A stretch of 64,000 bases of DNA from Methanofollis aquaemaris. GTDB taxonomy: Archaea; Halobacteriota; Methanomicrobia; Methanomicrobiales; Methanofollaceae. The notes under the pieces are model-generated. The model was given only the letters and a program-made list of their open reading frames with translations. It had not been told where the DNA came from and ran no database searches. Shown in pieces: positions 1 to 64,000 of the stretch (within the stretch, counting starts at the first letter, position 1; every line of letters starts with the position of its first letter). A program made the position numbers and the translations under genes. Location of the stretch: positions 2,082,561 to 2,146,560 of the forward strand of contig NZ_CP036172.1 in assembly GCF_017357525.1 (NCBI RefSeq), written 5' to 3'.

Positions 1-29
1 ATGCGGCGCGGTCACGCAGGGTGAAGGTG

Positions 30-54
30 AAAGAGGCGGTCTTCCGTCTCTTTT
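30..54. terminator. Hairpin at the end of the PHP gene
   Basis: The bases AAAGAGGCGG and CCGTCTCTTT pair across a four-base TCTT loop with one G-T wobble, giving a 10-bp stem. On the plus strand it ends in TTTT. On the minus strand it begins directly after the stop codon of the PHP gene. A transcription stop or mRNA-end structure is likely, but nothing in the window shows its direction. Confidence 0.4.
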
Positions 55-926
55 CAGGGGTGATGTAGCCCGTCTCTCAACCGCTCGGGGATGCGGAGGA
101 GGCGGGGGAGGTTCTGGTGCCAGTGGACTGCGAGGGAGGGGCCGAGGTACGGGAGGTACTGCGGGACGACCCCGACGGCCATGGCGCACTTCTCAAGGAC
201 ATTCTTCTCAAGCCCGACGACCGTCGTCTCCCGCCTGACGACGGCGTCGAGGAACGCTCCTGTGTCCGCGGCGTCGGCACAGGTGACCACATTGCCGAGG
301 TCTGAGAGGAGGTGACCGTCTGTCCCGCCGGTGACCCCGAGTTCCCCATCCCTGGCGAGGCGGGCGGCCTTCTCGTTCTGCCCTCTGCCCATCCCCCCGC
401 AGACCGCTTCGACGGCGTCGAACTCGAAGAGGATCTCGGGTTCGAGATACTCGCGGTCGATGCACTTCTGCACCCCCTTGTTGAAGAGGAGGTAGCCGTA
501 TGGGTGGGCGGCCGAGACGACGCAGGAGTACCCGGCGGCCCACTCCAGGACCTCGGGGGTGGTGAGACGGGTGGCAAGGTACGGGCTTTTGCTCCGTGCA
601 TCCCTGATATGAGACCGGTAAAAATCCTCCAGGTCGTGGGTGTCGTAAAAATAGACGAGGATGTGCGGGCCGTCCCAGGCGCTCACCTCGATCCCGGGGA
701 CGACCATCGCGTGAGTGCCCAGGCGCCGCGCCTCCAGGACGCCGCCGATACCGTTGTGGTCGGTGATCGCAAGTCCGAAACCGCGGTCTTCGGCCTTGCG
801 GAGGGCGTCTTTTACGCGTGTCGGGGCGTCTGAGTGGTTCGTGTGGGTGTGCATGTCCACCGGCATGAACCCTCTCTCCCTGAGGGCGGCGAAGTCGGGG
901 CGGGCAAAGGTGACTGTCTGACGCAT
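54..926 (-). CDS. PHP-domain metal-dependent phosphoesterase
   Basis: A 290-residue predicted cytoplasmic phosphoesterase of the PHP family. The metal-binding motifs are visible in order: HTHTNHSD near residue 25, TDHNG near residue 55, PGIEVSA near residue 77, AAHPYG near residue 138 and GGTDGH near residue 204. The start is taken at MRQTVTF, 14 residues before the first motif. The frame stays open for 59 more codons upstream, but those are arginine-rich and run into the intergenic region. The gene follows the MATE gene on the same strand after 62 bases and is probably the last gene of a MarR-MATE-PHP operon. PHP proteins act on phosphoesters such as nucleoside phosphates; the substrate here is unknown. 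Confidence 0.85.
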   Translation of the reverse strand: MRQTVTFARPDFAALRERGFMPVDMHTHTNHSDAPTRVKDALRKAEDRGFGLAITDHNGIGGVLEARRLGTHAMVVPGIEVSAWDGPHILVYFYDTHDLEDFYRSHIRDARSKSPYLATRLTTPEVLEWAAGYSCVVSAAHPYGYLLFNKGVQKCIDREYLEPEILFEFDAVEAVCGGMGRGQNEKAARLARDGELGVTGGTDGHLLSDLGNVVTCADAADTGAFLDAVVRRETTVVGLEKNVLEKCAMAVGVVPQYLPYLGPSLAVHWHQNLPRLLRIPERLRDGLHHP

Positions 927-988
927 GGGTGTATCTCTCTGATCTCCTCTGCCCCGGGCGGTGATGAAGGTCGCGGTCGGTGCACCCT

Positions 989-2404
989 TCAGACGGCCGC
1001 CCCCCCTCCCTTCTCGCTTACCCTGAGGAGGTGGGCGATGTAGATCCTGGCCCATCCGTATCCGACGATCCCGCCGAGGATGTTGCCGATGACGATCCCC
1101 CACCAGACCCCTGCCTCGCCAAGGCCGAGGGGAATGGCGAGGAGGTAGGCGAAGACGGCGATGAAGACAAGGTTGCGCAGCAGACTGAGGACCAGCGAGT
1201 ACATCCCCTTCCCGGTCCCCTGGAAGACCGAACCCGACATGATGCCAGGCGGGACGAAGGGGTAGAAGAAGCAGATCGTCTGGAGGAAGGCGACGATCGT
1301 CGGGGCGAGGTGGGCGCTCTCCGGGGAGTAGGTGAAGACGAGGGCGATCGCCGGGGCGAAGACCCAGGTGACGATGCTGATGGCGATGGCGATCGCCACC
1401 CCCAGGCCGACCGAGAAGGTGTGGGCGGTCTTGAGATTTTCAAAGAGCCGCGCACCATAGGACGCACCGACGACCGAGACGACCGAGGTGCCGATGGCGA
1501 TGAAGGGGATGAGCGCAAACATCACGACCCGCCACCCTGAGGTATAGACGGCGACGGCTTCGGTGCCGGCGACATGGACGAGGAGGCCGTTGATGACGAT
1601 GACGACGATCGACATCAGGAAGAACTCCATGCTTGCCGGGAGCCCGACCCTGAGGATGTCTTTGAAGATCGCCCGGTCAGGGGAGAAACCCTGCCAGGAG
1701 AGGGTGACATAGGTGTCCCTTCTGACGAGGAACCAGTAGAGCAGGATGACCGAGACCAGAGCGACGGCGATGATCGTGGCCCAGGCCGCACCGGCGATGC
1801 CCATCCCTGCCCAGTAGATGAGGACGGGATCGAGGAGCATGTTGACGACTGCGGACACGCCCATGGCATACATCGTCCGTCTGGTGTCACCTTCGGCCCT
1901 GAGCACGGCATAGGCGATGTTGGTGAAGAGGATGAAGATCGTCCCCGAGAAGACAATGCTCCCATAGGTCGCCGCAAGGTCTGCGGTCTCGCCGGCACCG
2001 AGGGCGGCGGCGACCGGTCCGGCGAGGAGAGTGAGAGGGAGGGTGAAGATGGCCGAGAGGAGGATGGTCAGGACCATTGCGTGCATGGCCGCGCTGTCTG
2101 CCCCGACTCTGTCCTTCGCACCGATCCGGCGGGAGATAGCCGAACTCACGCCGGCCCCGAGGCCGTTCCCGAGGCCGATGAGGATCATGAAGACCGGGGT
2201 CACGAACCCGACGGCGGCGAGGGCGTCGTCACCGAGTCCTGCAACCCAGACGGCGTCGACGAGGTTGTAGATCGAGAGGAGGAACATCGCCATGATCATC
2301 GGGCCCGAGAGTTTGATGATGGCCTTCTTCGGATCGCCGGTAAGGATGGAGACGCCCTTTGTTGTTCCGGTCTGTTCAGGAGGTTTTGTTTCGTTGTTGT
2401 GCAT
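989..2404 (-). CDS. MATE family multidrug/cation antiporter
   Basis: A 471-residue polytopic membrane protein with about twelve predicted helices, the usual length and layout of MATE efflux transporters. The N-terminal region reads GDPKKAIIKLSGPMIMAM and then VDAVWVAGLGDDALAAVGF, typical of the first MATE half, and a related pattern recurs in the second half. MATE pumps export cationic or aromatic compounds using a proton or sodium gradient. The ATG lies inside the end of the upstream MarR gene (29-base overlap), which suggests coupled translation and local control by that regulator. A close paralog lies at 11374-12828. The exported substrate cannot be read from sequence. Confidence 0.9.
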   Translation of the reverse strand: MHNNETKPPEQTGTTKGVSILTGDPKKAIIKLSGPMIMAMFLLSIYNLVDAVWVAGLGDDALAAVGFVTPVFMILIGLGNGLGAGVSSAISRRIGAKDRVGADSAAMHAMVLTILLSAIFTLPLTLLAGPVAAALGAGETADLAATYGSIVFSGTIFILFTNIAYAVLRAEGDTRRTMYAMGVSAVVNMLLDPVLIYWAGMGIAGAAWATIIAVALVSVILLYWFLVRRDTYVTLSWQGFSPDRAIFKDILRVGLPASMEFFLMSIVVIVINGLLVHVAGTEAVAVYTSGWRVVMFALIPFIAIGTSVVSVVGASYGARLFENLKTAHTFSVGLGVAIAIAISIVTWVFAPAIALVFTYSPESAHLAPTIVAFLQTICFFYPFVPPGIMSGSVFQGTGKGMYSLVLSLLRNLVFIAVFAYLLAIPLGLGEAGVWWGIVIGNILGGIVGYGWARIYIAHLLRVSEKGGGAAV

Positions 2405-2852
2405 ACTCGTTCTCCAGGATGAGGCTGAGGCTGTTGTGGGCGATGGCCCTGAGGAGAGTGCGGACCATCTTCTGCTCTTCGTCGGTGAGGCCGGCGCAGA
2501 CCTCCTCTTCCCATTCTTGATCGATCCTGACGATCTCAGGGACGATCTCTTCCCCTTTTTCGGTCAGGAAGATCCTGACGGCCCGGCGGTCGTCGGGGTC
2601 GGTGGTCCGTCGGATGTATCCGGTGTCTTCCAGTCTCCGCACGGCCCGGGCGACAGTACCTTTGTCGACGTGGAAGCGGCGGGCCAGTGTCTCCTGGGTG
2701 ATCCCCTGCTGGTGGGCGAGGTGGATGAGGGTAAAGAGTTGCCCTGAGGAGAGGCCGTACCGCTTCATCCGCTCGTCGATGATGATGTGGTGGGTCCGGT
2801 GGATGACCGAGACGAGGGCCCCGAGCGGGACCTTCTCGTGAGGGGGTTGCAT
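2376..2852 (-). CDS. MarR family transcriptional regulator
   Basis: A 158-residue winged-helix regulator starting at MQPPHEKVPLG. An upstream in-frame start would add 20 residues of unlikely composition. The recognition helix region reads TQETLARRFHVDKGTVARAV, and the wing carries the family signature TTDPDDRRAVRIFLTEKG. MarR proteins are dimeric repressors released by small aromatic or oxidising ligands. The gene overlaps the MATE pump gene by 29 bases, so the pair fits the common arrangement of a repressor that controls its own pump. The upstream 100 bases are AT-richer and would hold the promoter and operator; I did not find a convincing palindrome. Confidence 0.9.
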   Translation of the reverse strand: MQPPHEKVPLGALVSVIHRTHHIIIDERMKRYGLSSGQLFTLIHLAHQQGITQETLARRFHVDKGTVARAVRRLEDTGYIRRTTDPDDRRAVRIFLTEKGEEIVPEIVRIDQEWEEEVCAGLTDEEQKMVRTLLRAIAHNSLSLILENEYAQQRNKTS

Positions 2853-2979
2853 AGAGATCAGTTTGGTAGTGGGAGAGGATAATGGTTGCCTGCGCAACTG
2901 TTGGGTCGGCAACTATATGCAGTGACGACCGGATCTTTTTTCTGTCTCCCGGTGGTTCATTGCCGCCGGTGAATCAGTC

Positions 2980-3147
2980 ATGCCTGACGGAGAGAGAGGA
3001 CCACCCGATCGAGGGTTTGGTCGGCGGGGGGAACCGCCCGAGAACTGTGTATGCCCGAGGTGCGGTTATCAAGAACCAAAGACGCGAGGTGTGCCCTGCC
3101 GGGAGATGAAGTGCCCGAAGTGCGGTGCGCCTATGAGGGGGAAGTGA
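2980..3147 (+). CDS. Small double zinc-ribbon protein
   Basis: A 55-residue protein. The ATG is preceded by GGTGA seven bases upstream. Its C-terminal half has the pattern CVCPRCGYQEPKTRG, then PCREMKCPKCGAPMRG, giving paired cysteine motifs (CxCPxCG and CxxxxCPxCG) and a basic end. This fits the short zinc-ribbon or rubredoxin-like proteins found in methanogens. The N-terminal 20 residues are rich in Gly, Arg and Pro and look disordered. It is transcribed away from the MarR gene and towards the MarC gene, with no partner on its own strand. Metal binding is likely; the cellular role is unknown. The evidence is the codon-by-codon cysteine spacing. Confidence 0.75.
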   Translation: MPDGERGPPDRGFGRRGEPPENCVCPRCGYQEPKTRGVPCREMKCPKCGAPMRGK

Positions 3148-3241
3148 TCGGGGGACAATGCCTCCGACGCTGTGAGGCGGGGGTCAGACCGGACCCCGCC
3201 ATGTTTGCTGAGCAAAAGAAGTTGGTATTTTGCCGCCCGTC

Positions 3242-3916
3242 TCAGTGGATGCTCGGGCTGACAAAACCCACGGTCATCCCGCCGAGTCCCTCGAAGAGCA
3301 TCTGGATGGCGATGCCTGCGATGACGATCCCGAAGATCCTGACCACGATCTCAAGCCCCTGCTTCCCGAAGAACTTGAGGATGTAGTCTGAGGCGAAGTT
3401 GCAGAGGGTGATGAGGAGACAGACGATCAGGACGACGCCAAGGGCCGGGATGAGAAGGGCGCCGTCGGCCAGGGCCTGGTGACCGTAGAGGACGAGGGCG
3501 CTGATCGTGCCGGCCCCGACATAGATCGGGATGACGAGCGGGACGATGACCTTCGGGATCACGGCCTCCGCACGCTTCCAGACTGACTCTTCCCCTGTCG
3601 CAGCGGTGAGGGCGTGGGTGCGGTCGGTGTGCGTGCCCGAGAGCATGGAGAAGGCGATGGTCAGCAGGATGATCGCCCCGGCGATCTGAAAGGCCGGGAT
3701 CGAGATGCCGAAGAACGTGAGGATGTCGGCGCCAAAGAACATGCACAGCAACATCGTCCCGGCGAGAACTCCCCCGAGGAGGAGGGCGACGGCATGTCTG
3801 GTGCGGGTCGATGAGACGTCTGCGGTGTACATGATGAAGAAGGGTACGTTGCCGATCGGGTTGGCGATGGCGAAGAGGGCGGCGAAGAACGCGGCAAAGA
3901 ACGAGGTCGGGTCCAT
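3242..3916 (-). CDS. MarC family integral membrane protein
   Basis: A 224-residue membrane protein with about six hydrophobic segments, the family's normal length. Recognisable features are the N-terminal FFAAFFAALFAIANPIGNVP, the segment GAIILLTIAFSMLSG near residue 85, and the central IPKVIVPLVIPIYVGAGTIS. MarC (UPF0056) proteins resemble amino-acid channels or exporters of the NAAT group. Despite the name, no multiple-antibiotic-resistance role is established for them. The gene is monocistronic: it ends opposite the zinc-ribbon gene and starts about 100 bases downstream of the end of the large surface-protein gene. Substrate unknown. Confidence 0.85.
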   Translation of the reverse strand: MDPTSFFAAFFAALFAIANPIGNVPFFIMYTADVSSTRTRHAVALLLGGVLAGTMLLCMFFGADILTFFGISIPAFQIAGAIILLTIAFSMLSGTHTDRTHALTAATGEESVWKRAEAVIPKVIVPLVIPIYVGAGTISALVLYGHQALADGALLIPALGVVLIVCLLITLCNFASDYILKFFGKQGLEIVVRIFGIVIAGIAIQMLFEGLGGMTVGFVSPSIH

Positions 3917-4015
3917 GGCGGCAATAGGGGGATGCGATACTTAAGGGCTTTGTGCAAGGCCGTGGAGTGAGAGGGGTTGAGGGTCCGGAAAAAAGAGATG
4001 GGAGGAATGTGGAGG

Positions 4016-7000
4016 TCACCGCTTCCTTATCCTGGCCGCGCCACAGGTGGCTGCTATGGCAAGGAGAGTGCCGAGAGTCCCGAAGGCGGCTGAAGGGCTC
4101 TGGGCCGGGTTTGTCCTGGTGGCTTTTGGGGTTGTTCGTGTCGGTTCAGAAGTGGTGGGGGTGTCGACCGCCGCTTCCCGCGCCGGTGCGGTCACTTCGA
4201 GAACGATTGTCCCGTTCTCTTGATAGACAATGGCAAAGTAGGAGAAGCCCGGGGTTTCGGCAGAGTAGTAGTAATAACCATCTTTTTCTCCTTCAAAAGT
4301 CGTCGGAATTCTGGTCCATGCGCCGTTGTGGAAGCGCAGGAGTACGATGTCTGAGAAACGGTAGCCCCGCTCGTCGAGCCATGCTTTCGATACGCTGAAC
4401 CTGATCGTTGCCGTGGCGATGTCGTTGTCATTGGTGCGGTACTGCTCCACGTGCTCGATACAGTAGGTCTCATCGTCGGGACGGGGTATGCCGGCAGGGA
4501 GAGAACCGGCGTCTTCGACGGTGAAGAGGAGGTTGCGGGTGGCGTCCGCCGCGGTGACATTGATGACATAGATCGCCGTCCCTTTGAAACTGAGGCTGCT
4601 CTGCTGCTCAGGCAAGAGGGGTTTTGTAGAGGCCGCAGAAGTCCGGGAGTTGCCGCCGCTGCCGCCACCGCCTGATGACGAGGAGGTGGGGGTCGGTGTG
4701 GGCTGGACAGATGCGGTCCGTGCGGTGGCGTTCACCCAGGTCTGGTTGAGGTTGCCCGCGGTGTCGATGGTCCTGGTGCTGATCTGGTACTCGGTGTCGG
4801 GTGCGAGGTCGGTTGCGTTGAAGCGTTCTTCGCCTGTGGGTACCTCCACGTTCGCGCCGTCCCAGTACACCCGGACCGCGGCGAAGTCCGCATCTGCCGG
4901 GTCGGTCCAGGTCCAGGTGATCGCAGTCTCCGAGATCGTGGTGGCGGCGAGATCGGTGACGCCTGCCGGCGGGGTGCGGTCCGGTGCGGTCCGTGCGGTG
5001 GCGTTCACCCAGGTCTGGTTGATGTTGCCCGCGGTGTCGACGGTCCGTGTTCCGATCTGGTATTCGGTGTCAGGTGCAAGTCCGGTCGTGGTGTAGGTGC
5101 CGACACCCGCCGAGATGTTGGTGATGAAGGTGCCGTCGAGGGTAAGCATCACCTGGTCGAAGTCCGCATCTGCCGGATCGGTCCAGGTCCAGGTGATCGC
5201 GGTCTCCGAGATGGTGGCGGCGGTCAGGTCGGTGACGCCTGCCGGCGGGGTGCGGTCCGGTGCGGTCCTTACAGTGGCGTTCACGCGGGTGGCGTTGGCC
5301 TGGCCGCAGAAGTCGACGCTCCTGGTGGTGAGGAGATACGCGGTGTCGGGTGCAAGACCGGTCGTGGTGTAGGTGCCGACTCCCGCCGGGACGTTGGTGA
5401 GGAAGGTGCCGTTGAGGAAAAGCATCACCCGGTCGAAGGTCGGGTCTGCCGGGTCGGTCCAGGTCCAGGTGATCGCGGTCTCCGAGACCGTGGTGGCGGC
5501 GAGATCGGTGACACCGGGTGGGGGAGTGGTGCTGATGCCCACGCTCCGTATTCCGGTGACGTTCATGTTCCCGGCAGAGTCATTGGCATAGATGCGGTAT
5601 CGGTGGATGCCATCCCCGGTGATGTTTGCGCTGGCGTACGCCCCTGTCCGGGTTCTGTCGAGGGTCATCGTGGCGTTGACGCCGTTCACTTCGAGGAGTG
5701 CCCCCGCGACGCCGACGTCGTCGGTGACAAGTACCTTTACCGTGACGTTCGCGGGCGACCTGGCCCCTTCCTCAGGGGTCGGCGCCACATAGGTGATCGT
5801 CGGAGGTTTTGTGTCCTGGAAGAGACGGAGGGTCACGGTCGTGGGTCCGGAGAGGTCGGTGGCGTCTGAGGCCGAACCGATCGGAGCGCTGGCTGTCAGG
5901 GTGTAGGGTGTGGAGAGGACTGCGGGTGCGGTTCCGTTCCGGGTGTATTCTCTGAGGAGGTGCGGGCCGGTCCGGCCGTCCGCGTTGGTCTGTGCAGTGA
6001 GTGCCACCGTTCCGTTCACGTCGGCGACGGTGACGTCCGCGCCGGCAACGATGTTCCCTGTCAGATCGGTGGTCGTGACGATGAGTGGCCAGAGGACGGC
6101 AAGACGGGAGGTTCCGTCGAGCGTGACCTTTGCCCGGTCGTGGGTGGTGTTCGAGAGCGTGATGTGCGCTTCCCCTCTCAGGTCGAGGTCTCCGGTGGTG
6201 CCGGCAAGAGCGGAGTCGGTGATCGTGGCGTTGATGCCGGTGATCTGCATGGCCTGGTTGTTTCCGGTGATTGTGGCGTTCTCAAAGACAAGGAAGGGCC
6301 GCTCGATGCCGATCAGGACCATGCCGGTCTGGGCGTTCCCGCTGGCCTCGCAGTCGAGGATCCGTACGTCGCCCCTGGCCCTCAGATCGATGCCGTTCGT
6401 CCCCGACCCTTCGACGGTGCAGTCCAGGAGAGTGAGGTTCATGCTCTCTGCATGACTGTCCTGCCCGAGGGTGATGCCGGTTCCTGTTGCGTTCCTGACC
6501 GTGAGATTGGCGAGAACCAGATCGCGGACAGAGGAATAGTAGTCGTCCAGGGCGATGCCGCCAGTGCCGGCGCCGGTCACCGTGCAGTCGCGGATGGTGA
6601 GGTTCTTGAGGGTGATGTATTTGTAATACTTGCTGATGCCCGCCTGCGCCGGGTCAGTGATGGTGAGATTTGAGAATACGGTGTCTCTGCAGTTCCCGTT
6701 GAAGTAGATCCCGTTTATGCCTGGATTCGTGATGGTGATGGCGTCGAAGGCGAGGCCTGCGGATGTGCCCTCAAGCCAGAGTGCGTCGCCGGTGGATCCC
6801 GAAAAAGTGAGGTTCTCGAAGGAACAGTCTGTCACCGCGGAGAGGTGGAGGCCGCGGGTGTAGGAGCGGACCGCGGGGGTTGCGGCGAGGTCGCGGACGG
6901 AGACATTGTCGCAGGTCTTCAGGACATAGACATACCCGCCGTTGTCGCGGACGGCAATGCCGTCGTCCAGGAGCAGGTCGGAGACTCCCTCCAGATAGAA

Positions 7001-10000
7001 GCCGTTCCTGTTCTTCTCGACGGTGATATCAAGGAGAGTGACGGCCGGAGTCTCGATGCCCCTGAGAGAGAGACCGTAATGGGTGTTATCCCCGCCGGTC
7101 TCTCCATTGTCTCTGGCCTCGATGCCGTCGATGACCACCTCGCCCCGACCTCTGAGGTCGATCCCGTGCTTCCCTGACCCTTCGACGGTGCAGTCACGCA
7201 CTGTGACATTCTCACTCTGTGCGTTGTTGTCCTGCCCGAGGATGATGCCGGTTCCTTTCACATTCCTGACCGTGAGATTGGAGAGGACGATGTCGCGGAG
7301 AGAGGAAGAGTAGTCGCCCAGGACGATGCCGTCGCCACCGGCCCCGGACACGGTGCAGTCACGGACGGTGAGGTTTTCGAGGGTGATGTATTTGTAATAC
7401 TTGCTGATGCCCGCCTGCGCCGGGTCGGTGATGGTGAGATTTGAGAATACGGTGTCCTTGCAGTTCCCATTGAAGTAGATCCCGTTTGTACCAGGAGAAA
7501 CAATTTTGATGCTGTCGAAGGCGAGGCCTGCGGATGTGCCCTCAAGCCAGAGTGCGTCGCCGGTGGATCCCGAGAAAGTGAGGTTCTCGAAGGAACTGTC
7601 TGTCACCGCGGAGAGGTGGAGGCCGCGGGTGTAGGAGCGGACCGCCGGGGTTGCGGCGAGGTCGCGGACGGAGACATTGTCGCAGGTCTTCAGGACATAG
7701 GCATACCCGCCGTTGTCACGGACGGCGATGCCGTCGTCCAGGAGCAGGTCGGAGACTCCCTCCAGATAGAAGCCGTTTCTGTTCCTCTCGACGGCGAGGT
7801 TGAGGAGCGTGACGTCCGGTACCCCGATGCCCTTGAGAGAGAGCCCGTAGTATGTGCCGTCCCCACTGGATTCTCCGTTCCCTCTTGCCCGGACGCCGTC
7901 GATGACGACCTTTTCGCGGCCGAGTACCAGGACACCGTGCTGCCCTGACCCTTCGACGGTGCAGTCACGCACCGTGACACTCCCACTCTGTGCGTTGTTG
8001 TCCTGCCCAACGAGGATGCCGTTTCTTGTTACATTTATGGCTGTGACATTGGAGAGGACAATGTCCCGGACGTAATCGGAACTGTAGTCGTCCAGGGCGA
8101 TGCCGTCACCGTCTGCGCCTGTCACCGTGCTGTCGCGGATGGTGAGGTTTGCAATGCTGGAGTATCGCCCGTTTTTCGTGACGCCTGCTTGTTTTGGGTC
8201 GTTGATGGTGATGTTCGAAAAGACCGTGTTTGCGCAGTTGCCGTTGAACCATATCCCGTTTTTGCCTGGTGTGGTAATGGTGAGAGTGTCGAGGGTCAGG
8301 CCTGAAGAGATGCCGTCGAAAACGATGGCATCTCCTGTGTTTCCTGAGATGGTGAGGTTCTCGAAGGTGCTGTTCGTCATCGAGGAGAGGTACAGACCGC
8401 GGAGATAGGGTCTGACCGTCGGGTCGAGAGCATGGTCCCTGAATGTGATATTGTCGCAGATCTTCAGGGCACAGGCATACCCGCCGTTGTCCCGGACGGC
8501 AATCCCCGTCCCGAGAACGAGATCGGCGACTTTCTCCAGGTACAGACCGTTCCTGTTGTCCTCGACGGTGAGGTTGAGGAGAGAAATGGTTGGCATCTCG
8601 TATCCTGTGAGAGAGAGGCCATAGTAGACGTTGTCTCCATTTTTGTCGCCATTCCCTCTGCTCTGCACACCGTCAAGGACGATCTCGCCCCTTCCAAGTA
8701 TGCGGACGCCGTACTGCCCCGCCCTCTCGACGGTGCAGTCACGCACCGTAAGGTTTCCGCTCTGTACGTGGTTGTCCTGCCCGATGAGAATGCCGTTTCC
8801 TGTGGCATTCCTGACCGTGACATTTGAAACTACGACGTCGCGGACAAAAACGTAACGGTAGTCGTCCAGTGCGATGCCGTCGCCTCCTGCGCCTGTCACC
8901 GTGCAGTCACGGACCGTGATGCTGGCAAGGCTGGAGGCCCCCACGTCTTTCGTGATGCCTGACAGTGCTGGGTCTGTGATGGTGATGTTCGAGAGGGCCG
9001 CGTTCGCGCAGTTGCCGTAAAAATAGATCCCATTTTTGCCCGGTGCGGTAATGGTGAGAGTGTCGAGGACGATGCTTGAAGAGGTGCCGTCGAAGAAGAC
9101 GGCATTACCGGCGGCTCCGACGACAGTGAGATTTGCAATGGTGCTGTTCGTCACCGAGGAGAGGTACAGGCCGTGGAGATAGGATCTGACCGTGGGGTCG
9201 AGAGCATGGTCCCTGAATGTGATATTGTCGCAGATCTTCAGGGCACAGGCATACCCGCCGTTGTCCCGAACGGCGATCTCTGTCCCGAGAACGAGATCGG
9301 CGACTTTCTCCAGGTACAGGCCGTTCCTGTTGTCCTCGATGGTGAGGTTGAGGAGAGAGACGGTTGGCGTCTCGTATCCTGTGAGAGAGAGGCCATAGTA
9401 GACATTATCCACGCTGGTATCACCGTTCCCTCTGGCCTGGACATCTTCAAGGATGACCTCTTCACGGCCGAGTACCCGGACGCCGTACTCCCCCGCCCTC
9501 TCGACGGTGCAGTCATGCACCGTGACGTTCCCGCTCTGGGCGTTGTTGTCCTGCCCGATGAGGATGCCGTTTCCTGTGGCATTCCTGACCGTGACATTCG
9601 AAAGGACAATGTCGCGGACAAAAACGTAACGGTAGTCGTCCAGTGCGATCCCGTCGTCTCCTGCGCCTGTCACCGTGCAGTCACGGACCGTGATGTTGGC
9701 AAGGCTGGAGGCCCCCACGTTTTTCGTGATGCCCGCCAGTGTCGGGTCTGTGATGGTGATGTTCGAGAGGGCCACGTTCGCGCAGTTGCCGTTGAAATAG
9801 ATCCCGTTTTTGCCCGGTGCGGTAATGGTGAGAGTGTCGAAGGTCAGGCCTGAAGAGATGCCGTCGAAGACGATGGCATCCCCTGTGTTCCCTGAGATGG
9901 TGAGGTTCTCGAAGGTGCTGTTCGTCACCGAGGATGTGTATACTCCGTGGAGATAGGGTCTGACCGCGGGGTCGAAATCATGATCCCTGACTGTGATATT

Positions 10001-11062
10001 GTCGCAGATCTTCAGGGCGCAGGCATACCCGCCATTGCCCTGGATGGTGACGCCGCCGTCCAGGAGGAGGTCGGCGACGTTCTCCAGGTACAGCCCGTTC
10101 CTATTGTTCTCGACGGTGAGGTTGAGAAGGGCGATGTCAGGTGCCTCGATGCCCTTGAGATAGAGACCATAGTATGTGCCGTCTACGCCGGAGTCTCCAT
10201 TCCCTCTGCTCTGGATATCTTCGATGACGACCTCGCCCCGACCGATCACCCGGACGCCGTATTGCCCCGCCCCCTCGACGGTGCAGTCACGCACCGTAAG
10301 GTTTCCACTCTGTGTGGTGGCGTCCTGTTCGAGGATGATGCCGTTTGCTGCGGCATTCCTGACCGTGACGTTCGAGAGGACGAGGTTGCGGACATAACAG
10401 GTCCCGTAGAGGTTGGATCTGCAGTCGTCCAGTGCGATGCCGTCGCTGCCTGCGCCTATCACTGTGCAGTCCTGGAAGGTGAGGTTGCCCAGGCTCCCGG
10501 AATTGTGCTCCCTGATGCCTGCCTGCCCCGGGTCTGTGATGGTGATATTCGAGAAGATCGCGTTTTCGCATTTGCCGCCGAACCAGATGCCGTTTTTGCC
10601 TGGTGCTGTGATGGTTATGCCGGAGATGGAGACACCGCTTGAACTCCCTTTGAATAGGATACCGTCCTGAAATGAGGTGATCTCGCCGTTTTTGATCGTG
10701 ACCCCGACCGCGTTTGCAAGGGTGATCCCCGGCCTGTCGGAAAATCTCGACCCATCGAGTCTCGAGCCGTTGAGGTCGAGGGTGATCGATTTTGCATCAA
10801 AGACGAGGGGAGAAGAATAGGATGTCTGTTCAGTGACGGTGACCACGCTCCCGGCAGAGGCATTGGTCAGCGCCGCCTGGATGGGGTTTGCCGGGGCAGG
10901 GTTGAAAACCCCTGTCTCGTTCCACCACCCCGTGGCGTTCACCGAGTACGGGGGAGGGGAGGCCGCCACCCCGGAGACCAGATATCCGAGGATCGATACG
11001 CAGATGAGAATCCTGAAGACGTTTGATGGATTAATTATAATCTCGGTAACTTTTTTTTCCAT
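4016..11062 (-). CDS. Giant secreted beta-helix surface protein with FnIII-like and PGF-pre-PGF-type domains
   Basis: A 2348-residue exported protein. A signal peptide (hydrophobic ILICVSILGYLVSGVAA) ends near residue 34. Residues of about 110-1610 form right-handed parallel beta-helix rungs of NosD/PbH1 type, arranged as five full 258-residue units plus a partial sixth. Then follow Ig-like segments (about 1690-1845), three near-identical fibronectin-III-like repeats starting PPAGVTDLAATT (about 1848-2117), a low-complexity TPTPTSSSSGGGG linker, and a PGF-pre-PGF-like domain (about 2155-2290). A hydrophobic segment with basic end RIRKR closes the chain, but without the PGF tripeptide of the usual sorting signal. 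NxT/S glycosylation sites are very abundant. It is probably cell-surface or S-layer associated, with possible carbohydrate binding or adhesion. The start is supported by CCTCC (GGAGG on the coding strand) at 11071-11075. Confidence 0.9.
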   Translation of the reverse strand: MEKKVTEIIINPSNVFRILICVSILGYLVSGVAASPPPYSVNATGWWNETGVFNPAPANPIQAALTNASAGSVVTVTEQTSYSSPLVFDAKSITLDLNGSRLDGSRFSDRPGITLANAVGVTIKNGEITSFQDGILFKGSSSGVSISGITITAPGKNGIWFGGKCENAIFSNITITDPGQAGIREHNSGSLGNLTFQDCTVIGAGSDGIALDDCRSNLYGTCYVRNLVLSNVTVRNAAANGIILEQDATTQSGNLTVRDCTVEGAGQYGVRVIGRGEVVIEDIQSRGNGDSGVDGTYYGLYLKGIEAPDIALLNLTVENNRNGLYLENVADLLLDGGVTIQGNGGYACALKICDNITVRDHDFDPAVRPYLHGVYTSSVTNSTFENLTISGNTGDAIVFDGISSGLTFDTLTITAPGKNGIYFNGNCANVALSNITITDPTLAGITKNVGASSLANITVRDCTVTGAGDDGIALDDYRYVFVRDIVLSNVTVRNATGNGILIGQDNNAQSGNVTVHDCTVERAGEYGVRVLGREEVILEDVQARGNGDTSVDNVYYGLSLTGYETPTVSLLNLTIEDNRNGLYLEKVADLVLGTEIAVRDNGGYACALKICDNITFRDHALDPTVRSYLHGLYLSSVTNSTIANLTVVGAAGNAVFFDGTSSSIVLDTLTITAPGKNGIYFYGNCANAALSNITITDPALSGITKDVGASSLASITVRDCTVTGAGGDGIALDDYRYVFVRDVVVSNVTVRNATGNGILIGQDNHVQSGNLTVRDCTVERAGQYGVRILGRGEIVLDGVQSRGNGDKNGDNVYYGLSLTGYEMPTISLLNLTVEDNRNGLYLEKVADLVLGTGIAVRDNGGYACALKICDNITFRDHALDPTVRPYLRGLYLSSMTNSTFENLTISGNTGDAIVFDGISSGLTLDTLTITTPGKNGIWFNGNCANTVFSNITINDPKQAGVTKNGRYSSIANLTIRDSTVTGADGDGIALDDYSSDYVRDIVLSNVTAINVTRNGILVGQDNNAQSGSVTVRDCTVEGSGQHGVLVLGREKVVIDGVRARGNGESSGDGTYYGLSLKGIGVPDVTLLNLAVERNRNGFYLEGVSDLLLDDGIAVRDNGGYAYVLKTCDNVSVRDLAATPAVRSYTRGLHLSAVTDSSFENLTFSGSTGDALWLEGTSAGLAFDSIKIVSPGTNGIYFNGNCKDTVFSNLTITDPAQAGISKYYKYITLENLTVRDCTVSGAGGDGIVLGDYSSSLRDIVLSNLTVRNVKGTGIILGQDNNAQSENVTVRDCTVEGSGKHGIDLRGRGEVVIDGIEARDNGETGGDNTHYGLSLRGIETPAVTLLDITVEKNRNGFYLEGVSDLLLDDGIAVRDNGGYVYVLKTCDNVSVRDLAATPAVRSYTRGLHLSAVTDCSFENLTFSGSTGDALWLEGTSAGLAFDAITITNPGINGIYFNGNCRDTVFSNLTITDPAQAGISKYYKYITLKNLTIRDCTVTGAGTGGIALDDYYSSVRDLVLANLTVRNATGTGITLGQDSHAESMNLTLLDCTVEGSGTNGIDLRARGDVRILDCEASGNAQTGMVLIGIERPFLVFENATITGNNQAMQITGINATITDSALAGTTGDLDLRGEAHITLSNTTHDRAKVTLDGTSRLAVLWPLIVTTTDLTGNIVAGADVTVADVNGTVALTAQTNADGRTGPHLLREYTRNGTAPAVLSTPYTLTASAPIGSASDATDLSGPTTVTLRLFQDTKPPTITYVAPTPEEGARSPANVTVKVLVTDDVGVAGALLEVNGVNATMTLDRTRTGAYASANITGDGIHRYRIYANDSAGNMNVTGIRSVGISTTPPPGVTDLAATTVSETAITWTWTDPADPTFDRVMLFLNGTFLTNVPAGVGTYTTTGLAPDTAYLLTTRSVDFCGQANATRVNATVRTAPDRTPPAGVTDLTAATISETAITWTWTDPADADFDQVMLTLDGTFITNISAGVGTYTTTGLAPDTEYQIGTRTVDTAGNINQTWVNATARTAPDRTPPAGVTDLAATTISETAITWTWTDPADADFAAVRVYWDGANVEVPTGEERFNATDLAPDTEYQISTRTIDTAGNLNQTWVNATARTASVQPTPTPTSSSSGGGGSGGNSRTSAASTKPLLPEQQSSLSFKGTAIYVINVTAADATRNLLFTVEDAGSLPAGIPRPDDETYCIEHVEQYRTNDNDIATATIRFSVSKAWLDERGYRFSDIVLLRFHNGAWTRIPTTFEGEKDGYYYYSAETPGFSYFAIVYQENGTIVLEVTAPAREAAVDTPTTSEPTRTTPKATRTNPAQSPSAAFGTLGTLLAIAATCGAARIRKR
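6240..10640 (-). repeat. Intragenic tandem repeat, 774-bp period
   Basis: Five full copies and one partial copy of a unit within the surface-protein gene. Using the codons for CDNIT/CDNVS as a marker (GTCGCAGATC or GTCGCAGGTC on the plus strand), copies begin at 10001, 9227, 8453, 7679 and 6908. The spacings are 774, 774, 774 and 771 bases. Units 4 and 5 (about 6740-7700) are almost identical in DNA over several hundred bases, while units 1 to 3 are more diverged. This indicates recent duplication or gene conversion. Confidence 0.9.
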
Positions 11063-11065
11063 AAT

Positions 11066-11145
11066 GGTGTCCTCCGGAACGATATAATAAAAATAACAGT
11101 ATGATATAGATTCTTTTCTATCGAGGCATGGAAATCTATATAATG
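11066..11145 (-). promoter_or_regulatory. Promoter and ribosome binding site of the surface-protein gene
   Basis: On the minus strand a TATA-like TTATATAG lies at about 11137-11144. A predicted start of transcription about 25 bases downstream leaves a leader of roughly 50 bases that ends with GGAGG (11071-11075) eight bases before the ATG. The surrounding 11063-11373 stretch is strikingly AT-rich compared with the rest of the window and holds no gene on either strand. Confidence 0.55.
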
Positions 11146-11373
11146 TACTTCTGTCTCGCCATAAATCAAATATAAATCATTTATCTGTATGGCCATGCAA
11201 TTTTATGACAAGATTGGATTTTTTTGTGATTTATTTTATGATTGTGATCTGTTTTGTGTCTTTTTGCGGCGAGAATCAATCTGGTCCAATATAAAAAAAA
11301 GAATATCTGGGTTTGCTGTTCGCCGGTCTCCCCCTCCTTGATGGAAGGTCGTCTGTCTCGACGCACGCATTCC

Positions 11374-12828
11374 TTATCCTTCGTGATCGGGTTGGGGGGT
11401 AGGAGTGAGAGCGGGTGATCCCTGCCTGATGAGCCGCGAGATATAGAGCCGCGCCCAGAGATACCCGACGATCCCGCCGAGGATATTCCCGGCGACGATC
11501 CCCCACCAGACGCCGACTTCGCCGAAACCAAGGACGACGCCGAGCACCCAGACGGCGAGGGCGATGAAGACGAGGTTCCTGAGGAACTCGACGGCAAGGG
11601 CGAAGATGCCCTTCCCGGTCCCCTCGAAGATCCCGGCCGACATCATGCCCGGCGCGATGAAGGGGAAGAAGAAGCACATCGTCATCAGGAAGGCGGTGAT
11701 CCCGCCTGCCAGGTGTGCGCTCTCGGCCGAGTAGGTGAAGATCCAGGAGATGAAGGGTGCGAGGAACCAGGTGAGGAGGGAGAGACCGAGGCCGATGAGG
11801 ATGCCCGATCGAACCGCGAAGGAGTGAGCGACCCTGAGTCTGTCGTACTTTCGTGCACCATAGGCCGCGCCCGAGACCGAGACGACGGCGATGGACATGG
11901 CGATGAACGGGATCAGGGCGAAGAAGATGATCCGCCACCCGCCGGTGTAGACGGCGACGGCATCCGGCCCGGTGACCCGGACCAGGAGACTGTTGATGAT
12001 GATCCCGGCGACCGACATCAGCACGAATTCCAGGCTTGCAGGGATGCCCACAGCGAAGATGTCCATGGCGGTGTGTCTCTCGGGGGAGAAGCGCCGCCAG
12101 TCGATGGAGACGTAGGTGTCCTTTTTCACCAGGAGCCAGTACAGGAGGAGGGCGCAGACGAAGGCCATGGAGATGAGCGTCGCCCATGCCGCCCCGGCGA
12201 TGCCCATGCCCGCACCATAGATGAGGATGGGATCGAGGACGATGTTGAGGACCGCAGATCCGGCGCAGGCGTACATCGTCCTCCGGGTATTCCCTTCGGC
12301 CGTGAAGACGGCATAGAGAACGTCGGCAAAGAGGATGAATACGGTCCCGGCAAAGATGATGCGGCCGTATTCTATCGCATATCTCGCGGTCTCCCCGGCA
12401 CCGAGAGCGAGGACGAGGGGTTCGATGAAGAGGAGGAGGGCCAGGGTGACGACTGCCGAGATGAACAGGATGATGGCGATGCCATGCATCGTGACGTTGT
12501 CTGCCCCGGCCCTGTCCTCAGCGCCGATGCGGCGTGAGACGGCCGAGGTGACGCCGGCCCCGAGGCCGCTCCCGAGACCGACGAGGATCATGAAGATCGG
12601 GGTGATGAACCCGACGGCGGCGAGGGCGTCGTCACCGAGTCCTGCCACCCAGACCGCATCGGCGAGGTTGTAAATTGCCTGGAAGAGCATGGCGATCATG
12701 ATCGGGCCGGCGATCTTGAAGATGGCCTTTTTCGGGTCGCCGGTGAGGACGGCGACGCCTTCGGTGATCATGCTCTGGTGGTCTGTCGTTTTTGGGTCCG
12801 GATCGGAGGTGATGGGGGAGTCTATCAT
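11374..12828 (-). CDS. MATE family multidrug/cation antiporter (second copy)
   Basis: A 484-residue MATE transporter closely related to the one at 989-2404. Both share GDPKKAI, then DAVWVAGLGDDALAAVGF and a VSRRIGAEDR or ISRRIGAKDR loop. About twelve membrane helices are predicted. The start has AAAGGA upstream (minus strand). Another possible start lies 19 residues in, at MITEGVAVL, which would match the paralog better. Unlike its paralog it has no adjacent MarR gene and stands alone, upstream of a 1.4-kb non-coding region. Substrate unknown. Confidence 0.88.
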   Translation of the reverse strand: MIDSPITSDPDPKTTDHQSMITEGVAVLTGDPKKAIFKIAGPIMIAMLFQAIYNLADAVWVAGLGDDALAAVGFITPIFMILVGLGSGLGAGVTSAVSRRIGAEDRAGADNVTMHGIAIILFISAVVTLALLLFIEPLVLALGAGETARYAIEYGRIIFAGTVFILFADVLYAVFTAEGNTRRTMYACAGSAVLNIVLDPILIYGAGMGIAGAAWATLISMAFVCALLLYWLLVKKDTYVSIDWRRFSPERHTAMDIFAVGIPASLEFVLMSVAGIIINSLLVRVTGPDAVAVYTGGWRIIFFALIPFIAMSIAVVSVSGAAYGARKYDRLRVAHSFAVRSGILIGLGLSLLTWFLAPFISWIFTYSAESAHLAGGITAFLMTMCFFFPFIAPGMMSAGIFEGTGKGIFALAVEFLRNLVFIALAVWVLGVVLGFGEVGVWWGIVAGNILGGIVGYLWARLYISRLIRQGSPALTPTPQPDHEG

Positions 12829-13335
12829 AATGTATCCTTTAAATCAGGGGGGTTCGTATGGGGGCCCAGGAGAAGGGGAACCATACCATTTTTTACATGC
12901 GTTTGAACAGCACCGGGCAGGAGCAGATCATGTCGCCCTCTGTATAGATAATGGTGCTTCATTACGATCTCATCATTCGTTCGGGCCACCGGTCAGGTCG
13001 CCTGATAGGATCTGTCACCTGAGAAGATAGCATGCCGGAGTCTGCCCCGTGGAAGGGTTCTGGCCCGGATGGAGTGATGAAAAAAAGTTATGCGGGATGT
13101 GGGTCTTTGCCGGTGGCGATGAAGAGGTGGCAAGCAGGGGCCAGGATGGAAGTCGCCGGAGAGATCCGGTGTTCAAGCGTATTGTTATGCGTCGGTCCGG
13201 AATACCTTCGATGTACGATTCAATCGTTGCAATACCACATGCCGGGAGAACGGTGGGAAGATGGTGTGGTCACCCCTGCGGTGGGCGTGAACCCGGTCAA
13301 CCAGGCGGATGTTCATGGGATGATGCGGGAGGTCT

Positions 13336-13665
13336 CTTGCAGCAGACCCCCTTTTTTTGCAGCGGTTTGCAGCAGGTTGCGGAAGGTGTTGCCATTCAAC
13401 GGGCGGCACTGCAGGATCTGATCGGGTTTATCTCTATTGCACGTAGAGATCAGTGGATCGTTTGCAGCATTCCGGGTTTCGCACACACACGCACACACAG
13501 AGACAGAGGAAGCGGTGATGCCGTGTGGGTGTGGGTTTTGCTGTAATATAGTACTGATAGAGAAGCTTCTCTCTCTCTTGTACAAGTACAGTACAATTCA
13601 ACCCCTTTCCTGGCCGTTTGATCTTTGCGGCATATGCTGCAAATCTGCTGTAAACCTGCTGCAAT
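13336..13665. repeat. Phased TTTGCAGC iteron-like repeats in two opposing clusters
   Basis: Plus-strand copies of YTTGCAGC begin at 13336, 13356 and 13366, with a degenerate GTTGCGG at 13376, so spacing is 10 or 20 bases. One more copy is at 13461. A reverse-orientation cluster has GCTGCAAA at 13636, GCTGTAAA at 13647 and GCTGCAAT at 13658, spaced 11 bases. Spacing near one helical turn places the copies on one face of DNA. This suggests a protein-binding array such as an operator or replication/partition site. No initiator gene is nearby, so the role is open. Confidence 0.45.
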
Positions 13666-13769
13666 GTTGTAAGCGTCGTCGCCGGCAGACACCGATCCCG
13701 ACCACACTTCTACCGTCTGCCTGATTGAACATTTGTTTTCACCAGACCGGGATTATAGAGCATCCGGCT

Positions 13770-14170
13770 CTGTTGAATCGCTCATGAAGCGAAAGCACGC
13801 CTCAGGCATACTTCATGAAAAGTTTTTCATGCTAAACCCTCAATTCCTCTTCTCCTGGCCTTGAGGGTGCCGGGAACCGAGCACTTCGCCGCCCCGCGGA
13901 TATCTTCACCGTGGGGGGATTCGGGAGGTCGCCCCCGGCGCGAGAGAGCCGGGTAAAGTCTCTCGTTCTTCTGGCGGGGCGGCCCTTCTGATCGACGTGC
14001 CTTCCCACACCATACGCGCCGGGGGCTCCGCCCCTGGAACCCCCGTGATTGCGATAGGGTGGGAAGGTGGGCGGGGAATCGTTCAGAGGGGGTTCCCATC
14101 CTCTGCCGGTCCATCACGGAGGGGCAAGGGTGTGAGCAGCCCCTCATGGTCACGCCAGAAGAGGAATTCA
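13770..14170. repeat. Dispersed GC-rich intergenic element, copy 1
   Basis: Contains the second module in reverse orientation (GAATCGCTCATGAAGCG through GGCATACTTCATG, about 13775-13820). The core is also reversed (CCCCCGTGATTGCGATAG then GGTGGGAAGG, about 14040-14068), next to CCGGGGGCTCCGCCCC. Related sequence recurs at many other intergenic sites in this window. No coding potential seen. Confidence 0.55.
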
Positions 14171-14267
14171 ACAGGGCCGTTTTTTTGTAAATCGTGGCTC
14201 TCTACGGCCGCCTTCCCGTCTTTCTCAATGGATATATAAACTCGGTCTCCAACACTCTCTCAGTCGA

Positions 14268-15581
14268 ATGTCATATCTCATTGAGGTTGCTCTTATCGTC
14301 ATTCTGATCGTGCTCAACGGCATTTTTGCGATGTCTGAATTTGCCATTGTCTCGGCCAGGAAGGCTCGCCTTCATCAGCGTGCGGAAAAAGGGGATGCCG
14401 GGGCGGCAACAGCGCTTGCCCTTGCGGAGAGCCCGACGTCGTTCCTCTCGACGATCCAGATCGGTATCACCCTGGTGGGAATCCTTGCCGGCGCCTTTGG
14501 TGGCGCGACGGTTGCTGCGGGAGTCGCACCTTTCTTTCAAGAGATTCCGGCCCTGGCACCATACAGTCAGGCGCTGAGCATCACGCTGGTGGTCCTGGTC
14601 ATCACCTATCTGACCTTGATCTTTGGAGAACTCGTTCCCAAACGTATCGCCCTCAACAGTGCGGAGGAGATCGCATCAATGGTCGCGCGGCCGATGCACG
14701 TTCTTTCGTTCGTCGCGACTCCGATCGTGTTCGTCCTCAGTCGTTCGACTGAGGCCGTGCTCAGGGTCATGAGGGTCAAAGATGCGGCAGAGCCGCCGGT
14801 CACCGAAGAGGAGATCAAGATCATGCTTGAGGAGGGGGCCGAGGCCGGTGTCTTTGAGCGATCTGAGTTGAGTATGGTAGAAGGTGTGTTTGCTCTTGAT
14901 GATCGCCGGGTTGAGTCCTTGATGACGCCTCGTCCCCATGTCGTTGCGCTCGATCTCGATGACCCTGATAAAGAAAATCTGAGAAAGATGATCCTGAGCG
15001 GCCGCTCCAGGTTCCCGGTGTTTGAGGGAGATCAGGACAACATCGTTGGTATGGTCTCGGTAAAGAATGTCCTGGCAAGGATGGAGGAAGGCGCTTCGCC
15101 CGCGATCAGGGCCGCCATGACAGAGCCCTTCTTTGTTCCTGAGGGCCTTCAGGTCCTGAAACTGATCGAGTCGTTCAAAGAAACCGGGCTGAATATTGCG
15201 CTGGTCACTGATGAATACGGGAGTGTCCAGGGTCTTGTAACGCTCCATGATGTGCTGGAAGCAATTGTGGGAGATGTCCGTACCCTCAGAGAGCGTGCCG
15301 AGGTATCGGTGGTCGTCCGTGAGGACGGTTCGTGGCTGATTGACGGGAGCACCGACGTTGAGAATATCAAGGAGATCCTGTCTGTGGAGGTCTTTCCAGG
15401 AGAAGATGAGGGGCGGTACCATTCCCTTGCCGGGTTGATCATGTATGTCCTGGAGCGGGTACCCAGAACCGGCGACTCTATCGAGGTGGGCGATCTGCGG
15501 TACGAGGTGGTGGATATGGACGGCAACCGGGTGGACAAGGTGCTGGTCACGCGGGTTGCTGCAGACCGTACCGAAACATAG
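14268..15581 (+). CDS. CNNM/CorC-type membrane protein (DUF21, CBS pair, CorC_HlyC)
   Basis: A 437-residue protein with the full hemolysin-related architecture. A DUF21 membrane domain with about four helices (residues 1-190) includes LNGIFAMSEFAIVSARK and FGELVPKRIALNSAE. Two CBS domains follow (about 205-335), with LMTPRPHVVALDLD and TDEYGSVQGLVTLHDVLEAIVGD. The C-terminal CorC_HlyC domain (about 350-430) begins at VREDGSWLIDGSTDVENI. Such proteins are linked to magnesium, cobalt or sodium transport, with CBS domains sensing adenine nucleotides. The name hemolysin is historical. It is monocistronic, with a strong TATA box about 30 bases upstream, so the transcript may be nearly leaderless. 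Confidence 0.88.
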   Translation: MSYLIEVALIVILIVLNGIFAMSEFAIVSARKARLHQRAEKGDAGAATALALAESPTSFLSTIQIGITLVGILAGAFGGATVAAGVAPFFQEIPALAPYSQALSITLVVLVITYLTLIFGELVPKRIALNSAEEIASMVARPMHVLSFVATPIVFVLSRSTEAVLRVMRVKDAAEPPVTEEEIKIMLEEGAEAGVFERSELSMVEGVFALDDRRVESLMTPRPHVVALDLDDPDKENLRKMILSGRSRFPVFEGDQDNIVGMVSVKNVLARMEEGASPAIRAAMTEPFFVPEGLQVLKLIESFKETGLNIALVTDEYGSVQGLVTLHDVLEAIVGDVRTLRERAEVSVVVREDGSWLIDGSTDVENIKEILSVEVFPGEDEGRYHSLAGLIMYVLERVPRTGDSIEVGDLRYEVVDMDGNRVDKVLVTRVAADRTET

Positions 15582-15867
15582 AATATGATGTCCCAGACCC
15601 CTGATCGAGAGAGGGTTGCCACCGCCTCCCCCGTAGAAGACGGGGTTGGGGGTTGGTGTATCGCCCCGGTTCGATCATCTTCCGATACTGATTCTTGAAG
15701 GGGGCGCATCAGTCTCAGAAAGATTTTCTGGCCTGTTCTTTTTGAGTGTCTGTGTCATTCATGGGGTGATCAATTTCGGATGATCAACGATATCGACGAC
15801 ATAGATTTCATATCGAGATCTTTGGCATGAATCTGAAAAACATAGGGAATTTAGACCCAAAATCGGA

Positions 15868-15942
15868 TGCTGCTATGGGGATTCGAACCCCAGTCGCAGG
15901 AGTGAGAGTCCTGCATGATTGGCCGGTCTACACTATAGCAGC
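15868..15942 (-). tRNA. tRNA-Glu (anticodon CTC)
   Basis: The minus strand folds as a complete tRNA. The acceptor stem is GCTGCTA/TAGCAGC, the anticodon stem CAGGA/TCCTG encloses loop CTCTCAC (anticodon CTC), and the T arm is TGGGG-TTCGAAT-CCCCA. The discriminator is A and no CCA is encoded. It sits alone in a roughly 530-base gap upstream of the DRG gene, on the opposite strand. Confidence 0.95.
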
Positions 15943-16113
15943 AGGTGAATGCACCTAAGTGCTCTACAATATTTGATACGACGGTATTTAACCATTCCTG
16001 TCTGCGCCACCGGATCTGACCGTGCCTGTAACTCTGCGATACGGGCCGCGCGAGGGAGCGCCAGCGTTCCCTATCCATGACCCTTATGTAGTCGACAGAC
16101 AGAGTATTGAGGA

Positions 16114-17226
16114 ATGAGTGGTCTTGAAGATCAGATCAAAGAGATCGAGGATGAGATCCAGCGGACGTCCTACAACAAGGCCACCTCCAAGCACATCGGT
16201 CGCCTGAAGGCGAAAGTCGCCAAGATTCGGGAGGAAGCTGTCCAGCGGGCGATGAATTCGGCCGGAGGCGGCGAAGGTTATTCTGTCAAGAAGTCAGGGG
16301 ACGGGACGGTCGTCCTCGTCGGCTTCCCGTCGGTAGGGAAGTCCACCCTCCTCAACCGGCTCACCGGCAAGGACAGCGAGGTTGCGGCCTACGCCTTCAC
16401 CACCCTCACCGTCGTGCCGGGTGTCCTCGAACACAAGGGTGCGAAGATCCAGGTTCTTGATATCCCCGGCCTCATCGCCGGCGCGGCGATGGGGAAAGGG
16501 CGGGGCAAGGAGGTGATCGCCGTCGTGCGGAGCGCCGACCTGATCCTGATCCTCGGGGATGTCTACAATGGCAAGCACGTCGATGTCCTGATGAAAGAAC
16601 TCCACGACGCCGGCATCAGGATCAACAAGCCAAAGCCCGACATCACTATCAAGAAGGCCTCGAACGGCGGTATCAGGCTCAACTATGTCGGGGAAGAGGC
16701 GCTCGAGATCGAAGAGGTCCGTTCGATCCTCGCCGAGAACAAGGTCAACAATGCCGATGTTCTCATCCGCGGCAATGTCACGCAGGACGACTTCATCGAC
16801 GCCATGATCGGCAACCGGGTCTATGTCCCGGCATTTGTCGCCATCAACAAGGTCGACCTCGTCGATGAAGAGATGAGAGCAGAGGTCAAGGAAACGGTCA
16901 CCGAGCGCTTCGGTGATGAACCCTATATGATCTCGGCCCACTCAGGCTACAATATCGAGGTTCTCAAGGACGCGATCTACGAGAACCTGGGGTTCATGCG
17001 GGTCTACATGAAACCGCTCGGCGGACCTGCCGATCTGGAGGAGCCGCTGATTGTCAGGAGCGGCTCGACAATCGAGGATGTCTGCCGCCGTCTCCACCGG
17101 GACTTTGTCGACAAGTTCAGGTATGCCAAGATCTGGGGCAAATCGGTGAAGCACGACGCCCAGCGTGTTGGTCTCCAGCACGCCATCGCCGACGAGGACA
17201 TCGTGACGATCGTCACGAGGTTCTGA
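16114..17226 (+). CDS. drg: DRG-family developmentally regulated GTP-binding protein
   Basis: A 370-residue OBG/HflX-like translation GTPase of the DRG family, conserved in archaea and eukaryotes and thought to act with ribosomes. A lysine/glutamate-rich N-terminal helix (1-45) precedes the G domain. The G domain has P-loop GFPSVGKST near residue 70, switch elements FTTLTVVPG and DIPGLIAGAAMGKGRG, and NKVD near residue 249. A DRG-specific S5D2-like insertion and a C-terminal TGS domain (about 290-368) follow. Length matches the family. The gene has a clean T-run after its stop and stands alone. Confidence 0.95.
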   Translation: MSGLEDQIKEIEDEIQRTSYNKATSKHIGRLKAKVAKIREEAVQRAMNSAGGGEGYSVKKSGDGTVVLVGFPSVGKSTLLNRLTGKDSEVAAYAFTTLTVVPGVLEHKGAKIQVLDIPGLIAGAAMGKGRGKEVIAVVRSADLILILGDVYNGKHVDVLMKELHDAGIRINKPKPDITIKKASNGGIRLNYVGEEALEIEEVRSILAENKVNNADVLIRGNVTQDDFIDAMIGNRVYVPAFVAINKVDLVDEEMRAEVKETVTERFGDEPYMISAHSGYNIEVLKDAIYENLGFMRVYMKPLGGPADLEEPLIVRSGSTIEDVCRRLHRDFVDKFRYAKIWGKSVKHDAQRVGLQHAIADEDIVTIVTRF

Positions 17227-17229
17227 ATC

Positions 17230-17238
17230 TTTTTTTTT
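17230..17238 (+). terminator. Oligo-T transcription terminator after the DRG gene
   Basis: Nine consecutive T residues start four bases after the DRG stop codon. Archaeal RNA polymerase commonly terminates at such T tracts without a hairpin. Confidence 0.6.
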
Positions 17239-17239
17239 G

Positions 17240-17625
17240 CTCTGTTGATTCCTCTTCCGGAGTGGAATATTCAGGGCTGATTCCTCTCTCGCCCCTACGT
17301 GACGGATCGACAGAGGAAGGGATCGCTCCTACCTTCCCCCTCCAATCGCCATCCCTGTGGTCCGGGGGCAGCGCCCCCGGTGTGAGGATGGGGGGAGGCA
17401 TGTGTTCGGAAGTGCCGGGGGAATGACGCGTGCGATCAGAGGGGTCACCCCTCTGAAGAATTTTCATCGCCGTCTCGCGCCGGGGGGCGGCAATTGAACA
17501 GGTCTTCCACTGATCCTCATGTCCTGAAAAGAGCGATCTAAACCATTTCAACACCCGGAGATCGAGCGACGAGTAATTTTCATCCCGTATGCTTGAGGCG
17601 TGCCCCTCGCCTCATGAGCAATTTT
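17240..17625. repeat. Dispersed GC-rich intergenic element, copy 2
   Basis: Lies between convergent DRG and trm1. It carries GCTCTGTTGATTCC at its left edge, the core ACCTTCCCCCTCCAATCG followed by GTCCGGGGGCAGCGCC (about 17330-17378), and the module GTATGCTTGAGGCGTGCC with CGCCTCATGAGCAATT (about 17587-17624). No gene is seen in 17227-17724. Confidence 0.6.
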
Positions 17626-17724
17626 ACAGAGCCAGAAGATCTTTGATCTTCGACAGCGCCCCGGCGCGAGTGGTGGGAAGGTGTGGGATCTGAAAGCCGG
17701 CACCACGCCTCTCCCGATCTTTTT

Positions 17725-18846
17725 TTACTCTCCCTCTCCCTTCACCGCCGCCTCGATCACTTCGAGCGGCGCCTCGGTCTTCACCCCGGTCCCGACATAG
17801 TGGGTTCGCGTCGCCGCATACCCAGCGTCCTGCACCCGCTGGAGCATCACGTCCATCGCCGGTGGAGAGGTCCGCAGCCGCTTGGCCACCCGGTGGTAGT
17901 CGTAGAAGGAGGAGGTCGGGAGTTCGGCCCTGAGGAGAGGGAGGAGGCGGCCGAGATAGGCGGCCGTGCCCAGACCCATCGTCGGGAGACGGGCTTCCAG
18001 GTCTTCGAGGAGGCCGGGGTCGTTGATCGCCCCGAGCCAGAGGGGGCCGACCGGACTGAGGGCCTCCCCACAGCGCGGGCAGGTCCGGCTTTCCGGGAAC
18101 ATCCCGGCCTGCTCGGCGCGGAAGAAACAGTGCGGGCACTGGAGAATATACCCGATCCGGCCGCGGGTTTGCTCGGCGGCGCTGACCCTGGGCACCACCC
18201 TGAGGTGGAGGCGGATGAAGTGCTCGTGGGCGAAGCAGAAGAGGGGCCTCACCCCCCGGTCGTACTTGACCATCTGGCGCGCCGCAAACCCGAGGAGCAC
18301 CCGCAGCCCCACCTCGCCGTGGTACTCGGTGTTCATCGGCCGCGCCCAGTACCGGCGCATCCCGGCCTTGAGATGGGCGCCGCAGAGCGGGGCGGTGTCG
18401 GTGGCGGTGATGCAGAGGAACCGTCTGGCGCTCCGGCACCCCGAGTCGGTGAAGGGCGCCGGCGTCCCGAAGGGGTCGAGGTCCACGCAGTCGAAACGGC
18501 GACTGCTCATCAGGGCGTTGGCGTCCTGGCAGGTCACCTCGGCGTCGAGGCCCAGGTCTCTGACATTGGCCCTGATCTCGGCCGCGGCCGAGGGGTCGAT
18601 GTCGTTGATGGTGGCGTGGGTCCCGGTCTCGTTCGCGATCCGCAGCCCGCGCACGCCGGTCGCCCCCATCGCATCGAGGTATTCGGAAGGACCGACCGCC
18701 GAGAGGAAGAGGACGGTGGCGTCGCGGTTCGCCTCCATCCGTGGGTTATAAAATATGGGGGCCGAACCGGGGGGGAACTGGGTGTTCTTATCCTGGACCG
18801 GTGCAAAAAATGACGTCTTCCCCTCGGTGACCCGTACTCTTTCCAT
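17725..18846 (-). CDS. trm1: tRNA (guanine-26 N2)-dimethyltransferase Trm1
   Basis: A 373-residue SAM-dependent enzyme that dimethylates G26 of tRNA. The N terminus has VTEGKTSFFAPVQD and the Trm1 signature FYNPRMEANRD. SAM-binding elements EYLDAMGATGVRGLR and DIDPSAAAEI follow, then the catalytic-region motif DLDPFGTPAPF near residue 120. A C-terminal zinc-binding segment has CPHC and CPRCGE around residues 235-262. Length is typical of archaeal Trm1. It is divergent from the adjacent tRNA-Arg gene. A TATTAAGG box lies about 30 bases upstream on the minus strand. Confidence 0.95.
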   Translation of the reverse strand: MERVRVTEGKTSFFAPVQDKNTQFPPGSAPIFYNPRMEANRDATVLFLSAVGPSEYLDAMGATGVRGLRIANETGTHATINDIDPSAAAEIRANVRDLGLDAEVTCQDANALMSSRRFDCVDLDPFGTPAPFTDSGCRSARRFLCITATDTAPLCGAHLKAGMRRYWARPMNTEYHGEVGLRVLLGFAARQMVKYDRGVRPLFCFAHEHFIRLHLRVVPRVSAAEQTRGRIGYILQCPHCFFRAEQAGMFPESRTCPRCGEALSPVGPLWLGAINDPGLLEDLEARLPTMGLGTAAYLGRLLPLLRAELPTSSFYDYHRVAKRLRTSPPAMDVMLQRVQDAGYAATRTHYVGTGVKTEAPLEVIEAAVKGEGE

Positions 18847-18912
18847 TGCGGCAGAGAGGTAGCCCTCTCAAAACCTTAATACCTTCCAGGCACCAATATC
18901 TACAGACACTGA

Positions 18913-18987
18913 GGGCTTGTGGCCTAGCCAGGATAGGGCGTCAGCCTCCTAAGCTGAATACCAGGGGTTCGAATCCCCTCAAGCCCG
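18913..18987 (+). tRNA. tRNA-Arg (anticodon CCT)
   Basis: A complete cloverleaf: acceptor GGGCTTG/CAAGCCC, anticodon stem TCAGC/GCTGA with loop CTCCTAA (anticodon CCT), T arm AGGGG-TTCGAAT-CCCCT and discriminator G. All stems pair. It is the left end of a tandem duplication, and the right copy at 21494 is degenerate. Confidence 0.95.
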
Positions 18988-18999
18988 CTCGATTTTATC

Positions 19000-19019
19000 A
19001 CTGCGAATGTATTCGCAGT
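19000..19019 (+). promoter_or_regulatory. Hairpin upstream of DUF3160 gene 1
   Basis: ACTGCGAAT and ATTCGCAGT form a perfect 9-bp inverted repeat with a two-base loop, between tRNA-Arg and the lipoprotein gene. The equivalent hairpin is preserved in the second copy (21581-21600) although the loop bases changed. It may be an operator, an RNA processing element or a stop for the tRNA transcript. Confidence 0.45.
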
Positions 19020-19067
19020 CTTGGATATCTTTATGGGGCCTTCGGCCTGATCTCAAGTCGTGAGATC

Positions 19068-21275
19068 ATGCACCGAATACTCCCGGCTCTTGTCCTCGGC
19101 GCGGCCCTCCTGATCGCGGGGTGCGCCACCGTAGACGACGCATCGCCTCCTGCACCCACAGTCGAGGGTGCGGCGGCGGAGAATGATACCGACTTTGCCC
19201 ATTCGTATACCCTCAAGCCCCTTGAGGTCACGCCGTCGGCACCGCAGTACGCCCTTCCCCTCGACCCCGGCACTGTCACGAACTGGGAGGAGGTCGTCGC
19301 CGCCCTCTCCCTCGGCGAGGAGGAACAGGCCCTCCTCAAGGAGCACGGCTTCGTCGTCGCCGCCTATCCCTTCGGCGACCAGGACGAGATCGTCGGGCCG
19401 TACAGGACCCTCGGCGAGCATGACGTCCCGCTCTTCCTCTCCTCCGACACTCTTCTCCACCTCTACCATGCCCAGTTCGACGACACTCTGCGCCGCGTCG
19501 AGGAACGCGAGTTCTTCGACGACCTCCGGGCCCTCGACGTCGCCCTCCTCAACGCTTCCGAGAAAGCCTATCGACAGAGTTCGGGGGAGGCGAAGGAGGC
19601 GGCCAGGCTGAACATGGGCTATTATGCCGTGGCCGCGACGCTCCTCGCGCCCGACGCCGAACAGGTCGGCGACGGCTTCGACCCTGAGGACGTCAAACGC
19701 TATCATGTCGACGTCCCGGCACCGGTCCGCGACGAGGTCGAGGCCGAACTCGCCCTCATCGACCGGCAGGCCGGGCTTACCCCCTCGCCCCTCTTCTCGT
19801 ACACCGAGGACTACACCCAGTACCGCCCGCGCGGCCACTACACTCAATCGGAAAGACTCAAAAATTATTTCCAGGCGATGATGTGGCACGGGCGGATGCC
19901 CTTCCTTCTCAACGCCACCCGGCAGGTTCCCGAGGAGGAGGCGCGCATCCAGACCGCGGCCGCCGCCAGGACCGCGGCGCTCCTCGCCGACGACCCCGAC
20001 CTGATGGAACACTGGGACCGGGTCTACGAGGTCACCGCCTTCTATGTCGGCTACGCAGACGACCTCGGACCGGAGGAGTATATCGCCGCGATGGAGCGCC
20101 TCTTCGGTGGGGCGAAGCAGGACCTCACTCCCGACGAAGTCGATGCCCTCAGGCAGGAACTCCGGACCCTTGACCCGCCGGCGATCTACAGCGGGACCGG
20201 TTACCAGAATGTGGGCTCCCCTGAAGAGGCGAGAAAGGCGCTCAACGCCACCATGGGCTTCAGGTTCATGGGCCAGCGTTTTGTCCCCGACTCCTACTTC
20301 TTCTCCGAACTCGTCTACCCGTACACCGGCGAGTTCACCGGGGCCGGCGAACCCTTCACGCTCGTCGGAGGTTATCGGAGCGTTCCGACCGGCCTGGACG
20401 TGATGGCCCTCCTCGGCTCGGAACAGGCCCGCACCCTCCTGGACCGTGGCGAAGACAGCGCCTATGCAAAGTATGATCCGGCCTATGGCAGACTTGAGGC
20501 CGAACTCGCCGCGCTCAACGAGAGCGCGTGGCGCCAGAACCTCTACTGGGGCTGGCTGTACTCGCTCCGCCCCCTCCTCGTCGAGTTCGGGGAGGGTTAC
20601 CCGACCTTCATGCAGACCTCCGCCTGGCAGGAGAAAGAACTCACCACGTCGCTCGCCTCCTGGACCGAACTCCGCCACGACACCATCCTCTATGCCAAGC
20701 AGAGTTATACGTTCGGCAAAGGGCCTGCCACCTCGCCCGAGAAACCCGAGATCCCTGGCTATGTCGAACCGGTACCCGAGGCCTACCACCGCCTCGGGGC
20801 CCTCAACGCCATGACCGCCGACGGGCTCTTCGACCTCGACGTCCTTGACCCCGCCGCGCAGCGGCGGCTCAGAGATCTCGGCGACGTCATCGATCGGTTC
20901 ACCGACCTCTCGGTGAAAGAACTCGAAGGCGTTCCCCTCACCGCCGACGACCACGCCTTCATCAGGGACGCCGCCGAGACTCTCGACGACCTTGTGATCA
21001 ACCTCGAGGCACGGACGACTCTGGTTGCCGACGTGCATTCTGATCCGTACGAAAAAATCGTCCTGGAGGAGGGCGTGGGTCCTGTCGACCTCATCGTCGT
21101 CGCCTGCCCCGAACCCGACGGTGCGGTTACCCTCTGCGCCGGCCCGGTCCTCTCGTACTATGAGTTCACGCACCCGCTCGACGACCGCCTCACCGACGAG
21201 GCCTGGCGGGAGATGCTCAGGGAAGCACCCCCGACCAGGCCCTGGTGGACCGGCGAGTACGCGGTGGTGGCGTGA
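19068..21275 (+). CDS. DUF3160 lipoprotein, copy 1
   Basis: A 735-residue exported lipoprotein. The signal peptide MHRILPALVLGAALLIAGC ends in a good lipobox (LIAGC). The mature part carries the DUF3160 pattern: HDVPLFLSSDTLLHLYHAQF near residue 125, MWHGRMPFLLNATRQ near 285, SGTGYQNVGSPEEARKALN near 380, MGFRFMGQRFVPDS near 400, WRQNLYWGWLYSLRPLL near 490, and a C-terminal LVADVHSDPYEKIVLEEGVG with EFTHPLDDRLTDEAW. The start is set at the ATG after GTGAGATC; the frame is open upstream through the tRNA and cannot all be coding. The family has no known function. It is anchored outside the membrane and is nearly identical in layout to the gene at 21649. Confidence 0.88.
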   Translation: MHRILPALVLGAALLIAGCATVDDASPPAPTVEGAAAENDTDFAHSYTLKPLEVTPSAPQYALPLDPGTVTNWEEVVAALSLGEEEQALLKEHGFVVAAYPFGDQDEIVGPYRTLGEHDVPLFLSSDTLLHLYHAQFDDTLRRVEEREFFDDLRALDVALLNASEKAYRQSSGEAKEAARLNMGYYAVAATLLAPDAEQVGDGFDPEDVKRYHVDVPAPVRDEVEAELALIDRQAGLTPSPLFSYTEDYTQYRPRGHYTQSERLKNYFQAMMWHGRMPFLLNATRQVPEEEARIQTAAAARTAALLADDPDLMEHWDRVYEVTAFYVGYADDLGPEEYIAAMERLFGGAKQDLTPDEVDALRQELRTLDPPAIYSGTGYQNVGSPEEARKALNATMGFRFMGQRFVPDSYFFSELVYPYTGEFTGAGEPFTLVGGYRSVPTGLDVMALLGSEQARTLLDRGEDSAYAKYDPAYGRLEAELAALNESAWRQNLYWGWLYSLRPLLVEFGEGYPTFMQTSAWQEKELTTSLASWTELRHDTILYAKQSYTFGKGPATSPEKPEIPGYVEPVPEAYHRLGALNAMTADGLFDLDVLDPAAQRRLRDLGDVIDRFTDLSVKELEGVPLTADDHAFIRDAAETLDDLVINLEARTTLVADVHSDPYEKIVLEEGVGPVDLIVVACPEPDGAVTLCAGPVLSYYEFTHPLDDRLTDEAWREMLREAPPTRPWWTGEYAVVA

Positions 21276-21276
21276 G

Positions 21277-21490
21277 GTGCGCCGCATCCTCGTGGGTGCT
21301 GTGGTCCTCATCCTCTTTTTCTTTGTCTTCCTCCCTTCAACCAGACCGTTGCCCTGAATCTCTCCATCGAGTGGGTGGACGGGATCGGCTCGACGGTCTC
21401 CCTCCTGTTCTCTCCTGGGCCTCAATGCCTCAGTCACGTCCTCGACGCTCAGGGCCGCGCCAGGCGAGCAAGTGGAGGTGGTCGTAGAGA
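21277..21490 (+). pseudogene. Frameshifted remnant of a secreted-protein gene between the duplicated copies
   Basis: Starting at a GTG two bases after the DUF3160 stop, the reading RRILVGAVVLILFFFVFLPS looks like a signal anchor but stops after 27 codons. Shifting frame gives NQTVALNLSIEWVDGIGSTV, and shifting again gives LNASVTSSTLRAAPGEQVEV, both of natural secreted-protein character. That last frame runs directly into the decayed tRNA copy. I read it as the 5' part of a gene that lost its frame and was cut by the duplication join. This is an interpretation of composition only; no homolog was checked. Confidence 0.4.
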
Positions 21491-21493
21491 CGA

Positions 21494-21568
21494 GGGCCTG
21501 TGACCTGGCCAGGATAGGGCGTCACCCTCCTGAGCTGAATACCGGGGATTCGAATCCCCTCAAGCCCG
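21494..21568 (+). pseudogene. Decayed tRNA-Arg copy (pseudo-tRNA)
   Basis: Aligns base for base with tRNA-Arg(CCT) at 18913 over 75 positions. It has changes that break four stems: an acceptor pair becomes C-A (position 5/68), the D stem becomes A10-C25, the anticodon stem gains a C-C mismatch, and the invariant G53-C61 pair becomes A-C. The anticodon triplet CCT is kept. It is unlikely to be a working tRNA. Confidence 0.8.
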
Positions 21569-21580
21569 CTCGGTTTTATC

Positions 21581-21600
21581 ACTGCGAAATTATTCGCAGT
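21581..21600 (+). promoter_or_regulatory. Hairpin upstream of DUF3160 gene 2
   Basis: ACTGCGAA and TTCGCAGT pair across an ATTA loop. This is the counterpart of the hairpin at 19000, with stem kept and loop altered, while the neighbouring tRNA copy has decayed. That points to selection on the stem. Confidence 0.45.
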
Positions 21601-21648
21601 CTTGGATATCTTTATTGCGCCGTCGGCCCGATCTCCTGTCGTGAGATC

Positions 21649-23832
21649 ATGCACCGAATACTCCCAGCCCTTATCCTTGGTGCGGCCCTCCTCGTCGCAG
21701 GGTGCGCTACCGTAGACGACGCATCGCCTCCTGCACCCACGCCTCCGCTCAAGGGTGCGGCAGTGACGGATGATCCCGGCTTTGCCGGGTATTATCCGTC
21801 CGAGCCCCTGGAGGTCACGCCGTCGGCACCGCAGTACGCCCTCCCCCTCGACCCTGCGACCGTCACGAACTGGGACGAGGTCGTCGCCGCCCTCTCCCTT
21901 GGCCCTGAAGAGCAGGCCCTCATCAGGGAGCACGGTTTCGTCGTCGCCGCGTACCCCATGGGGCCCGAAGACGACATGGTCAGGCCGTACAAAGTCCTCG
22001 GCGACCGGAACGTCCCGCTCTTCCTCTCCTCTGACACCCTCTACCACCTCTATCATGCCCAGTTCGACGACACCCTCAGCCGGGTCGAGGAGTCCGAGTT
22101 CTTCGACGATCTCCGGGCCCTCGACACCGCTCTCCTCAACGCCTCCGAGGAAGCCTATCGGCAGGCTTCGGGCGAGGCGAAGGAGGCGGCCAGACTGAAC
22201 ATGGGCTACTATGCCGTGGCCCTCGCCCTCCTCGACCCTTCAGACGTCGACGTCCCGGCCGAGGTCCGCGCCGGGGTCGAGGCCGAACTCGACCTCATCG
22301 AGGGGCAGGCCGGGCTTGCGTCCTCGCCTCTCTTCTCGTACTCCGAGGACTACTCGCAATACCGCCCACGCGGCCACTACACCAGATCGGAAAAACTCAA
22401 CAATTATTTCCTGGCGATGATGTGGCACGGACGGATGCCCTTCCTCCTCAACGCCACCAGGCAGGTCAGTGAGGAGGAGGCACGCGTCCAGACCGCGGCC
22501 GCCGCAAGAACCGCAGCGGTCCTTGCCGACGACCCCGACCTGATGGCGCGCTGGGACCGGATCTACGAGGTCACCGCCTTCTATGTCGGCTACTCCGACG
22601 ACGCCGGACCGAGAGAATATATCGCCGCGATGGAACGGCTCTTCGGCGGGGCAAAGCAGGATCTCGGCCCCGAAGAGGTCGAGGCCCTCAGGCAGGAACT
22701 CCAGGGCCGGAACCCGCCGTCGATCTACAGCGGGACCGGCTACCAGGTTGTCTATTCGCCTGAAGAGGCGAGAGCGATGCTCAACGCCACCCAGGGATTC
22801 AGGTTCATGGGCCAGCGTTTGGTCCCTGACTCTCACGTCTTTTCCGAAATGGTCTACCCGTACGTCGGCGAGTTCACCGGGACCGGCGAACCCTTCACCA
22901 TGATCGACGGCGGCCGGAATGTCCCGACCGGCCTGGACCTGATGGCCCTCCTCGGTTCAGAGCAGGCCCGCACCCTTCTGGCCGAGGGCGGGGACAGTGC
23001 CTATGCAGACTATGACGCGGTCTACTCCGGGTTCGAGGCCGATCTCGCCGCGCTCAACGAGAGCGCGTGGCGCCAGAACCTCTACTGGGGCTGGCTGAAC
23101 TCGCTCCGCCCGCTCCTCGGCGAGTTCGGGGAGGGTTACCCGACCTTCATGCAGACGCCGGCCTGGCAGGAGAAGGAACTCACCACCGCGCTCGCCTCAT
23201 GGACCGAACTCCGCCGCGACACCATCCTCTATGTCAAACAGAGTTATACCGGCGGCGGCAGCGTGTCGGTCCCGCCTGAGAAACCCGAAATCCCGGGCTA
23301 CGTCGAACCGGTCCCCGAGGCCTACCACCGCCTCGGAGCCCTCAATGCCATGACCGAAGAAGGACTCTCAGACTTCGGCGTCCTGGACGCCGCCGCAGAG
23401 CGGCGGCTCGGCACCCTCGGCGAGGTGATCGACCGGTTCACCGCGCTCTCGGTGAAAGAACTCGAAGGCGTCCCCCTCACCGCCGACGACCACGCCTTCA
23501 TCAGGGACGCCGCCGAGACCCTCGACGACCTGGTCTCAGACCTCGAGGCCCGGACGACCCTGGTCGCCGACGTGCACTCAGACCCGTACCACGACCTCGT
23601 CCTGGAAGAGGGCGTGGGGTACGTCGACCTCATCGTCGTCGCCTGCCCGACCGCCGACGGTGCGGCCACCCTCTGCGCCGGCCCGGTCTTCTCGTACTAC
23701 GAGTTCACGCACCCGCTCGACGACCGCCTCACTGACAAGGCATGGGTGGAGATGCTCAGGGACGACCCGCCGCCCAGGCCCTGGTGGACCGGCGAGTACG
23801 CGGTGGCGGCGCACCCCGTCACCGTCAGATAA
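21649..23832 (+). CDS. DUF3160 lipoprotein, copy 2
   Basis: A 727-residue paralog of the preceding lipoprotein. The signal peptide MHRILPALILGAALLVAGC has lipobox LVAGC. The DUF3160 landmarks recur in order: RNVPLFLSSDTLYHLYHAQF, MWHGRMPFLLNATRQ, SGTGYQVVYSPEEARAMLN, WRQNLYWGWLNSLRPLL and LVADVHSDPYHDLVLEEGVG. It lacks a segment of about 16 residues near position 200 (copy 1 has DAEQVGDGFDPEDVKRYH there) and has a few extra residues at the C terminus. Divergence is spread along the gene while the frame stays intact, so both copies appear to be under selection. The UbiA gene begins 40 bases downstream. Confidence 0.88.
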   Translation: MHRILPALILGAALLVAGCATVDDASPPAPTPPLKGAAVTDDPGFAGYYPSEPLEVTPSAPQYALPLDPATVTNWDEVVAALSLGPEEQALIREHGFVVAAYPMGPEDDMVRPYKVLGDRNVPLFLSSDTLYHLYHAQFDDTLSRVEESEFFDDLRALDTALLNASEEAYRQASGEAKEAARLNMGYYAVALALLDPSDVDVPAEVRAGVEAELDLIEGQAGLASSPLFSYSEDYSQYRPRGHYTRSEKLNNYFLAMMWHGRMPFLLNATRQVSEEEARVQTAAAARTAAVLADDPDLMARWDRIYEVTAFYVGYSDDAGPREYIAAMERLFGGAKQDLGPEEVEALRQELQGRNPPSIYSGTGYQVVYSPEEARAMLNATQGFRFMGQRLVPDSHVFSEMVYPYVGEFTGTGEPFTMIDGGRNVPTGLDLMALLGSEQARTLLAEGGDSAYADYDAVYSGFEADLAALNESAWRQNLYWGWLNSLRPLLGEFGEGYPTFMQTPAWQEKELTTALASWTELRRDTILYVKQSYTGGGSVSVPPEKPEIPGYVEPVPEAYHRLGALNAMTEEGLSDFGVLDAAAERRLGTLGEVIDRFTALSVKELEGVPLTADDHAFIRDAAETLDDLVSDLEARTTLVADVHSDPYHDLVLEEGVGYVDLIVVACPTADGAATLCAGPVFSYYEFTHPLDDRLTDKAWVEMLRDDPPPRPWWTGEYAVAAHPVTVR

Positions 23833-23872
23833 GTGGGATTGAAATATCTCTCCCGCTCACCTCTTTCTCAGC

Positions 23873-24709
23873 ATGCACGGCTATCTTGCGATCACCCGCC
23901 CGGTCAACTCGGTCATCGCCGGCCTCGCCGGGGTGCTCGGCTACCTCATCGCCACCGGCACGGTCAGGCCCGAGGCCGCGCTCCTCATCGGGATCGTCGC
24001 CCTCGTCACCGCCGCAGGCAACACCATCAACGACTACTGCGACGCCGAGATCGACGCCGTCAACCGGCCCGACCGTCCCATCCCCTCGGGCGCGGTCTCC
24101 GGGCGCGGGGCGCTCATCTATGCCGCCCTTCTCTTTACCGGCGGCGTCGCTCTTGCTCTCGTCACCAACCCCCTCTGCCTGGGGATCGCCGTCTTCAACT
24201 CGGTGCTCCTGGTGCTGTACGCGGTGCGCCTCAAGGGCACCCCCTTCCTCGGCAACCTCGCCGTCGCCTACCTCTCGTCGTCCATCTTTCTCTTCGGCGG
24301 GGCGCTTGCCGGGGCTGAAGGTCTTCTTGCGACCCTCCCGGTGGCCGGGGTCACCCTCCTCGCCATGCTCGCCCGCGAGGTGCTCAAGGACGCCGAGGAT
24401 GTCGAGGGCGACCGGGCCGGCGGGGCCAGGACGCTCCCGATGCTCATCGGGGTGCCCCGTTCGGTCACCCTTGCCCTCGGCTTCGCCCTTGCGGCCGTCG
24501 TCCTCTCGATGCTCCCGGTCTTTCGCTGGTGGGGCCTCCCGTACCTCCTCGCCATCGGCACCCTCAATATCGCTGTCCTCTTCAGGTCGGCAGGGGTGCG
24601 CGGGTGCGACACGCCGGCCTGTGTCCGGACCTCCGGGGTCACCTCGACCCTGAAGAAGGGGATGTTCCTCTCGTTGCTGGTCTTCACCGCAGCCGCCATA
24701 CTCTGCTGA
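23873..24709 (+). CDS. ubiA: UbiA family prenyltransferase, likely digeranylgeranylglyceryl phosphate synthase
   Basis: A 278-residue membrane enzyme with about eight or nine helices. Both aspartate-rich motifs of the superfamily are present: NDYCDAEIDAVNRPDRP near residue 58 and DAEDVEGDRAGG near residue 173. In archaea this subfamily typically transfers the second geranylgeranyl chain to geranylgeranylglyceryl phosphate, a committed step of ether-lipid synthesis. That specific assignment rests on lineage and length and not on a diagnostic residue. The gene lies 40 bases after the second DUF3160 gene and may be read with it. Confidence 0.85.
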   Translation: MHGYLAITRPVNSVIAGLAGVLGYLIATGTVRPEAALLIGIVALVTAAGNTINDYCDAEIDAVNRPDRPIPSGAVSGRGALIYAALLFTGGVALALVTNPLCLGIAVFNSVLLVLYAVRLKGTPFLGNLAVAYLSSSIFLFGGALAGAEGLLATLPVAGVTLLAMLAREVLKDAEDVEGDRAGGARTLPMLIGVPRSVTLALGFALAAVVLSMLPVFRWWGLPYLLAIGTLNIAVLFRSAGVRGCDTPACVRTSGVTSTLKKGMFLSLLVFTAAAILC

Positions 24710-24877
24710 GGTGAAGATTTCGGGATTATGACTTTTCCTCTGTCACATGGGATATCGGACGAATAATCGGAGTCATGATGAAGAAAAGGGTTTTATACTG
24801 TCGATTGATTTCCTCATCAAAAATATAAACAAACCGAAACCTTTTCTATCCGTCCCCCGCATGATCGTGTTGAGAGC

Positions 24878-25288
24878 ATGAAGGTCTATCAGCGCGGGGA
24901 CACCTATATCGCACCAAAGGGCTCTTTTTTTGATGGGAATGTCCACATCCCGGGAAACTTTATCGTCCCGCCTGAAACCCATATCTGGGGCCGGCTCGAT
25001 GTCGACGGCTGTCTCGAACTCGGGCCGCTCTCGACCGTCGGGGAGGACGTCACCTGCGGCTCAGGAGTTATCGGCCGGGGCGTGCGGATCAAGGGGAAAC
25101 TCTCCTCGGCAGGCGATGTCACCGTCTCCGACCAGGCCGTGATCAATGGGGTCACCGCGCAGGGGGACATCATCCTCAGGCCAGGGGTGCGGGTCGGCGA
25201 GGTGAGGAGCGAGGCCACCATCTATGTCTGCGGCAAGATCGTCTCGACCAAACTTACCGGGAAGAACGTGAAGGTGTCGGGGAACTAG
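24878..25288 (+). CDS. Bactofilin-like polymer-forming protein
   Basis: A 136-residue, all-beta protein. Its central part reads as repeated short beta-helix rungs, for example GLD-like RLDVDGCLELGPLSTVGED, GVRIKGKLSSAGDVTVSDQA and VISGVTAQGDII-type turns, ending TKLTGKNVKVSGN. This matches the polymer-forming cytoskeletal (bactofilin, DUF583) fold. No membrane segment is present. An AT-rich region upstream (24780-24840) supplies a possible TATA box (TTTTATACTG, about 24791-24800). No partner gene is adjacent. A structural or scaffold role is likely but unproven in archaea. Confidence 0.7.
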   Translation: MKVYQRGDTYIAPKGSFFDGNVHIPGNFIVPPETHIWGRLDVDGCLELGPLSTVGEDVTCGSGVIGRGVRIKGKLSSAGDVTVSDQAVINGVTAQGDIILRPGVRVGEVRSEATIYVCGKIVSTKLTGKNVKVSGN

Positions 25289-25319
25289 GGGCGAGTCAAG
25301 AACAAAATATCGCCAACGC

Positions 25320-25510
25320 GATGCAATTGAACGAGATCTCTCTCTCTCATCGCGTGAAAAGGACGTAGGGGACGACACCACCCTCTTCATGTTCCTCTCT
25401 CTGTCTTCCTGTTCCTATCGCAATCCCGGGGGTCCGGAATGAAGATGGGAAGGTGGCATAAAAGATCCTGAAGAGAGGGGGGTCATTCTCGCCCCTGCCT
25501 CCCGTACCCC
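25320..25510. repeat. Dispersed GC-rich intergenic element, copy 3 (short)
   Basis: Between convergent genes. Contains CTTCCTGTTCCTATCGCA followed by CCCGGGGGTCCGG (about 25406-25437), matching the core seen at other intergenic sites. No gene. Confidence 0.5.
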
Positions 25511-25515
25511 TGCTC

Positions 25516-26211
25516 TCAGTTGTTTCCTGGAGCACTCGTCGGGGCAAGCCCGATCTCTGCGATCTCGACAAGGTCGCTCCAGTCAAGAATGGTCTCGACG
25601 CACCCGTCCTTGAGGGTGATCACGCCCATCCCGATGAGGCCGATCTTGTCGCAGAGTTCGAGCCCTTCTTTGATCTCCATCAGGCACCCGACCCCGATGA
25701 TCGCCTCGGGGCGGTGCTGCTTCACCATCCTCTTGATAAAGGTCGAGCCCGGGACGATGAAGACCCGGTAACCCATCTCTTCAAACGTGTCGATCTCAGA
25801 GCCGATTGCACACCGCTTGCACCGGCGGCAGACCAGCCCCTCCGGGGTGAGGGAGGCGGGGCAGTCCCCTGCCCTGAGGCACTGAGGCAGGAAGATTGCC
25901 CTTTTTTCCACCGGCGTATCCCCAAACATCTTCATGTTCATGGTGTTGTGGAGCCTGATGAAGAAGGTGACCAGATCCTTGTCGTCGAAACCAAAGAACT
26001 TGCAGATCCCCTTGATCATCCCCTCAAGGAGGACCATCCCACTTTTCATCAGCCGTGGGAAGTAAAAATGCCCGCTCCTGACAGAAATAGTGGCAATGCT
26101 CATGACGACGACTGCACCGACAAACATTCCGATGAAGATCAGGACCGTGATCTCGCCGATGAGGGTCACCAGCGGGGTCCAGAGCGGGCTTGAGAAGAAC
26201 ATGCTTGCCAT
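25516..26211 (-). CDS. DUF116 domain membrane protein
   Basis: A 231-residue protein with two N-terminal hydrophobic segments (about residues 12-45), then a cytoplasmic DUF116 domain. The domain contains the conserved stretch FLPQCLRAGDCPASLTPEG, four further cysteines in CRRCKRCAIG, the motif VPGSTFIKRMV and VGCLMEIKEGLEL. The cysteine spacing suggests a metal or Fe-S site. DUF116 proteins are common in methanogens and anaerobes and have no assigned function. It lies 18 bases downstream of mtnA on the same strand but has its own promoter-like element inside the end of mtnA. Confidence 0.85.
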   Translation of the reverse strand: MASMFFSSPLWTPLVTLIGEITVLIFIGMFVGAVVVMSIATISVRSGHFYFPRLMKSGMVLLEGMIKGICKFFGFDDKDLVTFFIRLHNTMNMKMFGDTPVEKRAIFLPQCLRAGDCPASLTPEGLVCRRCKRCAIGSEIDTFEEMGYRVFIVPGSTFIKRMVKQHRPEAIIGVGCLMEIKEGLELCDKIGLIGMGVITLKDGCVETILDWSDLVEIAEIGLAPTSAPGNN

Positions 26212-26225
26212 ACAGTAAGGGAAGA

Positions 26226-26240
26226 TAATTTAAATATTCC
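26226..26240 (-). promoter_or_regulatory. TATA element of the DUF116 gene, overlapping the end of mtnA
   Basis: On the minus strand the sequence AATATTTAAATTATC precedes the DUF116 ATG by about 16-30 bases. That is the distance expected for a leaderless archaeal transcript. No ribosome binding site precedes the ATG. Confidence 0.5.
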
Positions 26241-27255
26241 GGGGTTCGGGCATCAGGTCGAAGGGAGGCCTGAAGACGCCCTCCTCGGTGACGATCCCGC
26301 TCACCAGGTCGAGGGGCGTGGCGTCGAAGGCGTAGGTGGTGCACCGCACGCCCTCCCGCACGATCCGCCTGCCATTGAAGACGGCGATCTCATCCTCGTC
26401 GCGCTCCTCGATCACCACCTCGGCCTCGCTCCTCACGGTATCGAAGGTCGAGAGGGGGGCGGCCACATAGAAGGGGATTCCGTGGTGCCGGGCACAGACC
26501 GCGTGCATGTACGTGCCGATCTTGTTGAAGACGGCGTCGCGGGTGATCCGGTCGGCCCCGACGACCACACAGTCGATCTCTCCTCTGCGCATCAGGAACG
26601 CAGCGGTCGAGTCGGTGATCACCCGCACCGGGATCCCGTCCTCCGCGAGTTCGAAGGCGGTGAGGCGCGCACCCTGCAGGAGCGGTCTGGTCTCGCAGGC
26701 CGTGACCGAGACCTCCTTGCCGGCCTCGACCGCCGAACGGACGACACCGAGCGCCGTCCCCCAGGTCGAGCAGGCGAGGGCCCCGGCATTGCAGTGGGTG
26801 AGCACCCTCGCGCCGTCGGGGATGAGCGCCGCCCCGTGTCTCCCGATCGCCCGACAGGTCGCCTCGTCCTCGGCGGCGATCCGGTCTGCCTCCGCGACCG
26901 CCGCCTCCTTCGCGCTCTCGACGGTTTCGGCCGTTCCGGCGGCGGCGAGCACCCGGTCGATCCCCCAGCCCAGGTTCACTGCGGTCGGCCGCGTCCCTCT
27001 GAGGTACCCGGCGGCGTCGACGAGCCCGGCAAGAAAACCCTCCATATCCCCGGCCTCGCTCTGCATCGCGGCCAGGGCGACTCCGTATGCCCCGGCGATC
27101 CCGAGGGCCGGCGCCCCCCTGACCTCGAGCCGCCTGATCGCCGTGGCAAGCCGTTCGGGGTCGGTGCACCGCACTGTCTCCAGGCGTCCGGGGAGGAGGG
27201 TCTGGTCGATGAAGACGATGACCTCGCCCTCGCGGGCGATGGTCCGCGGGATCAA
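26230..27255 (-). CDS. mtnA: S-methyl-5-thioribose-1-phosphate isomerase family (MtnA)
   Basis: A 341-residue aldose-ketose isomerase of the MtnA/eIF2B-like fold. Family motifs are RRLEVRGAPALGIAGAYG near residue 42, the catalytic-cysteine segment LTHCNAGALACSTWGTALG near residue 153, ETRPLLQGARLTAFEL near 188, and VVVGADRITRDAVFNKIGTY near 233 with the catalytic aspartate. It isomerises methylthioribose-1-phosphate to methylthioribulose-1-phosphate; related archaeal enzymes use ribose-1,5-bisphosphate. The start is a TTG that overlaps the TGA stop of the upstream HdrA-like gene. There is no ATG before residue 64, so TTG is the only sensible start, coupled to the upstream gene. Confidence 0.88.
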   Translation of the reverse strand: MIPRTIAREGEVIVFIDQTLLPGRLETVRCTDPERLATAIRRLEVRGAPALGIAGAYGVALAAMQSEAGDMEGFLAGLVDAAGYLRGTRPTAVNLGWGIDRVLAAAGTAETVESAKEAAVAEADRIAAEDEATCRAIGRHGAALIPDGARVLTHCNAGALACSTWGTALGVVRSAVEAGKEVSVTACETRPLLQGARLTAFELAEDGIPVRVITDSTAAFLMRRGEIDCVVVGADRITRDAVFNKIGTYMHAVCARHHGIPFYVAAPLSTFDTVRSEAEVVIEERDEDEIAVFNGRRIVREGVRCTTYAFDATPLDLVSGIVTEEGVFRPPFDLMPEPRNI

Positions 27256-28535
27256 AGGTCCACCTTCAGCGCGTCCTGATAGGCCCGCATCGCCGCGGCC
27301 CCGGCCATCGCCACCGAGTCGGGGATATCTTTCGGGGCGACGGCAGTCCCGGCCACATAGATGCCCGGCCTGAGGGTCGAGACGGTGTCGGTCTTTTCGT
27401 CTTTGATCTGCACGAACCCGGTCGTCTCCAGGGTGATCCCGAGCCGCCCCGCGAGGGCCTCGGCACCGGTCGGGGGCTGCATCCCGACCGAGAGGACGAC
27501 GAGTTCGGGGTGGAGGAACTCGACCTCCGCGGTCTCGGTGTTCTCGACCATCAGTTCAAGCCCGCCGTCCTTTGCGGCGATCTCGCCGGGCATACCGCGG
27601 AGGAACCGAACGCCCATCGCCTGGGCCCGTTCGAAATATTCCTCGTAGCCCTTCCCATAGGCCCTGATGTCCATGTACAGCACGGTCACCTCGGTCTCGG
27701 GATGGTGCTCCTTGATCAGGATGGCGTTCTTGACCGCCGCCATGCAGCAGACGCAGGAGCAGTACGGGCGGTCGATCTGCATGTCCCGCGACCCCACGCA
27801 CTGGAGGAAGGCGATGCTTTTCGGCACCGCACCGTTCGAGAGCCGGCGCAGTTCGCCGCCCGTCGGGCCGCTCGCGTTGATCATCCGCTCGAACTCGAGG
27901 TTGGTCACGACGTCGGGGAGTTTGAGGTAGCGGAGGTTGGCCTTGCGCGAGGGGTCGAAGGTAGTGTACCCGGTGGTGACCACCACGGCGGCGGCCCTTA
28001 CCTCGATCTCTTCTTCGTGATCTTCGTCGTCCCTGAGCACAGCGTCCTTACCGCAGGCCTCGTAGCAGAGCCCGCAGTCGATGCAGTGTTCGGCGTCCCT
28101 GACCGTGATGTTCGGGACGGCCTGCGGCATCGGTTTGTATACCGCCTTGCGCACCCCGATCCCGGCGTCGAAGTGGTTGTAGACCTCGACCGGGCAGACC
28201 TCGGTGCAGTCACCGCAGCCGTTGCACTCTTTCTCGTCGATGTAGCGGGGGTGGCGAAGGAGGCGGACGGTGAAGGCCCCGACCTCGCCCTCGACCCCGA
28301 CGACCTCGGTGCAGGTGTGGAGGGTGACGAGCGGGTGGCGCTCGACGTCGACCATCTTGGGCGAGAGGATGCACATGGAGCAGTCGTTGGTCGGGAAGGT
28401 CTTGTCGAGCATGGCCATGTGCCCGCCGATCGTCGGTTCGCGCTCGACGAGGTGGACGGTCACCCCGTGGTTGGCGAGGTCGAGCGCCGCCTGGATGCCG
28501 GTGATCCCGCCGCCGACGACGACCACCTCAGCCAT
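27252..28535 (-). CDS. HdrA-like FAD/4Fe-4S oxidoreductase
   Basis: A 427-residue relative of the heterodisulfide reductase A subunit. It shows the FAD-binding VVVGGGITGIQAALDLANHG at the start and the HdrA signatures GHMAMLDKTFPTNDCSMC and ILSPKMVDV. One canonical ferredoxin cluster motif is CNGCGDCTEVCP, and a second, atypical set is CIDCGLCYEACGKDA. A further HdrA-typical motif is YCSCVCCMAAVKNA. It is about 220 residues shorter than full HdrA and lacks the C-terminal ferredoxin domain. The start is set at MAEVVVVGG. The longer frame overlaps the carbonic-anhydrase gene and reads as serine/arginine-rich shadow sequence. It overlaps genes on both sides, so it is part of a tight operon. Electron donor and acceptor are unknown. 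Confidence 0.85.
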   Translation of the reverse strand: MAEVVVVGGGITGIQAALDLANHGVTVHLVEREPTIGGHMAMLDKTFPTNDCSMCILSPKMVDVERHPLVTLHTCTEVVGVEGEVGAFTVRLLRHPRYIDEKECNGCGDCTEVCPVEVYNHFDAGIGVRKAVYKPMPQAVPNITVRDAEHCIDCGLCYEACGKDAVLRDDEDHEEEIEVRAAAVVVTTGYTTFDPSRKANLRYLKLPDVVTNLEFERMINASGPTGGELRRLSNGAVPKSIAFLQCVGSRDMQIDRPYCSCVCCMAAVKNAILIKEHHPETEVTVLYMDIRAYGKGYEEYFERAQAMGVRFLRGMPGEIAAKDGGLELMVENTETAEVEFLHPELVVLSVGMQPPTGAEALAGRLGITLETTGFVQIKDEKTDTVSTLRPGIYVAGTAVAPKDIPDSVAMAGAAAMRAYQDALKVDL

Positions 28536-29019
28536 GCCGGTACCCCGCGGCCAGTTCGACGTAGATGCGTGCGTTCTCCCTGATGTGCTCGCGCTGCTCG
28601 GGACCGACCTCCTTGACGACCTTGCCGGGCACACCGAGGACCACCGATCCCGGCGGGACGACCTTGCCTTCGGTGACCACCGCGCCGGCGCCGATGATCG
28701 AGCCTTCACCGACGACCGCTCCGTTCATCACGATCGCGCCCATCCCGACGAGCACCTCGTCTGAGATGGAGCATCCGTGGACAATGGCGCCGTGTCCGAT
28801 CGAGACCCGTTCGCCGATGATGGTCGGGTGACCGGTGCTGCCGTGGACGACGGCGTTGTCCTGAACGTTGGAGTCGGCGCCGATGACGATCCTGTCCCGG
28901 TCGCCCCTGACCACGGCGCCGAACCAGACCGCCGCTCTATCGCCGAGGGTGACGTCGCCGAGGACGGTGGCGTTCTCCGCGATGAAGACCTCGTCGCCGA
29001 TGCGCAGATTGTGGTTCAT
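28528..29019 (-). CDS. Gamma-type carbonic anhydrase / hexapeptide-repeat protein
   Basis: A 163-residue left-handed beta-helix protein of the gamma-carbonic anhydrase family. It has hexapeptide turns throughout (for example ATVLGDVTLGDRAAVWFGA, VVRGD and NVQDNAVVH). The three likely metal histidines lie in NAVVHG, SIGHG and IVHGC. The absence of the acidic loop of Methanosarcina Cam means activity cannot be assumed; many relatives are inactive or carry other roles. It is the first gene of a four-gene run with the HdrA-like gene, mtnA and DUF116. It is divergent from coaD, with only 30 bases between the two starts. Confidence 0.85.
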   Translation of the reverse strand: MNHNLRIGDEVFIAENATVLGDVTLGDRAAVWFGAVVRGDRDRIVIGADSNVQDNAVVHGSTGHPTIIGERVSIGHGAIVHGCSISDEVLVGMGAIVMNGAVVGEGSIIGAGAVVTEGKVVPPGSVVLGVPGKVVKEVGPEQREHIRENARIYVELAAGYRHG

Positions 29020-29049
29020 AATTATAGTATGGGTTCCCCATGACTATCA

Positions 29050-29508
29050 ATGAAGATTATGGTCGGGGGAACCTTCTCTCCCCTTCATGCCGGGCACAGG
29101 AAACTGATCTCGCGCTCGTTCGAACTCGCCGGCCCTGAGGGTCTGGTCGTCGTCGGGCTCTCGTCCGACAATTTTGCGGGCAGGAAGAGCCACCCGGTCA
29201 TGACCTACGAGGCGCGGAAGGCGGCGCTTGAACGGTATATCGAGAGTCTCGGCACCGGGACGACGTGGGAGGTGGAGGCGCTCAACGACCGGTACGGCTC
29301 GGCGCTGGAGGTCGACTTCGATATTCTGGTCGTCTCTGAGGAGACGTTGCCGGTGGGTCTTGAGATCAACAAACTCCGCCGGGCCAAGGGGAAGAGGATG
29401 GTGGAGATCCACCAGATCGCCTGTGTCCTCGCGGAGGACGGGAAGTGGATCTCCTCGACCAGGATCATCAGGGGCGAGATCGACGATGCGGGACGGATGA
29501 TGCGGTGA
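29050..29508 (+). CDS. coaD: Archaeal phosphopantetheine adenylyltransferase
   Basis: A 152-residue nucleotidyltransferase that joins ATP and phosphopantetheine to give dephospho-CoA, the penultimate step of coenzyme A synthesis. The nucleotide-binding motif GGTFSPLHAGHRKLI is at residues 6-20, and the C-terminal ISSTRIIRGEID motif binds the triphosphate. The length and the SSDNFAGRKSHPV loop fit the archaeal CoaD type. The start ATG is three codons before a second ATG (MKIMVGG). It shares a 30-base divergent promoter gap with the carbonic-anhydrase-like gene. Confidence 0.93.
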   Translation: MKIMVGGTFSPLHAGHRKLISRSFELAGPEGLVVVGLSSDNFAGRKSHPVMTYEARKAALERYIESLGTGTTWEVEALNDRYGSALEVDFDILVVSEETLPVGLEINKLRRAKGKRMVEIHQIACVLAEDGKWISSTRIIRGEIDDAGRMMR

Positions 29509-29596
29509 GGGTGGATTATTTTATTCAGTCAGGAAAATGCGCCGATGCCTTCGGAACCCTGCCTATCCGGAAAATAGGTGAATCTGTTCGCCCTCG

Positions 29597-30826
29597 TCAT
29601 ACAGATTCGTCCTCGACGCACCAGTCCATCAGTTGAGCCGCGCGTAATTCTTCTGCCCCCGTATAATCGACGCCGTAAATGTCCTGGTAAAAGGACAGCA
29701 CCCATTCGTTCAGGTCTATGTCTTCAAATCTGTCGGGATATGTCGACTTTGCAATGACCATCATGTTGATCGGATATTCCAGACGTTCTGCGGAGTTTCT
29801 GGGTGCATAGGGGAGGGACGTGACGTGGTGATCTTTCACGGCGTCGAGTTCCCGGAGATTTCTGTAATAGGGTGCGTAATACAGTTCGTCGGGCGGATGA
29901 TACCCGCTGGCCGTACCGAGAATGATGACGTCCGGGTTCATGGCAAGGACCTGTTCGGTGTTTATGACCTGGAACGTACCCACATCAGATCTGTACGCGT
30001 TTTTTGCATTGACAACATTTTCGACGATGTACGATTCGGTCGTCTTCAGTCCCCAGGCTATTCCCGCGGCAGTCTCGGTCCTGTGCATGGAAGAGAGTCC
30101 GAAGAGCAGCACACCGAGTTTTTGATCGTCAGATATATTTTGCGTCCTTTCTCTGATCCGGTCCTCCCGTGACTCCAGTTTTGCTATGATTTCTTCTGCC
30201 TTCTTTTCTTCTCCGAAGACGTTGCCGATGATCCGGATTTCGTCTGATATTTCGGTGGGGTCGGCATTTTTAGCGCATTCGGGAGTATACAGAACAACAA
30301 CCGGAATGCCGAGCGATTCGATCATTCTGATGCTTTTCTGTGCGTTCTCGTCCTCTCCGGAGAGAAATGACGAACTTCCGAGGCGTATGATGACCACGTC
30401 CGGTTTGAGGGAGGCGAGCGTCTCAAGATTCATTGCCGAACCGTAATCCATGAACAGGGGAAGGTCTTTGAGATGCGGTGAGAGAGCAAGCGCGACATTC
30501 TTTCCTCCCTCGATTGACAGGTTTCTTCCATTGTCAAGGGAATAGCTGTAGTTAGAGACAAATTGGGAACCCTTCGACCCGAGGCCGACGATCGTGTCGT
30601 CGACACCGAAGATATACATCACTTCCTCGACGAGGCCGTCCGATACGGTCGCCACTCTCTCGATTTTCGCGGGTATCGTGACTTCGATGCCGCGGCTGTC
30701 CGTCACCGTTCTGACCTGCTCGTTTGCGATTGCGTTATCCGGGGTTGTTTCCTGCGTTTGCATGCACCCGCAAAAGGCAACCGCCGAGACCAGGATGCAG
30801 AAGACGATTGCTGTCTGAATTTTCAT
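29597..30826 (-). CDS. ABC transporter substrate-binding lipoprotein (iron/cobalamin BtuF-FecB type)
   Basis: A 409-residue periplasmic-binding-type protein. An N-terminal hydrophobic stretch VFCILVSAVAFCGC ends in a lipobox-like cysteine. The mature domain starts VTDSRGIEVTIPAKIERVAT, typical of the iron-siderophore/cobalamin family (PF01497), and continues with LASLKPDVVIIRLGSSSF and a C-terminal lobe containing MNPDVIILGTASGYHPPDELYYAPYYRNL. The start is taken at MKIQTAIVF, which has GGAGG upstream and overlaps the methyltransferase stop as ATGA. No permease or ATPase gene is adjacent, so it must use a distant transporter or act as a binder. It is the last gene of the PadR-linked cassette and AT-richer than the core genes. 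Confidence 0.88.
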   Translation of the reverse strand: MKIQTAIVFCILVSAVAFCGCMQTQETTPDNAIANEQVRTVTDSRGIEVTIPAKIERVATVSDGLVEEVMYIFGVDDTIVGLGSKGSQFVSNYSYSLDNGRNLSIEGGKNVALALSPHLKDLPLFMDYGSAMNLETLASLKPDVVIIRLGSSSFLSGEDENAQKSIRMIESLGIPVVVLYTPECAKNADPTEISDEIRIIGNVFGEEKKAEEIIAKLESREDRIRERTQNISDDQKLGVLLFGLSSMHRTETAAGIAWGLKTTESYIVENVVNAKNAYRSDVGTFQVINTEQVLAMNPDVIILGTASGYHPPDELYYAPYYRNLRELDAVKDHHVTSLPYAPRNSAERLEYPINMMVIAKSTYPDRFEDIDLNEWVLSFYQDIYGVDYTGAEELRAAQLMDWCVEDESV

Positions 30827-31434
30827 GTTCTCGCCTCCGGCACACAAAATGAGATCATGTAGTTGTACCCGAGATCTGCCAGACCGATCCTTTCAAAGCC
30901 GTAGTGCGATATGATCGGTTCAAGTTCTTCCGCCGATATGCGCATCCTGAACGGCGGGCCGAAATGCATCTCCTCTTTTTTGCATTCGATGACGACCAGG
31001 CGCCCGTGTCTCTTCAGGACGCGTCGAATGTCTGAAAAGAGCGTCTCAGCCACCTGATCGAGGTCGAGGGCGTGGAGGACCGTGACGAGGAAACAGACAT
31101 CAATGGTGTCGTCGTCGAAGGGCAACCGCTCTGAGAGATCGGCGACCGTTGCCGTGATATTTTTCAACCCGGCTAAATCCGCTTTTTTCATCAGGGCGTC
31201 GGCCAGATCTTCCCGTATGTCCACGGCAATGACCGACCCCTGGTCACCGACCTCTCGTGCGGCATACAGGGAATATTCGCCTGCTCCGCAACCGAGGTCG
31301 AGGAAGACGTCTCCTTTCTTGAGGTTCACTTCCTGAAATATCCGGTCCGGGTCGTGCATCCAGAAACTGCTCGGACTTCTCTTTCCGTGGCCGCCCTCGC
31401 CGTGACGGCACACGGGCCTCTCTGTGTCCTCCAT
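30823..31434 (-). CDS. Class I SAM-dependent methyltransferase
   Basis: A 203-residue protein starting at MEDTERPVCRHG, chosen because AAGGAGGAG lies just upstream and the longer frame would overlap the neighbouring stop. The SAM site is clear: VFLDLGCGAGEYSLYAAREVG near residue 45, IAVDIRED, and a post-II motif DVCFLVTVLHAL. The N terminus has a Cys-His-rich CRHGEGGHG that could bind metal. The substrate is unknown; relatives include small-molecule and arsenite methyltransferases. It lies between the TrmO-FmdE fusion (25-base gap) and the substrate-binding protein (4-base overlap), so it belongs to the same transcription unit. Confidence 0.85.
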   Translation of the reverse strand: MEDTERPVCRHGEGGHGKRSPSSFWMHDPDRIFQEVNLKKGDVFLDLGCGAGEYSLYAAREVGDQGSVIAVDIREDLADALMKKADLAGLKNITATVADLSERLPFDDDTIDVCFLVTVLHALDLDQVAETLFSDIRRVLKRHGRLVVIECKKEEMHFGPPFRMRISAEELEPIISHYGFERIGLADLGYNYMISFCVPEART

Positions 31435-31459
31435 GGTGGTGTGTCTCCTCCTTCTGTCT

Positions 31460-32782
31460 TCATGCTTTTTCGACGATGCCTCTGCCTTCAACTTCCCGAT
31501 ATTTCCTGCTGCACATGAAACACATCCCTGTATCTCTGTCGATCTTTGTGGCCATCACGATCTCCCCGCACTGCGGGCAGACGGCGCTCGCCGCTATCGG
31601 GGCGTAGTCGGGAATGTCGGGAACAACGGTTTCAGCGACGAATATTTTTTCAAAGGGGAGTTTCATCAGTGCAAAAGCGGCTTCCTGTCCTTTTTCTCTG
31701 AAACTTTTCTCTTCTTCCGGTGTTCCCGCCCGGTTCATGATGACTTTTTCCATCAACGGGTAGAACTCGGGGACGGCGTCTCCGACATATTTCTTGAACT
31801 CGGGCCTGGCTCGTATGCGGACTCCTTCTTCTTTTCCGCGGACGGCAAACGTGACCGCAAGTTTTCCGAGGTCGCGGTAGATGAGGGAGTTGTTTCCCAG
31901 CGTGCACCCCGAAACCGCCTGGACGCCGTCGGCGAAGCAGGCATTGATCTCGACGATTGCAAGGAGGTTCTCCATAACGCCGTCTGAGTTCATGCAGTCC
32001 GGGCCGAGAAGGTGCAGGCCGTACATCGAGGCCATCACGCCGAGGGCGCTGCCCGGACAATAATGCCCGTGAATTTCCGCCGTTTTTACCAGACAGGTCG
32101 CGATATCTTTCTTTCGAAGCGCCTCTCCGAACTCTGCCCGCGGGTTTATTCTCAATTTTTCGATCCTCGCGCTCTCGAGCACACCTGAACAGAACAGGTC
32201 TCCGGCATTTTCATTGACATTCTCTTTCATTTCATCACTCTCTTTGTATTCGTTCATGATCGCATCCATCCATTCGGGAACAAAAGTGTCGTTCTGCGGG
32301 AATTGTTCACCCACATAGGGTTTGAGGTCCAGGACCGGGCTTCTGTCGATTGCGTCCAGACCAGAGACGGTCAATGTGGTGCCGTCCCTTCCCAGCAGCC
32401 GGACCACCGTCATCAGCAGAGGGTTTGGGCGGGCCGGGCTGCAGGTGGAAAAGATGCCCTTTAACGGGTAATCGGTACGGCCGACAGGGTGAACTTTTTT
32501 CAGGGACCGACCGGTGTCTGAAACCTCGTGACCCCAGTAGAGAACCACGATGTGGGAGAAGTCTTCGATGCCCTCGAGGAGATCGGCCATCTCCTCCTGT
32601 ATGACGATCTTCGAACGCGCGTCCGATGCTTCATGAAATTTTTTCAGTGCGGTGCCCGGTTCATCGTTCAGTTTCAGGCCGTCGCCGTCCGCGACGAGTT
32701 GCGGTGCTGCCAGATCGTTCCTGATGATCCCGATGGGTTTCAGCGTGATAGCCTCCGCTAGTGTCGTGTCTGTTTGTTCCAT
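31460..32782 (-). CDS. Fusion of TrmO/TsaA-like and FmdE-like domains
   Basis: A 440-residue two-domain protein. Residues 10-160 match the TrmO/YaeB fold (tRNA t6A methyltransferase-like, SAM-binding): LKPIGIIRND, then SHIVVLYWGH, HPVGRTDYPLKGIFSTCSPA with ARPNPLLMTVV, and GLDAIDRSPVLDLKPY. After a linker rich in Glu, Lys and Asn, residues 200-440 match FmdE (PF02663): IHGHYCPGSALGVMASMYGL, VEINACFADGVQAVSGCTLG, and a C-terminal zinc ribbon CPQCGE...CFMC. FmdE-type proteins bind zinc and are linked to molybdenum or tungsten enzymes, but their role is unsettled. The fusion suggests methylation or SAM binding tied to a metal-cofactor step. Confidence 0.85.
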   Translation of the reverse strand: MEQTDTTLAEAITLKPIGIIRNDLAAPQLVADGDGLKLNDEPGTALKKFHEASDARSKIVIQEEMADLLEGIEDFSHIVVLYWGHEVSDTGRSLKKVHPVGRTDYPLKGIFSTCSPARPNPLLMTVVRLLGRDGTTLTVSGLDAIDRSPVLDLKPYVGEQFPQNDTFVPEWMDAIMNEYKESDEMKENVNENAGDLFCSGVLESARIEKLRINPRAEFGEALRKKDIATCLVKTAEIHGHYCPGSALGVMASMYGLHLLGPDCMNSDGVMENLLAIVEINACFADGVQAVSGCTLGNNSLIYRDLGKLAVTFAVRGKEEGVRIRARPEFKKYVGDAVPEFYPLMEKVIMNRAGTPEEEKSFREKGQEAAFALMKLPFEKIFVAETVVPDIPDYAPIAASAVCPQCGEIVMATKIDRDTGMCFMCSRKYREVEGRGIVEKA

Positions 32783-32798
32783 TTTTTTGTCTCCTGGT

Positions 32799-33278
32799 CT
32801 AAAGGGTCTTTATTTCTTCAAAACTCCTTTTTAGAATCTCTTTTGCCTGGTCTATCTTCTCTTCGGGAAGTTTTTCTACATAGAACCTGATGTCCATCAT
32901 GAGATGGATCAACGAAATATTCTCTTCTCCGAAAATTTCGAGGTGCATTTTTTTAAAAAAATTCACTCTCTCTTCAGACCCTTCTCTTTCGTTTTTGAAG
33001 TTCGAGATCGTTTTTTCTCCTGCATCTGTCAGTTCGTATGTTGTCTTTGAGCGCTTTCCGACTTCTTTTACTCTGATGAGTCCCTCCGATTCAAGAGATT
33101 TTAACAGGGGGTACACGGTTCCTTTGTTCGGAACCCACGTCCCCTCGGTCTGTTCGGCGATCTCCTTGAGGAGGTCGTACCCGGATTTCGGCTCTTTCTC
33201 CAGGGAGTGGAGGATCAGGACGGTGAGCAGTCCTCTCTCTTTTCCTTTTTCGGGGGTGAATTTCCAGATGCTGTGCAT
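32799..33278 (-). CDS. PadR family transcriptional regulator
   Basis: A 159-residue PadR-type repressor. The winged helix spans residues 15-95, with GLLTVLILHSLEKEPKSGYD, KEIAEQTEGTWVPNKGTVYP and LLKSLESEGLIRVKE. A C-terminal helical dimer arm (about 100-155) follows. PadR proteins respond to small ligands and bind inverted repeats at promoters. The gene starts downstream of a promoter with a GTRACAA palindrome near its start site. It lies 16 bases before the TrmO-FmdE gene, so it probably controls itself and the three following genes, and plausibly the activase gene upstream as well. Confidence 0.9.
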   Translation of the reverse strand: MHSIWKFTPEKGKERGLLTVLILHSLEKEPKSGYDLLKEIAEQTEGTWVPNKGTVYPLLKSLESEGLIRVKEVGKRSKTTYELTDAGEKTISNFKNEREGSEERVNFFKKMHLEIFGEENISLIHLMMDIRFYVEKLPEEKIDQAKEILKRSFEEIKTL

Positions 33279-33339
33279 AATTCTCTCGTGTTTTGAGATC
33301 GGTGCGGTGACATTTGAAGGTTTTTATGCCAACGGTTTG

Positions 33340-33395
33340 GTAACAACCTATTGTCACAACATTGTTATAAGAGTTGCGTATTGTGTGATCACAAC
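33340..33395 (-). promoter_or_regulatory. Promoter and putative operators of the PadR operon
   Basis: On the minus strand TTATAA (33365-33370) can serve as TATA box, with transcription expected near 33342. The inverted repeat GTAACAA-CCTA-TTGTCAC (33340-33357, one mismatch) covers that start. A perfect 10-bp palindrome TGTGATCACA lies upstream at 33384-33393. The positions fit repression by the PadR protein encoded next. Which site it binds is inference. Confidence 0.5.
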
Positions 33396-33490
33396 ACAGC
33401 GATATGTCACATCGTCCGATCCGGTACCCTGCTCTCTCAAAAATCGGAGAGGAGCGGAAGACCGGCGCTCTTCCCCTGGTGTGCGAATAC

Positions 33491-36400
33491 CTACAGATAA
33501 TACAGGAACGATTCTATCTTTGTTTTCGTATTCTCATTTTCGTTCCCGTCGAATGTCAGGTTGAGAATCGGTTTTGACCTGTTGCGTTCATCTCCCTGGT
33601 GCAGGGTATTGAGTGCGATTCCCGTATTTTCATAGATCGACGCCACCGTTATGATGCCGTCGATTACTGCCCCGGCACACCGGGTTTTTGCTCCCCGGTA
33701 TCTCCCGAAGGCGCCGGCATAATAGCCCAGGGTGCTGTCGGCCGTTGCGGCAAGACTCTTCACGTGCTTTTCGAAGGGACTGTACTCTGAGAGACACCCG
33801 GATATCTGTGAGATGGCGTCTTCAAACACCTCCAGTTTCTGGTGCAGCATCGTTTTGTTTTTCTTTCCGTTTTGAACGATGAAATCGTTCCACAGGAGCC
33901 ACATGGATTCGCTCAGGGGAGCGTAGACCACCCGATGGTGGTTCTCTTCGATGTTTTTGAACGTTGCATTGTTTAAATAGTCGTTGAAGAGGATCATGGG
34001 TTCGCCGATTGCGAGAATGGTCTTTTTGTAGTTCTTTGCACGGTGTTCGGCACACATGTTCCCTGCCAGCTCTTTCAGGAATTCGAGGTGGAGACGACCG
34101 TCCTGAGACGCTTCGAGGACCATGTCGAGATAATCGTCTCTCCGCTCCGGGGGTGCATTGCGGACGATGTCTCCTGCGATCAGGACGAGAAAGATGGTGT
34201 CGAGATCGGTCGCGTCTTTCAACAGCGCGTCCTCGACAAATGGAGCAACGACGGCGATATCTTTCAGTTCCTTTGCATCCAGAATCGTTCTCAGGATGCG
34301 GTTGTACTGGCCGTCGACTTCTGCTCCCTCGGACTGCGGGATGAGTATTGCAGACGGTTTTTCATGATCCGTGCGAGTATCGAAGAAATTCACGACGTCT
34401 CCGATCAGAGCGATCAGAGAAAAATATTCGTTCGTTAAGGCGTATTTCCGCCCGGCGTTTATGCTGCCGAAGTCGGGTGCCGGCAGCGTTTGTGCATGTA
34501 TCCCGGCGTTTTTCAAAGATGCACAGTAGATGTGCGAGTACGGGTAGATGTTCGGCACATAGATCGTCGCCCCGTCCTCCAGTTCCGCACGATCGGGCGT
34601 GATATTCGCTCTCCGGTGAGCCACCTTTCCGGGATATGTTTCCAGGGCATCTGCCGTTCCGGCGGGAATGGTATTCAGGCTGTTGATAAAAGCTTCGAGT
34701 CGCGTGATCACGCCGACATCTGAAGAATGTTCGTCGACCTCGATGTTCAGATAGGGTTTCCCATCCATAATTTCCCTGAAATAATGGGAAAAAACCGTGT
34801 CCGGACCGCACCCGTGATGGGTCAGGAATATTGCGTAGAGGTTCGGATGTGCTTTGACGATCTGCGCCGCTTCGAGGATGTGCTGACCGAAGGGCCAGTA
34901 CATATTCGGGTGTTCTTTCGAGATGTCGCCTCCGGGCAGGTTGTAAAATGCCAGGACTTTATAGCCTTTTTCTGCAAGTCTGTCGGGAATTCCAAGGTTC
35001 AGTGCCGGGTCGGACACCCCGTACGTCTTTGAGATGATGACAAACGCTTTTTCGTCGGGCCTGAGATTTTTCACCAGTTCTCTGCTGGTTTCTTCGATCC
35101 TGGTCTCGAAATCGAGGAATGCTTTCATTCCTTTCTGGAGGGCCATGAGCGTTTCTTCGGGATCTTTTCCAAGTTTCCGCCCGAGATCCATGAAACTTTT
35201 TTTCATGAATTCTTCTCCGAGACTGAACCCGAATGTCGGCGAGAGGAGTTTGATACCTTTTTTGTCAAGTTCCATCGCCTTGTTGACCATCTTGAAGGCG
35301 ATCTGCATATAGGGACAGCCATAGTCCTGCCTCGAATGGGAACCCGGGTGGGGTACGGTGAAGAGATCAGGGAAGAAAATATAGTCCACCTTTTTTTGTA
35401 CCAGTTCGGCGACGTGGCCGTTGATCAATTTTACCGGATAGCATGTTTCATCCAGCGAGTACTCCTGGCCCAGCCTGACGGTTTCTTCATTGGTGGGATC
35501 CGACAGAATGACATTGAACCCAAGGTCCCTGAAAAAGGTGCTGAACATGGGGTACATGCCATAGGTGAAGAGTGCCCGCGGGATGCCGATGATCGGCTTG
35601 TCTTCATCATATGAACCATCGTATCCTTCGAAGATCAGTTCATTGACTCTGTTGTCAAATCTTGATTCGGTCTTTGGTGTTTCACTTTTCAGGGTAATCC
35701 TGGGAGCATCGCGAATATCAAATCCTTTGAATTTTGTTTGGGCTGTGTTCATCTCGTCTTTTGTCAGAATTGCCGCACCGTAGGCACCGGTGACACTAAA
35801 AAACGGGGGGACAATAATTTCTTTGCCGGTGAGCGCTCTGAAAGCATTGACAACTCCCTGGTTGTATGCGATGCCCCCCTGGAGGAATATTTTCTCTCCT
35901 ATTTTATTCTGCCCGACAACTCTATTCAAATAATTTTTCGCGATGGAGTAACAGAGTCCGGCGGCAATGTCGTCGATTTTCGTGCCGCTGGATAAATGTG
36001 TGGCAATACTTGTTTCGATAAAAACGGTACATCTCTCGCCAAGATGAACGGGGTGGCGACTGTTGATCGCGATGGTGCCGAAATTGTTAATGGGTATATC
36101 AAATTTTTTTGATTGCTCTTCGATAAATGAACCCGTGCCCGCAGCACAGATTTTGTTCATCTGGAAATCGGTCACCATGCCGTCATGAAGGCTGATGTAT
36201 TTGGAGTCCTGTCCGCCGATTTCGAATACCGTATCAACATCTCTGTCGATGGTGGTCGCTGCTTTCGCCTGTGCGGTAATTTCGTCTTTGATCACGTCGG
36301 CCCCGATCAGTCTCCCGATCATATGCCTGCCCGATCCGGTGATCCCCACGCCCAGAATATTTATTTTGTCCCCAATTTCATTTTTTAATTCATTGAATCC

Positions 36401-37558
36401 TTTTTTTACTGATTGAAATGGATCTCCGAGTGTTTTGAGATATCGGTAGGACAGAATCTCGTTGTACGGGTTCATGAGCACAAGATTGGTGCTGGTCGAT
36501 CCGACGTCTATGCCCAGGTAGCAGTCGCTTTTTTCGCTTTTTTCACCGAATGGTTTGCAAAGATGTTTTCTTTTGCTGTCTCCATCGCCGAAGGCGTTGA
36601 GTGCCGGCAGTTCATCTTCCCCGGTATCGATGATGGATCTGTCATCCGCACTATCCAGGATATCCAGGATGTCTTTATAGCGGAGCCGGAGATGATCGTT
36701 TTTTGCAACTCTCGCTGCACCCACGGCTGCGGTATTCCCACATTTTTCGCAGACAACCAGTTCATGTTCTCTTAAATTGAGGACATCTTTAACCGCGCCA
36801 ACAATGGCGTCGTTATAGGCTACTCCTCCTGTCAGCATGATGGGTTTTTCAAGGGGGAATTTTTTAATGACCGTTCCGCGATAATTCCTTATGAGGGCAT
36901 ACGCAAGTCCCAGAAGAATATCTTCTATCGGGACTCCTTCTTGCTGGTGATGAATGATGTCGGTTTTTGCAAAAACGCTGCATCTTCCGGCAATCCTTGG
37001 GATAAATATTGCATTTGCGGCATATGATGAATAGTCTTCAATATCAAGATTGAGTCTTGATGTTTGTTCTTCCAGAAAAGATCCTGTTCCTGCCGAACAG
37101 CTGGAATTCATTGAAATTTGAATGGTTGATCTGTTGTCCTTGTTCAGTCCTGTGATGTATTTTGCACTCTCTCCACCGATTTCGATGATAGATTTTATGG
37201 TGTCCTGTATGGTGAGGCATCCCTCTACCAGTGCCAGGACGTCGTTTATGTGCTGAATAGTCCAATTTCTGGTTGTGAATTTGCTTTCACTCCCGGTCAC
37301 CGCTCCGGTCGTTATATTGTCGAGATTATATTTTCGTGGGATTTTTTTCAGGATTTTTTTCAGGGTTTCTTTGATTTTTCCTTTGTGCAGGATGTAATCG
37401 GTGTAAACGATTGCGTTTGAGTCATTGAGCAGTGCGATTTTCACTGATGAGTAGCCGATATCAATTCCTAAACTATATACCGGATTGAATTCGGTGATCT
37501 CACACAGGTGGTGGCTGTCTTCATCTTTTATTACGATTTCCGACATTTTTTCGAGCAT
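33491..37558 (-). CDS. Giant acyl-CoA dehydratase activase-like ATPase fused to HgdB-like region
   Basis: A 1355-residue protein. Two ASKHA ATPase modules of the HgdC/BadF type occur in tandem. Module 1 (about 30-290) has YSLGIDIGYSSVKIAL, SSCSAGTGSFLEEQ and AGRCSVFAKTD. Module 2 (about 345-625) has YLGIDVGSTSTNLVL, KICAAGTGSFIEEQ and GERCTVFIETS. The cysteines in the CSAGTG/CAAGTG and GRCSVF/ERCTVF motifs match ligands of the bridging [4Fe-4S] cluster of activases. A DUF2229-like part (about 670-900) has IGIPRALFTYGMYPMF, and an HgdB-like C-terminal half has THHGCGPDTVFSHYF and EVDEHSSDVG. Such proteins deliver low-potential electrons driven by ATP. The start at MLEKMSEIV has AGGAG upstream. 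It is AT-richer than core genes, suggesting acquisition. Confidence 0.85.
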   Translation of the reverse strand: MLEKMSEIVIKDEDSHHLCEITEFNPVYSLGIDIGYSSVKIALLNDSNAIVYTDYILHKGKIKETLKKILKKIPRKYNLDNITTGAVTGSESKFTTRNWTIQHINDVLALVEGCLTIQDTIKSIIEIGGESAKYITGLNKDNRSTIQISMNSSCSAGTGSFLEEQTSRLNLDIEDYSSYAANAIFIPRIAGRCSVFAKTDIIHHQQEGVPIEDILLGLAYALIRNYRGTVIKKFPLEKPIMLTGGVAYNDAIVGAVKDVLNLREHELVVCEKCGNTAAVGAARVAKNDHLRLRYKDILDILDSADDRSIIDTGEDELPALNAFGDGDSKRKHLCKPFGEKSEKSDCYLGIDVGSTSTNLVLMNPYNEILSYRYLKTLGDPFQSVKKGFNELKNEIGDKINILGVGITGSGRHMIGRLIGADVIKDEITAQAKAATTIDRDVDTVFEIGGQDSKYISLHDGMVTDFQMNKICAAGTGSFIEEQSKKFDIPINNFGTIAINSRHPVHLGERCTVFIETSIATHLSSGTKIDDIAAGLCYSIAKNYLNRVVGQNKIGEKIFLQGGIAYNQGVVNAFRALTGKEIIVPPFFSVTGAYGAAILTKDEMNTAQTKFKGFDIRDAPRITLKSETPKTESRFDNRVNELIFEGYDGSYDEDKPIIGIPRALFTYGMYPMFSTFFRDLGFNVILSDPTNEETVRLGQEYSLDETCYPVKLINGHVAELVQKKVDYIFFPDLFTVPHPGSHSRQDYGCPYMQIAFKMVNKAMELDKKGIKLLSPTFGFSLGEEFMKKSFMDLGRKLGKDPEETLMALQKGMKAFLDFETRIEETSRELVKNLRPDEKAFVIISKTYGVSDPALNLGIPDRLAEKGYKVLAFYNLPGGDISKEHPNMYWPFGQHILEAAQIVKAHPNLYAIFLTHHGCGPDTVFSHYFREIMDGKPYLNIEVDEHSSDVGVITRLEAFINSLNTIPAGTADALETYPGKVAHRRANITPDRAELEDGATIYVPNIYPYSHIYCASLKNAGIHAQTLPAPDFGSINAGRKYALTNEYFSLIALIGDVVNFFDTRTDHEKPSAILIPQSEGAEVDGQYNRILRTILDAKELKDIAVVAPFVEDALLKDATDLDTIFLVLIAGDIVRNAPPERRDDYLDMVLEASQDGRLHLEFLKELAGNMCAEHRAKNYKKTILAIGEPMILFNDYLNNATFKNIEENHHRVVYAPLSESMWLLWNDFIVQNGKKNKTMLHQKLEVFEDAISQISGCLSEYSPFEKHVKSLAATADSTLGYYAGAFGRYRGAKTRCAGAVIDGIITVASIYENTGIALNTLHQGDERNRSKPILNLTFDGNENENTKTKIESFLYYL

Positions 37559-37589
37559 TTTACATCTCCTCTCTGCGTTTGACGTATAG

Positions 37590-37650
37590 GGGATCGTCAA
37601 TAGTTAATTCTCAAACTGTATATTTTCAAACAGTTCACAATCAAACTGTG
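37590..37650 (-). promoter_or_regulatory. Promoter of the activase gene with AACTGT inverted repeats
   Basis: The plus-strand sequence has AACTGT (37614-37619), ACAGTT (37630-37635) and AACTGT (37644-37649), giving nested inverted repeats. The minus-strand TATA-like AAAATATA (37619-37626) lies within the first repeat, so a bound protein would block TBP. Transcription is expected about 25 bases downstream, followed by an AGGAG ribosome site. A PadR-type repressor is the natural candidate. Confidence 0.5.
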
Positions 37651-37903
37651 AAGGATAGGTCCATTGTTAGGGGCATAAATAGATTTGCCGAACAAAATTT
37701 GATTTTCTGGCGTTTCTGGAACTTTTCCGATCGATGGAGGGTTTTCGTCTCCCTAGATTCAAGGCGCAATTGGCCCATCTTTCTTTTGTCGAGAATACTC
37801 TGGTTCTTATCTTATTTCTCCTTGAGATTTCCTGACCGATGCGGTTTATGGAAGGGCACCCCTCTCTCCGGGACGCGAGGTCGCAAAGAGCACGATCGTG
37901 TTG

Positions 37904-38158
37904 ATGCAGCGCCTTCTCAATGAGTTCTTCACCCCCGAGGAGTGCGAGATGGTGGAGAGGGCGCGGCGGGCACGTGTGGAGACGCAGTATTATGTTGCCG
38001 GTGATGTCTCCGGGACATACGCTGAGAGGCTTGCACAACAGGTCCCGCGATTTCTGGTGAAGTGCAGGGGCATTGTCGACGGGTTGAACGAGAGGGAGGT
38101 GCAGGCACTGCGCGAGAGATATCGTGTGTTGATCGAGGAGAGCGGGGAACGGCAGTGA
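37904..38158 (+). CDS. Small protein, possibly a truncated HEPN-domain remnant
   Basis: An 84-residue reading frame with natural composition, starting at MQRLLNEFFTPEECEM. The frame is open upstream for a further 26 codons to a stop at 37823 (GRAPLSPGREVAKSTIV precedes the ATG), without a clear start. The middle RRARVETQYYVAGDVSGTYA followed by a helix is reminiscent of the second half of HEPN domains that partner MNT nucleotidyltransferases. No MNT gene is adjacent. I consider it a real or recently decayed gene of uncertain function. Confidence 0.45.
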   Translation: MQRLLNEFFTPEECEMVERARRARVETQYYVAGDVSGTYAERLAQQVPRFLVKCRGIVDGLNEREVQALRERYRVLIEESGERQ

Positions 38159-38164
38159 GGATGA

Positions 38165-38540
38165 GTGGGGGCGGCCCCTCTCTTCTCTATGAGCATATCC
38201 CAAAAGTCCAGAGTTCGATCAATCAGCTGGATCAGGACTTTTTTTCAGCCATTCTTCTGTCTTCCCTGCTTCAATCGCCATCTCGGGATTTTCATAGGCA
38301 ACGTCCCCGGCGTGATTGATGGAGGAAGGCAAAACCGGTCAGACTTGCCGCCCACAGAGAGAATAAAGCATGTTCCCTCACTCTCTCCTGCCGGGGGGAG
38401 ACCCCCCGGACCCCCCACGACGAAGATAGGGGCGGGGCGGCAGCAATCTCTTGAACGACGCCGTGCTTCATAGACCTCTTACTCTCACATAGAACGGCCA
38501 GGGAGTTTTGGGATGACCTCTATGAAAGGATTTAGAGATG
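38165..38540. repeat. Dispersed GC-rich intergenic element, copy 4 (long form)
   Basis: Matches 63210-63470 in order and orientation over roughly 250 bases. Shared blocks include GGAGGAAGGC, TGCCGCCCACAGAGAGAA, AAAGCATGTTCCCTC, GGGGGGAGACCCCCC, ACGACGAAGATAG, GGCGGGGCGGCA and GGGATGACCTC. It lies between convergent genes and shows no coding potential. Confidence 0.7.
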
Positions 38541-38543
38541 ACC

Positions 38544-38882
38544 TCACGGTATATTTTTCATCATCCCCGTATTCCGCATCCAGAGATAATACGGCAGGAA
38601 GAACGGCCAGAAGAGGAGAACCCAGATCGCCCACGACTGAGGTTTCCATGTTCTGATCTCCCTGAGTTGCTCGGGTTCCGCCTCTTTTCCGGCACCGATC
38701 GCTCTCGCGTCAAAATAGACGACCAATGCACTGAGAACCGCCAACACGGTCATGAGAACGGTGGCGACACCTCTCCCGCCGAGATTCAAGATTGCCGTCG
38801 TCAACAGTCCGGCAAGCAGGATCATGAGCACCACGCCTGGCCTATCCAGCCAGGATTCGGTTCCGGAGGCATCGCCGGTCAT
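38544..38882 (-). CDS. Small membrane protein co-encoded with an ABC permease
   Basis: A 112-residue protein with two N-terminal membrane helices (GVVLMILLAGLLTTAIL, then GVATVLMTVLAVLSALVVYF) and a C-terminal hydrophobic segment WAIWVLLFWPFFLPYYLW near residue 90. The start at MTGDASG overlaps the stop of the upstream permease gene (ATGA), so translation is coupled. I do not recognise the family; the C-terminal stretch resembles short membrane-anchoring domains found beside ABC-2 permeases. It probably works with the permease. Confidence 0.75.
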   Translation of the reverse strand: MTGDASGTESWLDRPGVVLMILLAGLLTTAILNLGGRGVATVLMTVLAVLSALVVYFDARAIGAGKEAEPEQLREIRTWKPQSWAIWVLLFWPFFLPYYLWMRNTGMMKNIP

Positions 38883-39898
38883 CGGATGTCCTCCCGCATG
38901 AACCTGACCCACGCCACCCCGAAGAAGGCCGCAGGCATCGCGAGCAGGGCGATGACGTTGCAGGCGATGCCTTGCATCTCGCCGCCAGGCCGACAGACAA
39001 CATTCTGGACCGCCTGATAGTTGCCGGTCGGAGAGATAAGCGTGACGATATCGGTGATCATCTGTTTCTGCGTCATGTATCGTCTCGACGCCTTCTCATA
39101 GGCTTCGAGATCTTCGCTTTCTATCGTGTCGCCGGATGTTACCCCGACTCTTGTGTAGGTCGAAGAACTCTGCTGGTATGCGTAGGTGGAGGTGCCGGGA
39201 AGGTCGGGGGGATCGCCGAAGATGGCCGAGTATACCGGGCCGAACGTGAAGATCGGGATGAACGAAGAGAGGACGATCATCACGATCAGAGCATACAGCA
39301 GGGCGCTCCCGCTGTCCTTCGAGACCGCCGACATCAACAGGGAGAGTGAGAAGAACGTGAACATCAGGAGGAACGAAACCACACCAGAGATCAGTATGCG
39401 TACCATCTCTTCGTGGTCCGGGACAAGTCCGAAGATGCTCATGATCGCAAGGGAGACAATCAGGACGATCCCCATCGCGAGGGCGATCGCTCCCAACCCG
39501 CCGAGGGCCTTGCCGTTGATCACTTCGTCCCGGTATATCGGATGGGATAGCAGAATTTTCAGAGTTTTGTTCTCTTTTTCCCGGGTCACCAGGTCGAAGC
39601 CCATGGCGATCCCGAGCACCACGCCGATACTGGCGGTCAGGATCCCCATCTGATAATAAACCGAGAGGATGGATGGTTTCATGCCGGCAAGATCGCCGTC
39701 GACCGTAAGGTCTTCGCTCTGGGTAATCGTCTGGACCGCATTGTAATCGGCGATATCCTTGCTATACTGCACAACTCCGGCAATCATGCCGACAGCGGCG
39801 ATGACGACCAGGATCCCGAGGAGGAGATGAAACCGCCTGCTCCGGATATGATCTGAAAATTCCTTTTTTGCTATGATACGCAGCCCGTTTGCAGTCAT
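38879..39898 (-). CDS. ABC-2 type transporter permease
   Basis: A 339-residue membrane protein. An N-terminal amphipathic helix (RIIAKKEFSDHIRSRRF) is followed by a first helix LLLGILVVIAAVGMIAGVV and a long extracytoplasmic loop with a SILSVYYQMG segment. Five more helices include MGFDLVTREKENKTLKILLS between them. This matches NosY/ABC-2 permeases, in which TREKExxTLxxLLS is a conserved signature. The start is set at MTANGLRII, with CCAGGA upstream. No ATP-binding gene lies on either side, which is unusual; the ATPase must be encoded elsewhere or lost. Confidence 0.85.
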   Translation of the reverse strand: MTANGLRIIAKKEFSDHIRSRRFHLLLGILVVIAAVGMIAGVVQYSKDIADYNAVQTITQSEDLTVDGDLAGMKPSILSVYYQMGILTASIGVVLGIAMGFDLVTREKENKTLKILLSHPIYRDEVINGKALGGLGAIALAMGIVLIVSLAIMSIFGLVPDHEEMVRILISGVVSFLLMFTFFSLSLLMSAVSKDSGSALLYALIVMIVLSSFIPIFTFGPVYSAIFGDPPDLPGTSTYAYQQSSSTYTRVGVTSGDTIESEDLEAYEKASRRYMTQKQMITDIVTLISPTGNYQAVQNVVCRPGGEMQGIACNVIALLAMPAAFFGVAWVRFMREDIR

Positions 39899-40590
39899 GG
39901 TTCCTGGATTTCTGTGCAATTGAGCGGCCCATATAGATTCTGTCACAAAGTGTTACCCATCAGGGATGAACCTCGGGCTCAAGCATATTGGATGAAAATT
40001 ATCAGGTGTCTCTGGATTGAGCATGGATCCTTGCTTTCTTCTTTAGAGCAGGACACCACGTGGGAACGCCATCATTGCCACCCCCTGCCTCTCCTCGTCG
40101 TGAGGGTATGGGGAGTCTTTCCCCGGCGCGAGAGTGTGGTGAAGATTTTACGATCGGGGTGGCCTCTCAGATTGAGATGCCTTCCCCCATGAATCGCACC
40201 GGGGGCTCCGCCGCCTATCTTCTTCGGGGGTCAGCCATCCTCCCGGAGTGATATCCATCCTTGGGGTGGGAAGGCACACTATTGAGAGATGATCCATCTC
40301 TCACCCTGCTCATAGCGTAGTGAGCCTGTACGCGCATCCATCCCTGTGATCACAGAGAAGGTATCAGGGCCAGGGTCACTTATTGGGGATTTCATTCACT
40401 GCGAAATCTTGCTGTCTGGATTTCTGAGTAGTCGTGTGATCCATATGAGGGGTGGCACGCCGGATCATCACACTTCTCTTCATGGGAGAGGATAGGCAGT
40501 AGGACAGATTTCTGAAAGGTATTATCTCAACCACTGTGTTCTTTACCAGTCCTGGGCATTCTCACGCTTCCCTCCCGACCCGATGGAAAT
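39899..40590. repeat. Intergenic region with dispersed GC-rich element, copy 5
   Basis: No gene is evident in these 690 bases between divergent genes. The part at about 39960-40270 holds the second module reversed (GGGATGAACCTCGGGCTC with AAGCATATTGG) and a core-like block CGGGGGCTCCGCCGCCTATC then TTCTTCGGGGGTC (about 40198-40233). The remainder shows no repeat I could place. Confidence 0.55.
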
Positions 40591-40632
40591 CTATAAATAT
40601 GTTCATAGTACTTTCATTCTATTGTAGTAGAA
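40591..40632 (+). promoter_or_regulatory. Promoter and putative BlaI-type operator
   Basis: CTATAAATAT (40591-40600) is a strong TATA box. About 10-30 bases downstream lie AGTACT and TGTAGTAG, whose TGTAGTA matches a half-site of the BlaI/MecI operator (TACTACA...TGTAGTA). The position over the expected start site suits autorepression by the first gene. The left half-site is poorly conserved. Confidence 0.5.
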
Positions 40633-40680
40633 TATCGAGAACACTCGCAATCGATCCCGGGCTACAAAGGAGCCGTACAC

Positions 40681-41040
40681 ATGGCGATCAAGTTGTTTGA
40701 CTCTGAATTGAAGGTCATGGATGTCCTCTGGAAAGAGGGAGATACCACTGCAAAACAGATTGCAGAAATCTTGAATGAGCAGGTGGACTGGAGCAAGACG
40801 ACTACCTATACGGTCATCAAAAAGTGCGTGGATAAAGGAGCGATTCAAAGGAGCGACCCGCACTTTGTGTGTCACCCGCGTATCACGCGAGAAGAAGCAC
40901 AGGAGTTTGAAACAAATGAACTCATTGTGAAGATGTACGACGGTGCTGCCGACCAACTAGTCGCCTCTATATTAGGGCGTAAGGATCTGTCCAGAGACGA
41001 GATCGAGCGCCTGAAGCAGATTGTCAACAGTCTGGAATGA
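40681..41040 (+). CDS. blaI: BlaI/MecI/CopY family repressor
   Basis: A 119-residue winged-helix repressor. The DNA-binding part (1-75) includes LFDSELKVMDVLWKEGDTTA, KQIAEILNEQVDWSKTTTYT and VIKKCVDKGAIQR, the standard BlaI pattern. The C-terminal helices (80-118) form the dimer arm with FETNELIVKMYDGAADQLVA. The ATG is preceded by AAAGGAG. It is followed at once by a BlaR1-like metallopeptidase gene, whose start at 41051 lies 11 bases after this stop. In bacteria BlaI represses beta-lactamase or related genes and is cleaved after BlaR1 activation. Confidence 0.9.
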   Translation: MAIKLFDSELKVMDVLWKEGDTTAKQIAEILNEQVDWSKTTTYTVIKKCVDKGAIQRSDPHFVCHPRITREEAQEFETNELIVKMYDGAADQLVASILGRKDLSRDEIERLKQIVNSLE

Positions 41041-41050
41041 GGTGGCGGAT

Positions 41051-42715
41051 ATGTCGATTATAGGTATGACACTCTCCGCGTCTGTCCTCATTCTGGTGGT
41101 CGTGGTGATCCGTGCACTTTTTCTCCACAGAGTTCCGAAAATAACATTTTTGGCGCTGTGGGGTATTGTGTTGTGCCGCTTGCTCGTTCCGTTTTCCATA
41201 CCGTCGCGGTTTAGCGTCTATACGCTGATAGACCGGGTGGGAAATATGTTTTCGGAACAGGTCGTGATTCCGATCTCGACGGCTGAAGGGATTCACTCTC
41301 TTGCTATCGCTTCAGAAACGCCCGCATCGTCAGTATCGTCTGCTCTGTTCGTCTCCCCCCTGACACTGGTATGGTTGGCCGGCATCTTCGCCTGTGCCCT
41401 GTTCTTCATCGCCACGCATGTACGATGTCGTCGAGAATACGGGATGGCGCTGCCGGTTGAGAGCGACCTTGTGGCTGCGTGGCAACAGGAACATCCGACA
41501 CGGCGACCTGTGCAGGTCAGAGAGTCTGATAAAATTTCCGCTCCGCTGACGTACGGGATCATCAGGCCGGTGGTATTGTTGCCGAAATCAATGGATTATA
41601 CCAACAAACGTCAGCTGCGGTATATCCTTGCCCATGAGTACACGCACGTCAGGCGGTTTGATACGCTGGCAAAGAGTCTGCTGGCTGCTGCGCTGTGCGT
41701 TCACTGGTTCAATCCTGTGGTGTGGGTGATGTATGTCCTTGCAAACCGGGATATCGAACTTGCCTGTGATGAAGCGATCGTGCGGACGTTTGGTGAGACG
41801 ACGAGATCTGCGTATGCTCGTACCCTTATCACCATGGAGGAAAAGAAAAGCGGACTGACTACTTTATGCAACAACTTCAGCAGAAATGCGATTGAAGAAA
41901 GGATCGTGTCCATCATGAAAACAAAGAAAACGACGACTTTTGGTATTGTCCTGGCGTTGGTGCTTGTTGTTGGTACTGCAGCAGCATTTGCAACATCAGG
42001 GATATCACAGATCCAGAACGGAGATACGTCGGTTAACGCCGACGGAATCGCAATTGGAGATCACACCGATGGTATCACATATGTAGTCGTAGAAGGAAAC
42101 GATCATCCGCAGACAATCCGAGATATCCCTGAGGAGCAGGATTTATTATCCAAATACGGTTCATATGGCATTTCTTTTGATGAAAATGATAAAATGTGTT
42201 TCGATGGTGACCTTGTCAGATACTTTTTGGATGGTGTCGAATTAGATGACAATACATCGGCTGTCTATTATGAATATCTAAATGCGGATGGTATGGTTGA
42301 CGTCCATACAACGCGAAAAGTGATAGACAACGGTGATGGGAGTGTAAATCCTTTTGGTGGATTAATAGGAATTGAAAAATATAGCCAGGAGGAATATGCA
42401 CAAAGAAACCTGTCTGATTTGAAAATGTTGTCTGGATCGGACACATATGTAGTAGAGGACGTATCGGGGGGGTCTGGACAGGGCGAATCAGTTGTACAGA
42501 GGTTTTCCAAGTATAAGAGATATGGAATTGAGTACAAAGAACGAGAAGGAGGCAGCGTTGGCAACGTCTATTATAACGGACAAATGGTACAGATATTTAT
42601 AGACGAAAACAAATCGAGTGGAATATTTACCTATCGGTCTGTTGGTGGTGGTGAAATCGTTGTTCATACGATTTATGACGAAAATGGAAAGTTGATTGGA
42701 GTGGAAGAAGAATAA
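41051..42715 (+). CDS. BlaR1/M56-type membrane metallopeptidase with unknown sensor domain
   Basis: A 554-residue membrane protein. Residues 1-300 form an M56 peptidase with several helices and the zinc motif HEYTHVRRFD (HExxH) near residue 195, followed by ELACDEAIV with the likely third ligand. A further helix (TFGIVLALVLVVGTAAAFAT, about 297-316) leads to an outside C-terminal domain of about 230 residues rich in beta-type sequence, with two similar segments (SKYGSYGISFDENDKMCFDG and SKYKRYGIEYKEREGGSVGN). That domain does not look like the penicillin-binding sensor of BlaR1. The start MSIIGMTLS has GAGGTGG upstream. Low GC relative to neighbours suggests transfer from bacteria. Confidence 0.85.
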   Translation: MSIIGMTLSASVLILVVVVIRALFLHRVPKITFLALWGIVLCRLLVPFSIPSRFSVYTLIDRVGNMFSEQVVIPISTAEGIHSLAIASETPASSVSSALFVSPLTLVWLAGIFACALFFIATHVRCRREYGMALPVESDLVAAWQQEHPTRRPVQVRESDKISAPLTYGIIRPVVLLPKSMDYTNKRQLRYILAHEYTHVRRFDTLAKSLLAAALCVHWFNPVVWVMYVLANRDIELACDEAIVRTFGETTRSAYARTLITMEEKKSGLTTLCNNFSRNAIEERIVSIMKTKKTTTFGIVLALVLVVGTAAAFATSGISQIQNGDTSVNADGIAIGDHTDGITYVVVEGNDHPQTIRDIPEEQDLLSKYGSYGISFDENDKMCFDGDLVRYFLDGVELDDNTSAVYYEYLNADGMVDVHTTRKVIDNGDGSVNPFGGLIGIEKYSQEEYAQRNLSDLKMLSGSDTYVVEDVSGGSGQGESVVQRFSKYKRYGIEYKEREGGSVGNVYYNGQMVQIFIDENKSSGIFTYRSVGGGEIVVHTIYDENGKLIGVEEE

Positions 42716-42779
42716 GTGACTGCTTCCTCTCCTCTCGTCAGGGGTATCCAGGGTTTTTTCAGCCTGGAGATTGCAGTTC

Positions 42780-42985
42780 CGATCTTGATAAAATTGGCTC
42801 TGTTGAATCCCTCTTCTGGAGTAATATGAAGAGCTGATCACACCCTTGCCCCTCCGTGATGGACCGGCAGAGGACGGAGACCCCCTCTGAACAATTCCCC
42901 GCCCGCCTTCCCCCCCTATCGCAATCCCCGGGGGCGATCCCCTTCCTTCGACCAGATTTCATCCGGCCTCCTCGCCGCTCTCCCA
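42780..42985. repeat. Dispersed GC-rich intergenic element, copy 6
   Basis: Begins with GGCTCTGTTGAATCCCTC (shared with 13768-13785) and contains CGATGGACC-like TGATGGACCGGCAGAGGA. The core CGCCTTCCCCCCCTATCG followed by CAATCCCCGGGGGCG is at about 42903-42936. Lies between convergent genes. No gene. Confidence 0.6.
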
Positions 42986-42988
42986 CCG

Positions 42989-43011
42989 CAAAAAAAAGAG
43001 GAAAAAAATCC
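42989..43011 (-). terminator. Oligo-T terminator of the pyrBI operon
   Basis: On the minus strand the pyrI stop codon is followed by two T tracts of seven and eight residues, separated by CCTC. A small GAGGA/TCCTC hairpin spans the first tract. Confidence 0.6.
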
Positions 43012-43473
43012 TCAGATAATATGCCCCGGAATATCTTCCGTCAGGTACCAATCACAGTACAGACAGTGCAGCCCCCGCTTCGTCACCTCGAACCTGCTCT
43101 TGATCGGTTCGTTGGTGTTGGAGATGCACCCCCGGTTCGGGCACCTGACCACGCCCAGGAGCACCTTCGGGATCTCGACCCCCATCTTCTCGCAGACTAG
43201 ATAGTCCCTGATGATGTTGATCGTGGCCTGGGGAGCGATGAGGGCGATGCGGTCGACCTCCTCGGTGCAGAGTTCGCGGTCTGAGATCTTGACCACGTCC
43301 TTTCTGCCCGACTTCTCGCTCACCACATTGGTGGCGATGGAGAGACACTCGTCGGTCGTCCCGGTGATCCCGAGGATCTTGAGCACATTGAGGGCCTCGC
43401 CCGCGGTGATATGGTCGATCACCGTTCCGTTCCTGATCGGGCTGATCTGCAGCACCCGCGGTTCGTCTTTCAT
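43012..43473 (-). CDS. pyrI: Aspartate carbamoyltransferase regulatory subunit
   Basis: A 153-residue regulatory chain of aspartate transcarbamoylase. The nucleotide-binding domain (1-100) has ISPIRNGTVIDHITAG and ELCTEEVDRIALIAPQATIN. The C-terminal zinc domain has CPNRGC near residue 111 and CLYCD near 140, the four structural cysteines. It assembles with PyrB and binds ATP or CTP to tune pyrimidine synthesis. It overlaps pyrB by four bases and ends the operon. Confidence 0.96.
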   Translation of the reverse strand: MKDEPRVLQISPIRNGTVIDHITAGEALNVLKILGITGTTDECLSIATNVVSEKSGRKDVVKISDRELCTEEVDRIALIAPQATINIIRDYLVCEKMGVEIPKVLLGVVRCPNRGCISNTNEPIKSRFEVTKRGLHCLYCDWYLTEDIPGHII

Positions 43474-44369
43474 CCCATCACCTCCAGGAGGAGGGCCATC
43501 CTGATCGGGACGCCGTTCCTCGCCTGCTGGAAATATTTTGCGTGCGGGAGGGCGTCGACCCGGGAATCGATCTCGTCGACCCGCGGGAGGGGGTGAAGGA
43601 CGATCATCTGTTCCTTCGCCTGTGTCAGGAGTTCGGGGGTGACCCGATAGCTCGAAGCCACCGCATAATACGAGGCCGAGTCGGGGAAGCGCTCCCGCTG
43701 GATCCTGGTGACATACATCACGTCGAGTGCCCGCGTGAACTCACCGATCTCGTCGTGGACGACGATCTCGACACCCCGCTCGCGCAGTTCCTCGACGACG
43801 TTGGGCGGCATCTCCAGGCCCTCGGGGGCGAGGGTGTGGATGGTGACGTCGTACTGCGTCAGGGCGTAGGCGAGCGAGTGGGCTGTCCGCCCGTACCGCA
43901 GGTCGCCGAGGAGTCCCACATCGATCCCTTCGAGCGGCATCGCCTGCCTGATCGTGTACAGGTCGATGAGCGTCTGGGACGGGTGCTGCCCGGCACCGTC
44001 GCCGGCGTTGAGGACCGGGACCGAGGCAAACTCGCTGGCCAGTTGTGCCGCCCCCTCCTTGGGGTGACGGAGCACGATCGCGTCGGCATACCCGCTCACC
44101 ACCCTGATGGTGTCGGCGAGGGTCTCGCCCTTCACGACCGAACTCACCTCCACGCCGCCCATGTCGATGGAGGCCCCGCCGAGCCTGGCCATCGCCGCCT
44201 CGAACGACATCCTCGTCCTGGTCGAGGGCTCGAAGAAGAGCACCCCGAGGATCTTGTCCTCCAGGGCCTTCGGGTCATAGTTGCCCTGGTCGATCGTCTC
44301 TGCCCGATCGAGGAGGGCGTCGATCTCCTTCTTCTCAAACTCCTTGATTGAGATGATGTGCTGCCGCAT
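43470..44369 (-). CDS. pyrB: Aspartate carbamoyltransferase catalytic subunit
   Basis: A 299-residue catalytic chain that joins carbamoyl phosphate to aspartate in pyrimidine synthesis. The carbamoyl-phosphate motif FFEPSTRTRMSFEAAM is near residue 47, with further active-site elements SVVKGETLADT, HPKEGAA, DGAGQHPSQTLIDLYTI near 130, and LHPLPRVDEID near 261. The start is set at MRQHIISIK, with the stop of trmI immediately upstream. It runs into pyrI with a four-base overlap. Confidence 0.96.
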   Translation of the reverse strand: MRQHIISIKEFEKKEIDALLDRAETIDQGNYDPKALEDKILGVLFFEPSTRTRMSFEAAMARLGGASIDMGGVEVSSVVKGETLADTIRVVSGYADAIVLRHPKEGAAQLASEFASVPVLNAGDGAGQHPSQTLIDLYTIRQAMPLEGIDVGLLGDLRYGRTAHSLAYALTQYDVTIHTLAPEGLEMPPNVVEELRERGVEIVVHDEIGEFTRALDVMYVTRIQRERFPDSASYYAVASSYRVTPELLTQAKEQMIVLHPLPRVDEIDSRVDALPHAKYFQQARNGVPIRMALLLEVMG

Positions 44370-44370
44370 C

Positions 44371-45102
44371 TTACCGCCTTGCAATCGTGATATAACCTGA
44401 GTGTCCGACCCGCGTCGACGGTCTGGTGCCGCGCTTGCCCCGCGTCATCTCCCGCTCCATGCACTCATAGGTGTGCACCTCTGAGAAGAGCGTTGCGGCG
44501 GCGTCATAGGCCGCGTTCATCCCCTCGATGAAGGGGGTGTAGCAGGCGAGGTACCCGCCCGGCACCAGGAGGGCGCGGGCGCGGGCGACATGGTCGTAGG
44601 TGACCGGGAGGTCGAGGTGGACGATGTCGAAGCATTCCTCTCCTTCCACGTCGAGGACATCGCAGGCCCGCACCTCAACGTTCTCAAGCCCGGCATCTCT
44701 GATATTTTTCTCGGCCCGCGTCGCAAACTCGGGCCTGATCTCGCAGGTGACGACCGACCGGGCGATCCCGCCAAAATAGATCGCCGCGATCCCGCTCCCG
44801 GTCCCCGCGTCCAGAACGACGTCGTTCTTGTTCATGCCGGTGTAGGCGATGACCATCCCGATGTCCTTGGGGAGCATCGGGGCCCCGGTCCGGGAGGCAT
44901 GGTTGAAGAAATCGGTGGCTTTCGGTCGCCTGACCGTGAACTCGTGCCCCAGGTGAGTGGCGGCGATGCTCCCGTACGCGGCCCCGACCAGGGCTTCGAG
45001 GTCGAGGATCCCCAGGTCGGTGGAGAGGGTGCCCTCGCCGGCACGTACATAGTACTCCCGCTTGTTCGAGACGAGGAGCAGCCGCTCCCCTGCCTGGATC
45101 AT
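44371..45102 (-). CDS. trmI: tRNA (adenine-N1)-methyltransferase TrmI
   Basis: A 243-residue SAM-dependent enzyme of the TrmI/Gcd14 family, which in archaea forms m1A at positions 57 and 58 of tRNA. The N-terminal domain has GEGTLSTDLGILDLEALVGA. The catalytic part has RTGAPMLPKDIGMVIAYTGM, the SAM motif VVLDAGTGSGIAAIYFGG near residue 95, CEIRPEF, and DIVHLDLPVTYDHV. The C-terminal MTRGKRGTRPSTRVGHSGYI is a family signature. It overlaps the NAC gene upstream by four bases and precedes pyrB by one base. Confidence 0.94.
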   Translation of the reverse strand: MIQAGERLLLVSNKREYYVRAGEGTLSTDLGILDLEALVGAAYGSIAATHLGHEFTVRRPKATDFFNHASRTGAPMLPKDIGMVIAYTGMNKNDVVLDAGTGSGIAAIYFGGIARSVVTCEIRPEFATRAEKNIRDAGLENVEVRACDVLDVEGEECFDIVHLDLPVTYDHVARARALLVPGGYLACYTPFIEGMNAAYDAAATLFSEVHTYECMEREMTRGKRGTRPSTRVGHSGYITIARR

Positions 45103-45443
45103 GCGCCGCTCAGCCGCATGATCGCCTCGGCGATGTCGCCGTTGGTGGCGGTGAGCGCCTCTTTTGCGGCTTCTGCAGAGGCGTTGGTCTGGACCATTAC
45201 CAGTTTGACGTCTTCTTCGGGGATCTCGACGGCCGCCGGTTCGAACCGCGCCTCGCCGTTGATCTGGTAGGTGGTGGTCCCCTGCATGATCGTGGCGACG
45301 ACCTCGGCCTCGTCGAAGACATAGTCCCCTTTCTCGGTCTCGATGACGACCCGCTTGACATCTTCAAGCGTCTCCATCTGCATGCCGAGCTGCTTCATCA
45401 TCTGCTTCATCTTTTTTGGATTGATCTTACCGCCTGGAAACAC
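45099..45443 (-). CDS. nac: Nascent polypeptide-associated complex protein (NAC)
   Basis: A 114-residue archaeal alpha-NAC that binds ribosomes and emerging chains. The N-terminal part has KINPKKMKQMMKQLGMQMET. The NAC beta-barrel (about 24-72) has VKRVVIETEKGDYVFDEAEV and the C-terminal UBA-like domain (about 75-113) has VKLVMVQTNASAEAAKEALT. Length is as expected. It sits between the PUA protein (two-base gap) and trmI (four-base overlap) in one operon. Confidence 0.95.
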   Translation of the reverse strand: MFPGGKINPKKMKQMMKQLGMQMETLEDVKRVVIETEKGDYVFDEAEVVATIMQGTTTYQINGEARFEPAAVEIPEEDVKLVMVQTNASAEAAKEALTATNGDIAEAIMRLSGA

Positions 45444-45445
45444 GT

Positions 45446-45955
45446 TTACTTCCCTCCTTTCCGTACTTTTACCGCTACTCCGTAATCAAATGCCATCATC
45501 TCGTCGCCCGAGAGGGCGGCCTCGCCGGTGCCGAGAAGGTCGTCGCCCTCCCGCACCACCAGCACCTCGTCGCCTGGGCGGATCCCGGGGTCGGCGGCGA
45601 CGACGTGTTTGGAAAAGGCGTTCTTCCCCTGCGCCACGAACTCGGCGGCGTCCTCCATCACCACGACCCGGTAGGCCGGGGCCGGGATGGCGGCCCGGAG
45701 CCGTCGGGCTCCTTCGATCCCGAGGGTGAACCGTCCGTCCTGGGCCCTGACCGTGACGAGCCGCTGATTTTCTAGCATCACCTGTCTGACCCGTTTGGTC
45801 TTCGACCTGACGAACCGGCACCCTTCAGGGAAGAGGGCTTCGCCTGCCCCCCGTCCGAACTGGAAGTCGGCGATGGTCCGGACCTGCTCCAGCGCGCGCG
45901 CTCCTGATCTTCCTATCACAACACACAGACTCCTGTACCAGATCCTGACATGCAT
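45446..45955 (-). CDS. PUA-domain RNA-binding protein
   Basis: A 169-residue protein with a C-terminal PUA domain (about 85-165). The domain has RVVVMEDAAEFVAQGKNAFS, KHVVAADPGIRPGDEVLVV and GTGEAALSGDEMMAFDYGVA, like the domain of archaeosine transglycosylase and MCT-1/Tma20. The N-terminal part has FQFGRGAGEALFPEGCRF. The ATG start adds 12 residues (MHVRIWYRSLCV) of doubtful character. A GTG at 45919 preceded by AGGAG is a reasonable alternative giving 157 residues. Its place beside NAC fits a translation-linked role. Confidence 0.82.
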   Translation of the reverse strand: MHVRIWYRSLCVVIGRSGARALEQVRTIADFQFGRGAGEALFPEGCRFVRSKTKRVRQVMLENQRLVTVRAQDGRFTLGIEGARRLRAAIPAPAYRVVVMEDAAEFVAQGKNAFSKHVVAADPGIRPGDEVLVVREGDDLLGTGEAALSGDEMMAFDYGVAVKVRKGGK

Positions 45956-46013
45956 GCCCCGCGGGGCTGGTCGGTCAGTACTTGTGTTTCAGCCGATATA
46001 ATGCATCCGTGGG

Positions 46014-47399
46014 TCAGGCCTGACCCCGGGTGCGTTGCCGCCCGATGCACGCGTCCACCAGGCCGAGAAACTCCTCTTCCGCTTCCCTGGGGATATACGC
46101 ACCCGCAGCGATGGCGTGGCCGCCGCCCGCCCCCCCGAAGGGTGCGGCCGCCTCGATGAGTGCCGCCTGGAGGTCGAGGCCAGCCCCGACCATCCGGTCG
46201 GTCGCCCGCATCGAGACTTTGGTGAGCGAGGGATCTTCGGGGAGCGAGCACATCACCAGGACCGGTTTGTCCTGGTTGAGTTTGGAGAGGGCCATTCCCG
46301 CGCCGATCCCGACGACGGTGTCGGGGAAGCGGTCGCCCACATGGATGTACTGGACCGCCCCGAGTTCTTCCACGCCGGTCTTGAGGATATAGTGCATCAA
46401 CTCCTTGATCGTCGCCCGGTGGTGGGTGAGCATGTGCTCGGCCTCCCGGAGGGCGACGCCCCGGTCGTCGGCACAGACCGCGGCCCCGATCTCGGGCCTG
46501 GCCCACCGCCCGCAGGCGTTGAGGAGGGTCGAGAATTCGGCGGCATTGCGAAGTGCGGTCTGGGGTGCCTCGTCGGGGAAGAGGTAGAGTTCGGCGGTGA
46601 GTTTCTCGACGTCCCCACCGTCGGCGACGACCTGCTCGGTGAGGGCCGAGGTGATGGTCTGGCGCTCGCTGTCGTCGAGGTCTTCCCAGACCCGCCATCG
46701 TCCGCTATCGGTTCTGGTCCGGATCCCGTGAAGTTCCAGGAACCGGCGGGCGCCCTGGGGGTTGCCGGTCACGCCCCGCACCGGGGTCTCGTCGCTGTAG
46801 GCAAGACAGATGTGGAGGGGGCGGGTGGAGATCCCGAAGAGGTTGAGGTCGCGCCTGGCGGTCACGTTCCCGTACTCGATCCCGTCCCCGGCGATCTCTC
46901 TGGCCGGGCCGATGAGCCCGCAGTCTTCTCTGGCCATCATGTCGCCGACATTCCCGATGACCGCGAGTTTGGCAAGGTCGCGGTTGTCGGCGTCGATCGC
47001 CCTGGCGACGAGGTACGCCGCCCCGGCGGCCGAGAACTTGGTGTGGCCGTACGGGAGGGCGTTCACCTGGAGGTAGGGGGTGTCGACCTCCTGTGAGACG
47101 TGGTGGTCGACGATCACCACTTCGTCCTCGGCGAGGCCGTGCTCTTCGAGGAGGTTTTGTTGTCCTGCCCCGAGGTCTGAGAAGACCTTGAGGCTGTCGT
47201 CCTTCGGGACGCGGTGCATCATCAACGGCTCGAGCTGCCGGAGAAAGACCGGGGTCGCCATCACCCCGGCACGGGTAATGGCCTGCATCAGCACCGAAAG
47301 GCTGGTGATCCCGTCGGCGTCGATATGGGAGATGACGGTCACCTCGTCGGCGTTCAGGATCCGGTCTGCGGCCTCGCGCACCTCGCCCTCAAGAGTCAT
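46014..47399 (-). CDS. DHH-family RecJ-like phosphoesterase/exonuclease
   Basis: A 461-residue protein with the archaeal RecJ-like layout. The DHH domain (1-160) carries SHIDADGITS, IVDHHVSQE and VIGNVGDMM, giving the manganese-binding aspartates and histidines. The DHHA1 domain near the C terminus has GGAGGGHAIAAGAYI. Such archaeal proteins include single-strand nucleases and the Cdc45-like GAN partner of the replication machinery. Which of these applies cannot be decided here. All key DHH residues are present, so catalysis is likely. It is the first gene of the run leading to pyrI and is divergent from the NAD(P)HX repair gene. Confidence 0.88.
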   Translation of the reverse strand: MTLEGEVREAADRILNADEVTVISHIDADGITSLSVLMQAITRAGVMATPVFLRQLEPLMMHRVPKDDSLKVFSDLGAGQQNLLEEHGLAEDEVVIVDHHVSQEVDTPYLQVNALPYGHTKFSAAGAAYLVARAIDADNRDLAKLAVIGNVGDMMAREDCGLIGPAREIAGDGIEYGNVTARRDLNLFGISTRPLHICLAYSDETPVRGVTGNPQGARRFLELHGIRTRTDSGRWRVWEDLDDSERQTITSALTEQVVADGGDVEKLTAELYLFPDEAPQTALRNAAEFSTLLNACGRWARPEIGAAVCADDRGVALREAEHMLTHHRATIKELMHYILKTGVEELGAVQYIHVGDRFPDTVVGIGAGMALSKLNQDKPVLVMCSLPEDPSLTKVSMRATDRMVGAGLDLQAALIEAAAPFGGAGGGHAIAAGAYIPREAEEEFLGLVDACIGRQRTRGQA

Positions 47400-47479
47400 G
47401 GCTGTATGTACCTTGTCGCTGTCATTTAGTTCATTGGATCGGGGTCTGGTTCTGGGAAAAATAGTTGTGGTGAATTTTT

Positions 47480-47700
47480 ATTCCGGGGTGTGAATGGTGG
47501 GAAGGCGAGTGATCCGACGTGCCGTCCTCCATCGTAGGATCTTCACCGCAATCTCGCGCCGGGGTGCTACGTACCCCCTCGCCGCCCTGTCGCGATTGAG
47601 AGGGGTCAGGGATCTCTCCATCTCCTGAAGAACTGCTATGAAAAATGTTCATGCGGTACGCCTGGGGCGTGCTCTCGACTCTGATACACCAGAGCCAAAA
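47480..47700. repeat. Dispersed GC-rich intergenic element, copy 7
   Basis: Contains GGGAAGGCGAGTGATCCG, GACGTGCCGTCCTCCATC, a reversed-core-like CCCTGTCGCGATTGAGAG (about 47585-47602), and the second module GGTACGCCTGGGGCGTGC (about 47655-47672). It occupies the 350-base gap between divergent genes, where the promoter of the right gene must also lie (TATA-like AAAATTATC near 47698). Confidence 0.55.
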
Positions 47701-47748
47701 TTATCTATGGAGGAACCGCGAAAAAGGACGCTTTGAGAAGGTTAGATC

Positions 47749-49137
47749 ATGGACTTCAGGGAGTTGCAGGAGTTTTGTGAGACCGGGACGATCACGCCCG
47801 GACGGATGCGTGCGGTGGATAAAAATTCCATGGCCCTCGGGGTCTCGGGTCTCCAGTTGATGGAGGCGGCCGGGTGTGCCGTCGTTGCGGCGGTGCGTGA
47901 GTCTGCTCCGTCGCGGGTGCTCGTCCTCTGCGGGCGGGGGAACAACGGCGGTGACGGCCTGGCCGTCGCCCGCCACCTCCAGGACTGTGAGGTGGATGTG
48001 ATCTTCCCGGCGTGCGGCTCGGCCACGCCTGGCTTCCTCACTCAACTCACCGCCCTCCGCGCCTGCCCGGCCGCCCTCCATGAGGTACGCCTGCCCACCG
48101 AGGTGGAGGCCCTCGCCCCGCTCTTCGAGCGGGCCGACGTGATCGTCGACGCCATGCTCGGCACCGGGGTTATGGGGACGCCGCGGGAGCCCCTGGCAAC
48201 GATGGTCATGCTCATGAACGCGAGTGCCGCCCGCGTGGTGACGACCGACGTCCCGACGCCGGGGGCGCGTTCAGACCTCATCGTCACCTTCCACCGAGCA
48301 AAGGAACCGGGCGGCCGGGTGGCGGAGATCGGGATCCCGCTCGCCGCCGAGGTCTGCACCGGTCCCGGTGATCTCATGATGCTCAGGCCGAAGGGGTCGG
48401 CTGCCCACAAGGGTGTGGGCGGCGAGGTGCTCGTCGTCGGCGGCGGGCCGTACCAGGGCGCCCCGTACCTCGCGGCCCTCGCGGCCCTCAGGGCCGGGGC
48501 CGACATTGTGCGGGTTGCGTCGCCGGTGGCGCTCCAGGCCCCCGACCTCATCCAGGTGCCGCTCGCCGGTGGGCAGATCGGCACCGAACACCTGGAGACG
48601 CTGGTCCCGCTCGCCGAGCGTGCCGATGTCGTCCTCTGCGGCAACGGCCTCGGGACCAAGAGCCACGCGGTGGTGACGGCCCTCGCCCCGCATGCCCGGC
48701 GGCTCGTCCTCGACGCCGACGCCCTCCGCCTCCCCCTGCCCGCAGGGCAGGAGACGATCTACACCCCACACGCCGCGGAGTTTGCCAGGATGACCGGAGT
48801 CACTCTCCCGGCCGGGCTTGCCGATCGCGCGAGGGCGGTCAGGGCTGCGGTGCCGGAGGGCGCGACCGTCCTCCTCAAGGGCGCGGTGGACATCGTCTCA
48901 GACGGGAGGCGCGTCCGTTTCAACCGGAGCGGCTGTCCGGCCATGACCGTCGGCGGGACCGGGGACGTCCTCGCCGGGCTGACGGCGGGGCTCTTCTGTC
49001 GTCTTGACCCCTTCGATGCGGCGTGCCTCGCGGCGTACGCGAGCGGTCTCGCCGGTGAGGCTGCCGCCGCCGGGCGGGACGCCGGGATGACCGCAACAGA
49101 GATGCTCGAAAAGATCCCACAGGTGCTCTATGGTTGA
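47749..49137 (+). CDS. nnr: Bifunctional NAD(P)H-hydrate epimerase / ADP-dependent dehydratase
   Basis: A 462-residue fusion that repairs hydrated NADH and NADPH. The N-terminal epimerase (1-200) has LGVSGLQLMEAAG, LVLCGRGNNGGDGLAVARHL and VDAMLGTGVMG. Its usual DIPSG loop reads DVPTPGA. The C-terminal ribokinase-like dehydratase (215-460) has KGVGGEVLVVGGGPYQGAPY, VLCGNGLG, LVLDADAL, TPHAAEFARM and TVGGTGDVLAGLTAG, the ADP and catalytic motifs. It overlaps moaC by eight bases. Confidence 0.93.
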   Translation: MDFRELQEFCETGTITPGRMRAVDKNSMALGVSGLQLMEAAGCAVVAAVRESAPSRVLVLCGRGNNGGDGLAVARHLQDCEVDVIFPACGSATPGFLTQLTALRACPAALHEVRLPTEVEALAPLFERADVIVDAMLGTGVMGTPREPLATMVMLMNASAARVVTTDVPTPGARSDLIVTFHRAKEPGGRVAEIGIPLAAEVCTGPGDLMMLRPKGSAAHKGVGGEVLVVGGGPYQGAPYLAALAALRAGADIVRVASPVALQAPDLIQVPLAGGQIGTEHLETLVPLAERADVVLCGNGLGTKSHAVVTALAPHARRLVLDADALRLPLPAGQETIYTPHAAEFARMTGVTLPAGLADRARAVRAAVPEGATVLLKGAVDIVSDGRRVRFNRSGCPAMTVGGTGDVLAGLTAGLFCRLDPFDAACLAAYASGLAGEAAAAGRDAGMTATEMLEKIPQVLYG

Positions 49138-49603
49138 GTTTACCCATATCGCCGATGACCGCGCCCACATGGTCGACGTCTCGGCCAAGCCCGACGTGGT
49201 GCGGACAGCGGTTGCCGCCGGCCGGATCTACCTGCGCCCCGAGACCCTGGAGGCGATCCGCTCGGGCACCACCATCAAGGGCAATGTCCTGGCCACCGCC
49301 AGAGTCGCCGCCACCCTCGCCGTCAAGGACACCCCCAGGATCATCCCGATGTGCCACCCCCTCGCTCTCGGCGGCGTGGAGGTCGAGTTTGAGGAGACCG
49401 GGGAAGACGCCATCGAGGCGAAGGTCAGCGTCCGTTCGTACGGCAAGACTGGTGTCGAGATGGAGGCCCTCACCGGCGTCTCCGCCGCCCTGCTCACCGT
49501 CTGGGATATGGTCAAGTCCGCAGAGAAGGACGAGGACGGGCAGTACCCGGTCACCAGGATCGAGGGGATCCGGGTGATCGAGAAGAGGAAGGGCACGGTC
49601 TGA
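49130..49603 (+). CDS. moaC: Cyclic pyranopterin monophosphate synthase MoaC
   Basis: A 157-residue enzyme of molybdopterin synthesis, acting with MoaA to make cyclic pyranopterin monophosphate. Conserved segments are MVDVSAKPDVVRTAVAAGRI, GNVLATARVAATLAVKDTP, the active-site IPMCHPLALGGVEVEF, and TGVEMEALTGVSAALLTVWD with DMVKSAEK. Length is standard. Molybdopterin (or its tungsten form) is needed by formylmethanofuran dehydrogenase and formate dehydrogenase in methanogens. The gene overlaps the preceding nnr gene. Confidence 0.97.
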   Translation: MVEFTHIADDRAHMVDVSAKPDVVRTAVAAGRIYLRPETLEAIRSGTTIKGNVLATARVAATLAVKDTPRIIPMCHPLALGGVEVEFEETGEDAIEAKVSVRSYGKTGVEMEALTGVSAALLTVWDMVKSAEKDEDGQYPVTRIEGIRVIEKRKGTV

Positions 49604-49740
49604 GTGCTGTTGGGGGAGCGTTGCGCCTCCCGGTCCCCCCACGGACAGAGGAGAGGCAGGGGCGGCATGGACCTCCCTGCCCGCTGCCATATCGTGAAGA
49701 ACGATCAGAATCGATCCCCTCCTCTCTCCGGACCGGTCTT
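49604..49740. repeat. Possible short copy of the dispersed GC-rich element
   Basis: GGAGCGTTGCGCCTCCCGG with TCCCCCCACGGACAGAGGA and GGCAGGGGCGGCATGG resembles pieces of the long element at 38400 and 63350, but the core block is not clear. No gene. Confidence 0.3.
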
Positions 49741-49766
49741 CGGAACAATAATAACCACCTGATACC

Positions 49767-49841
49767 TAATTATACAGAACCACGGGATCCGTCCCGTTGA
49801 GGAATGTGGCGCGAAAGCGCCGAACCTTGAGGTGAATACGA
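49767..49841 (+). promoter_or_regulatory. Leader of the L15e gene with two tetraloop hairpins
   Basis: TAATTATA (49767-49774) is a possible TATA box; AATAATAA (49746-49753) is another. Two perfect hairpins follow. The first is ACGGGA-TCCG-TCCCGT (49782-49797) and the second is GGCGC-GAAA-GCGCC (49808-49821), the latter with a GNRA loop. TTGAGGTG ahead of the ATG is the ribosome binding site. If transcription starts at the upstream box, both hairpins are in the mRNA and could form a protein-binding leader. Confidence 0.45.
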
Positions 49842-50432
49842 ATGGCAAAGTCAATGTATTCCTACGTCCGTGAGGCGTGGAAGAACCCTGAAGCCAGCGA
49901 GGTCAAGGCCCTCCTCTGGGAGAGGATGCAGACCTGGCGGCGTGAGGGTGCTGTGGTCCGTCTGGACCACCCGACCCGTATCGACCGTGCACGCACCCTT
50001 GGCTACAAGGCCAAGCAGGGCGTCATCGTCGTTCGTGCCCGGATCCGCCGCGGCGGTCGGAGGAAGTCCAGATACATCCGCGGCCGCAGGACCGCGAGGA
50101 TGGGCATGCGCCGGATCACCGGCGGCAAGAGCATCCAGCGGATCGCTGAGGAGCGCGCCTCCCGGAAGTACCCGAACATGGAAGTCCTCAACTCGTACTG
50201 GGTTGGTCAGGACGGACGGTACAAGTGGTACGAGATCATCCTCGTCGATGGGAGTCACCCGTCGGTCAGGAACGATCCGTCGCTCGCCTGGGTGGCCAAC
50301 GCCAACCAGCGCGGCCGTGCCGAGCGCGGCAAGACGTCGGCAGGTCACAAGGGCCGGGGCATGCGTCGCAGGGGTAAGGGTACCGAGAAGACCCGCCCGA
50401 GCATCAGGTCCAACGCGAACCGCGGCAAGTAA
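49842..50432 (+). CDS. rpl15e: 50S ribosomal protein L15e
   Basis: A 196-residue large-subunit ribosomal protein found in archaea and eukaryotes. It starts [17 protein letters not shown] and has [20 protein letters not shown], the basic [20 protein letters not shown], and [20 protein letters not shown], ending in a very basic tail. Length and features are canonical. It heads the cluster rpl15e-rnp3-rnp2-psmA-SBDS-rpl37ae-rpoP-Brix-pcc1-pfdB. A T-rich tract follows its stop (50437-50447), so some transcripts may end there. Confidence 0.97.
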
Positions 50433-50461
50433 CCCAATCTTTATTTTTTCGGAGTGCACCG

Positions 50462-51097
50462 ATGGCGTATGCCGATGCCTGCGTGCATCCTTATCCTTCA
50501 GGCGACACGACCGCCGCTCGCCTCGCCCTCGAGGCTCGTGCCTGTGGTTTTGACACCCTCGTCTCAACCGCCGGTGCAGGGGAGTTCTTCGGGGTGAAGG
50601 TGGTGAAGGGCGTCCTGATCAGGGGGCGGACCCCCCGGGACGTCGCACGGAGCGTACGCCGCGTCCCTGCTGACGCCCTGGTCCTTGTCGAAGGGGGGGA
50701 CGACGGATTCAACCGGGCGGTGCTCTCGACCGGCGGGGTCGATGTGATCCGCGGGATGCACCGGGCCCCGAGACGGGCCTTCGACTTTGTGGCTGCGAGG
50801 ACCGCGGCCGAACATGAGGTGGCCGTCGAGATCGACCTCGCCCCCATCGTCGCCTGGCGCGGCCGGGAGCGGCAGAAGGTGCTCGGGCGGTATGCCGACC
50901 TCCTTGGTCTCCAGCGGAAGTATGGCTTCTCATTCTGCATCGCCAGTAACGCCCATTCGGTCCTCGACCTCAGAAGCGTGCGGGAGACGGTGGGGCTCTG
51001 CTCCCTCTTCGGGATGGAGGAGGACGAGGTACGGGCTGCCCTCTCCACGGTGGAGGGGCTGCTCGATCGCCAGGGCCCGGTGAGGGTGGTGGCATGA
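50462..51097 (+). CDS. rnp3: Ribonuclease P protein component 3 (Rpp30)
   Basis: A 211-residue TIM-barrel subunit of archaeal RNase P, which matures tRNA 5' ends. Typical elements are YADACVHPYPSGDTTAARLA at the start, VKVVKGVLIRGRTPRD, NRAVLSTGGVDVIRGMH, EIDLAPIV, and FCIASNAHSVLDLRSVRETV. The stop overlaps the rnp2 start by four bases, and the two gene products form a known subunit pair in related archaea (Rpp30-Pop5). Confidence 0.93.
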   Translation: MAYADACVHPYPSGDTTAARLALEARACGFDTLVSTAGAGEFFGVKVVKGVLIRGRTPRDVARSVRRVPADALVLVEGGDDGFNRAVLSTGGVDVIRGMHRAPRRAFDFVAARTAAEHEVAVEIDLAPIVAWRGRERQKVLGRYADLLGLQRKYGFSFCIASNAHSVLDLRSVRETVGLCSLFGMEEDEVRAALSTVEGLLDRQGPVRVVA

Positions 51098-51576
51098 GGG
51101 CGAGACCCAAGGCCCTCCGTGCCAAACGGCGATACCTTCTGGTCAGGCTTCTCCCGCCATGGCGGGCGGTCGGGCAGAAGGCGCTGTACCTCGCGGTCAA
51201 CGAGGCGGTCACCTCTCTCTTCGGAGATGTCGGTGCCGCCGGGATCGAACCGGCGGTGGTCTACTCGGCAGGCGAGTACGCTGTCGTCCGCTGTCGACGG
51301 GGCTCAGAGGACGATCTGGTCGTCGCCTGTGCTACCGTCACGGCCGTCGGGGGGGAGCGGGTCTCCCTGCGGACGGTTGCGACCTCCGGGACCATTGCCG
51401 CGCTCAAGTGTCGACTGGAACGTGACTCGGGGCGCTTTGAACCCGAAGAAGCGCGCTATGGTGAAAATGGGGTGCCGGCGTTCAGATACGGACGGCATAA
51501 GGTTGATGTGTTACAGGAAGATATTAAAGGAGAGAGCATAGTCTTTTTGACAGATAGTGAGAGAGAGGAGATCTAA
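51094..51576 (+). CDS. rnp2: Ribonuclease P protein component 2 (Pop5)
   Basis: A 160-residue Pop5-type subunit of RNase P. It starts MRARPKALRAKRRYLLVRLL, with the conserved basic N terminus and LYLAVNEAVTSLFGDVGAA, then YAVVRCRRG and VSLRTVATSGTIAALKCRLE. The C-terminal extension of about 40 residues is longer than in some relatives. It overlaps rnp3 by four bases, and its TAA shares one base with the psmA ATG. Confidence 0.9.
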   Translation: MRARPKALRAKRRYLLVRLLPPWRAVGQKALYLAVNEAVTSLFGDVGAAGIEPAVVYSAGEYAVVRCRRGSEDDLVVACATVTAVGGERVSLRTVATSGTIAALKCRLERDSGRFEPEEARYGENGVPAFRYGRHKVDVLQEDIKGESIVFLTDSEREEI

Positions 51577-52319
51577 TGCAGCCACAATATCAGATGGGAT
51601 ATGACCGGGCCATCACGGTGTTCAGCCCGGACGGCCGGCTCTACCAGGTGGAGTACGCCCGTGAGGCGGTCAAGCGCGGGACCACCGCGGTGGGGATCAA
51701 GTGCAAGGACGGGGTGATCCTCCTCGTCGACAAGCGGGTGGCATCGCGCCTGCTCGAACCGGAATCGATCGAGAAGATCTACAAGATCGACGACCACATC
51801 GGTGTCGCGTCGTCGGGGCTTGTCGGGGACGCCCGGCTCCTGGTCGAGCGGTCGAGGGTCGAGGCTCAGATCAACCGGGTCACCTATGACGAGTCGATCG
51901 ATGTCGATACCCTGGCCAAGAAGATCTGCGACCACATGCAGGTCTACACCCAGTTCGGCGGGGCACGTCCGTACGGGACGGCCCTGCTCATCGCGGGGGT
52001 CTCAGAGGGCGAGTGTCGCCTCTTCGAGACCGATCCCTCGGGGACGCTCCTGGAGTACAAGGCCACCGGGATCGGGATCGGCCGTGCAGCGGTGATGAAG
52101 GTCTTCGAGGAAGAGTACGACCCCGAGATAGACGTCAAGCAGGGGGTGCACCTTGGACTCAAGGCCCTTCATGCCGCGACCGAAGGGAAGTTCGATGTCA
52201 GTACGGTCGAGATCGGGGTCATCGAGGTCGAGAACCCGGCTTTCCGCAAGATGGAACCAGAAGAAGTGAAGGCCTTCGTCGACGAGACTGAGTTTGAGAC
52301 GACGGCCGGCGAGGAGTGA
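51576..52319 (+). CDS. psmA: Proteasome subunit alpha
   Basis: A 247-residue alpha subunit of the archaeal 20S proteasome. The N-terminal gate and signature is YDRAITVFSPDGRLYQVEYA followed by REAVKRGTTAVGIK. Other landmarks are HIGVASSGLVGDARLLVERS and YTQFGGARPYGTALLIAG. The lysine of the ATPase-docking pocket lies in VKRGTT. Length is standard. It forms the outer rings of the particle; the beta subunit is not in this window. Confidence 0.97.
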   Translation: MQPQYQMGYDRAITVFSPDGRLYQVEYAREAVKRGTTAVGIKCKDGVILLVDKRVASRLLEPESIEKIYKIDDHIGVASSGLVGDARLLVERSRVEAQINRVTYDESIDVDTLAKKICDHMQVYTQFGGARPYGTALLIAGVSEGECRLFETDPSGTLLEYKATGIGIGRAAVMKVFEEEYDPEIDVKQGVHLGLKALHAATEGKFDVSTVEIGVIEVENPAFRKMEPEEVKAFVDETEFETTAGEE

Positions 52320-52326
52320 GTGACCG

Positions 52327-53031
52327 ATGATCCCGCTTGACCGGGCAGTGGTGGCACGTCTGGAGAGCCACGGCGAGCGGTTCGAGATCGGGGTCGACCC
52401 CGATCTTGCGCAGCAGGTACGGCAGGGTGCGGACGTCTCGATCGAGGACGTCGTCGCGGCCGAGACGATCTTTGAGAACTTTGCCCATGGGGACCGGGCC
52501 TCGGAAGAGACCCTGCAGAAGGTCTTCGAGACGACCGATTTCGAGCCGATCGCCCGGCGGATCCTCACGAAGGGTGAGATCCACCTCACCTCAGAACAGC
52601 GCAAGAAGATGATCGAGGAGCGGCGCCGGCAGGTGATCACTTACATCGCCCGCAACGCCGTCAACCCGCAGACCAAACTCCCGCACCCGCCGCAGCGGAT
52701 CGAGATGGCGATGGAGGAGGCACGGGTGAACATCGATCCCTTCAAGTCGGTGGAGGAGCAGGTGAAGGTGGCGATGAAGGCCCTGCGTCCGATCATCCCG
52801 ATCCGTTTCGAGGAGTTGCGGGTTGCGGTGCGGATCCCGGCCGACTATGCGCCCAAGGCCTATGGCGAGATGCAGGCCTCGGTGACGATCGAGCGGGAGG
52901 AGTGGCAGAACGACGGGTCCTGGATCTGCGTCTGCCGCATCCCGGCCGGGGTCCAGAACGATCTTTACACGCTGGTCAACCGTCTCTCCAGGGGCGACGG
53001 CGAGGTCAAGGTGCTTGAACAAGTATATTAA
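52327..53031 (+). CDS. sdo1: Ribosome assembly factor SBDS (Sdo1)
   Basis: A 234-residue SBDS protein that promotes release of aIF6 and maturation of the large subunit. The N-terminal FYSH domain is present with ARLESHGERFEIGVDPDLAQ and the loop IFENFAHGDRASEETLQKVF. The helical domain has QVITYIARNAVNPQTKLPHP and the C-terminal ferredoxin-like domain ends in VEQVKVAMKALRPIIPIRFE and VIPAGVQNDLY-type sequence. The start lies seven bases after psmA with GGAG upstream. Confidence 0.95.
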   Translation: MIPLDRAVVARLESHGERFEIGVDPDLAQQVRQGADVSIEDVVAAETIFENFAHGDRASEETLQKVFETTDFEPIARRILTKGEIHLTSEQRKKMIEERRRQVITYIARNAVNPQTKLPHPPQRIEMAMEEARVNIDPFKSVEEQVKVAMKALRPIIPIRFEELRVAVRIPADYAPKAYGEMQASVTIEREEWQNDGSWICVCRIPAGVQNDLYTLVNRLSRGDGEVKVLEQVY

Positions 53032-53074
53032 TCCAGAAGTGTAACCTAGTAAGACATAATCAGGGGTAACCAGA

Positions 53075-53365
53075 ATGGCGAGGCGTAAACAGAAGGCAAA
53101 AGGTAAAGTCACCGGAAGTGCCGGTAGATTCGGGCCGCGTTACGGCAGGTTCATCCGTAAAAGAGTGCTTCAGGTGGAGAAGGTCCAGAAGGCCACGCAC
53201 ACCTGTCCCCGCTGCGACCATGTCGCGGTGAAGCGGGTCGGCACCGGTATCTGGGAATGCCGCAAGTGCGGGTTCAAGTTCGCCGGTGGCGCCTATGCTC
53301 CGCAGACCCCGTCGCTGCGCGTGGCGCTCAGGACAATCGAGCGTGCCATTGAGTCGCAGGAGTAA
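53075..53365 (+). CDS. rpl37ae: 50S ribosomal protein L37Ae
   Basis: A 96-residue zinc-binding large-subunit protein. It has a basic N terminus ([20 protein letters not shown]) and [10 protein letters not shown]. The zinc ribbon has [11 protein letters not shown] and [20 protein letters not shown]-terminal helix follows. Length is normal. RpoP follows six bases later. Confidence 0.96.
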
Positions 53366-53370
53366 ACGGC

Positions 53371-53523
53371 GTGGCTGGTTCATATAAGTGTGCGCGGTGC
53401 AAGCAGAAGGTGGAGATCGATATCGACTCCGAGGGGCGCAAGCAGATCCGCTGCCCCTACTGCGGGCACCGTATCCTCTTTAAGGAAAGAGGGGCCGGGA
53501 TCAAAGAGCTGAAGGCTCAATGA
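53371..53523 (+). CDS. rpoP: DNA-directed RNA polymerase subunit P
   Basis: A 50-residue Rpb12-like subunit starting with GTG. Zinc-binding cysteines are YKCARCKQK near residue 7 and [16 protein letters not shown] near 28, the diagnostic RpoP pattern. The start is fixed by the six-base gap from rpl37ae and the tight reading. The stop overlaps the next gene's start as ATGA. Confidence 0.93.
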
Positions 53524-53918
53524 CCGTCGTCACCACCTCAAGAAAGGCGGCGCACGACCTGCGGGCGCTTGCCCGGCACCTCGCTTTTGCGACGGGTGCC
53601 AGGTACATGCCCCGTGGGAAGACGGGATTTGCGGCCCTTGGCGATGAGCCGGTTATCGTTTTTTCGCGTGAGCACGGGAAGGTCCGGCTCCAGATCGTAG
53701 AAGAAGGGACGATCATTTTTGATGCATTGGTCGGGAAGGTGACACTCTCCGAGCGGGAGGGCCCCATCGTCCGGACGCTCCGCGTCTCAGACCAATCGGT
53801 TTATGATGTCCTGAAAAGATATTGTGAAGCAGAGCTGGTCGAGGCCGCAGAGCCGCTTGTCATCTATGACGGTCAGCAGAAGAAGCGTGTCGTTCTCGAG
53901 GTGGTGCCGGATGCATGA
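53520..53918 (+). CDS. Brix-domain ribosome biogenesis protein
   Basis: A 132-residue short archaeal member of the Imp4/Brix family that helps assemble ribosomal RNA. The N terminus reads [20 protein letters not shown], then [20 protein letters not shown], typical of the archaeal form. The C-terminal part is KRVVLEVV-like. It overlaps rpoP and pcc1, consistent with the conserved archaeal gene order. Confidence 0.85.
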
Positions 53919-54153
53919 GGCGGTCTTTTCTTTTGAAACGCCTGCCGCACCCTTCCTGTACCGGGCCCTCGCCCCTGAGGCAGGGGAGGTGGCAGGCTCG
54001 CGGTCCCGCGAGGCGGTCGCCCTCCCTGATCCAGAGACTCTGGTCCTCTCGGTGCAGGCCGAGGATGTCCACGCTCTGCGGGCGGCGCTGAACATGTGGC
54101 TCCGGTTGATCAATGTGGCAGATGAAGTTCAGGAGATGATCAGGCATGAGTAG
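53911..54153 (+). CDS. pcc1: KEOPS complex subunit Pcc1
   Basis: An 80-residue protein matching the small dimerising subunit of the KEOPS complex, which makes the t6A base of tRNA. It starts [20 protein letters not shown] and has the C-terminal helix VHALRAALNMWLRLINVADE. The ATG is chosen because it overlaps the Brix stop; the frame remains open upstream. It overlaps pfdB by eight bases. Confidence 0.85.
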   Translation: MHEAVFSFETPAAPFLYRALAPEAGEVAGSRSREAVALPDPETLVLSVQAEDVHALRAALNMWLRLINVADEVQEMIRHE

Positions 54154-54505
54154 TAATATTTCCCCGAAGGTGCAGCAGCAGCTTGCGATGCTCCAGCAGA
54201 TCCAGCAGCAGGTCCAGACGGTGGTCGGGCAGAAGACCCAGTACGAGATGGCGGTGAAGGAGACGAACCGTGCTGTCGAGGAACTCAAAGAGGTCGCGGA
54301 CGACGCCCCGGTCTTTGTGAACGTGGGTACCGTGATGATGCAGCAGGAGAAGGCGACGGTGCTCGCCTCGCTCACCGAGAAGGCCGAGACGCTTGAACTG
54401 CGGATCAAGTCGCTGGAGAAGCAGGAGAAGGCGCTCCAGATGAAGTTCGAGCAGCTCCAGGCCCAGGTCAAGCAGGCGATCGGCGGGCCGCAGCAGGCGG
54501 CATAA
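54146..54505 (+). CDS. pfdB: Prefoldin subunit beta
   Basis: A 119-residue chaperone subunit with two long coiled-coil helices (about 5-45 and 70-115) joined by a beta-hairpin region VFVNVGTVMMQQEKATVLAS. The N-terminal helix has PKVQQQLAMLQQIQQQVQTV. Length is as expected for PfdB, which joins PfdA to hand unfolded proteins to the thermosome. It ends the cluster; a T-run follows. Confidence 0.95.
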   Translation: MSSNISPKVQQQLAMLQQIQQQVQTVVGQKTQYEMAVKETNRAVEELKEVADDAPVFVNVGTVMMQQEKATVLASLTEKAETLELRIKSLEKQEKALQMKFEQLQAQVKQAIGGPQQAA

Positions 54506-54514
54506 GGTCGTCTC

Positions 54515-54521
54515 TTTTTTT
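54515..54521 (+). terminator. Oligo-T terminator after pfdB
   Basis: Seven T residues follow the pfdB stop by about ten bases, with further T-rich sequence just after. This is a plausible end of the long translation/proteostasis transcript. Confidence 0.5.
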
Positions 54522-54599
54522 GTTCGTTTTGGGTCTCTCCGTAGCCTGGGCATTGGAAATCCGTCCCCGATCCGGACCTCTCTTCCGCCGTTTTGAGGG

Positions 54600-55138
54600 G
54601 CGTACCGGGGGCCTATGGGCGTTTTATATTACCGTGGATCATATTGGTCTTCTGTGGGCTTTGTGAGGGCCGGTCTCTTTTCCGTATTGGAGAAAATATG
54701 GCTTTTCCGGTTAGATTTGAATAGTGGGCCGATATGGTCCCGGATTGAGGGGTTTGTACCTAAACGGGGGACGATATGGGCGTATCCTGGAGCGGGTCTG
54801 CCGCGGCGAGAGCCTGATCGCTCGCCTTCCTTCACGCCAGGGGGAGACCTCCCGGACCCCCCACGACGAGGATAGGTGGGGACGGGGATGGAGTGAGGTC
54901 TCCACCAGTTCATCTGTCATGAAAATAAGTGATCAAACGACGAGAAATTTTCTTCCAGTATGTTTTAGGCGTGCGTTCGCTTCAGGAACGATTCTAAAAA
55001 CTTGTTCAGGCACATCGTTGATCCATCCCGGACCGGATCCCTTCGAGCGACCCCCTGAAGAGAGATCCATCCAGAAGCCCTCTTTTGCACTCTCTATCCC
55101 AAAAAAAGATCAGGGGAGGTTCCCCCTCCCCCTTGTCT
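54600..55138. repeat. Dispersed GC-rich intergenic element, copy 8, with extra repeat
   Basis: Contains GGGGGAGACCTCCCGGAC with CCCCCCACGACGAGGATAGG (about 54840-54878), then GTATGTTTTAGGCGTGCG with CGCTTCAGGAACGATTC (about 54959-54995). A further block at about 54729-54780 with CCGATATGGTCCCGGATTG and GACGATATGGG resembles, in reverse, CAATATGCCCGATATGG at about 62565-62590. No gene. Confidence 0.6.
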
Positions 55139-56699
55139 TCACTCCCCTTTCTCGACCCGTCTGACCAGGTTGACGGCATTGATCATGGCGTCGACCGAGG
55201 CGGTGACAATGTCGTCTGAGGAGGCCGAGGCGTCGAAGATGTGGCCTGCCCGGTCCTCCACCGCAATGGTCACATGCCCGATGGCGTCGGTCCCGCCGGT
55301 GATCGCCTCGATGGAGAACTCCTTCAGGTGTACGGGTTCGGGCAGGCACCCGAGGATCGCCCGCATCGCAGCGTCCACCGGGCCGTTGCCGGTGCTGCAC
55401 GCCACTTTCTCGGTCCCGTCGACGACCAGGCGGATCGAGGCCGTCGGGAGGGCGTGGGTGCCGGTGAGCACCGAGATGTCGGAGAGCTGGACCGACGGGG
55501 TCACGGCGCCCATCCCCACCACCTCCTCGGCGATTGCATAGAGGTCGGCGTCGGTGACCCGGCGGCCGCGCCCTGAGAAGGCCTTGACCTTCTCCAGGAT
55601 CTGGTCGAGCTGGGCGTCGGTCGGGGTGAGGTGGACGTCGGCGAGCATCTGGCTGACGGCGTGCCGGCCGGCATGTTTGCCGAACTTGATCCGGCGCCGG
55701 TGCCCGACCATCTCGGGGGTCATCACCCCTGGCTCGAAGGTCTCAGGATGTTCGAGCACGCCGTGGGCATGGATCCCGCTCTCATGGGCGAAGGCGTTCT
55801 CGCCGACGACCGGCTGCAGGGATGGGACCGCGAAGTTGGCGTGGCGGGAGACGAGCCGCGAGGTCTCGACCAGCCGTGAGGTCTCGACGCCTGTGCCGAT
55901 CCCGTAGATCGCCTCCAGGGCCATCACCGTCTGGGCGAGGTCGGCGTTCCCGGCCCGCTCGCCCATCCCGTTCACGGTCACCTGGACCTGGGAGGCCCCG
56001 GCCTCCACCGCCGCCAGGGTGTTGGCGACGGCGAGGCCGAAGTCGTTGTGGCAGTGGACGTCGATCGGAGCCTTCACCTCTTTCACGACATGGGTGATCA
56101 ACTCCTTCATTGCCGAGGGGGTCATCACCCCCACGGTGTCGGGGATGTTCACCACCGTGGCCCCGGCCTCCACAGCCGTCCGGCAGGCCCTGACCAGGTC
56201 GTCCCAGTCGGTCCTGGTGGCGTCCATCGGCGAGAAGAGGACATGGTCCACATGCTCCCTGGCATAGCCGACGACCTCGGCGGTGGCCGCGAGCACCTCG
56301 TCCATGCTCATCCGCACAGTGTGCTCACGCTGGACCTTCGAGGTCGGGATGAAAAGGTGGATCATATCGACATCGCAGTCGAGACAGGCGTCGACATCGT
56401 CTCTGCGCATCCGTGCGAGCCCGCAGATCTCCGCACCGGTCCCCGCGGCGACGATGGCCCTGACGGCCTCCCGTTCCTCTGCCGAGGATGCCGGGAACCC
56501 GGCCTCGATGATCTTCACCCCGATCCCGGCGAGCTGCCCGGCGATCTCGACCTTCTGCTCGGTGGTGAAGGATACGCCTGGCGTTTGTTCGCCGTCTCTC
56601 AGCGTGGTGTCGAAAAGAGCGATTGATTTACGCGCGTTTCCAGGGGCAAAGAAAACGATACCCCCTTGTTGTTGGTGTGCCTGCGTTGTTGCGAGACAT
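55139..56699 (-). CDS. leuA: 2-isopropylmalate/(R)-citramalate synthase family, with apparent N-terminal frameshift
   Basis: The main frame (459 residues from a GTG at 56518) has the DRE-TIM barrel motifs HLFIPTSKVQ, PIDVHCHNDFGLAVANT, NGMGERAGNADL and HESGIHAHGVL, plus a C-terminal LeuA regulatory domain. It would lack the catalytic first strand. That strand is present upstream in the same frame as ALFDTTLRDGEQTPGVSF (about 56563-56616), but no start codon exists for it. A well-placed ATG at 56697-56699, about 25 bases after TATATATA, is in another frame and stops after 23 codons. A one-base shift at the G5 run (56661-56665) would join the two. This is either a real mutation, a sequence error or programmed shifting. 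The first reaction of leucine or isoleucine synthesis is the likely role. Confidence 0.75.
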
Positions 56700-56720
56700 A
56701 CACAGAAAGAGACGTATCGG

Positions 56721-56728
56721 TATATATA
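56721..56728 (-). promoter_or_regulatory. TATA box of the LeuA/CimA-type gene
   Basis: TATATATA on both strands lies about 22-30 bases upstream of the ATG at 56699 on the minus strand. This spacing predicts a leaderless mRNA beginning at that ATG. Confidence 0.6.
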
Positions 56729-56801
56729 GGTGCGCCCTCAAGCATCGCACGCCGCCGATACCTTTAATAACAAGACTGACCCACCTATGTAGCACAACAA
56801 A

Positions 56802-56906
56802 CCCGCCTTAACTCAGACTGGTAGAGTGCGCGGCTGTAGTTTGGTTCACTGTTCAAGTGACCGCGCGGCTACCGCGATGTCCCCGGTTCGAATCCGGGAG
56901 GCGGGA
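56802..56906 (+). tRNA. tRNA-Tyr (anticodon GTA) with intron
   Basis: The acceptor CCCGCCT/AGGCGGG has the C1-G72 pair typical of archaeal tRNA-Tyr. The anticodon stem CGCGG/CCGCG encloses CTGTAG plus A once an intron of about 31 bases (56840-56870) is removed at the canonical 37/38 position. The intron carries a small hairpin GGTTCAC/GTGACC. The T arm is CCCGG-TTCGAAT-CCGGG. Confidence 0.92.
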
Positions 56907-56917
56907 TCTTGCTGTAT

Positions 56918-56990
56918 GCCCAGGTAGTGTAGCGGCCTATCATGGTGCCCTGTCACGGCACCGACACGGATTCGAATTCCGTCCTGGGCG
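56918..56990 (+). tRNA. tRNA-Asp (anticodon GTC)
   Basis: Acceptor GCCCAGG/CCTGGGC, anticodon stem GTGCC/GGCAC with loop CTGTCAC (anticodon GTC), T arm ACGGA-TTCGAAT-TCCGT and discriminator G. It lies 11 bases after tRNA-Tyr and is probably read with it. Confidence 0.95.
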
Positions 56991-57107
56991 TTTACCTTCT
57001 TTTGTGATCTTGATTCTTCTCAGTCCTGGGTGCCGTTCGGAAAGAAATGTCTAAGTGGCGGGTGTGAGAGCATATTGCCTGACCGCATCGCGTAGGAGAT
57101 GATAGAG

Positions 57108-57317
57108 ATGGCCGTCCCCACGATTGAATGAGGGTTGTACCTGGAGGGCGAGGACGCCCGCCGCTTCGAGGATTACATGGCTAACCCCGAGAAATATAGC
57201 ACTCCAGAAGGAAGGGAGATGAAGAAATGGGCCGAGGCCCATGCTGACGAAGTATTCGATTCTGTTTTTGTGTGCCTGCTAGTATGGATGCCTCTCCATC
57301 GAATGGCTCGCCCTTGA
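57108..57317 (+). pseudogene. Nonsense-mutated small antitoxin-like gene
   Basis: The frame reads MAVPTIE, then a TGA, then continues as GLYLEGEDARRFEDYMANPE and KYSTPEGREMKKWAEAHADE. The second part has the look of short archaeal antitoxin-like proteins that begin MAVPTIEGLYLEGEDARRF-style. The TGA splits a normal N terminus from its body, and the last 20 residues (hydrophobic) look frameshifted. AGGAGAT lies upstream. Family assignment is by memory of similar small genes, not by search. Confidence 0.5.
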
Positions 57318-57370
57318 TTGCCGATTCCCTGACATCAATTCAACCTCTGTCCGGGGCGGCGGTGCGGGAT

Positions 57371-57380
57371 CTATATATAT
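57371..57380 (+). promoter_or_regulatory. TATA box of the MNT gene
   Basis: CTATATATAT ends about 28 bases before the GTG start of the MNT gene, the right distance for a leaderless archaeal transcript. No ribosome binding site precedes the GTG. Confidence 0.6.
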
Positions 57381-57408
57381 CGCCATCTCCCAGATCCTCT
57401 CGATAAGA

Positions 57409-57717
57409 GTGAGACCTCACCTCCAGACCGACGACTTCAGGCGATTGCAGGAGCGATCGGCCTGGATCAGGGAACATTTTGGCGTGAAGCGGATCGGCAT
57501 CTTCGGGTCTGTTGCCAGGGGAGAAGAGACGCCGACGAGCGATATCGATATCCTTGTGGACTTTGCAGAAGGGGGGGCCACGTTCCAGAATTTCATGGCC
57601 CTCATCCGGTACCTCGAAGCCCTCTTCGGCCGGAGGGTGGACCTGGTCACCACCCGCGGGATCGACCCCTATCTCCGCCCGTACATTGAGGATGAGGTGA
57701 TCTGGTGTGAAGCGTGA
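57409..57717 (+). CDS. mntA: MNT-type nucleotidyltransferase (antitoxin MntA)
   Basis: A 102-residue minimal nucleotidyltransferase. The catalytic GSVARGEETPTSDIDILVDF is at residues 33-52, with the GSxxRGxxxxxSDxDxxV pattern intact, and a third acidic residue lies in RRVDLVTT. In MNT/HEPN pairs this enzyme AMPylates and silences the HEPN RNase. The start is GTG, supported by the TATA box spacing. It overlaps the downstream HEPN gene by 11 bases. That toxin gene is frameshifted, so the antitoxin may now be alone. Confidence 0.88.
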   Translation: MRPHLQTDDFRRLQERSAWIREHFGVKRIGIFGSVARGEETPTSDIDILVDFAEGGATFQNFMALIRYLEALFGRRVDLVTTRGIDPYLRPYIEDEVIWCEA

Positions 57718-58065
57718 AGGGGTGTATCTTCACCATATTCTGGACGAGATGGTCTTTCTGGAGGAGCAGTGCAGCGCCATCACCTACGACGACCTTGTCC
57801 ATGACGAGGTGCTGAAACGATCGGTTCTCCGGAGCATCGAGGTGATCGGTGAGGCGACAAAGCACCTCCCTCCTTCTTCAGGGAGGCTCATCCCGGGGTT
57901 CCATGGAGGGGGATGGCCGGGATGCGGGACCGTCTCATCCATGCCTATTTCAGCGTGGACTGGGAGATCGTCTGGGATGTGCTGACGCATGAGATCCCGG
58001 CACAAAAACTTCTTATCGGTGGTTTGCTCGAACGATGTGATGAAGAAGAGAGCAAGCGCGAGTGA
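57707..58065 (+). pseudogene. HEPN toxin gene (DUF86 type) broken by a frameshift
   Basis: The first frame gives MKREGVYLHHILDEMVFLEE and SVLRSIEVIGEATKHLP, a normal DUF86/HEPN start. It then turns into unnatural sequence after about residue 56. Inserting one base in CCTTCTTCAGG (57871-57882) restores FREAHPGVPWRGMAGMRDRL and IHAYFSVDWEIVWDVLTHEI through to the stop at 58063. That includes the catalytic RxxxxH motif (RDRLIH). A one-base deletion therefore separates the toxin from its active site. Confidence 0.75.
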
Positions 58066-58067
58066 AA

Positions 58068-58093
58068 GAGATATCCAACTGCCTGGATATCTC
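58068..58093. terminator. Perfect hairpin after the HEPN gene
   Basis: GAGATATCCA and TGGATATCTC form a perfect 10-bp stem with loop ACTGCC, three bases after the HEPN stop codon. A transcription end or RNA processing site is plausible; no T-run follows. Confidence 0.4.
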
Positions 58094-58226
58094 CGGGAGA
58101 ATCGCGGCTGTACCTGATCCGGGCATCCATCGGATCGCCGGAGACCCTTCATGCCTCCTCTCGGGCACGGTCCCCATCCCGTGATCCCCCGACGCCTTCT
58201 TCACCCACGAGCAACGATAGGTGTGC

Positions 58227-58799
58227 ATGGAGCATGAACAGACCGACGACCTCGCCGGGGAGGCCCTCCGCCTCGCCCTCGGCGGGGCCGAGGAGGCCAG
58301 GATCCGGAGGATGGCCTCCATCTTTCTGGGAAAGACCGGGGGCGCTTCATCGGTCGGGGCGCTGGAGACGGCGCTCCGCGACCCCGACAAGGAGGTGCGG
58401 GCCGAGGCGATGCGGGCGCTGGTCGCCTGCGGGTCGGCGGGTTTTCCGGTCCTTCTCGCCGCCCTCCGCGACCCCGACTGGCGGGTCCGGTATCGTGCCG
58501 CCGAAGGGCTCGGGCTGATCGGAGAACGGCGGGCCGTCGCCCCGCTCGTCAGAGCGCTCAAGGACGAACGGGAGCACGTGCGCTACATGGCGGCAAAGGC
58601 CCTCGGCCAGATCGCCGACCCGGCGGCGAGAGGGGCACTCCTGCCCCTCCTCCGCGATCCCAACCCCCCGGCGCGGAAGGCGGCGGCGACGGCCCTCGGG
58701 CAGATCGGCGGGGCCGAGGCGGTCCTGGAAGAGGCCCTTGTCGACGAACCCTCGGGTGCGGTCAGGCGGGCATTGAGGGACGCCCTCGGCCGACCGTGA
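58227..58799 (+). CDS. HEAT-repeat protein
   Basis: A 190-residue protein made of about five HEAT/PBS-lyase-type repeats. Examples are ALRDPDKEVRAEAMRALVAC, ALRDPDWRVRYRAAEGLGLI, ALKDEREHVRYMAAKALGQI and LLRDPNPPARKAAATALGQI. There is no enzymatic domain; such solenoids usually bind proteins. The ATG is chosen, though a GTG two codons earlier is possible. The stop is one base before the start of the SLOG/SLATT-like membrane protein, so the two are almost certainly made together. Confidence 0.85.
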   Translation: MEHEQTDDLAGEALRLALGGAEEARIRRMASIFLGKTGGASSVGALETALRDPDKEVRAEAMRALVACGSAGFPVLLAALRDPDWRVRYRAAEGLGLIGERRAVAPLVRALKDEREHVRYMAAKALGQIADPAARGALLPLLRDPNPPARKAAATALGQIGGAEAVLEEALVDEPSGAVRRALRDALGRP

Positions 58800-58800
58800 G

Positions 58801-60141
58801 ATGGACCGGTTTGCCGTCCCCCTCACGGTACAGATCGGTGTCTCGGGTGCCGGCAACCTGGCGCCGGCCCTGGCCCGCCTCGACGACATCCTCGCCCATA
58901 CTCCCCATACCTATCTCGCTCTCTCGACCGGTCCGGGCCCGGTGCCGGGCACCGACGCCCACCGGCAGGTCGTCTCCCTCGAAGAGTTGGTCCGCGAGTG
59001 CGATCTTCTTATCGTCTCAGGTGCCGCGGACGGTGCCCTCGCCGCCGCAAGGGCCGCGGGCCGGACCGCACTGCTGATCTCCGCTGCGGGCCAGGTCAGC
59101 GCCGAGATCCATGGCGACCGGATCCTCGAAAACCTCAGGGCCTATGATGATTTCAATGCCGAAGAGGTCAATCAAAAAACGATCGATGAAAAGGTTGCTC
59201 TCTGGTCGGCTGATGTCCGTGCTGCCCTGCGGAAGGCCGGCCTCTCCCCCGCGCTCTTCGAGCCCCTGAACCGCTCGCTGCTTCCGTCGTATATCCGCAC
59301 CCGGCTCCTTGCCGACCGGTACCGCCGTCGCCACCTCGGCGCCGGGACCGCGGTCTATGCCCTGGCCACCGCGGCGATCGCCACCGTCGCCCTCCAGATC
59401 CTCTTTCTCCCTGAACATCCTGAGGTGATCTGGTTCGAGGTGGCCGAGATCGCCGCCGCCCTCTTTCTCCTCATCGCCGCCCGGACTCTGGACTGGCACC
59501 GCAAGTGGCTCGACTACCGTCTCCTTGCCGAGCGGATGCGTTCGGCGCTCTTTCTCTGTTTTGTCTGTATCAGGTGCGAGTTGCCCGACGCCCACCCGGC
59601 CCTCACCCTCTCCCATCCCTCTGATGACTGGATGACCCGGGCCTTCGAGGGGCTGCTCGAAACCCGTCCAATCGAGTATTGTTATCTCTCGATGCCCCTC
59701 GGTCCTCTCAAAGAGTTCCTCCTCTCGGCCTGGATCGACCGGCAGGTCGCCTGGTATGCCGGCACCGCCCGGAGGAACCGGGCCTGGTTCGAGCGCCTCC
59801 TCTATGCCGGGGAGTTCTTCTTCATCGCCACGCTCATCGCCGCCGCTGCCCATGCCTCGGGTGCGGGCCATGGGTACGACCCCCTCCTCGCCGCGGCGAC
59901 GCTCATCTTCCCGTCGGTCGCGGCAACCCTCGGGGCGGTGCGGACTCAGCGCGAGTACCGGCAGACCGCCGAGCGGGCCTCGCGGATGCTCAACCGCCTC
60001 TCATCCATCGCCCTCGAGATCAGGGAGGCCGAGGATATGTCCACCCTCTGCGCCCTCCTCGGCCGGGCCGACGAGGCGATGCTGCGGGAGCAGCAGGAGT
60101 GGCAGGCGGTCTTTCGGTTCAGGGAACTCGAGAGCCTCTGA
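58801..60141 (+). CDS. Membrane protein with SLOG-like N-terminus and SLATT-like 2TM region
   Basis: A 446-residue protein. Residues 8-120 resemble a Rossmann-like SLOG/LOG domain: VQIGVSGAGNLAPALARLDD, LALSTGPGP, and ECDLLIVSGAADGALAAARA. After a linker come two adjacent helices (GTAVYALATAAIATVALQI, and VAEIAAALFLLIAARTLDW), then DWHRKWLDYRLLAERMRSAL and SAWIDRQVAWYAGTARRNRA. The latter two resemble the conserved segments of SLATT/DUF4231 proteins. Two more helices follow. In bacteria, SLATT proteins with nucleotide-sensing partners are predicted membrane effectors of immunity or stress responses. The match is by pattern only. Its 3' end overlaps the convergent DUF4129 gene by 23 bases. Confidence 0.6.
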   Translation: MDRFAVPLTVQIGVSGAGNLAPALARLDDILAHTPHTYLALSTGPGPVPGTDAHRQVVSLEELVRECDLLIVSGAADGALAAARAAGRTALLISAAGQVSAEIHGDRILENLRAYDDFNAEEVNQKTIDEKVALWSADVRAALRKAGLSPALFEPLNRSLLPSYIRTRLLADRYRRRHLGAGTAVYALATAAIATVALQILFLPEHPEVIWFEVAEIAAALFLLIAARTLDWHRKWLDYRLLAERMRSALFLCFVCIRCELPDAHPALTLSHPSDDWMTRAFEGLLETRPIEYCYLSMPLGPLKEFLLSAWIDRQVAWYAGTARRNRAWFERLLYAGEFFFIATLIAAAAHASGAGHGYDPLLAAATLIFPSVAATLGAVRTQREYRQTAERASRMLNRLSSIALEIREAEDMSTLCALLGRADEAMLREQQEWQAVFRFRELESL

Positions 60142-61762
60142 ACACACCGAGCAGTCGTTCGAGTTCCTCGACCTCTTCCCAGGTGCACCGGTCCCCGGCA
60201 TAGCGTATACGCTCGTAGAGTTTCACAAATGCCCCCGCACTTTCCGCTCCCGGGGTATATTTGAGGGCCTTCACGAGTTCGCGCGGGGTCTGTGACCGCG
60301 GGTTCTTCACGTCGTACTCGATCCCGGCGGCATCGGCAAGGTCGATCCAGAGCCTGGCCGCCGCCTCTTCCGGGGTCTGTGGTATAGTCGGGGCCTGTAC
60401 TTCTCCGGTCGCGGTCTCCTCTGCTGTCACGCTTATCTCTTCGTCTCTGTGTGCTGTGTCCGGAGCAACGTCGGGCCTGCGCCTTGACCAGCGCAGGAAG
60501 ACGACGCCGGCGAGGAGGCCTATGGCCAGTCCTCCGCCGATGGTCATGAGGTTTCGGGGAGAGAAGGGGGAGGAACCGGTCTGGACCGGGATCTCCTCGC
60601 TCGACGAGGGCCAGAGCGGGTACTCCTCCCCGGTGAATTCGGCTCTCAAACGATGCTCTCCTGCTTTGAGCGAGACCTCGACCTCGTAATCTCCCTCTTT
60701 TCCGGTGACCGGCCTCGCGACGACGGCGTTGTCGACGATGACCTGCACCCTGGCGCCGTCGACGCCGCGTCCGTTTGCGGTGAGTGTCCCGGTGCATGTG
60801 ACGACCTCGTCCTCGGCCGTCACCTGGAGGCTGAGGTTGGAGGGCGAGGTGAGGACGCTGAAGGGGACGAGGTCTGAGGCCGACCTGTCCGACTGGACAT
60901 ACACCAGGTGCGGCCCGGCCCTGGTCTTTTCGATCGGGTATGAGAAGGCGTACTCCCCGCCGGCGCCGGTGACGGTGGTCTCGTAGGGCCTGCTGTCCAG
61001 GTAACTCTCAATCTCCGTCCCTTCCGTCCGGGTTCCGAGCGTGCCGTGCCATCGCACGAGGTCGCCAAACTTCGCCTCGGTCGGCGCCAGGGAGATCCCG
61101 ATCCCCGGGGCCGGGATGCCTGGCCTGGACGTGCCGTTGTCGAGACCTCCCACGATCTCTCCGTAGGTCTCGACGCTGTCTTTTAATTTCGCGGTATCGG
61201 TTTCGTACTTCTCGCCGATGGCGGAGAGATCGTCGCTATGCCCGGAGTAGGTCTTATACGATTCCTGAAGCTGTTTTTTGATCGCCTCTTCCTCGTAGAT
61301 AACCGAATAATACATCGAGGGGTTGTCACTGTCCCGGTAGGTGACCTCCAGCTGCTTGAGATGGTCGAGGCGTGCGGTGCCGTTCACCAGGGTCTCCAGG
61401 GCGTCCCGGTTCTCCCGGCTCTTCTCTCTGAACTCGTTGATGTCGGTCCCTGAGAGGTCGAGGGAGAGGACCAGGTTGTCCATGGACCTGGTCATCTCGG
61501 CGTACTCTTCCAGTTCTTTCTGCGCACTCTCCCAGTCTTTCACCTTCACCGAGAGGACCACCGGGCCTCCCTGTCCGAGGATCTCCTCGAGGAGGGGCAT
61601 CACCGTCTCCGCCTTCTTCGGGTCCATCTTCTCGGCCACCGAGAGGTCAACCTCGCCGATCGAACTCGTGTTCTCCGCAGTGTACAGCATCGGCTCCTGC
61701 GCATGGAAGGCGACCAGGGCCAGGCAGGCCACGATCAGCACGCCAAGGAGGATGCGTTTCAT
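60119..61762 (-). CDS. Exported membrane protein with Ig-like domain and C-terminal DUF4129
   Basis: A 547-residue protein with an N-terminal signal anchor (ILLGVLIVACLALVAFHA). A long outside part follows (about 25-390) with a coiled-coil-like region (80-220) and two beta domains, one containing SLAPTEAKFGDLVRWHGTLG. One transmembrane helix (LMTIGGGLAIGLLAGVVFLRW, about 410-430) comes next. The cytoplasmic end has RLWIDLADAAGIEYDVKNPR and SAGAFVKLYERIRYAGDRCT, the DUF4129 pattern. Such proteins often accompany MoxR/DUF58 or transglutaminase genes in methanogens; here it only has a small membrane protein upstream (four-base overlap). Function unknown. Confidence 0.8.
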   Translation of the reverse strand: MKRILLGVLIVACLALVAFHAQEPMLYTAENTSSIGEVDLSVAEKMDPKKAETVMPLLEEILGQGGPVVLSVKVKDWESAQKELEEYAEMTRSMDNLVLSLDLSGTDINEFREKSRENRDALETLVNGTARLDHLKQLEVTYRDSDNPSMYYSVIYEEEAIKKQLQESYKTYSGHSDDLSAIGEKYETDTAKLKDSVETYGEIVGGLDNGTSRPGIPAPGIGISLAPTEAKFGDLVRWHGTLGTRTEGTEIESYLDSRPYETTVTGAGGEYAFSYPIEKTRAGPHLVYVQSDRSASDLVPFSVLTSPSNLSLQVTAEDEVVTCTGTLTANGRGVDGARVQVIVDNAVVARPVTGKEGDYEVEVSLKAGEHRLRAEFTGEEYPLWPSSSEEIPVQTGSSPFSPRNLMTIGGGLAIGLLAGVVFLRWSRRRPDVAPDTAHRDEEISVTAEETATGEVQAPTIPQTPEEAAARLWIDLADAAGIEYDVKNPRSQTPRELVKALKYTPGAESAGAFVKLYERIRYAGDRCTWEEVEELERLLGVFRGSRVP

Positions 61763-62031
61763 GAACCGATGATCTCCATGACTTTCATCACCACGATATA
61801 CCCAAAGACTGTCACGCCCATCGCGATAAGCACCTTGATCCGTCGCATGGAACGCGGCTGGACGAAGGGAGAATCGATCAGCACCACCAGCACCAGCAGC
61901 CCGATCAGCCCGAGCACAAAGTAGACCTCAAGGTCGAGGGCCCGGTTGAGGAGCATGAAGAAGGCGATGATCCCGAACCACAGGGCAAAGAGGCAGGCCG
62001 CGAGGTACCTGGTATTGCTCATTGCGTTCAT
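61759..62031 (-). CDS. Small three-helix membrane protein
   Basis: A 90-residue protein with helices at about 8-30 (AACLFALWFGIIAFFMLLNR), 33-52 (VYFVLGLIGLLVLVVLIDSP) and 65-87 (VLIAMGVTVFGYIVVMKVME). It starts at MNAMSNTRY; a second ATG three codons in is possible. It overlaps the following DUF4129 gene by four bases and is co-transcribed with it. I do not recognise the family. Confidence 0.75.
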   Translation of the reverse strand: MNAMSNTRYLAACLFALWFGIIAFFMLLNRALDLEVYFVLGLIGLLVLVVLIDSPFVQPRSMRRIKVLIAMGVTVFGYIVVMKVMEIIGS

Positions 62032-62039
62032 ACGTTCTC

Positions 62040-63500
62040 ATTACCCCGGATTAATGTTGCGAAATCGCCCCTTGTATTCTGAAAAATATGGCAGATATGT
62101 CTCCCCTCCAACCGCAACCTTTTTAATTGGTTCTCCCGATATGATCTCCCACGCGGCCCTCTCTCTCTGTCCTCTTCCTCTCTTCGTGCTATATATTGGC
62201 TTCGCAGATCCTGTCCTCCATCCGGGATGGGGGGCAAGGGCTATCATTCCCGTCCTTCCGGTCTCTGATCGGGAACACGAGTGAGTGCTTCTCGCATTCA
62301 CCGGGGGATCCGGACGGATGCATATTTCTGGATCCTGTAGAATCGCTTATGAAACGAAGTTCAAGGTGGTTCTTTGAAAAATCCGGGGGAGGATTTCCCG
62401 AACTCTCCACGTATCTGATTGCATCGGGGATGGGAACGCCCTCTTCACGATCTCCCCTTCGCCTTCCCGCCCCTATCTTCGTTCGGGGGTCCGGGTGCAG
62501 GGGGCCGCCCCCGCTCCGATGGAAATCCGACCGGATATGCCTCTATTTTGGGGTCGGCCCCTTCGATCCGGGGCCATATCGGGCATATTGTGTGATCCCC
62601 TGAGAATGAGACTTTTTCATGAAATGCCGGGATATCCGTCTGCTTACCCCGCCCTCTGGAGGGCCCATATGCGTGGCAGGGATAGCTTTTGCCCGGCCCT
62701 GTGCATACCGCCGGTCTACGGCCCTTGTGTCCGGCAGGAAATCGGCGCGATTTCAAGGGCGTGGGTGCGGTTTCTGGCCGAAAAACGCTCTTCCTGCGGG
62801 CTTTGTATGGGCGTCGGCCGGAAGAGTTCTCCTGGTGTGCTCTCCCTAACCTGCGGGAAAAATCGTCGATCAAAATCGAGACTTTCCTGGATTATCGGCT
62901 TTTAAGAAATGCTCTGGATGACTATCTCTGCGGGGGGCTTGCCGCCCCCGCTCCCCCCAACGCGAAGATAGGCGACGGACGGTACCCCTCTCTTCAAGTT
63001 CGTCGATGGTGCCTTCCCGCCCCTGTCGCCATCCCCCGGGGTCGGGGGCAGCGCATCTGGTGAGAGCATGGAGATCCGCCCACACGCTGAAGCGCTGCTC
63101 AGAATATGTTCAATCGCGTATGCTTGAGCCCGGGGTTCATGCCTGATTCTACACCGTCGGATTATCATCGAACATACCCCGAAGTCTCCAGGTCTCGATC
63201 CATCATCAGGATCGAGACTTTTCCTCCCCTGCTTTAACCGACATGCCGGGGGGCGTCCCCGGCGCGATTTGACGGAGGAAGGCAGATCGATCCGACGTGC
63301 CGCCCACAGAGAGAACAAAGCATGTTCCCTCTCTCTCCTCCCGGGGGGAGACCCCCCCACGACGAAGATAGAGGCGGGGCGGCACTAATCTCTGGAACGA
63401 CACCGTGCTTTCAGAACATTCTTCCACTCACCTCTCAGGGCCAGGCGAGTTCCGGGATGACCTCATCAAGTATATCCCGAAGTTTCGGAGGGTTTGAACA
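62040..63500. repeat. 1.4-kb intergenic region with several copies of the dispersed element
   Basis: Cores occur at about 62459-62500 (CGCCTTCCCGCCCCTATC then GTTCGGGGGTCCGGG), 62940-62975 (CCCCCGCTCCCCCCAACG then CGAAGATAGGCG), 63011-63048 (GCCTTCCCGCCCCTGTCG then CCCCCGGGGTCGGGG) and 63335-63386. The second module is at 63116-63160 (GTATGCTTGAGCCCGGGG). The block 63210-63470 matches 38230-38520. Candidate reading frames here are Arg/Pro/Gly-rich and overlap on both strands, so I see no gene. Confidence 0.65.
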
Positions 63501-63540
63501 TTCCCCCGGACTTTCTTCTCCTCTCTGATGCAGTACCCTG

Positions 63541-64000
63541 ATGCATGGAGACACTTCTTCTCGTCGGTGCAGCAGGATCGGGAAGTCGACGCGGGTGTGC
63601 CTGATCATCTGTTCCCTTCTCCTGTGTGTGTGCCTGGCAGGGCTATCCTTTTCATCACCACGGATGAACCGCTCCTCCTCTCGATGGCGAACGACCCATG
63701 GCTTACCCACAGCATTGTCGAAGACCACTGCATCGTCCTATGAAGAAGTACGGTGCGGTCTTCTACCCCCGGGACAGAGTGCGACTTTTCGGTCAGGTCG
63801 GGCCGGACGATCGTCCTCGCCGTCCAGGTGACGCACTCTCTGCCACCATGGTGGCGGGGTTCTGCCGGGGCGATTGGACACGCGCACACCTTCGCTGAGG
63901 AGACGATCGTTCCCATGTCGGAGTCGGCAGAGAAAACCATCGAGGCCGGGCCGTCCACATCGTCTCGATCGTTGAGTGGCCGGAAGAGTTCTGGCATCTT
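63541..64000 (+). pseudogene. Degraded coding sequence at the window end
   Basis: One frame gives a signal-peptide-like stretch (RVCLIICSLLLCVCLAGLSF, about 63595-63654). A second frame continues naturally as FITTDEPLLLSMANDPWLTH and stops at 63741. A third gives CDFSVRSGRTIVLAVQVTHS, and a further shift near 63950 gives AVHIVSIVEWPEEFWH. Together these look like one secreted-protein gene with several frameshifts. It may extend beyond the window. No family recognised. Confidence 0.35.

Follow-up and report, generated by a model that had tools for sequence, protein, structure and literature searches.

What might a methanogen do with a giant ATP-driven activase encoded next to a PadR-family regulator, a TrmO-FmdE fusion, a methyltransferase and a substrate-binding lipoprotein? 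These five genes occur together in Methanofollis aquaemaris, within the 64-kb stretch of DNA analysed here (the window). We tentatively favor, at a little short of even confidence, a PadR-controlled system that imports and reductively processes a metal chelate.

Five genes in an AT-richer block

An earlier note on this DNA had described five genes on one strand at 29597-37558. All five reading frames were found on the minus strand, all intact, and Pfam bears out the families claimed:

29597-30847, minus strand: FecB/BtuF-type substrate-binding lipoprotein (SBP; Peripla_BP_2, 6e-21), likely start at the ATG at 30826
30823-31491, minus strand: class I SAM methyltransferase (MT; Methyltransf_31, 3e-18)
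31460-32782, minus strand: TrmO-FmdE fusion (FmdE, 5e-37; TrmO_N, 2e-25)
32799-33278, minus strand: PadR-family regulator (1.9e-18), in a position common to all archaeal cassettes
33491-37558, minus strand: giant activase/reductase (ACT; two BcrAD_BadFG, 2e-65; DUF2229, 2e-60)

The block is indeed an AT-richer insert in this methanogen genome (GC 44-56%, against 60-67% to its left). Translation of ACT from the ATG preceded by a GGAGATG ribosome site gives 1355 aa, and from an upstream TTG at 37600 it gives 1369 aa; residue numbers below follow the longer reading.

A single-chain activase and reductase

Four domains can be recognized along ACT:

aa ~41-306: ASKHA1, ATPase domain
aa ~360-615: ASKHA2, ATPase domain
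aa ~641-980: HAD/DCCP-like domain A, with DUF2229 and C720, C762 and C931
aa ~985-1369: HAD/DCCP-like domain B, with no conserved Cys

The protein had been credited with both cluster-cysteine sets of a double ASKHA activase, and the cluster-site pairs of the two domains (C168/C207 and C485/C524) are invariant in an alignment of 66 homologues. The activator domains match the PDB sequence 4eht at 1e-37. The name activase suits the ATP-driven ASKHA part but falls short of the whole protein, because the C-terminal half is a reductase itself by structure comparison. When the AlphaFold2 model was compared using VIA-align, aa 641-980 matched the DCCP/HAD/BCR group with a Z of 15.7 (next unrelated row 7.0) and aa 976-1369 with a Z of 13.1 (next unrelated row 4.7), and DCCP was the closest Foldseek match of both domains. 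Alignment and structural model together show ACT as one polypeptide in which two ASKHA ATPase domains with [4Fe-4S] cysteines are joined to two domains of predicted HAD/class I benzoyl-CoA reductase/DCCP fold. The three cysteines of domain A, also invariant in the 66 homologues, are compatible with a putative [8Fe-9S] double-cubane cluster.

The same parts, two ASKHA with bridging-cluster cysteines and two HAD-fold reductase parts, make up the class I benzoyl-CoA reductases (BcrABCD, BzdNOPQ, MbdONPQ), to whose structures ACT aligns with a Z of 9-15. However, what is a single chain in ACT is four subunits in the MbdONPQ complex and its kin, ACT has conserved Cys in its first reductase domain only, and it is adjoined by metal-chelate genes, without aromatic or CoA genes. 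DCCP:DCCP-R (6eno, 7yzm), whose physiological role is unknown (PMC11971306), shares its fold with both ACT reductase domains (identity 12-16%), which in ACT are fused to two activase domains. The 2-hydroxyacyl-CoA dehydratases with their activator HgdC/HadI are also alike in fold and activator domains, but ACT is single-chain and lacks the dehydratase gene context. The combination of HAD/BCR subunit fold and activator fold could mean that ACT is a catabolic single-chain CoA-ester enzyme, either a 2-hydroxyacyl-CoA dehydratase or an aryl-CoA reductase, with incidental neighbors. We regard this as improbable, given that no CoA ligase, transferase, beta-oxidation or aromatic-CoA pathway genes recur near ACT in the 33 members of its clade, where metal-handling genes recur instead, and that the hosts include hydrogenotrophic and methylotrophic methanogens.

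Conservation of the cassette

A search across genomes had been named beforehand as one point on which the cassette could be refuted. This search found the order ACT-PadR-TrmO-FmdE-MT(-FecB-FecC-FecE) kept in six to seven other methanogens: three Methanolobus (L121, L124 and L054, the last with FmdE not detected), M. stamsii (L120), a Methanogenium (L038) and two other Methanomicrobiales (L118, L119). The cassette is therefore real and conserved. Fusions among its parts (TrmO-FmdE, also in L118 and Desulfosarcina L046, and MT-TrmO) were found as well. The ACT clade spans archaea and five bacterial phyla, and MT lies near ACT in 26 of the 33 clade loci (directly behind it in 14), compared with 1 of 44 outside the clade. 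To judge from alignment and adjacency, the MT family is specific to the ACT system; no close paralogue was found in the M. aquaemaris genome, the next protein being 29% identical.

The distribution of ACT is sporadic (~2% of genomes) and thus does not prove a dedicated function. Furthermore, the genomes of group f22 lack ACT and keep PadR-FmdE-MT-TrmO-FecBCD, so that the other parts can dispense with the reductase.

Operator-like sites

We have identified operator-like sites at two places:

33329-33340, strand not assigned: CCAACGGTTTGG, upstream of padR, the best match in the window to a matrix that drew exclusively on other genomes
37611-37652, minus strand: three copies upstream of ACT at an exact 15-bp spacing, TATACAGTTTGA, TGAACTGTTTGA and TTCACAGTTTGA

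The triple array is the only one in the window and appeared in none of 300 shuffles. The single-site score alone was attained in 10 of 300, and the argument consequently rests on the ACT triple and on the position of the padR site. In relatives, similar sites lie at FeoA-ACT, CbiX (L121) and SBP-OMT-SBP. A strict motif pattern applied to the M. aquaemaris genome gave one further site, within another gene.

Transport and metal-handling neighbors

Only the binding protein of a FecBCD-type importer is encoded at this locus, without permease or ATPase. The absence of a permease that had been pointed out is thus correct for the locus but not for the genome, since a FecC of the cassette type is found ~450 kb away, sharing 77% identity with its G314 cassette counterpart. 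This distant fecC has no strong operator-like site, leaving its membership of the regulon unsupported. In L118 and L119 the FecC gene directly follows that of the lipoprotein and, with the ATPase gene, completes the importer; in L122 and L123 the order is SBP-FecC-ACT, and the fecC and ACT frames share 4 bp. FmdE proteins bind Zn/Ni, and their genes beside metal transporters, where most of them lie, are a known pattern (PMC2954224). Relatives of the cassette share the FecB-FecC-FecE order with FecBCD/BtuCDF importers that have FmdE-family neighbors, to which the cassette adds an ATP-driven reductase, a dedicated methyltransferase and TrmO, while in this genome the importer is split.

The incomplete importer, the sporadic distribution and a solitary TrmO (76% identical), which G002 retains at the corresponding chromosomal position and G004 close to it, are what would be expected of a mobile or decaying set whose parts no longer cooperate here. 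We find this hard to reconcile with five intact frames, preserved invariant residues, operator-like sites retained at both promoters and a matching FecC retained elsewhere, and hold it to be very unlikely.

Beside bacterial ACT genes the regulators are Crp, ferric-type Fur, DtxR/MntR type, MarR and AraC, and the neighbors of ACT comprise SufB/C, FeoB, flavodoxin, siderophore-type TonB receptors and RhtX/FptX-like MFS proteins; FeoA lies directly before ACT in L119. Taken as gene context, these neighbors point to metal-chelate import. The class of transporter differs by lineage (FecBCD, Opp, Ssu-like, MFS, MsbA-like pairs), and for this reason the cargo may differ too. In a single genome, L124, ACT has a NifB-like gene nearby, which we put down to chance.

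The methyltransferase and the TrmO-FmdE fusion

The FmdE part carries HGHYC and CFADGVQ, i.e., the family metal motif HGHxC, CxxDxxQ, corresponding to the HxHxC and Cys/Asp/Gln metal site described for PF02663 (PMC2954224), and the C-terminal tail of the fusion has a zinc-finger-like CxxC...CxxC pattern. The TrmO part passes Pfam TrmO_N and scores 92.6 bits against TIGR00104 (cut-off 93.25).

Conserved motifs of MT are PSSF.MHD and ECKKE..FGPP...R.SP.E. Its best-scoring models are those of arsenite and selenoprotein methyltransferases, which might suggest reductive methylation and detoxification of one of the thiophilic metal(loid)s arsenic, mercury, antimony and selenium, akin to ArsM or the Sao systems. 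Along the same lines, in L033 and L083 an ArsP-like permease separates ACT from ABC genes, and SaoP is matched at 1e-30, under the cut-off, by an Ssu-like permease. However, all of these scores are far under their curated cut-offs (66.8 bits against 263 for ArsM), and beyond the LGCG motif of the SAM region the MT alignment contains no fully conserved cysteine, whereas arsenite methylation needs conserved catalytic ones. The Sao organometal system resembles the cassette by its methyltransferase and Ssu-like ABC relatives, but no selenocysteine or MerB-like lyase was seen here. Fur, Feo, Suf and siderophore-type genes do not fit detoxification either, for which we see little probability.

Proposed function

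For the metal-chelate system that we favor, the FecB-type lipoprotein would bind the chelate outside the cell, and the FecCD-type importer, encoded elsewhere in this genome and adjacent in relatives, would take it in. FmdE may dock the metal or the chelate by its HxHxC/C site. ATP hydrolysis by ACT would drive electrons to potentials out of reach of ferredoxin/NADH, reducing the metal centre or the ligand, and MT, perhaps with TrmO, may methylate the ligand, which would free the metal or keep it from binding again. Repression of both the padR-trmO/fmdE-MT-SBP operon and ACT itself would fall to PadR and end once the chelate or a shortage of metal is sensed. Ordinary reductants can be too weak for the potentials of ferric siderophores and metallotetrapyrroles, and the cassette suggests an undescribed route by which anaerobes exploit such hard-to-reduce metal compounds.

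Much of the uptake and reduction of a metal chelate proposed in the earlier note is thus retained: methanogen conservation, TrmO/FmdE/MT fusions, shared operator-like sites and metal-regulator and transporter neighbors argue for a conserved cassette with PadR-type control, a link to chelated-metal uptake and an ATP-driven low-potential device. The substrate and the reaction are what we infer. That ACT, as a single-chain BCR/DCCP-type reductase, uses ATP on a metallotetrapyrrole or metallophore (by Birch-like ring reduction, or by reducing the metal for release), with the methyltransferase locking the product, seems unlikely; if true, it would represent a further, non-nitrogenase-like class of ATP-driven reductases for metal complexes, serving anaerobes to gain iron or cobalt.

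As had been supposed, no system of such composition appears to have been described. Searches of the open literature (subscription journals being largely outside their scope) with FmdE+PadR, DUF2229 and activase+Fur found none, and terms for the ACT family were not found in the paper on the MCR activation complex (PMC12176620). The conserved link of such a reductase with a private methyltransferase and metal-chelate import gives DCCP-type reductases a testable role in methanogens and several bacterial phyla, and the conserved set provides a small operon group for testing it.

Riboswitches and the nature of the cargo

Iron is the likeliest metal of the chelate, followed by a corrinoid or tetrapyrrole. 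The latter cargo would be salvaged, ACT reducing its metal or ring; among BCR-type enzymes it would then correspond to DPOR, COR and CfbCD among the nitrogenase-like reductases. An Rfam search of the window and ~36 ACT loci found no riboswitch in the archaeal loci and cobalamin riboswitch signals in a few bacterial ones only. Two strong cobalamin riboswitches (of only 10 in the whole 8.0 Mb) flank the Desulfonema locus, one before a TonB receptor and one directly upstream of MFS-FmdE-ACT, where the signal is for cobalamin and not for iron, a point against the iron-chelate reading. Others lie beside ACT-TrmO (weak, L139), before a Nik-type Opp operon adjoining ACT (L052) and, as a pair, in L047. 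CbiX with its operator-like site, a tetrapyrrole methylase in L028 and the weak BtuF similarity of SBP also speak for corrinoid salvage, which we nevertheless consider rather unlikely: SBP is nearer to ferrichrome models than to BtuF, Suf/Feo genes and regulators of the iron type occur more often, and ~30 other bacterial loci gave no cobalamin riboswitch.

The association with molybdenum or tungsten that FmdE had suggested found no support as a general feature. Moco riboswitches occur at one of the ~36 loci (L042), as a single pair downstream of Ssu genes and near a separate transporter.

The gene cassette and a putative single-chain reductase

The five genes proposed in the earlier note were recovered at the same coordinates (29597-37558) in an ORF check of the window, and profile searches agreed with their family assignments:

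33491-37558, minus strand, giant "activase" (ACT)
minus strand, PadR regulator (padR)
minus strand, TrmO-FmdE fusion
30823-31491, minus strand, class I SAM methyltransferase (MT)
29597-30847, minus strand, FecB/BtuF-type binding lipoprotein (SBP)

The cassette, in the complete 2.75-Mb genome of a methanogen, is indeed higher in AT than its flanks, and the last four genes overlap or are spaced by 25 bases or less. The ACT-padR gap measures 212 bp and contains its own operator-like site, so ACT may be a transcription unit apart from padR and the following genes.

The most plausible ACT start is the ATG at 37558, giving 1355 aa (residues here follow a 1369-aa reading). Residues 1-615 form two ASKHA domains, and each carries its own pair of invariant cluster cysteines, as the earlier note's "double ASKHA activase" implied. 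The remainder, previously labelled only DUF2229, adds a reductase fold. In AlphaFold2 models of residues 641-1369 and 976-1369 (mean pLDDT 90.5 and 90.3), both C-terminal halves matched only 2-hydroxyacyl-CoA dehydratase, double-cubane cluster protein and class I benzoyl-CoA reductases well over background (Z 15.7 and 13.1; next matches 7.0 and 4.7). Domain A (~641-980) has three invariant cysteines (720, 762, 931) and domain B (~985-1369) none in the homologue alignment. The ASKHA domains and these fold matches together mark ACT as a single-chain ATP-driven reductase, with the layout of the four-subunit class I benzoyl-CoA reductase MbdONPQ but in one chain. A role in CoA-ester catabolism is disfavoured, such genes not recurring near ACT in the 33-member clade described below. 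Each cassette part falls in a known superfamily; a search of the open literature found neither the single-chain layout nor the gene linkage described.

Conservation and regulation

The five-family set is conserved, in order, in other methanogens. ACT-PadR-TrmO-FmdE-MT appears in Methanolobus (L121, L124), Methanospirillum stamsii (L120), Methanogenium cariaci (L038) and two more Methanomicrobiales (L118, L119), where SBP, then FecC and an ATPase follow; L054 has this order without detected FmdE. The cassette has no permease, as noted earlier, but the FecC closest to the cassette type (77% to L119) lies ~450 kb away in the same genome, beside three more FecB-type SBPs (L136:2549-9298). A NifB-like radical SAM gene and DUF134 (L124:1808-3303) are close to one Methanolobus cassette, in that genome only.

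Compact loci of a second type, SBP-FecC-ACT, occur without MT in Methanosarcinaceae-like genomes (L122:3752-10078, L123:7846-14199), with a 4-bp fecC/ACT overlap. Genomes of family f22 (L125-L129) have PadR, FmdE, MT, TrmO, SBPs and FecCD without ACT; their PadR-FmdE-MT-TrmO-SBP_5-FecBCD region is duplicated, with MATE and O-methyltransferase genes. Gene fusions link MT, TrmO and FmdE to one another: MT-TrmO in some f22 genomes, and TrmO-FmdE adjoining ACT in Desulfosarcina cetonica.

Scanned over the 64-kb window, a 12-base matrix built from sites before padR plus one before ACT, all in other genomes, scored highest at 33329, ~50 bp ahead of padR (single-site score equalled in 10/300 shuffles). 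Three copies 15 bp apart precede ACT, a triple unique in the window and found in 0/300 shuffles. The sites proposed earlier, 33340 and 37614, coincide with matrix-found sites and are candidate PadR targets. In relatives the motif precedes padR, ACT, FeoA-ACT, CbiX and SBP-OMT-SBP.

Distribution and history

Among 66 ACT proteins placed in a tree, the nine from archaea group as a single clade nested in a 33-member clade with Bacillota, Thermodesulfobacteriota, Bacteroidota, Synergistota and Spirochaetota. MT, sharply defined by alignment, occurs at 26 of the 33 loci of that larger clade (immediately behind ACT at 14 of them) and at 1/44 other ACT loci (L030, absent from the tree). The full activase was found in 7/393 genomes of the host's phylum, 4/247 of Desulfonema's phylum and 8/341 in the class of a Tissierellales MAG.

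The distance from CoaD to the conserved genes of 43012-45955 is 13.5 kb here; to their counterparts in a same-genus genome (G005, ~95% protein identity) it is 2.8 kb. Two genomes (G002, G004) have, at or near this site, a stand-alone TrmO 76% identical to the fusion's TrmO half; the fusion of G022 is only 65% identical. Most simply read, the cassette is old at this site and some species have lost all of it but TrmO; the cassette could instead have captured a local TrmO. The stretch adjoining the cassette (38544-42715) encodes an ABC-2 permease at 38879-39946 and, at 40681-42715, a BlaI-like/M56 peptidase pair. This pair occupies the same site in G003 too, so the site collects variable genes. 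Rfam model RF03144, the euryarchaeotal eL15 ribosomal protein leader, matches at 49783-49831 with 40.8 bits.

Neighbours of ACT and the possible cargo

A divergent Crp-type regulator stands beside ACT in 18 bacterial loci. Other recurrent regulators are ferric-type Fur, DtxR/MntR-type, MarR and AraC with TonB receptors; SufB/C-like pairs, MsbA-like ABC pairs, flavodoxin and importers (Ssu-like ABC, Opp, FecBCD) also recur. FeoA immediately precedes ACT in L119, and FeoB is close in L144. What these loci have in common, judged by gene content, is the uptake and use of a metal-containing compound. FecB/FecCD would import it, FmdE (whose family binds Zn/Ni and lies mostly beside metal transporters; PMC2954224) would handle it, ACT would carry out ATP-driven reduction, MT and perhaps TrmO would methylate, and PadR would repress the system. 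Methylation of the arsenic type is disfavoured, as MT is without the needed cysteines.

The regulators and Suf/Feo genes favour iron as the metal. Some evidence favours a corrinoid or tetrapyrrole cargo, namely CbiX and the cobalamin riboswitches: in Desulfonema magnum one lies upstream of RhtX/FptX-like MFS-FmdE-ACT and a second before a TonB receptor, among ten in the whole 8-Mb genome, and L052, L047 and L139 have weaker cobalamin links. Upstream of this D. magnum ACT locus (L028:1403-3371) lies a pair of tetrapyrrole methylases that seem to carry signal peptides; exported corrin-type methylases, as these would imply, would be odd.
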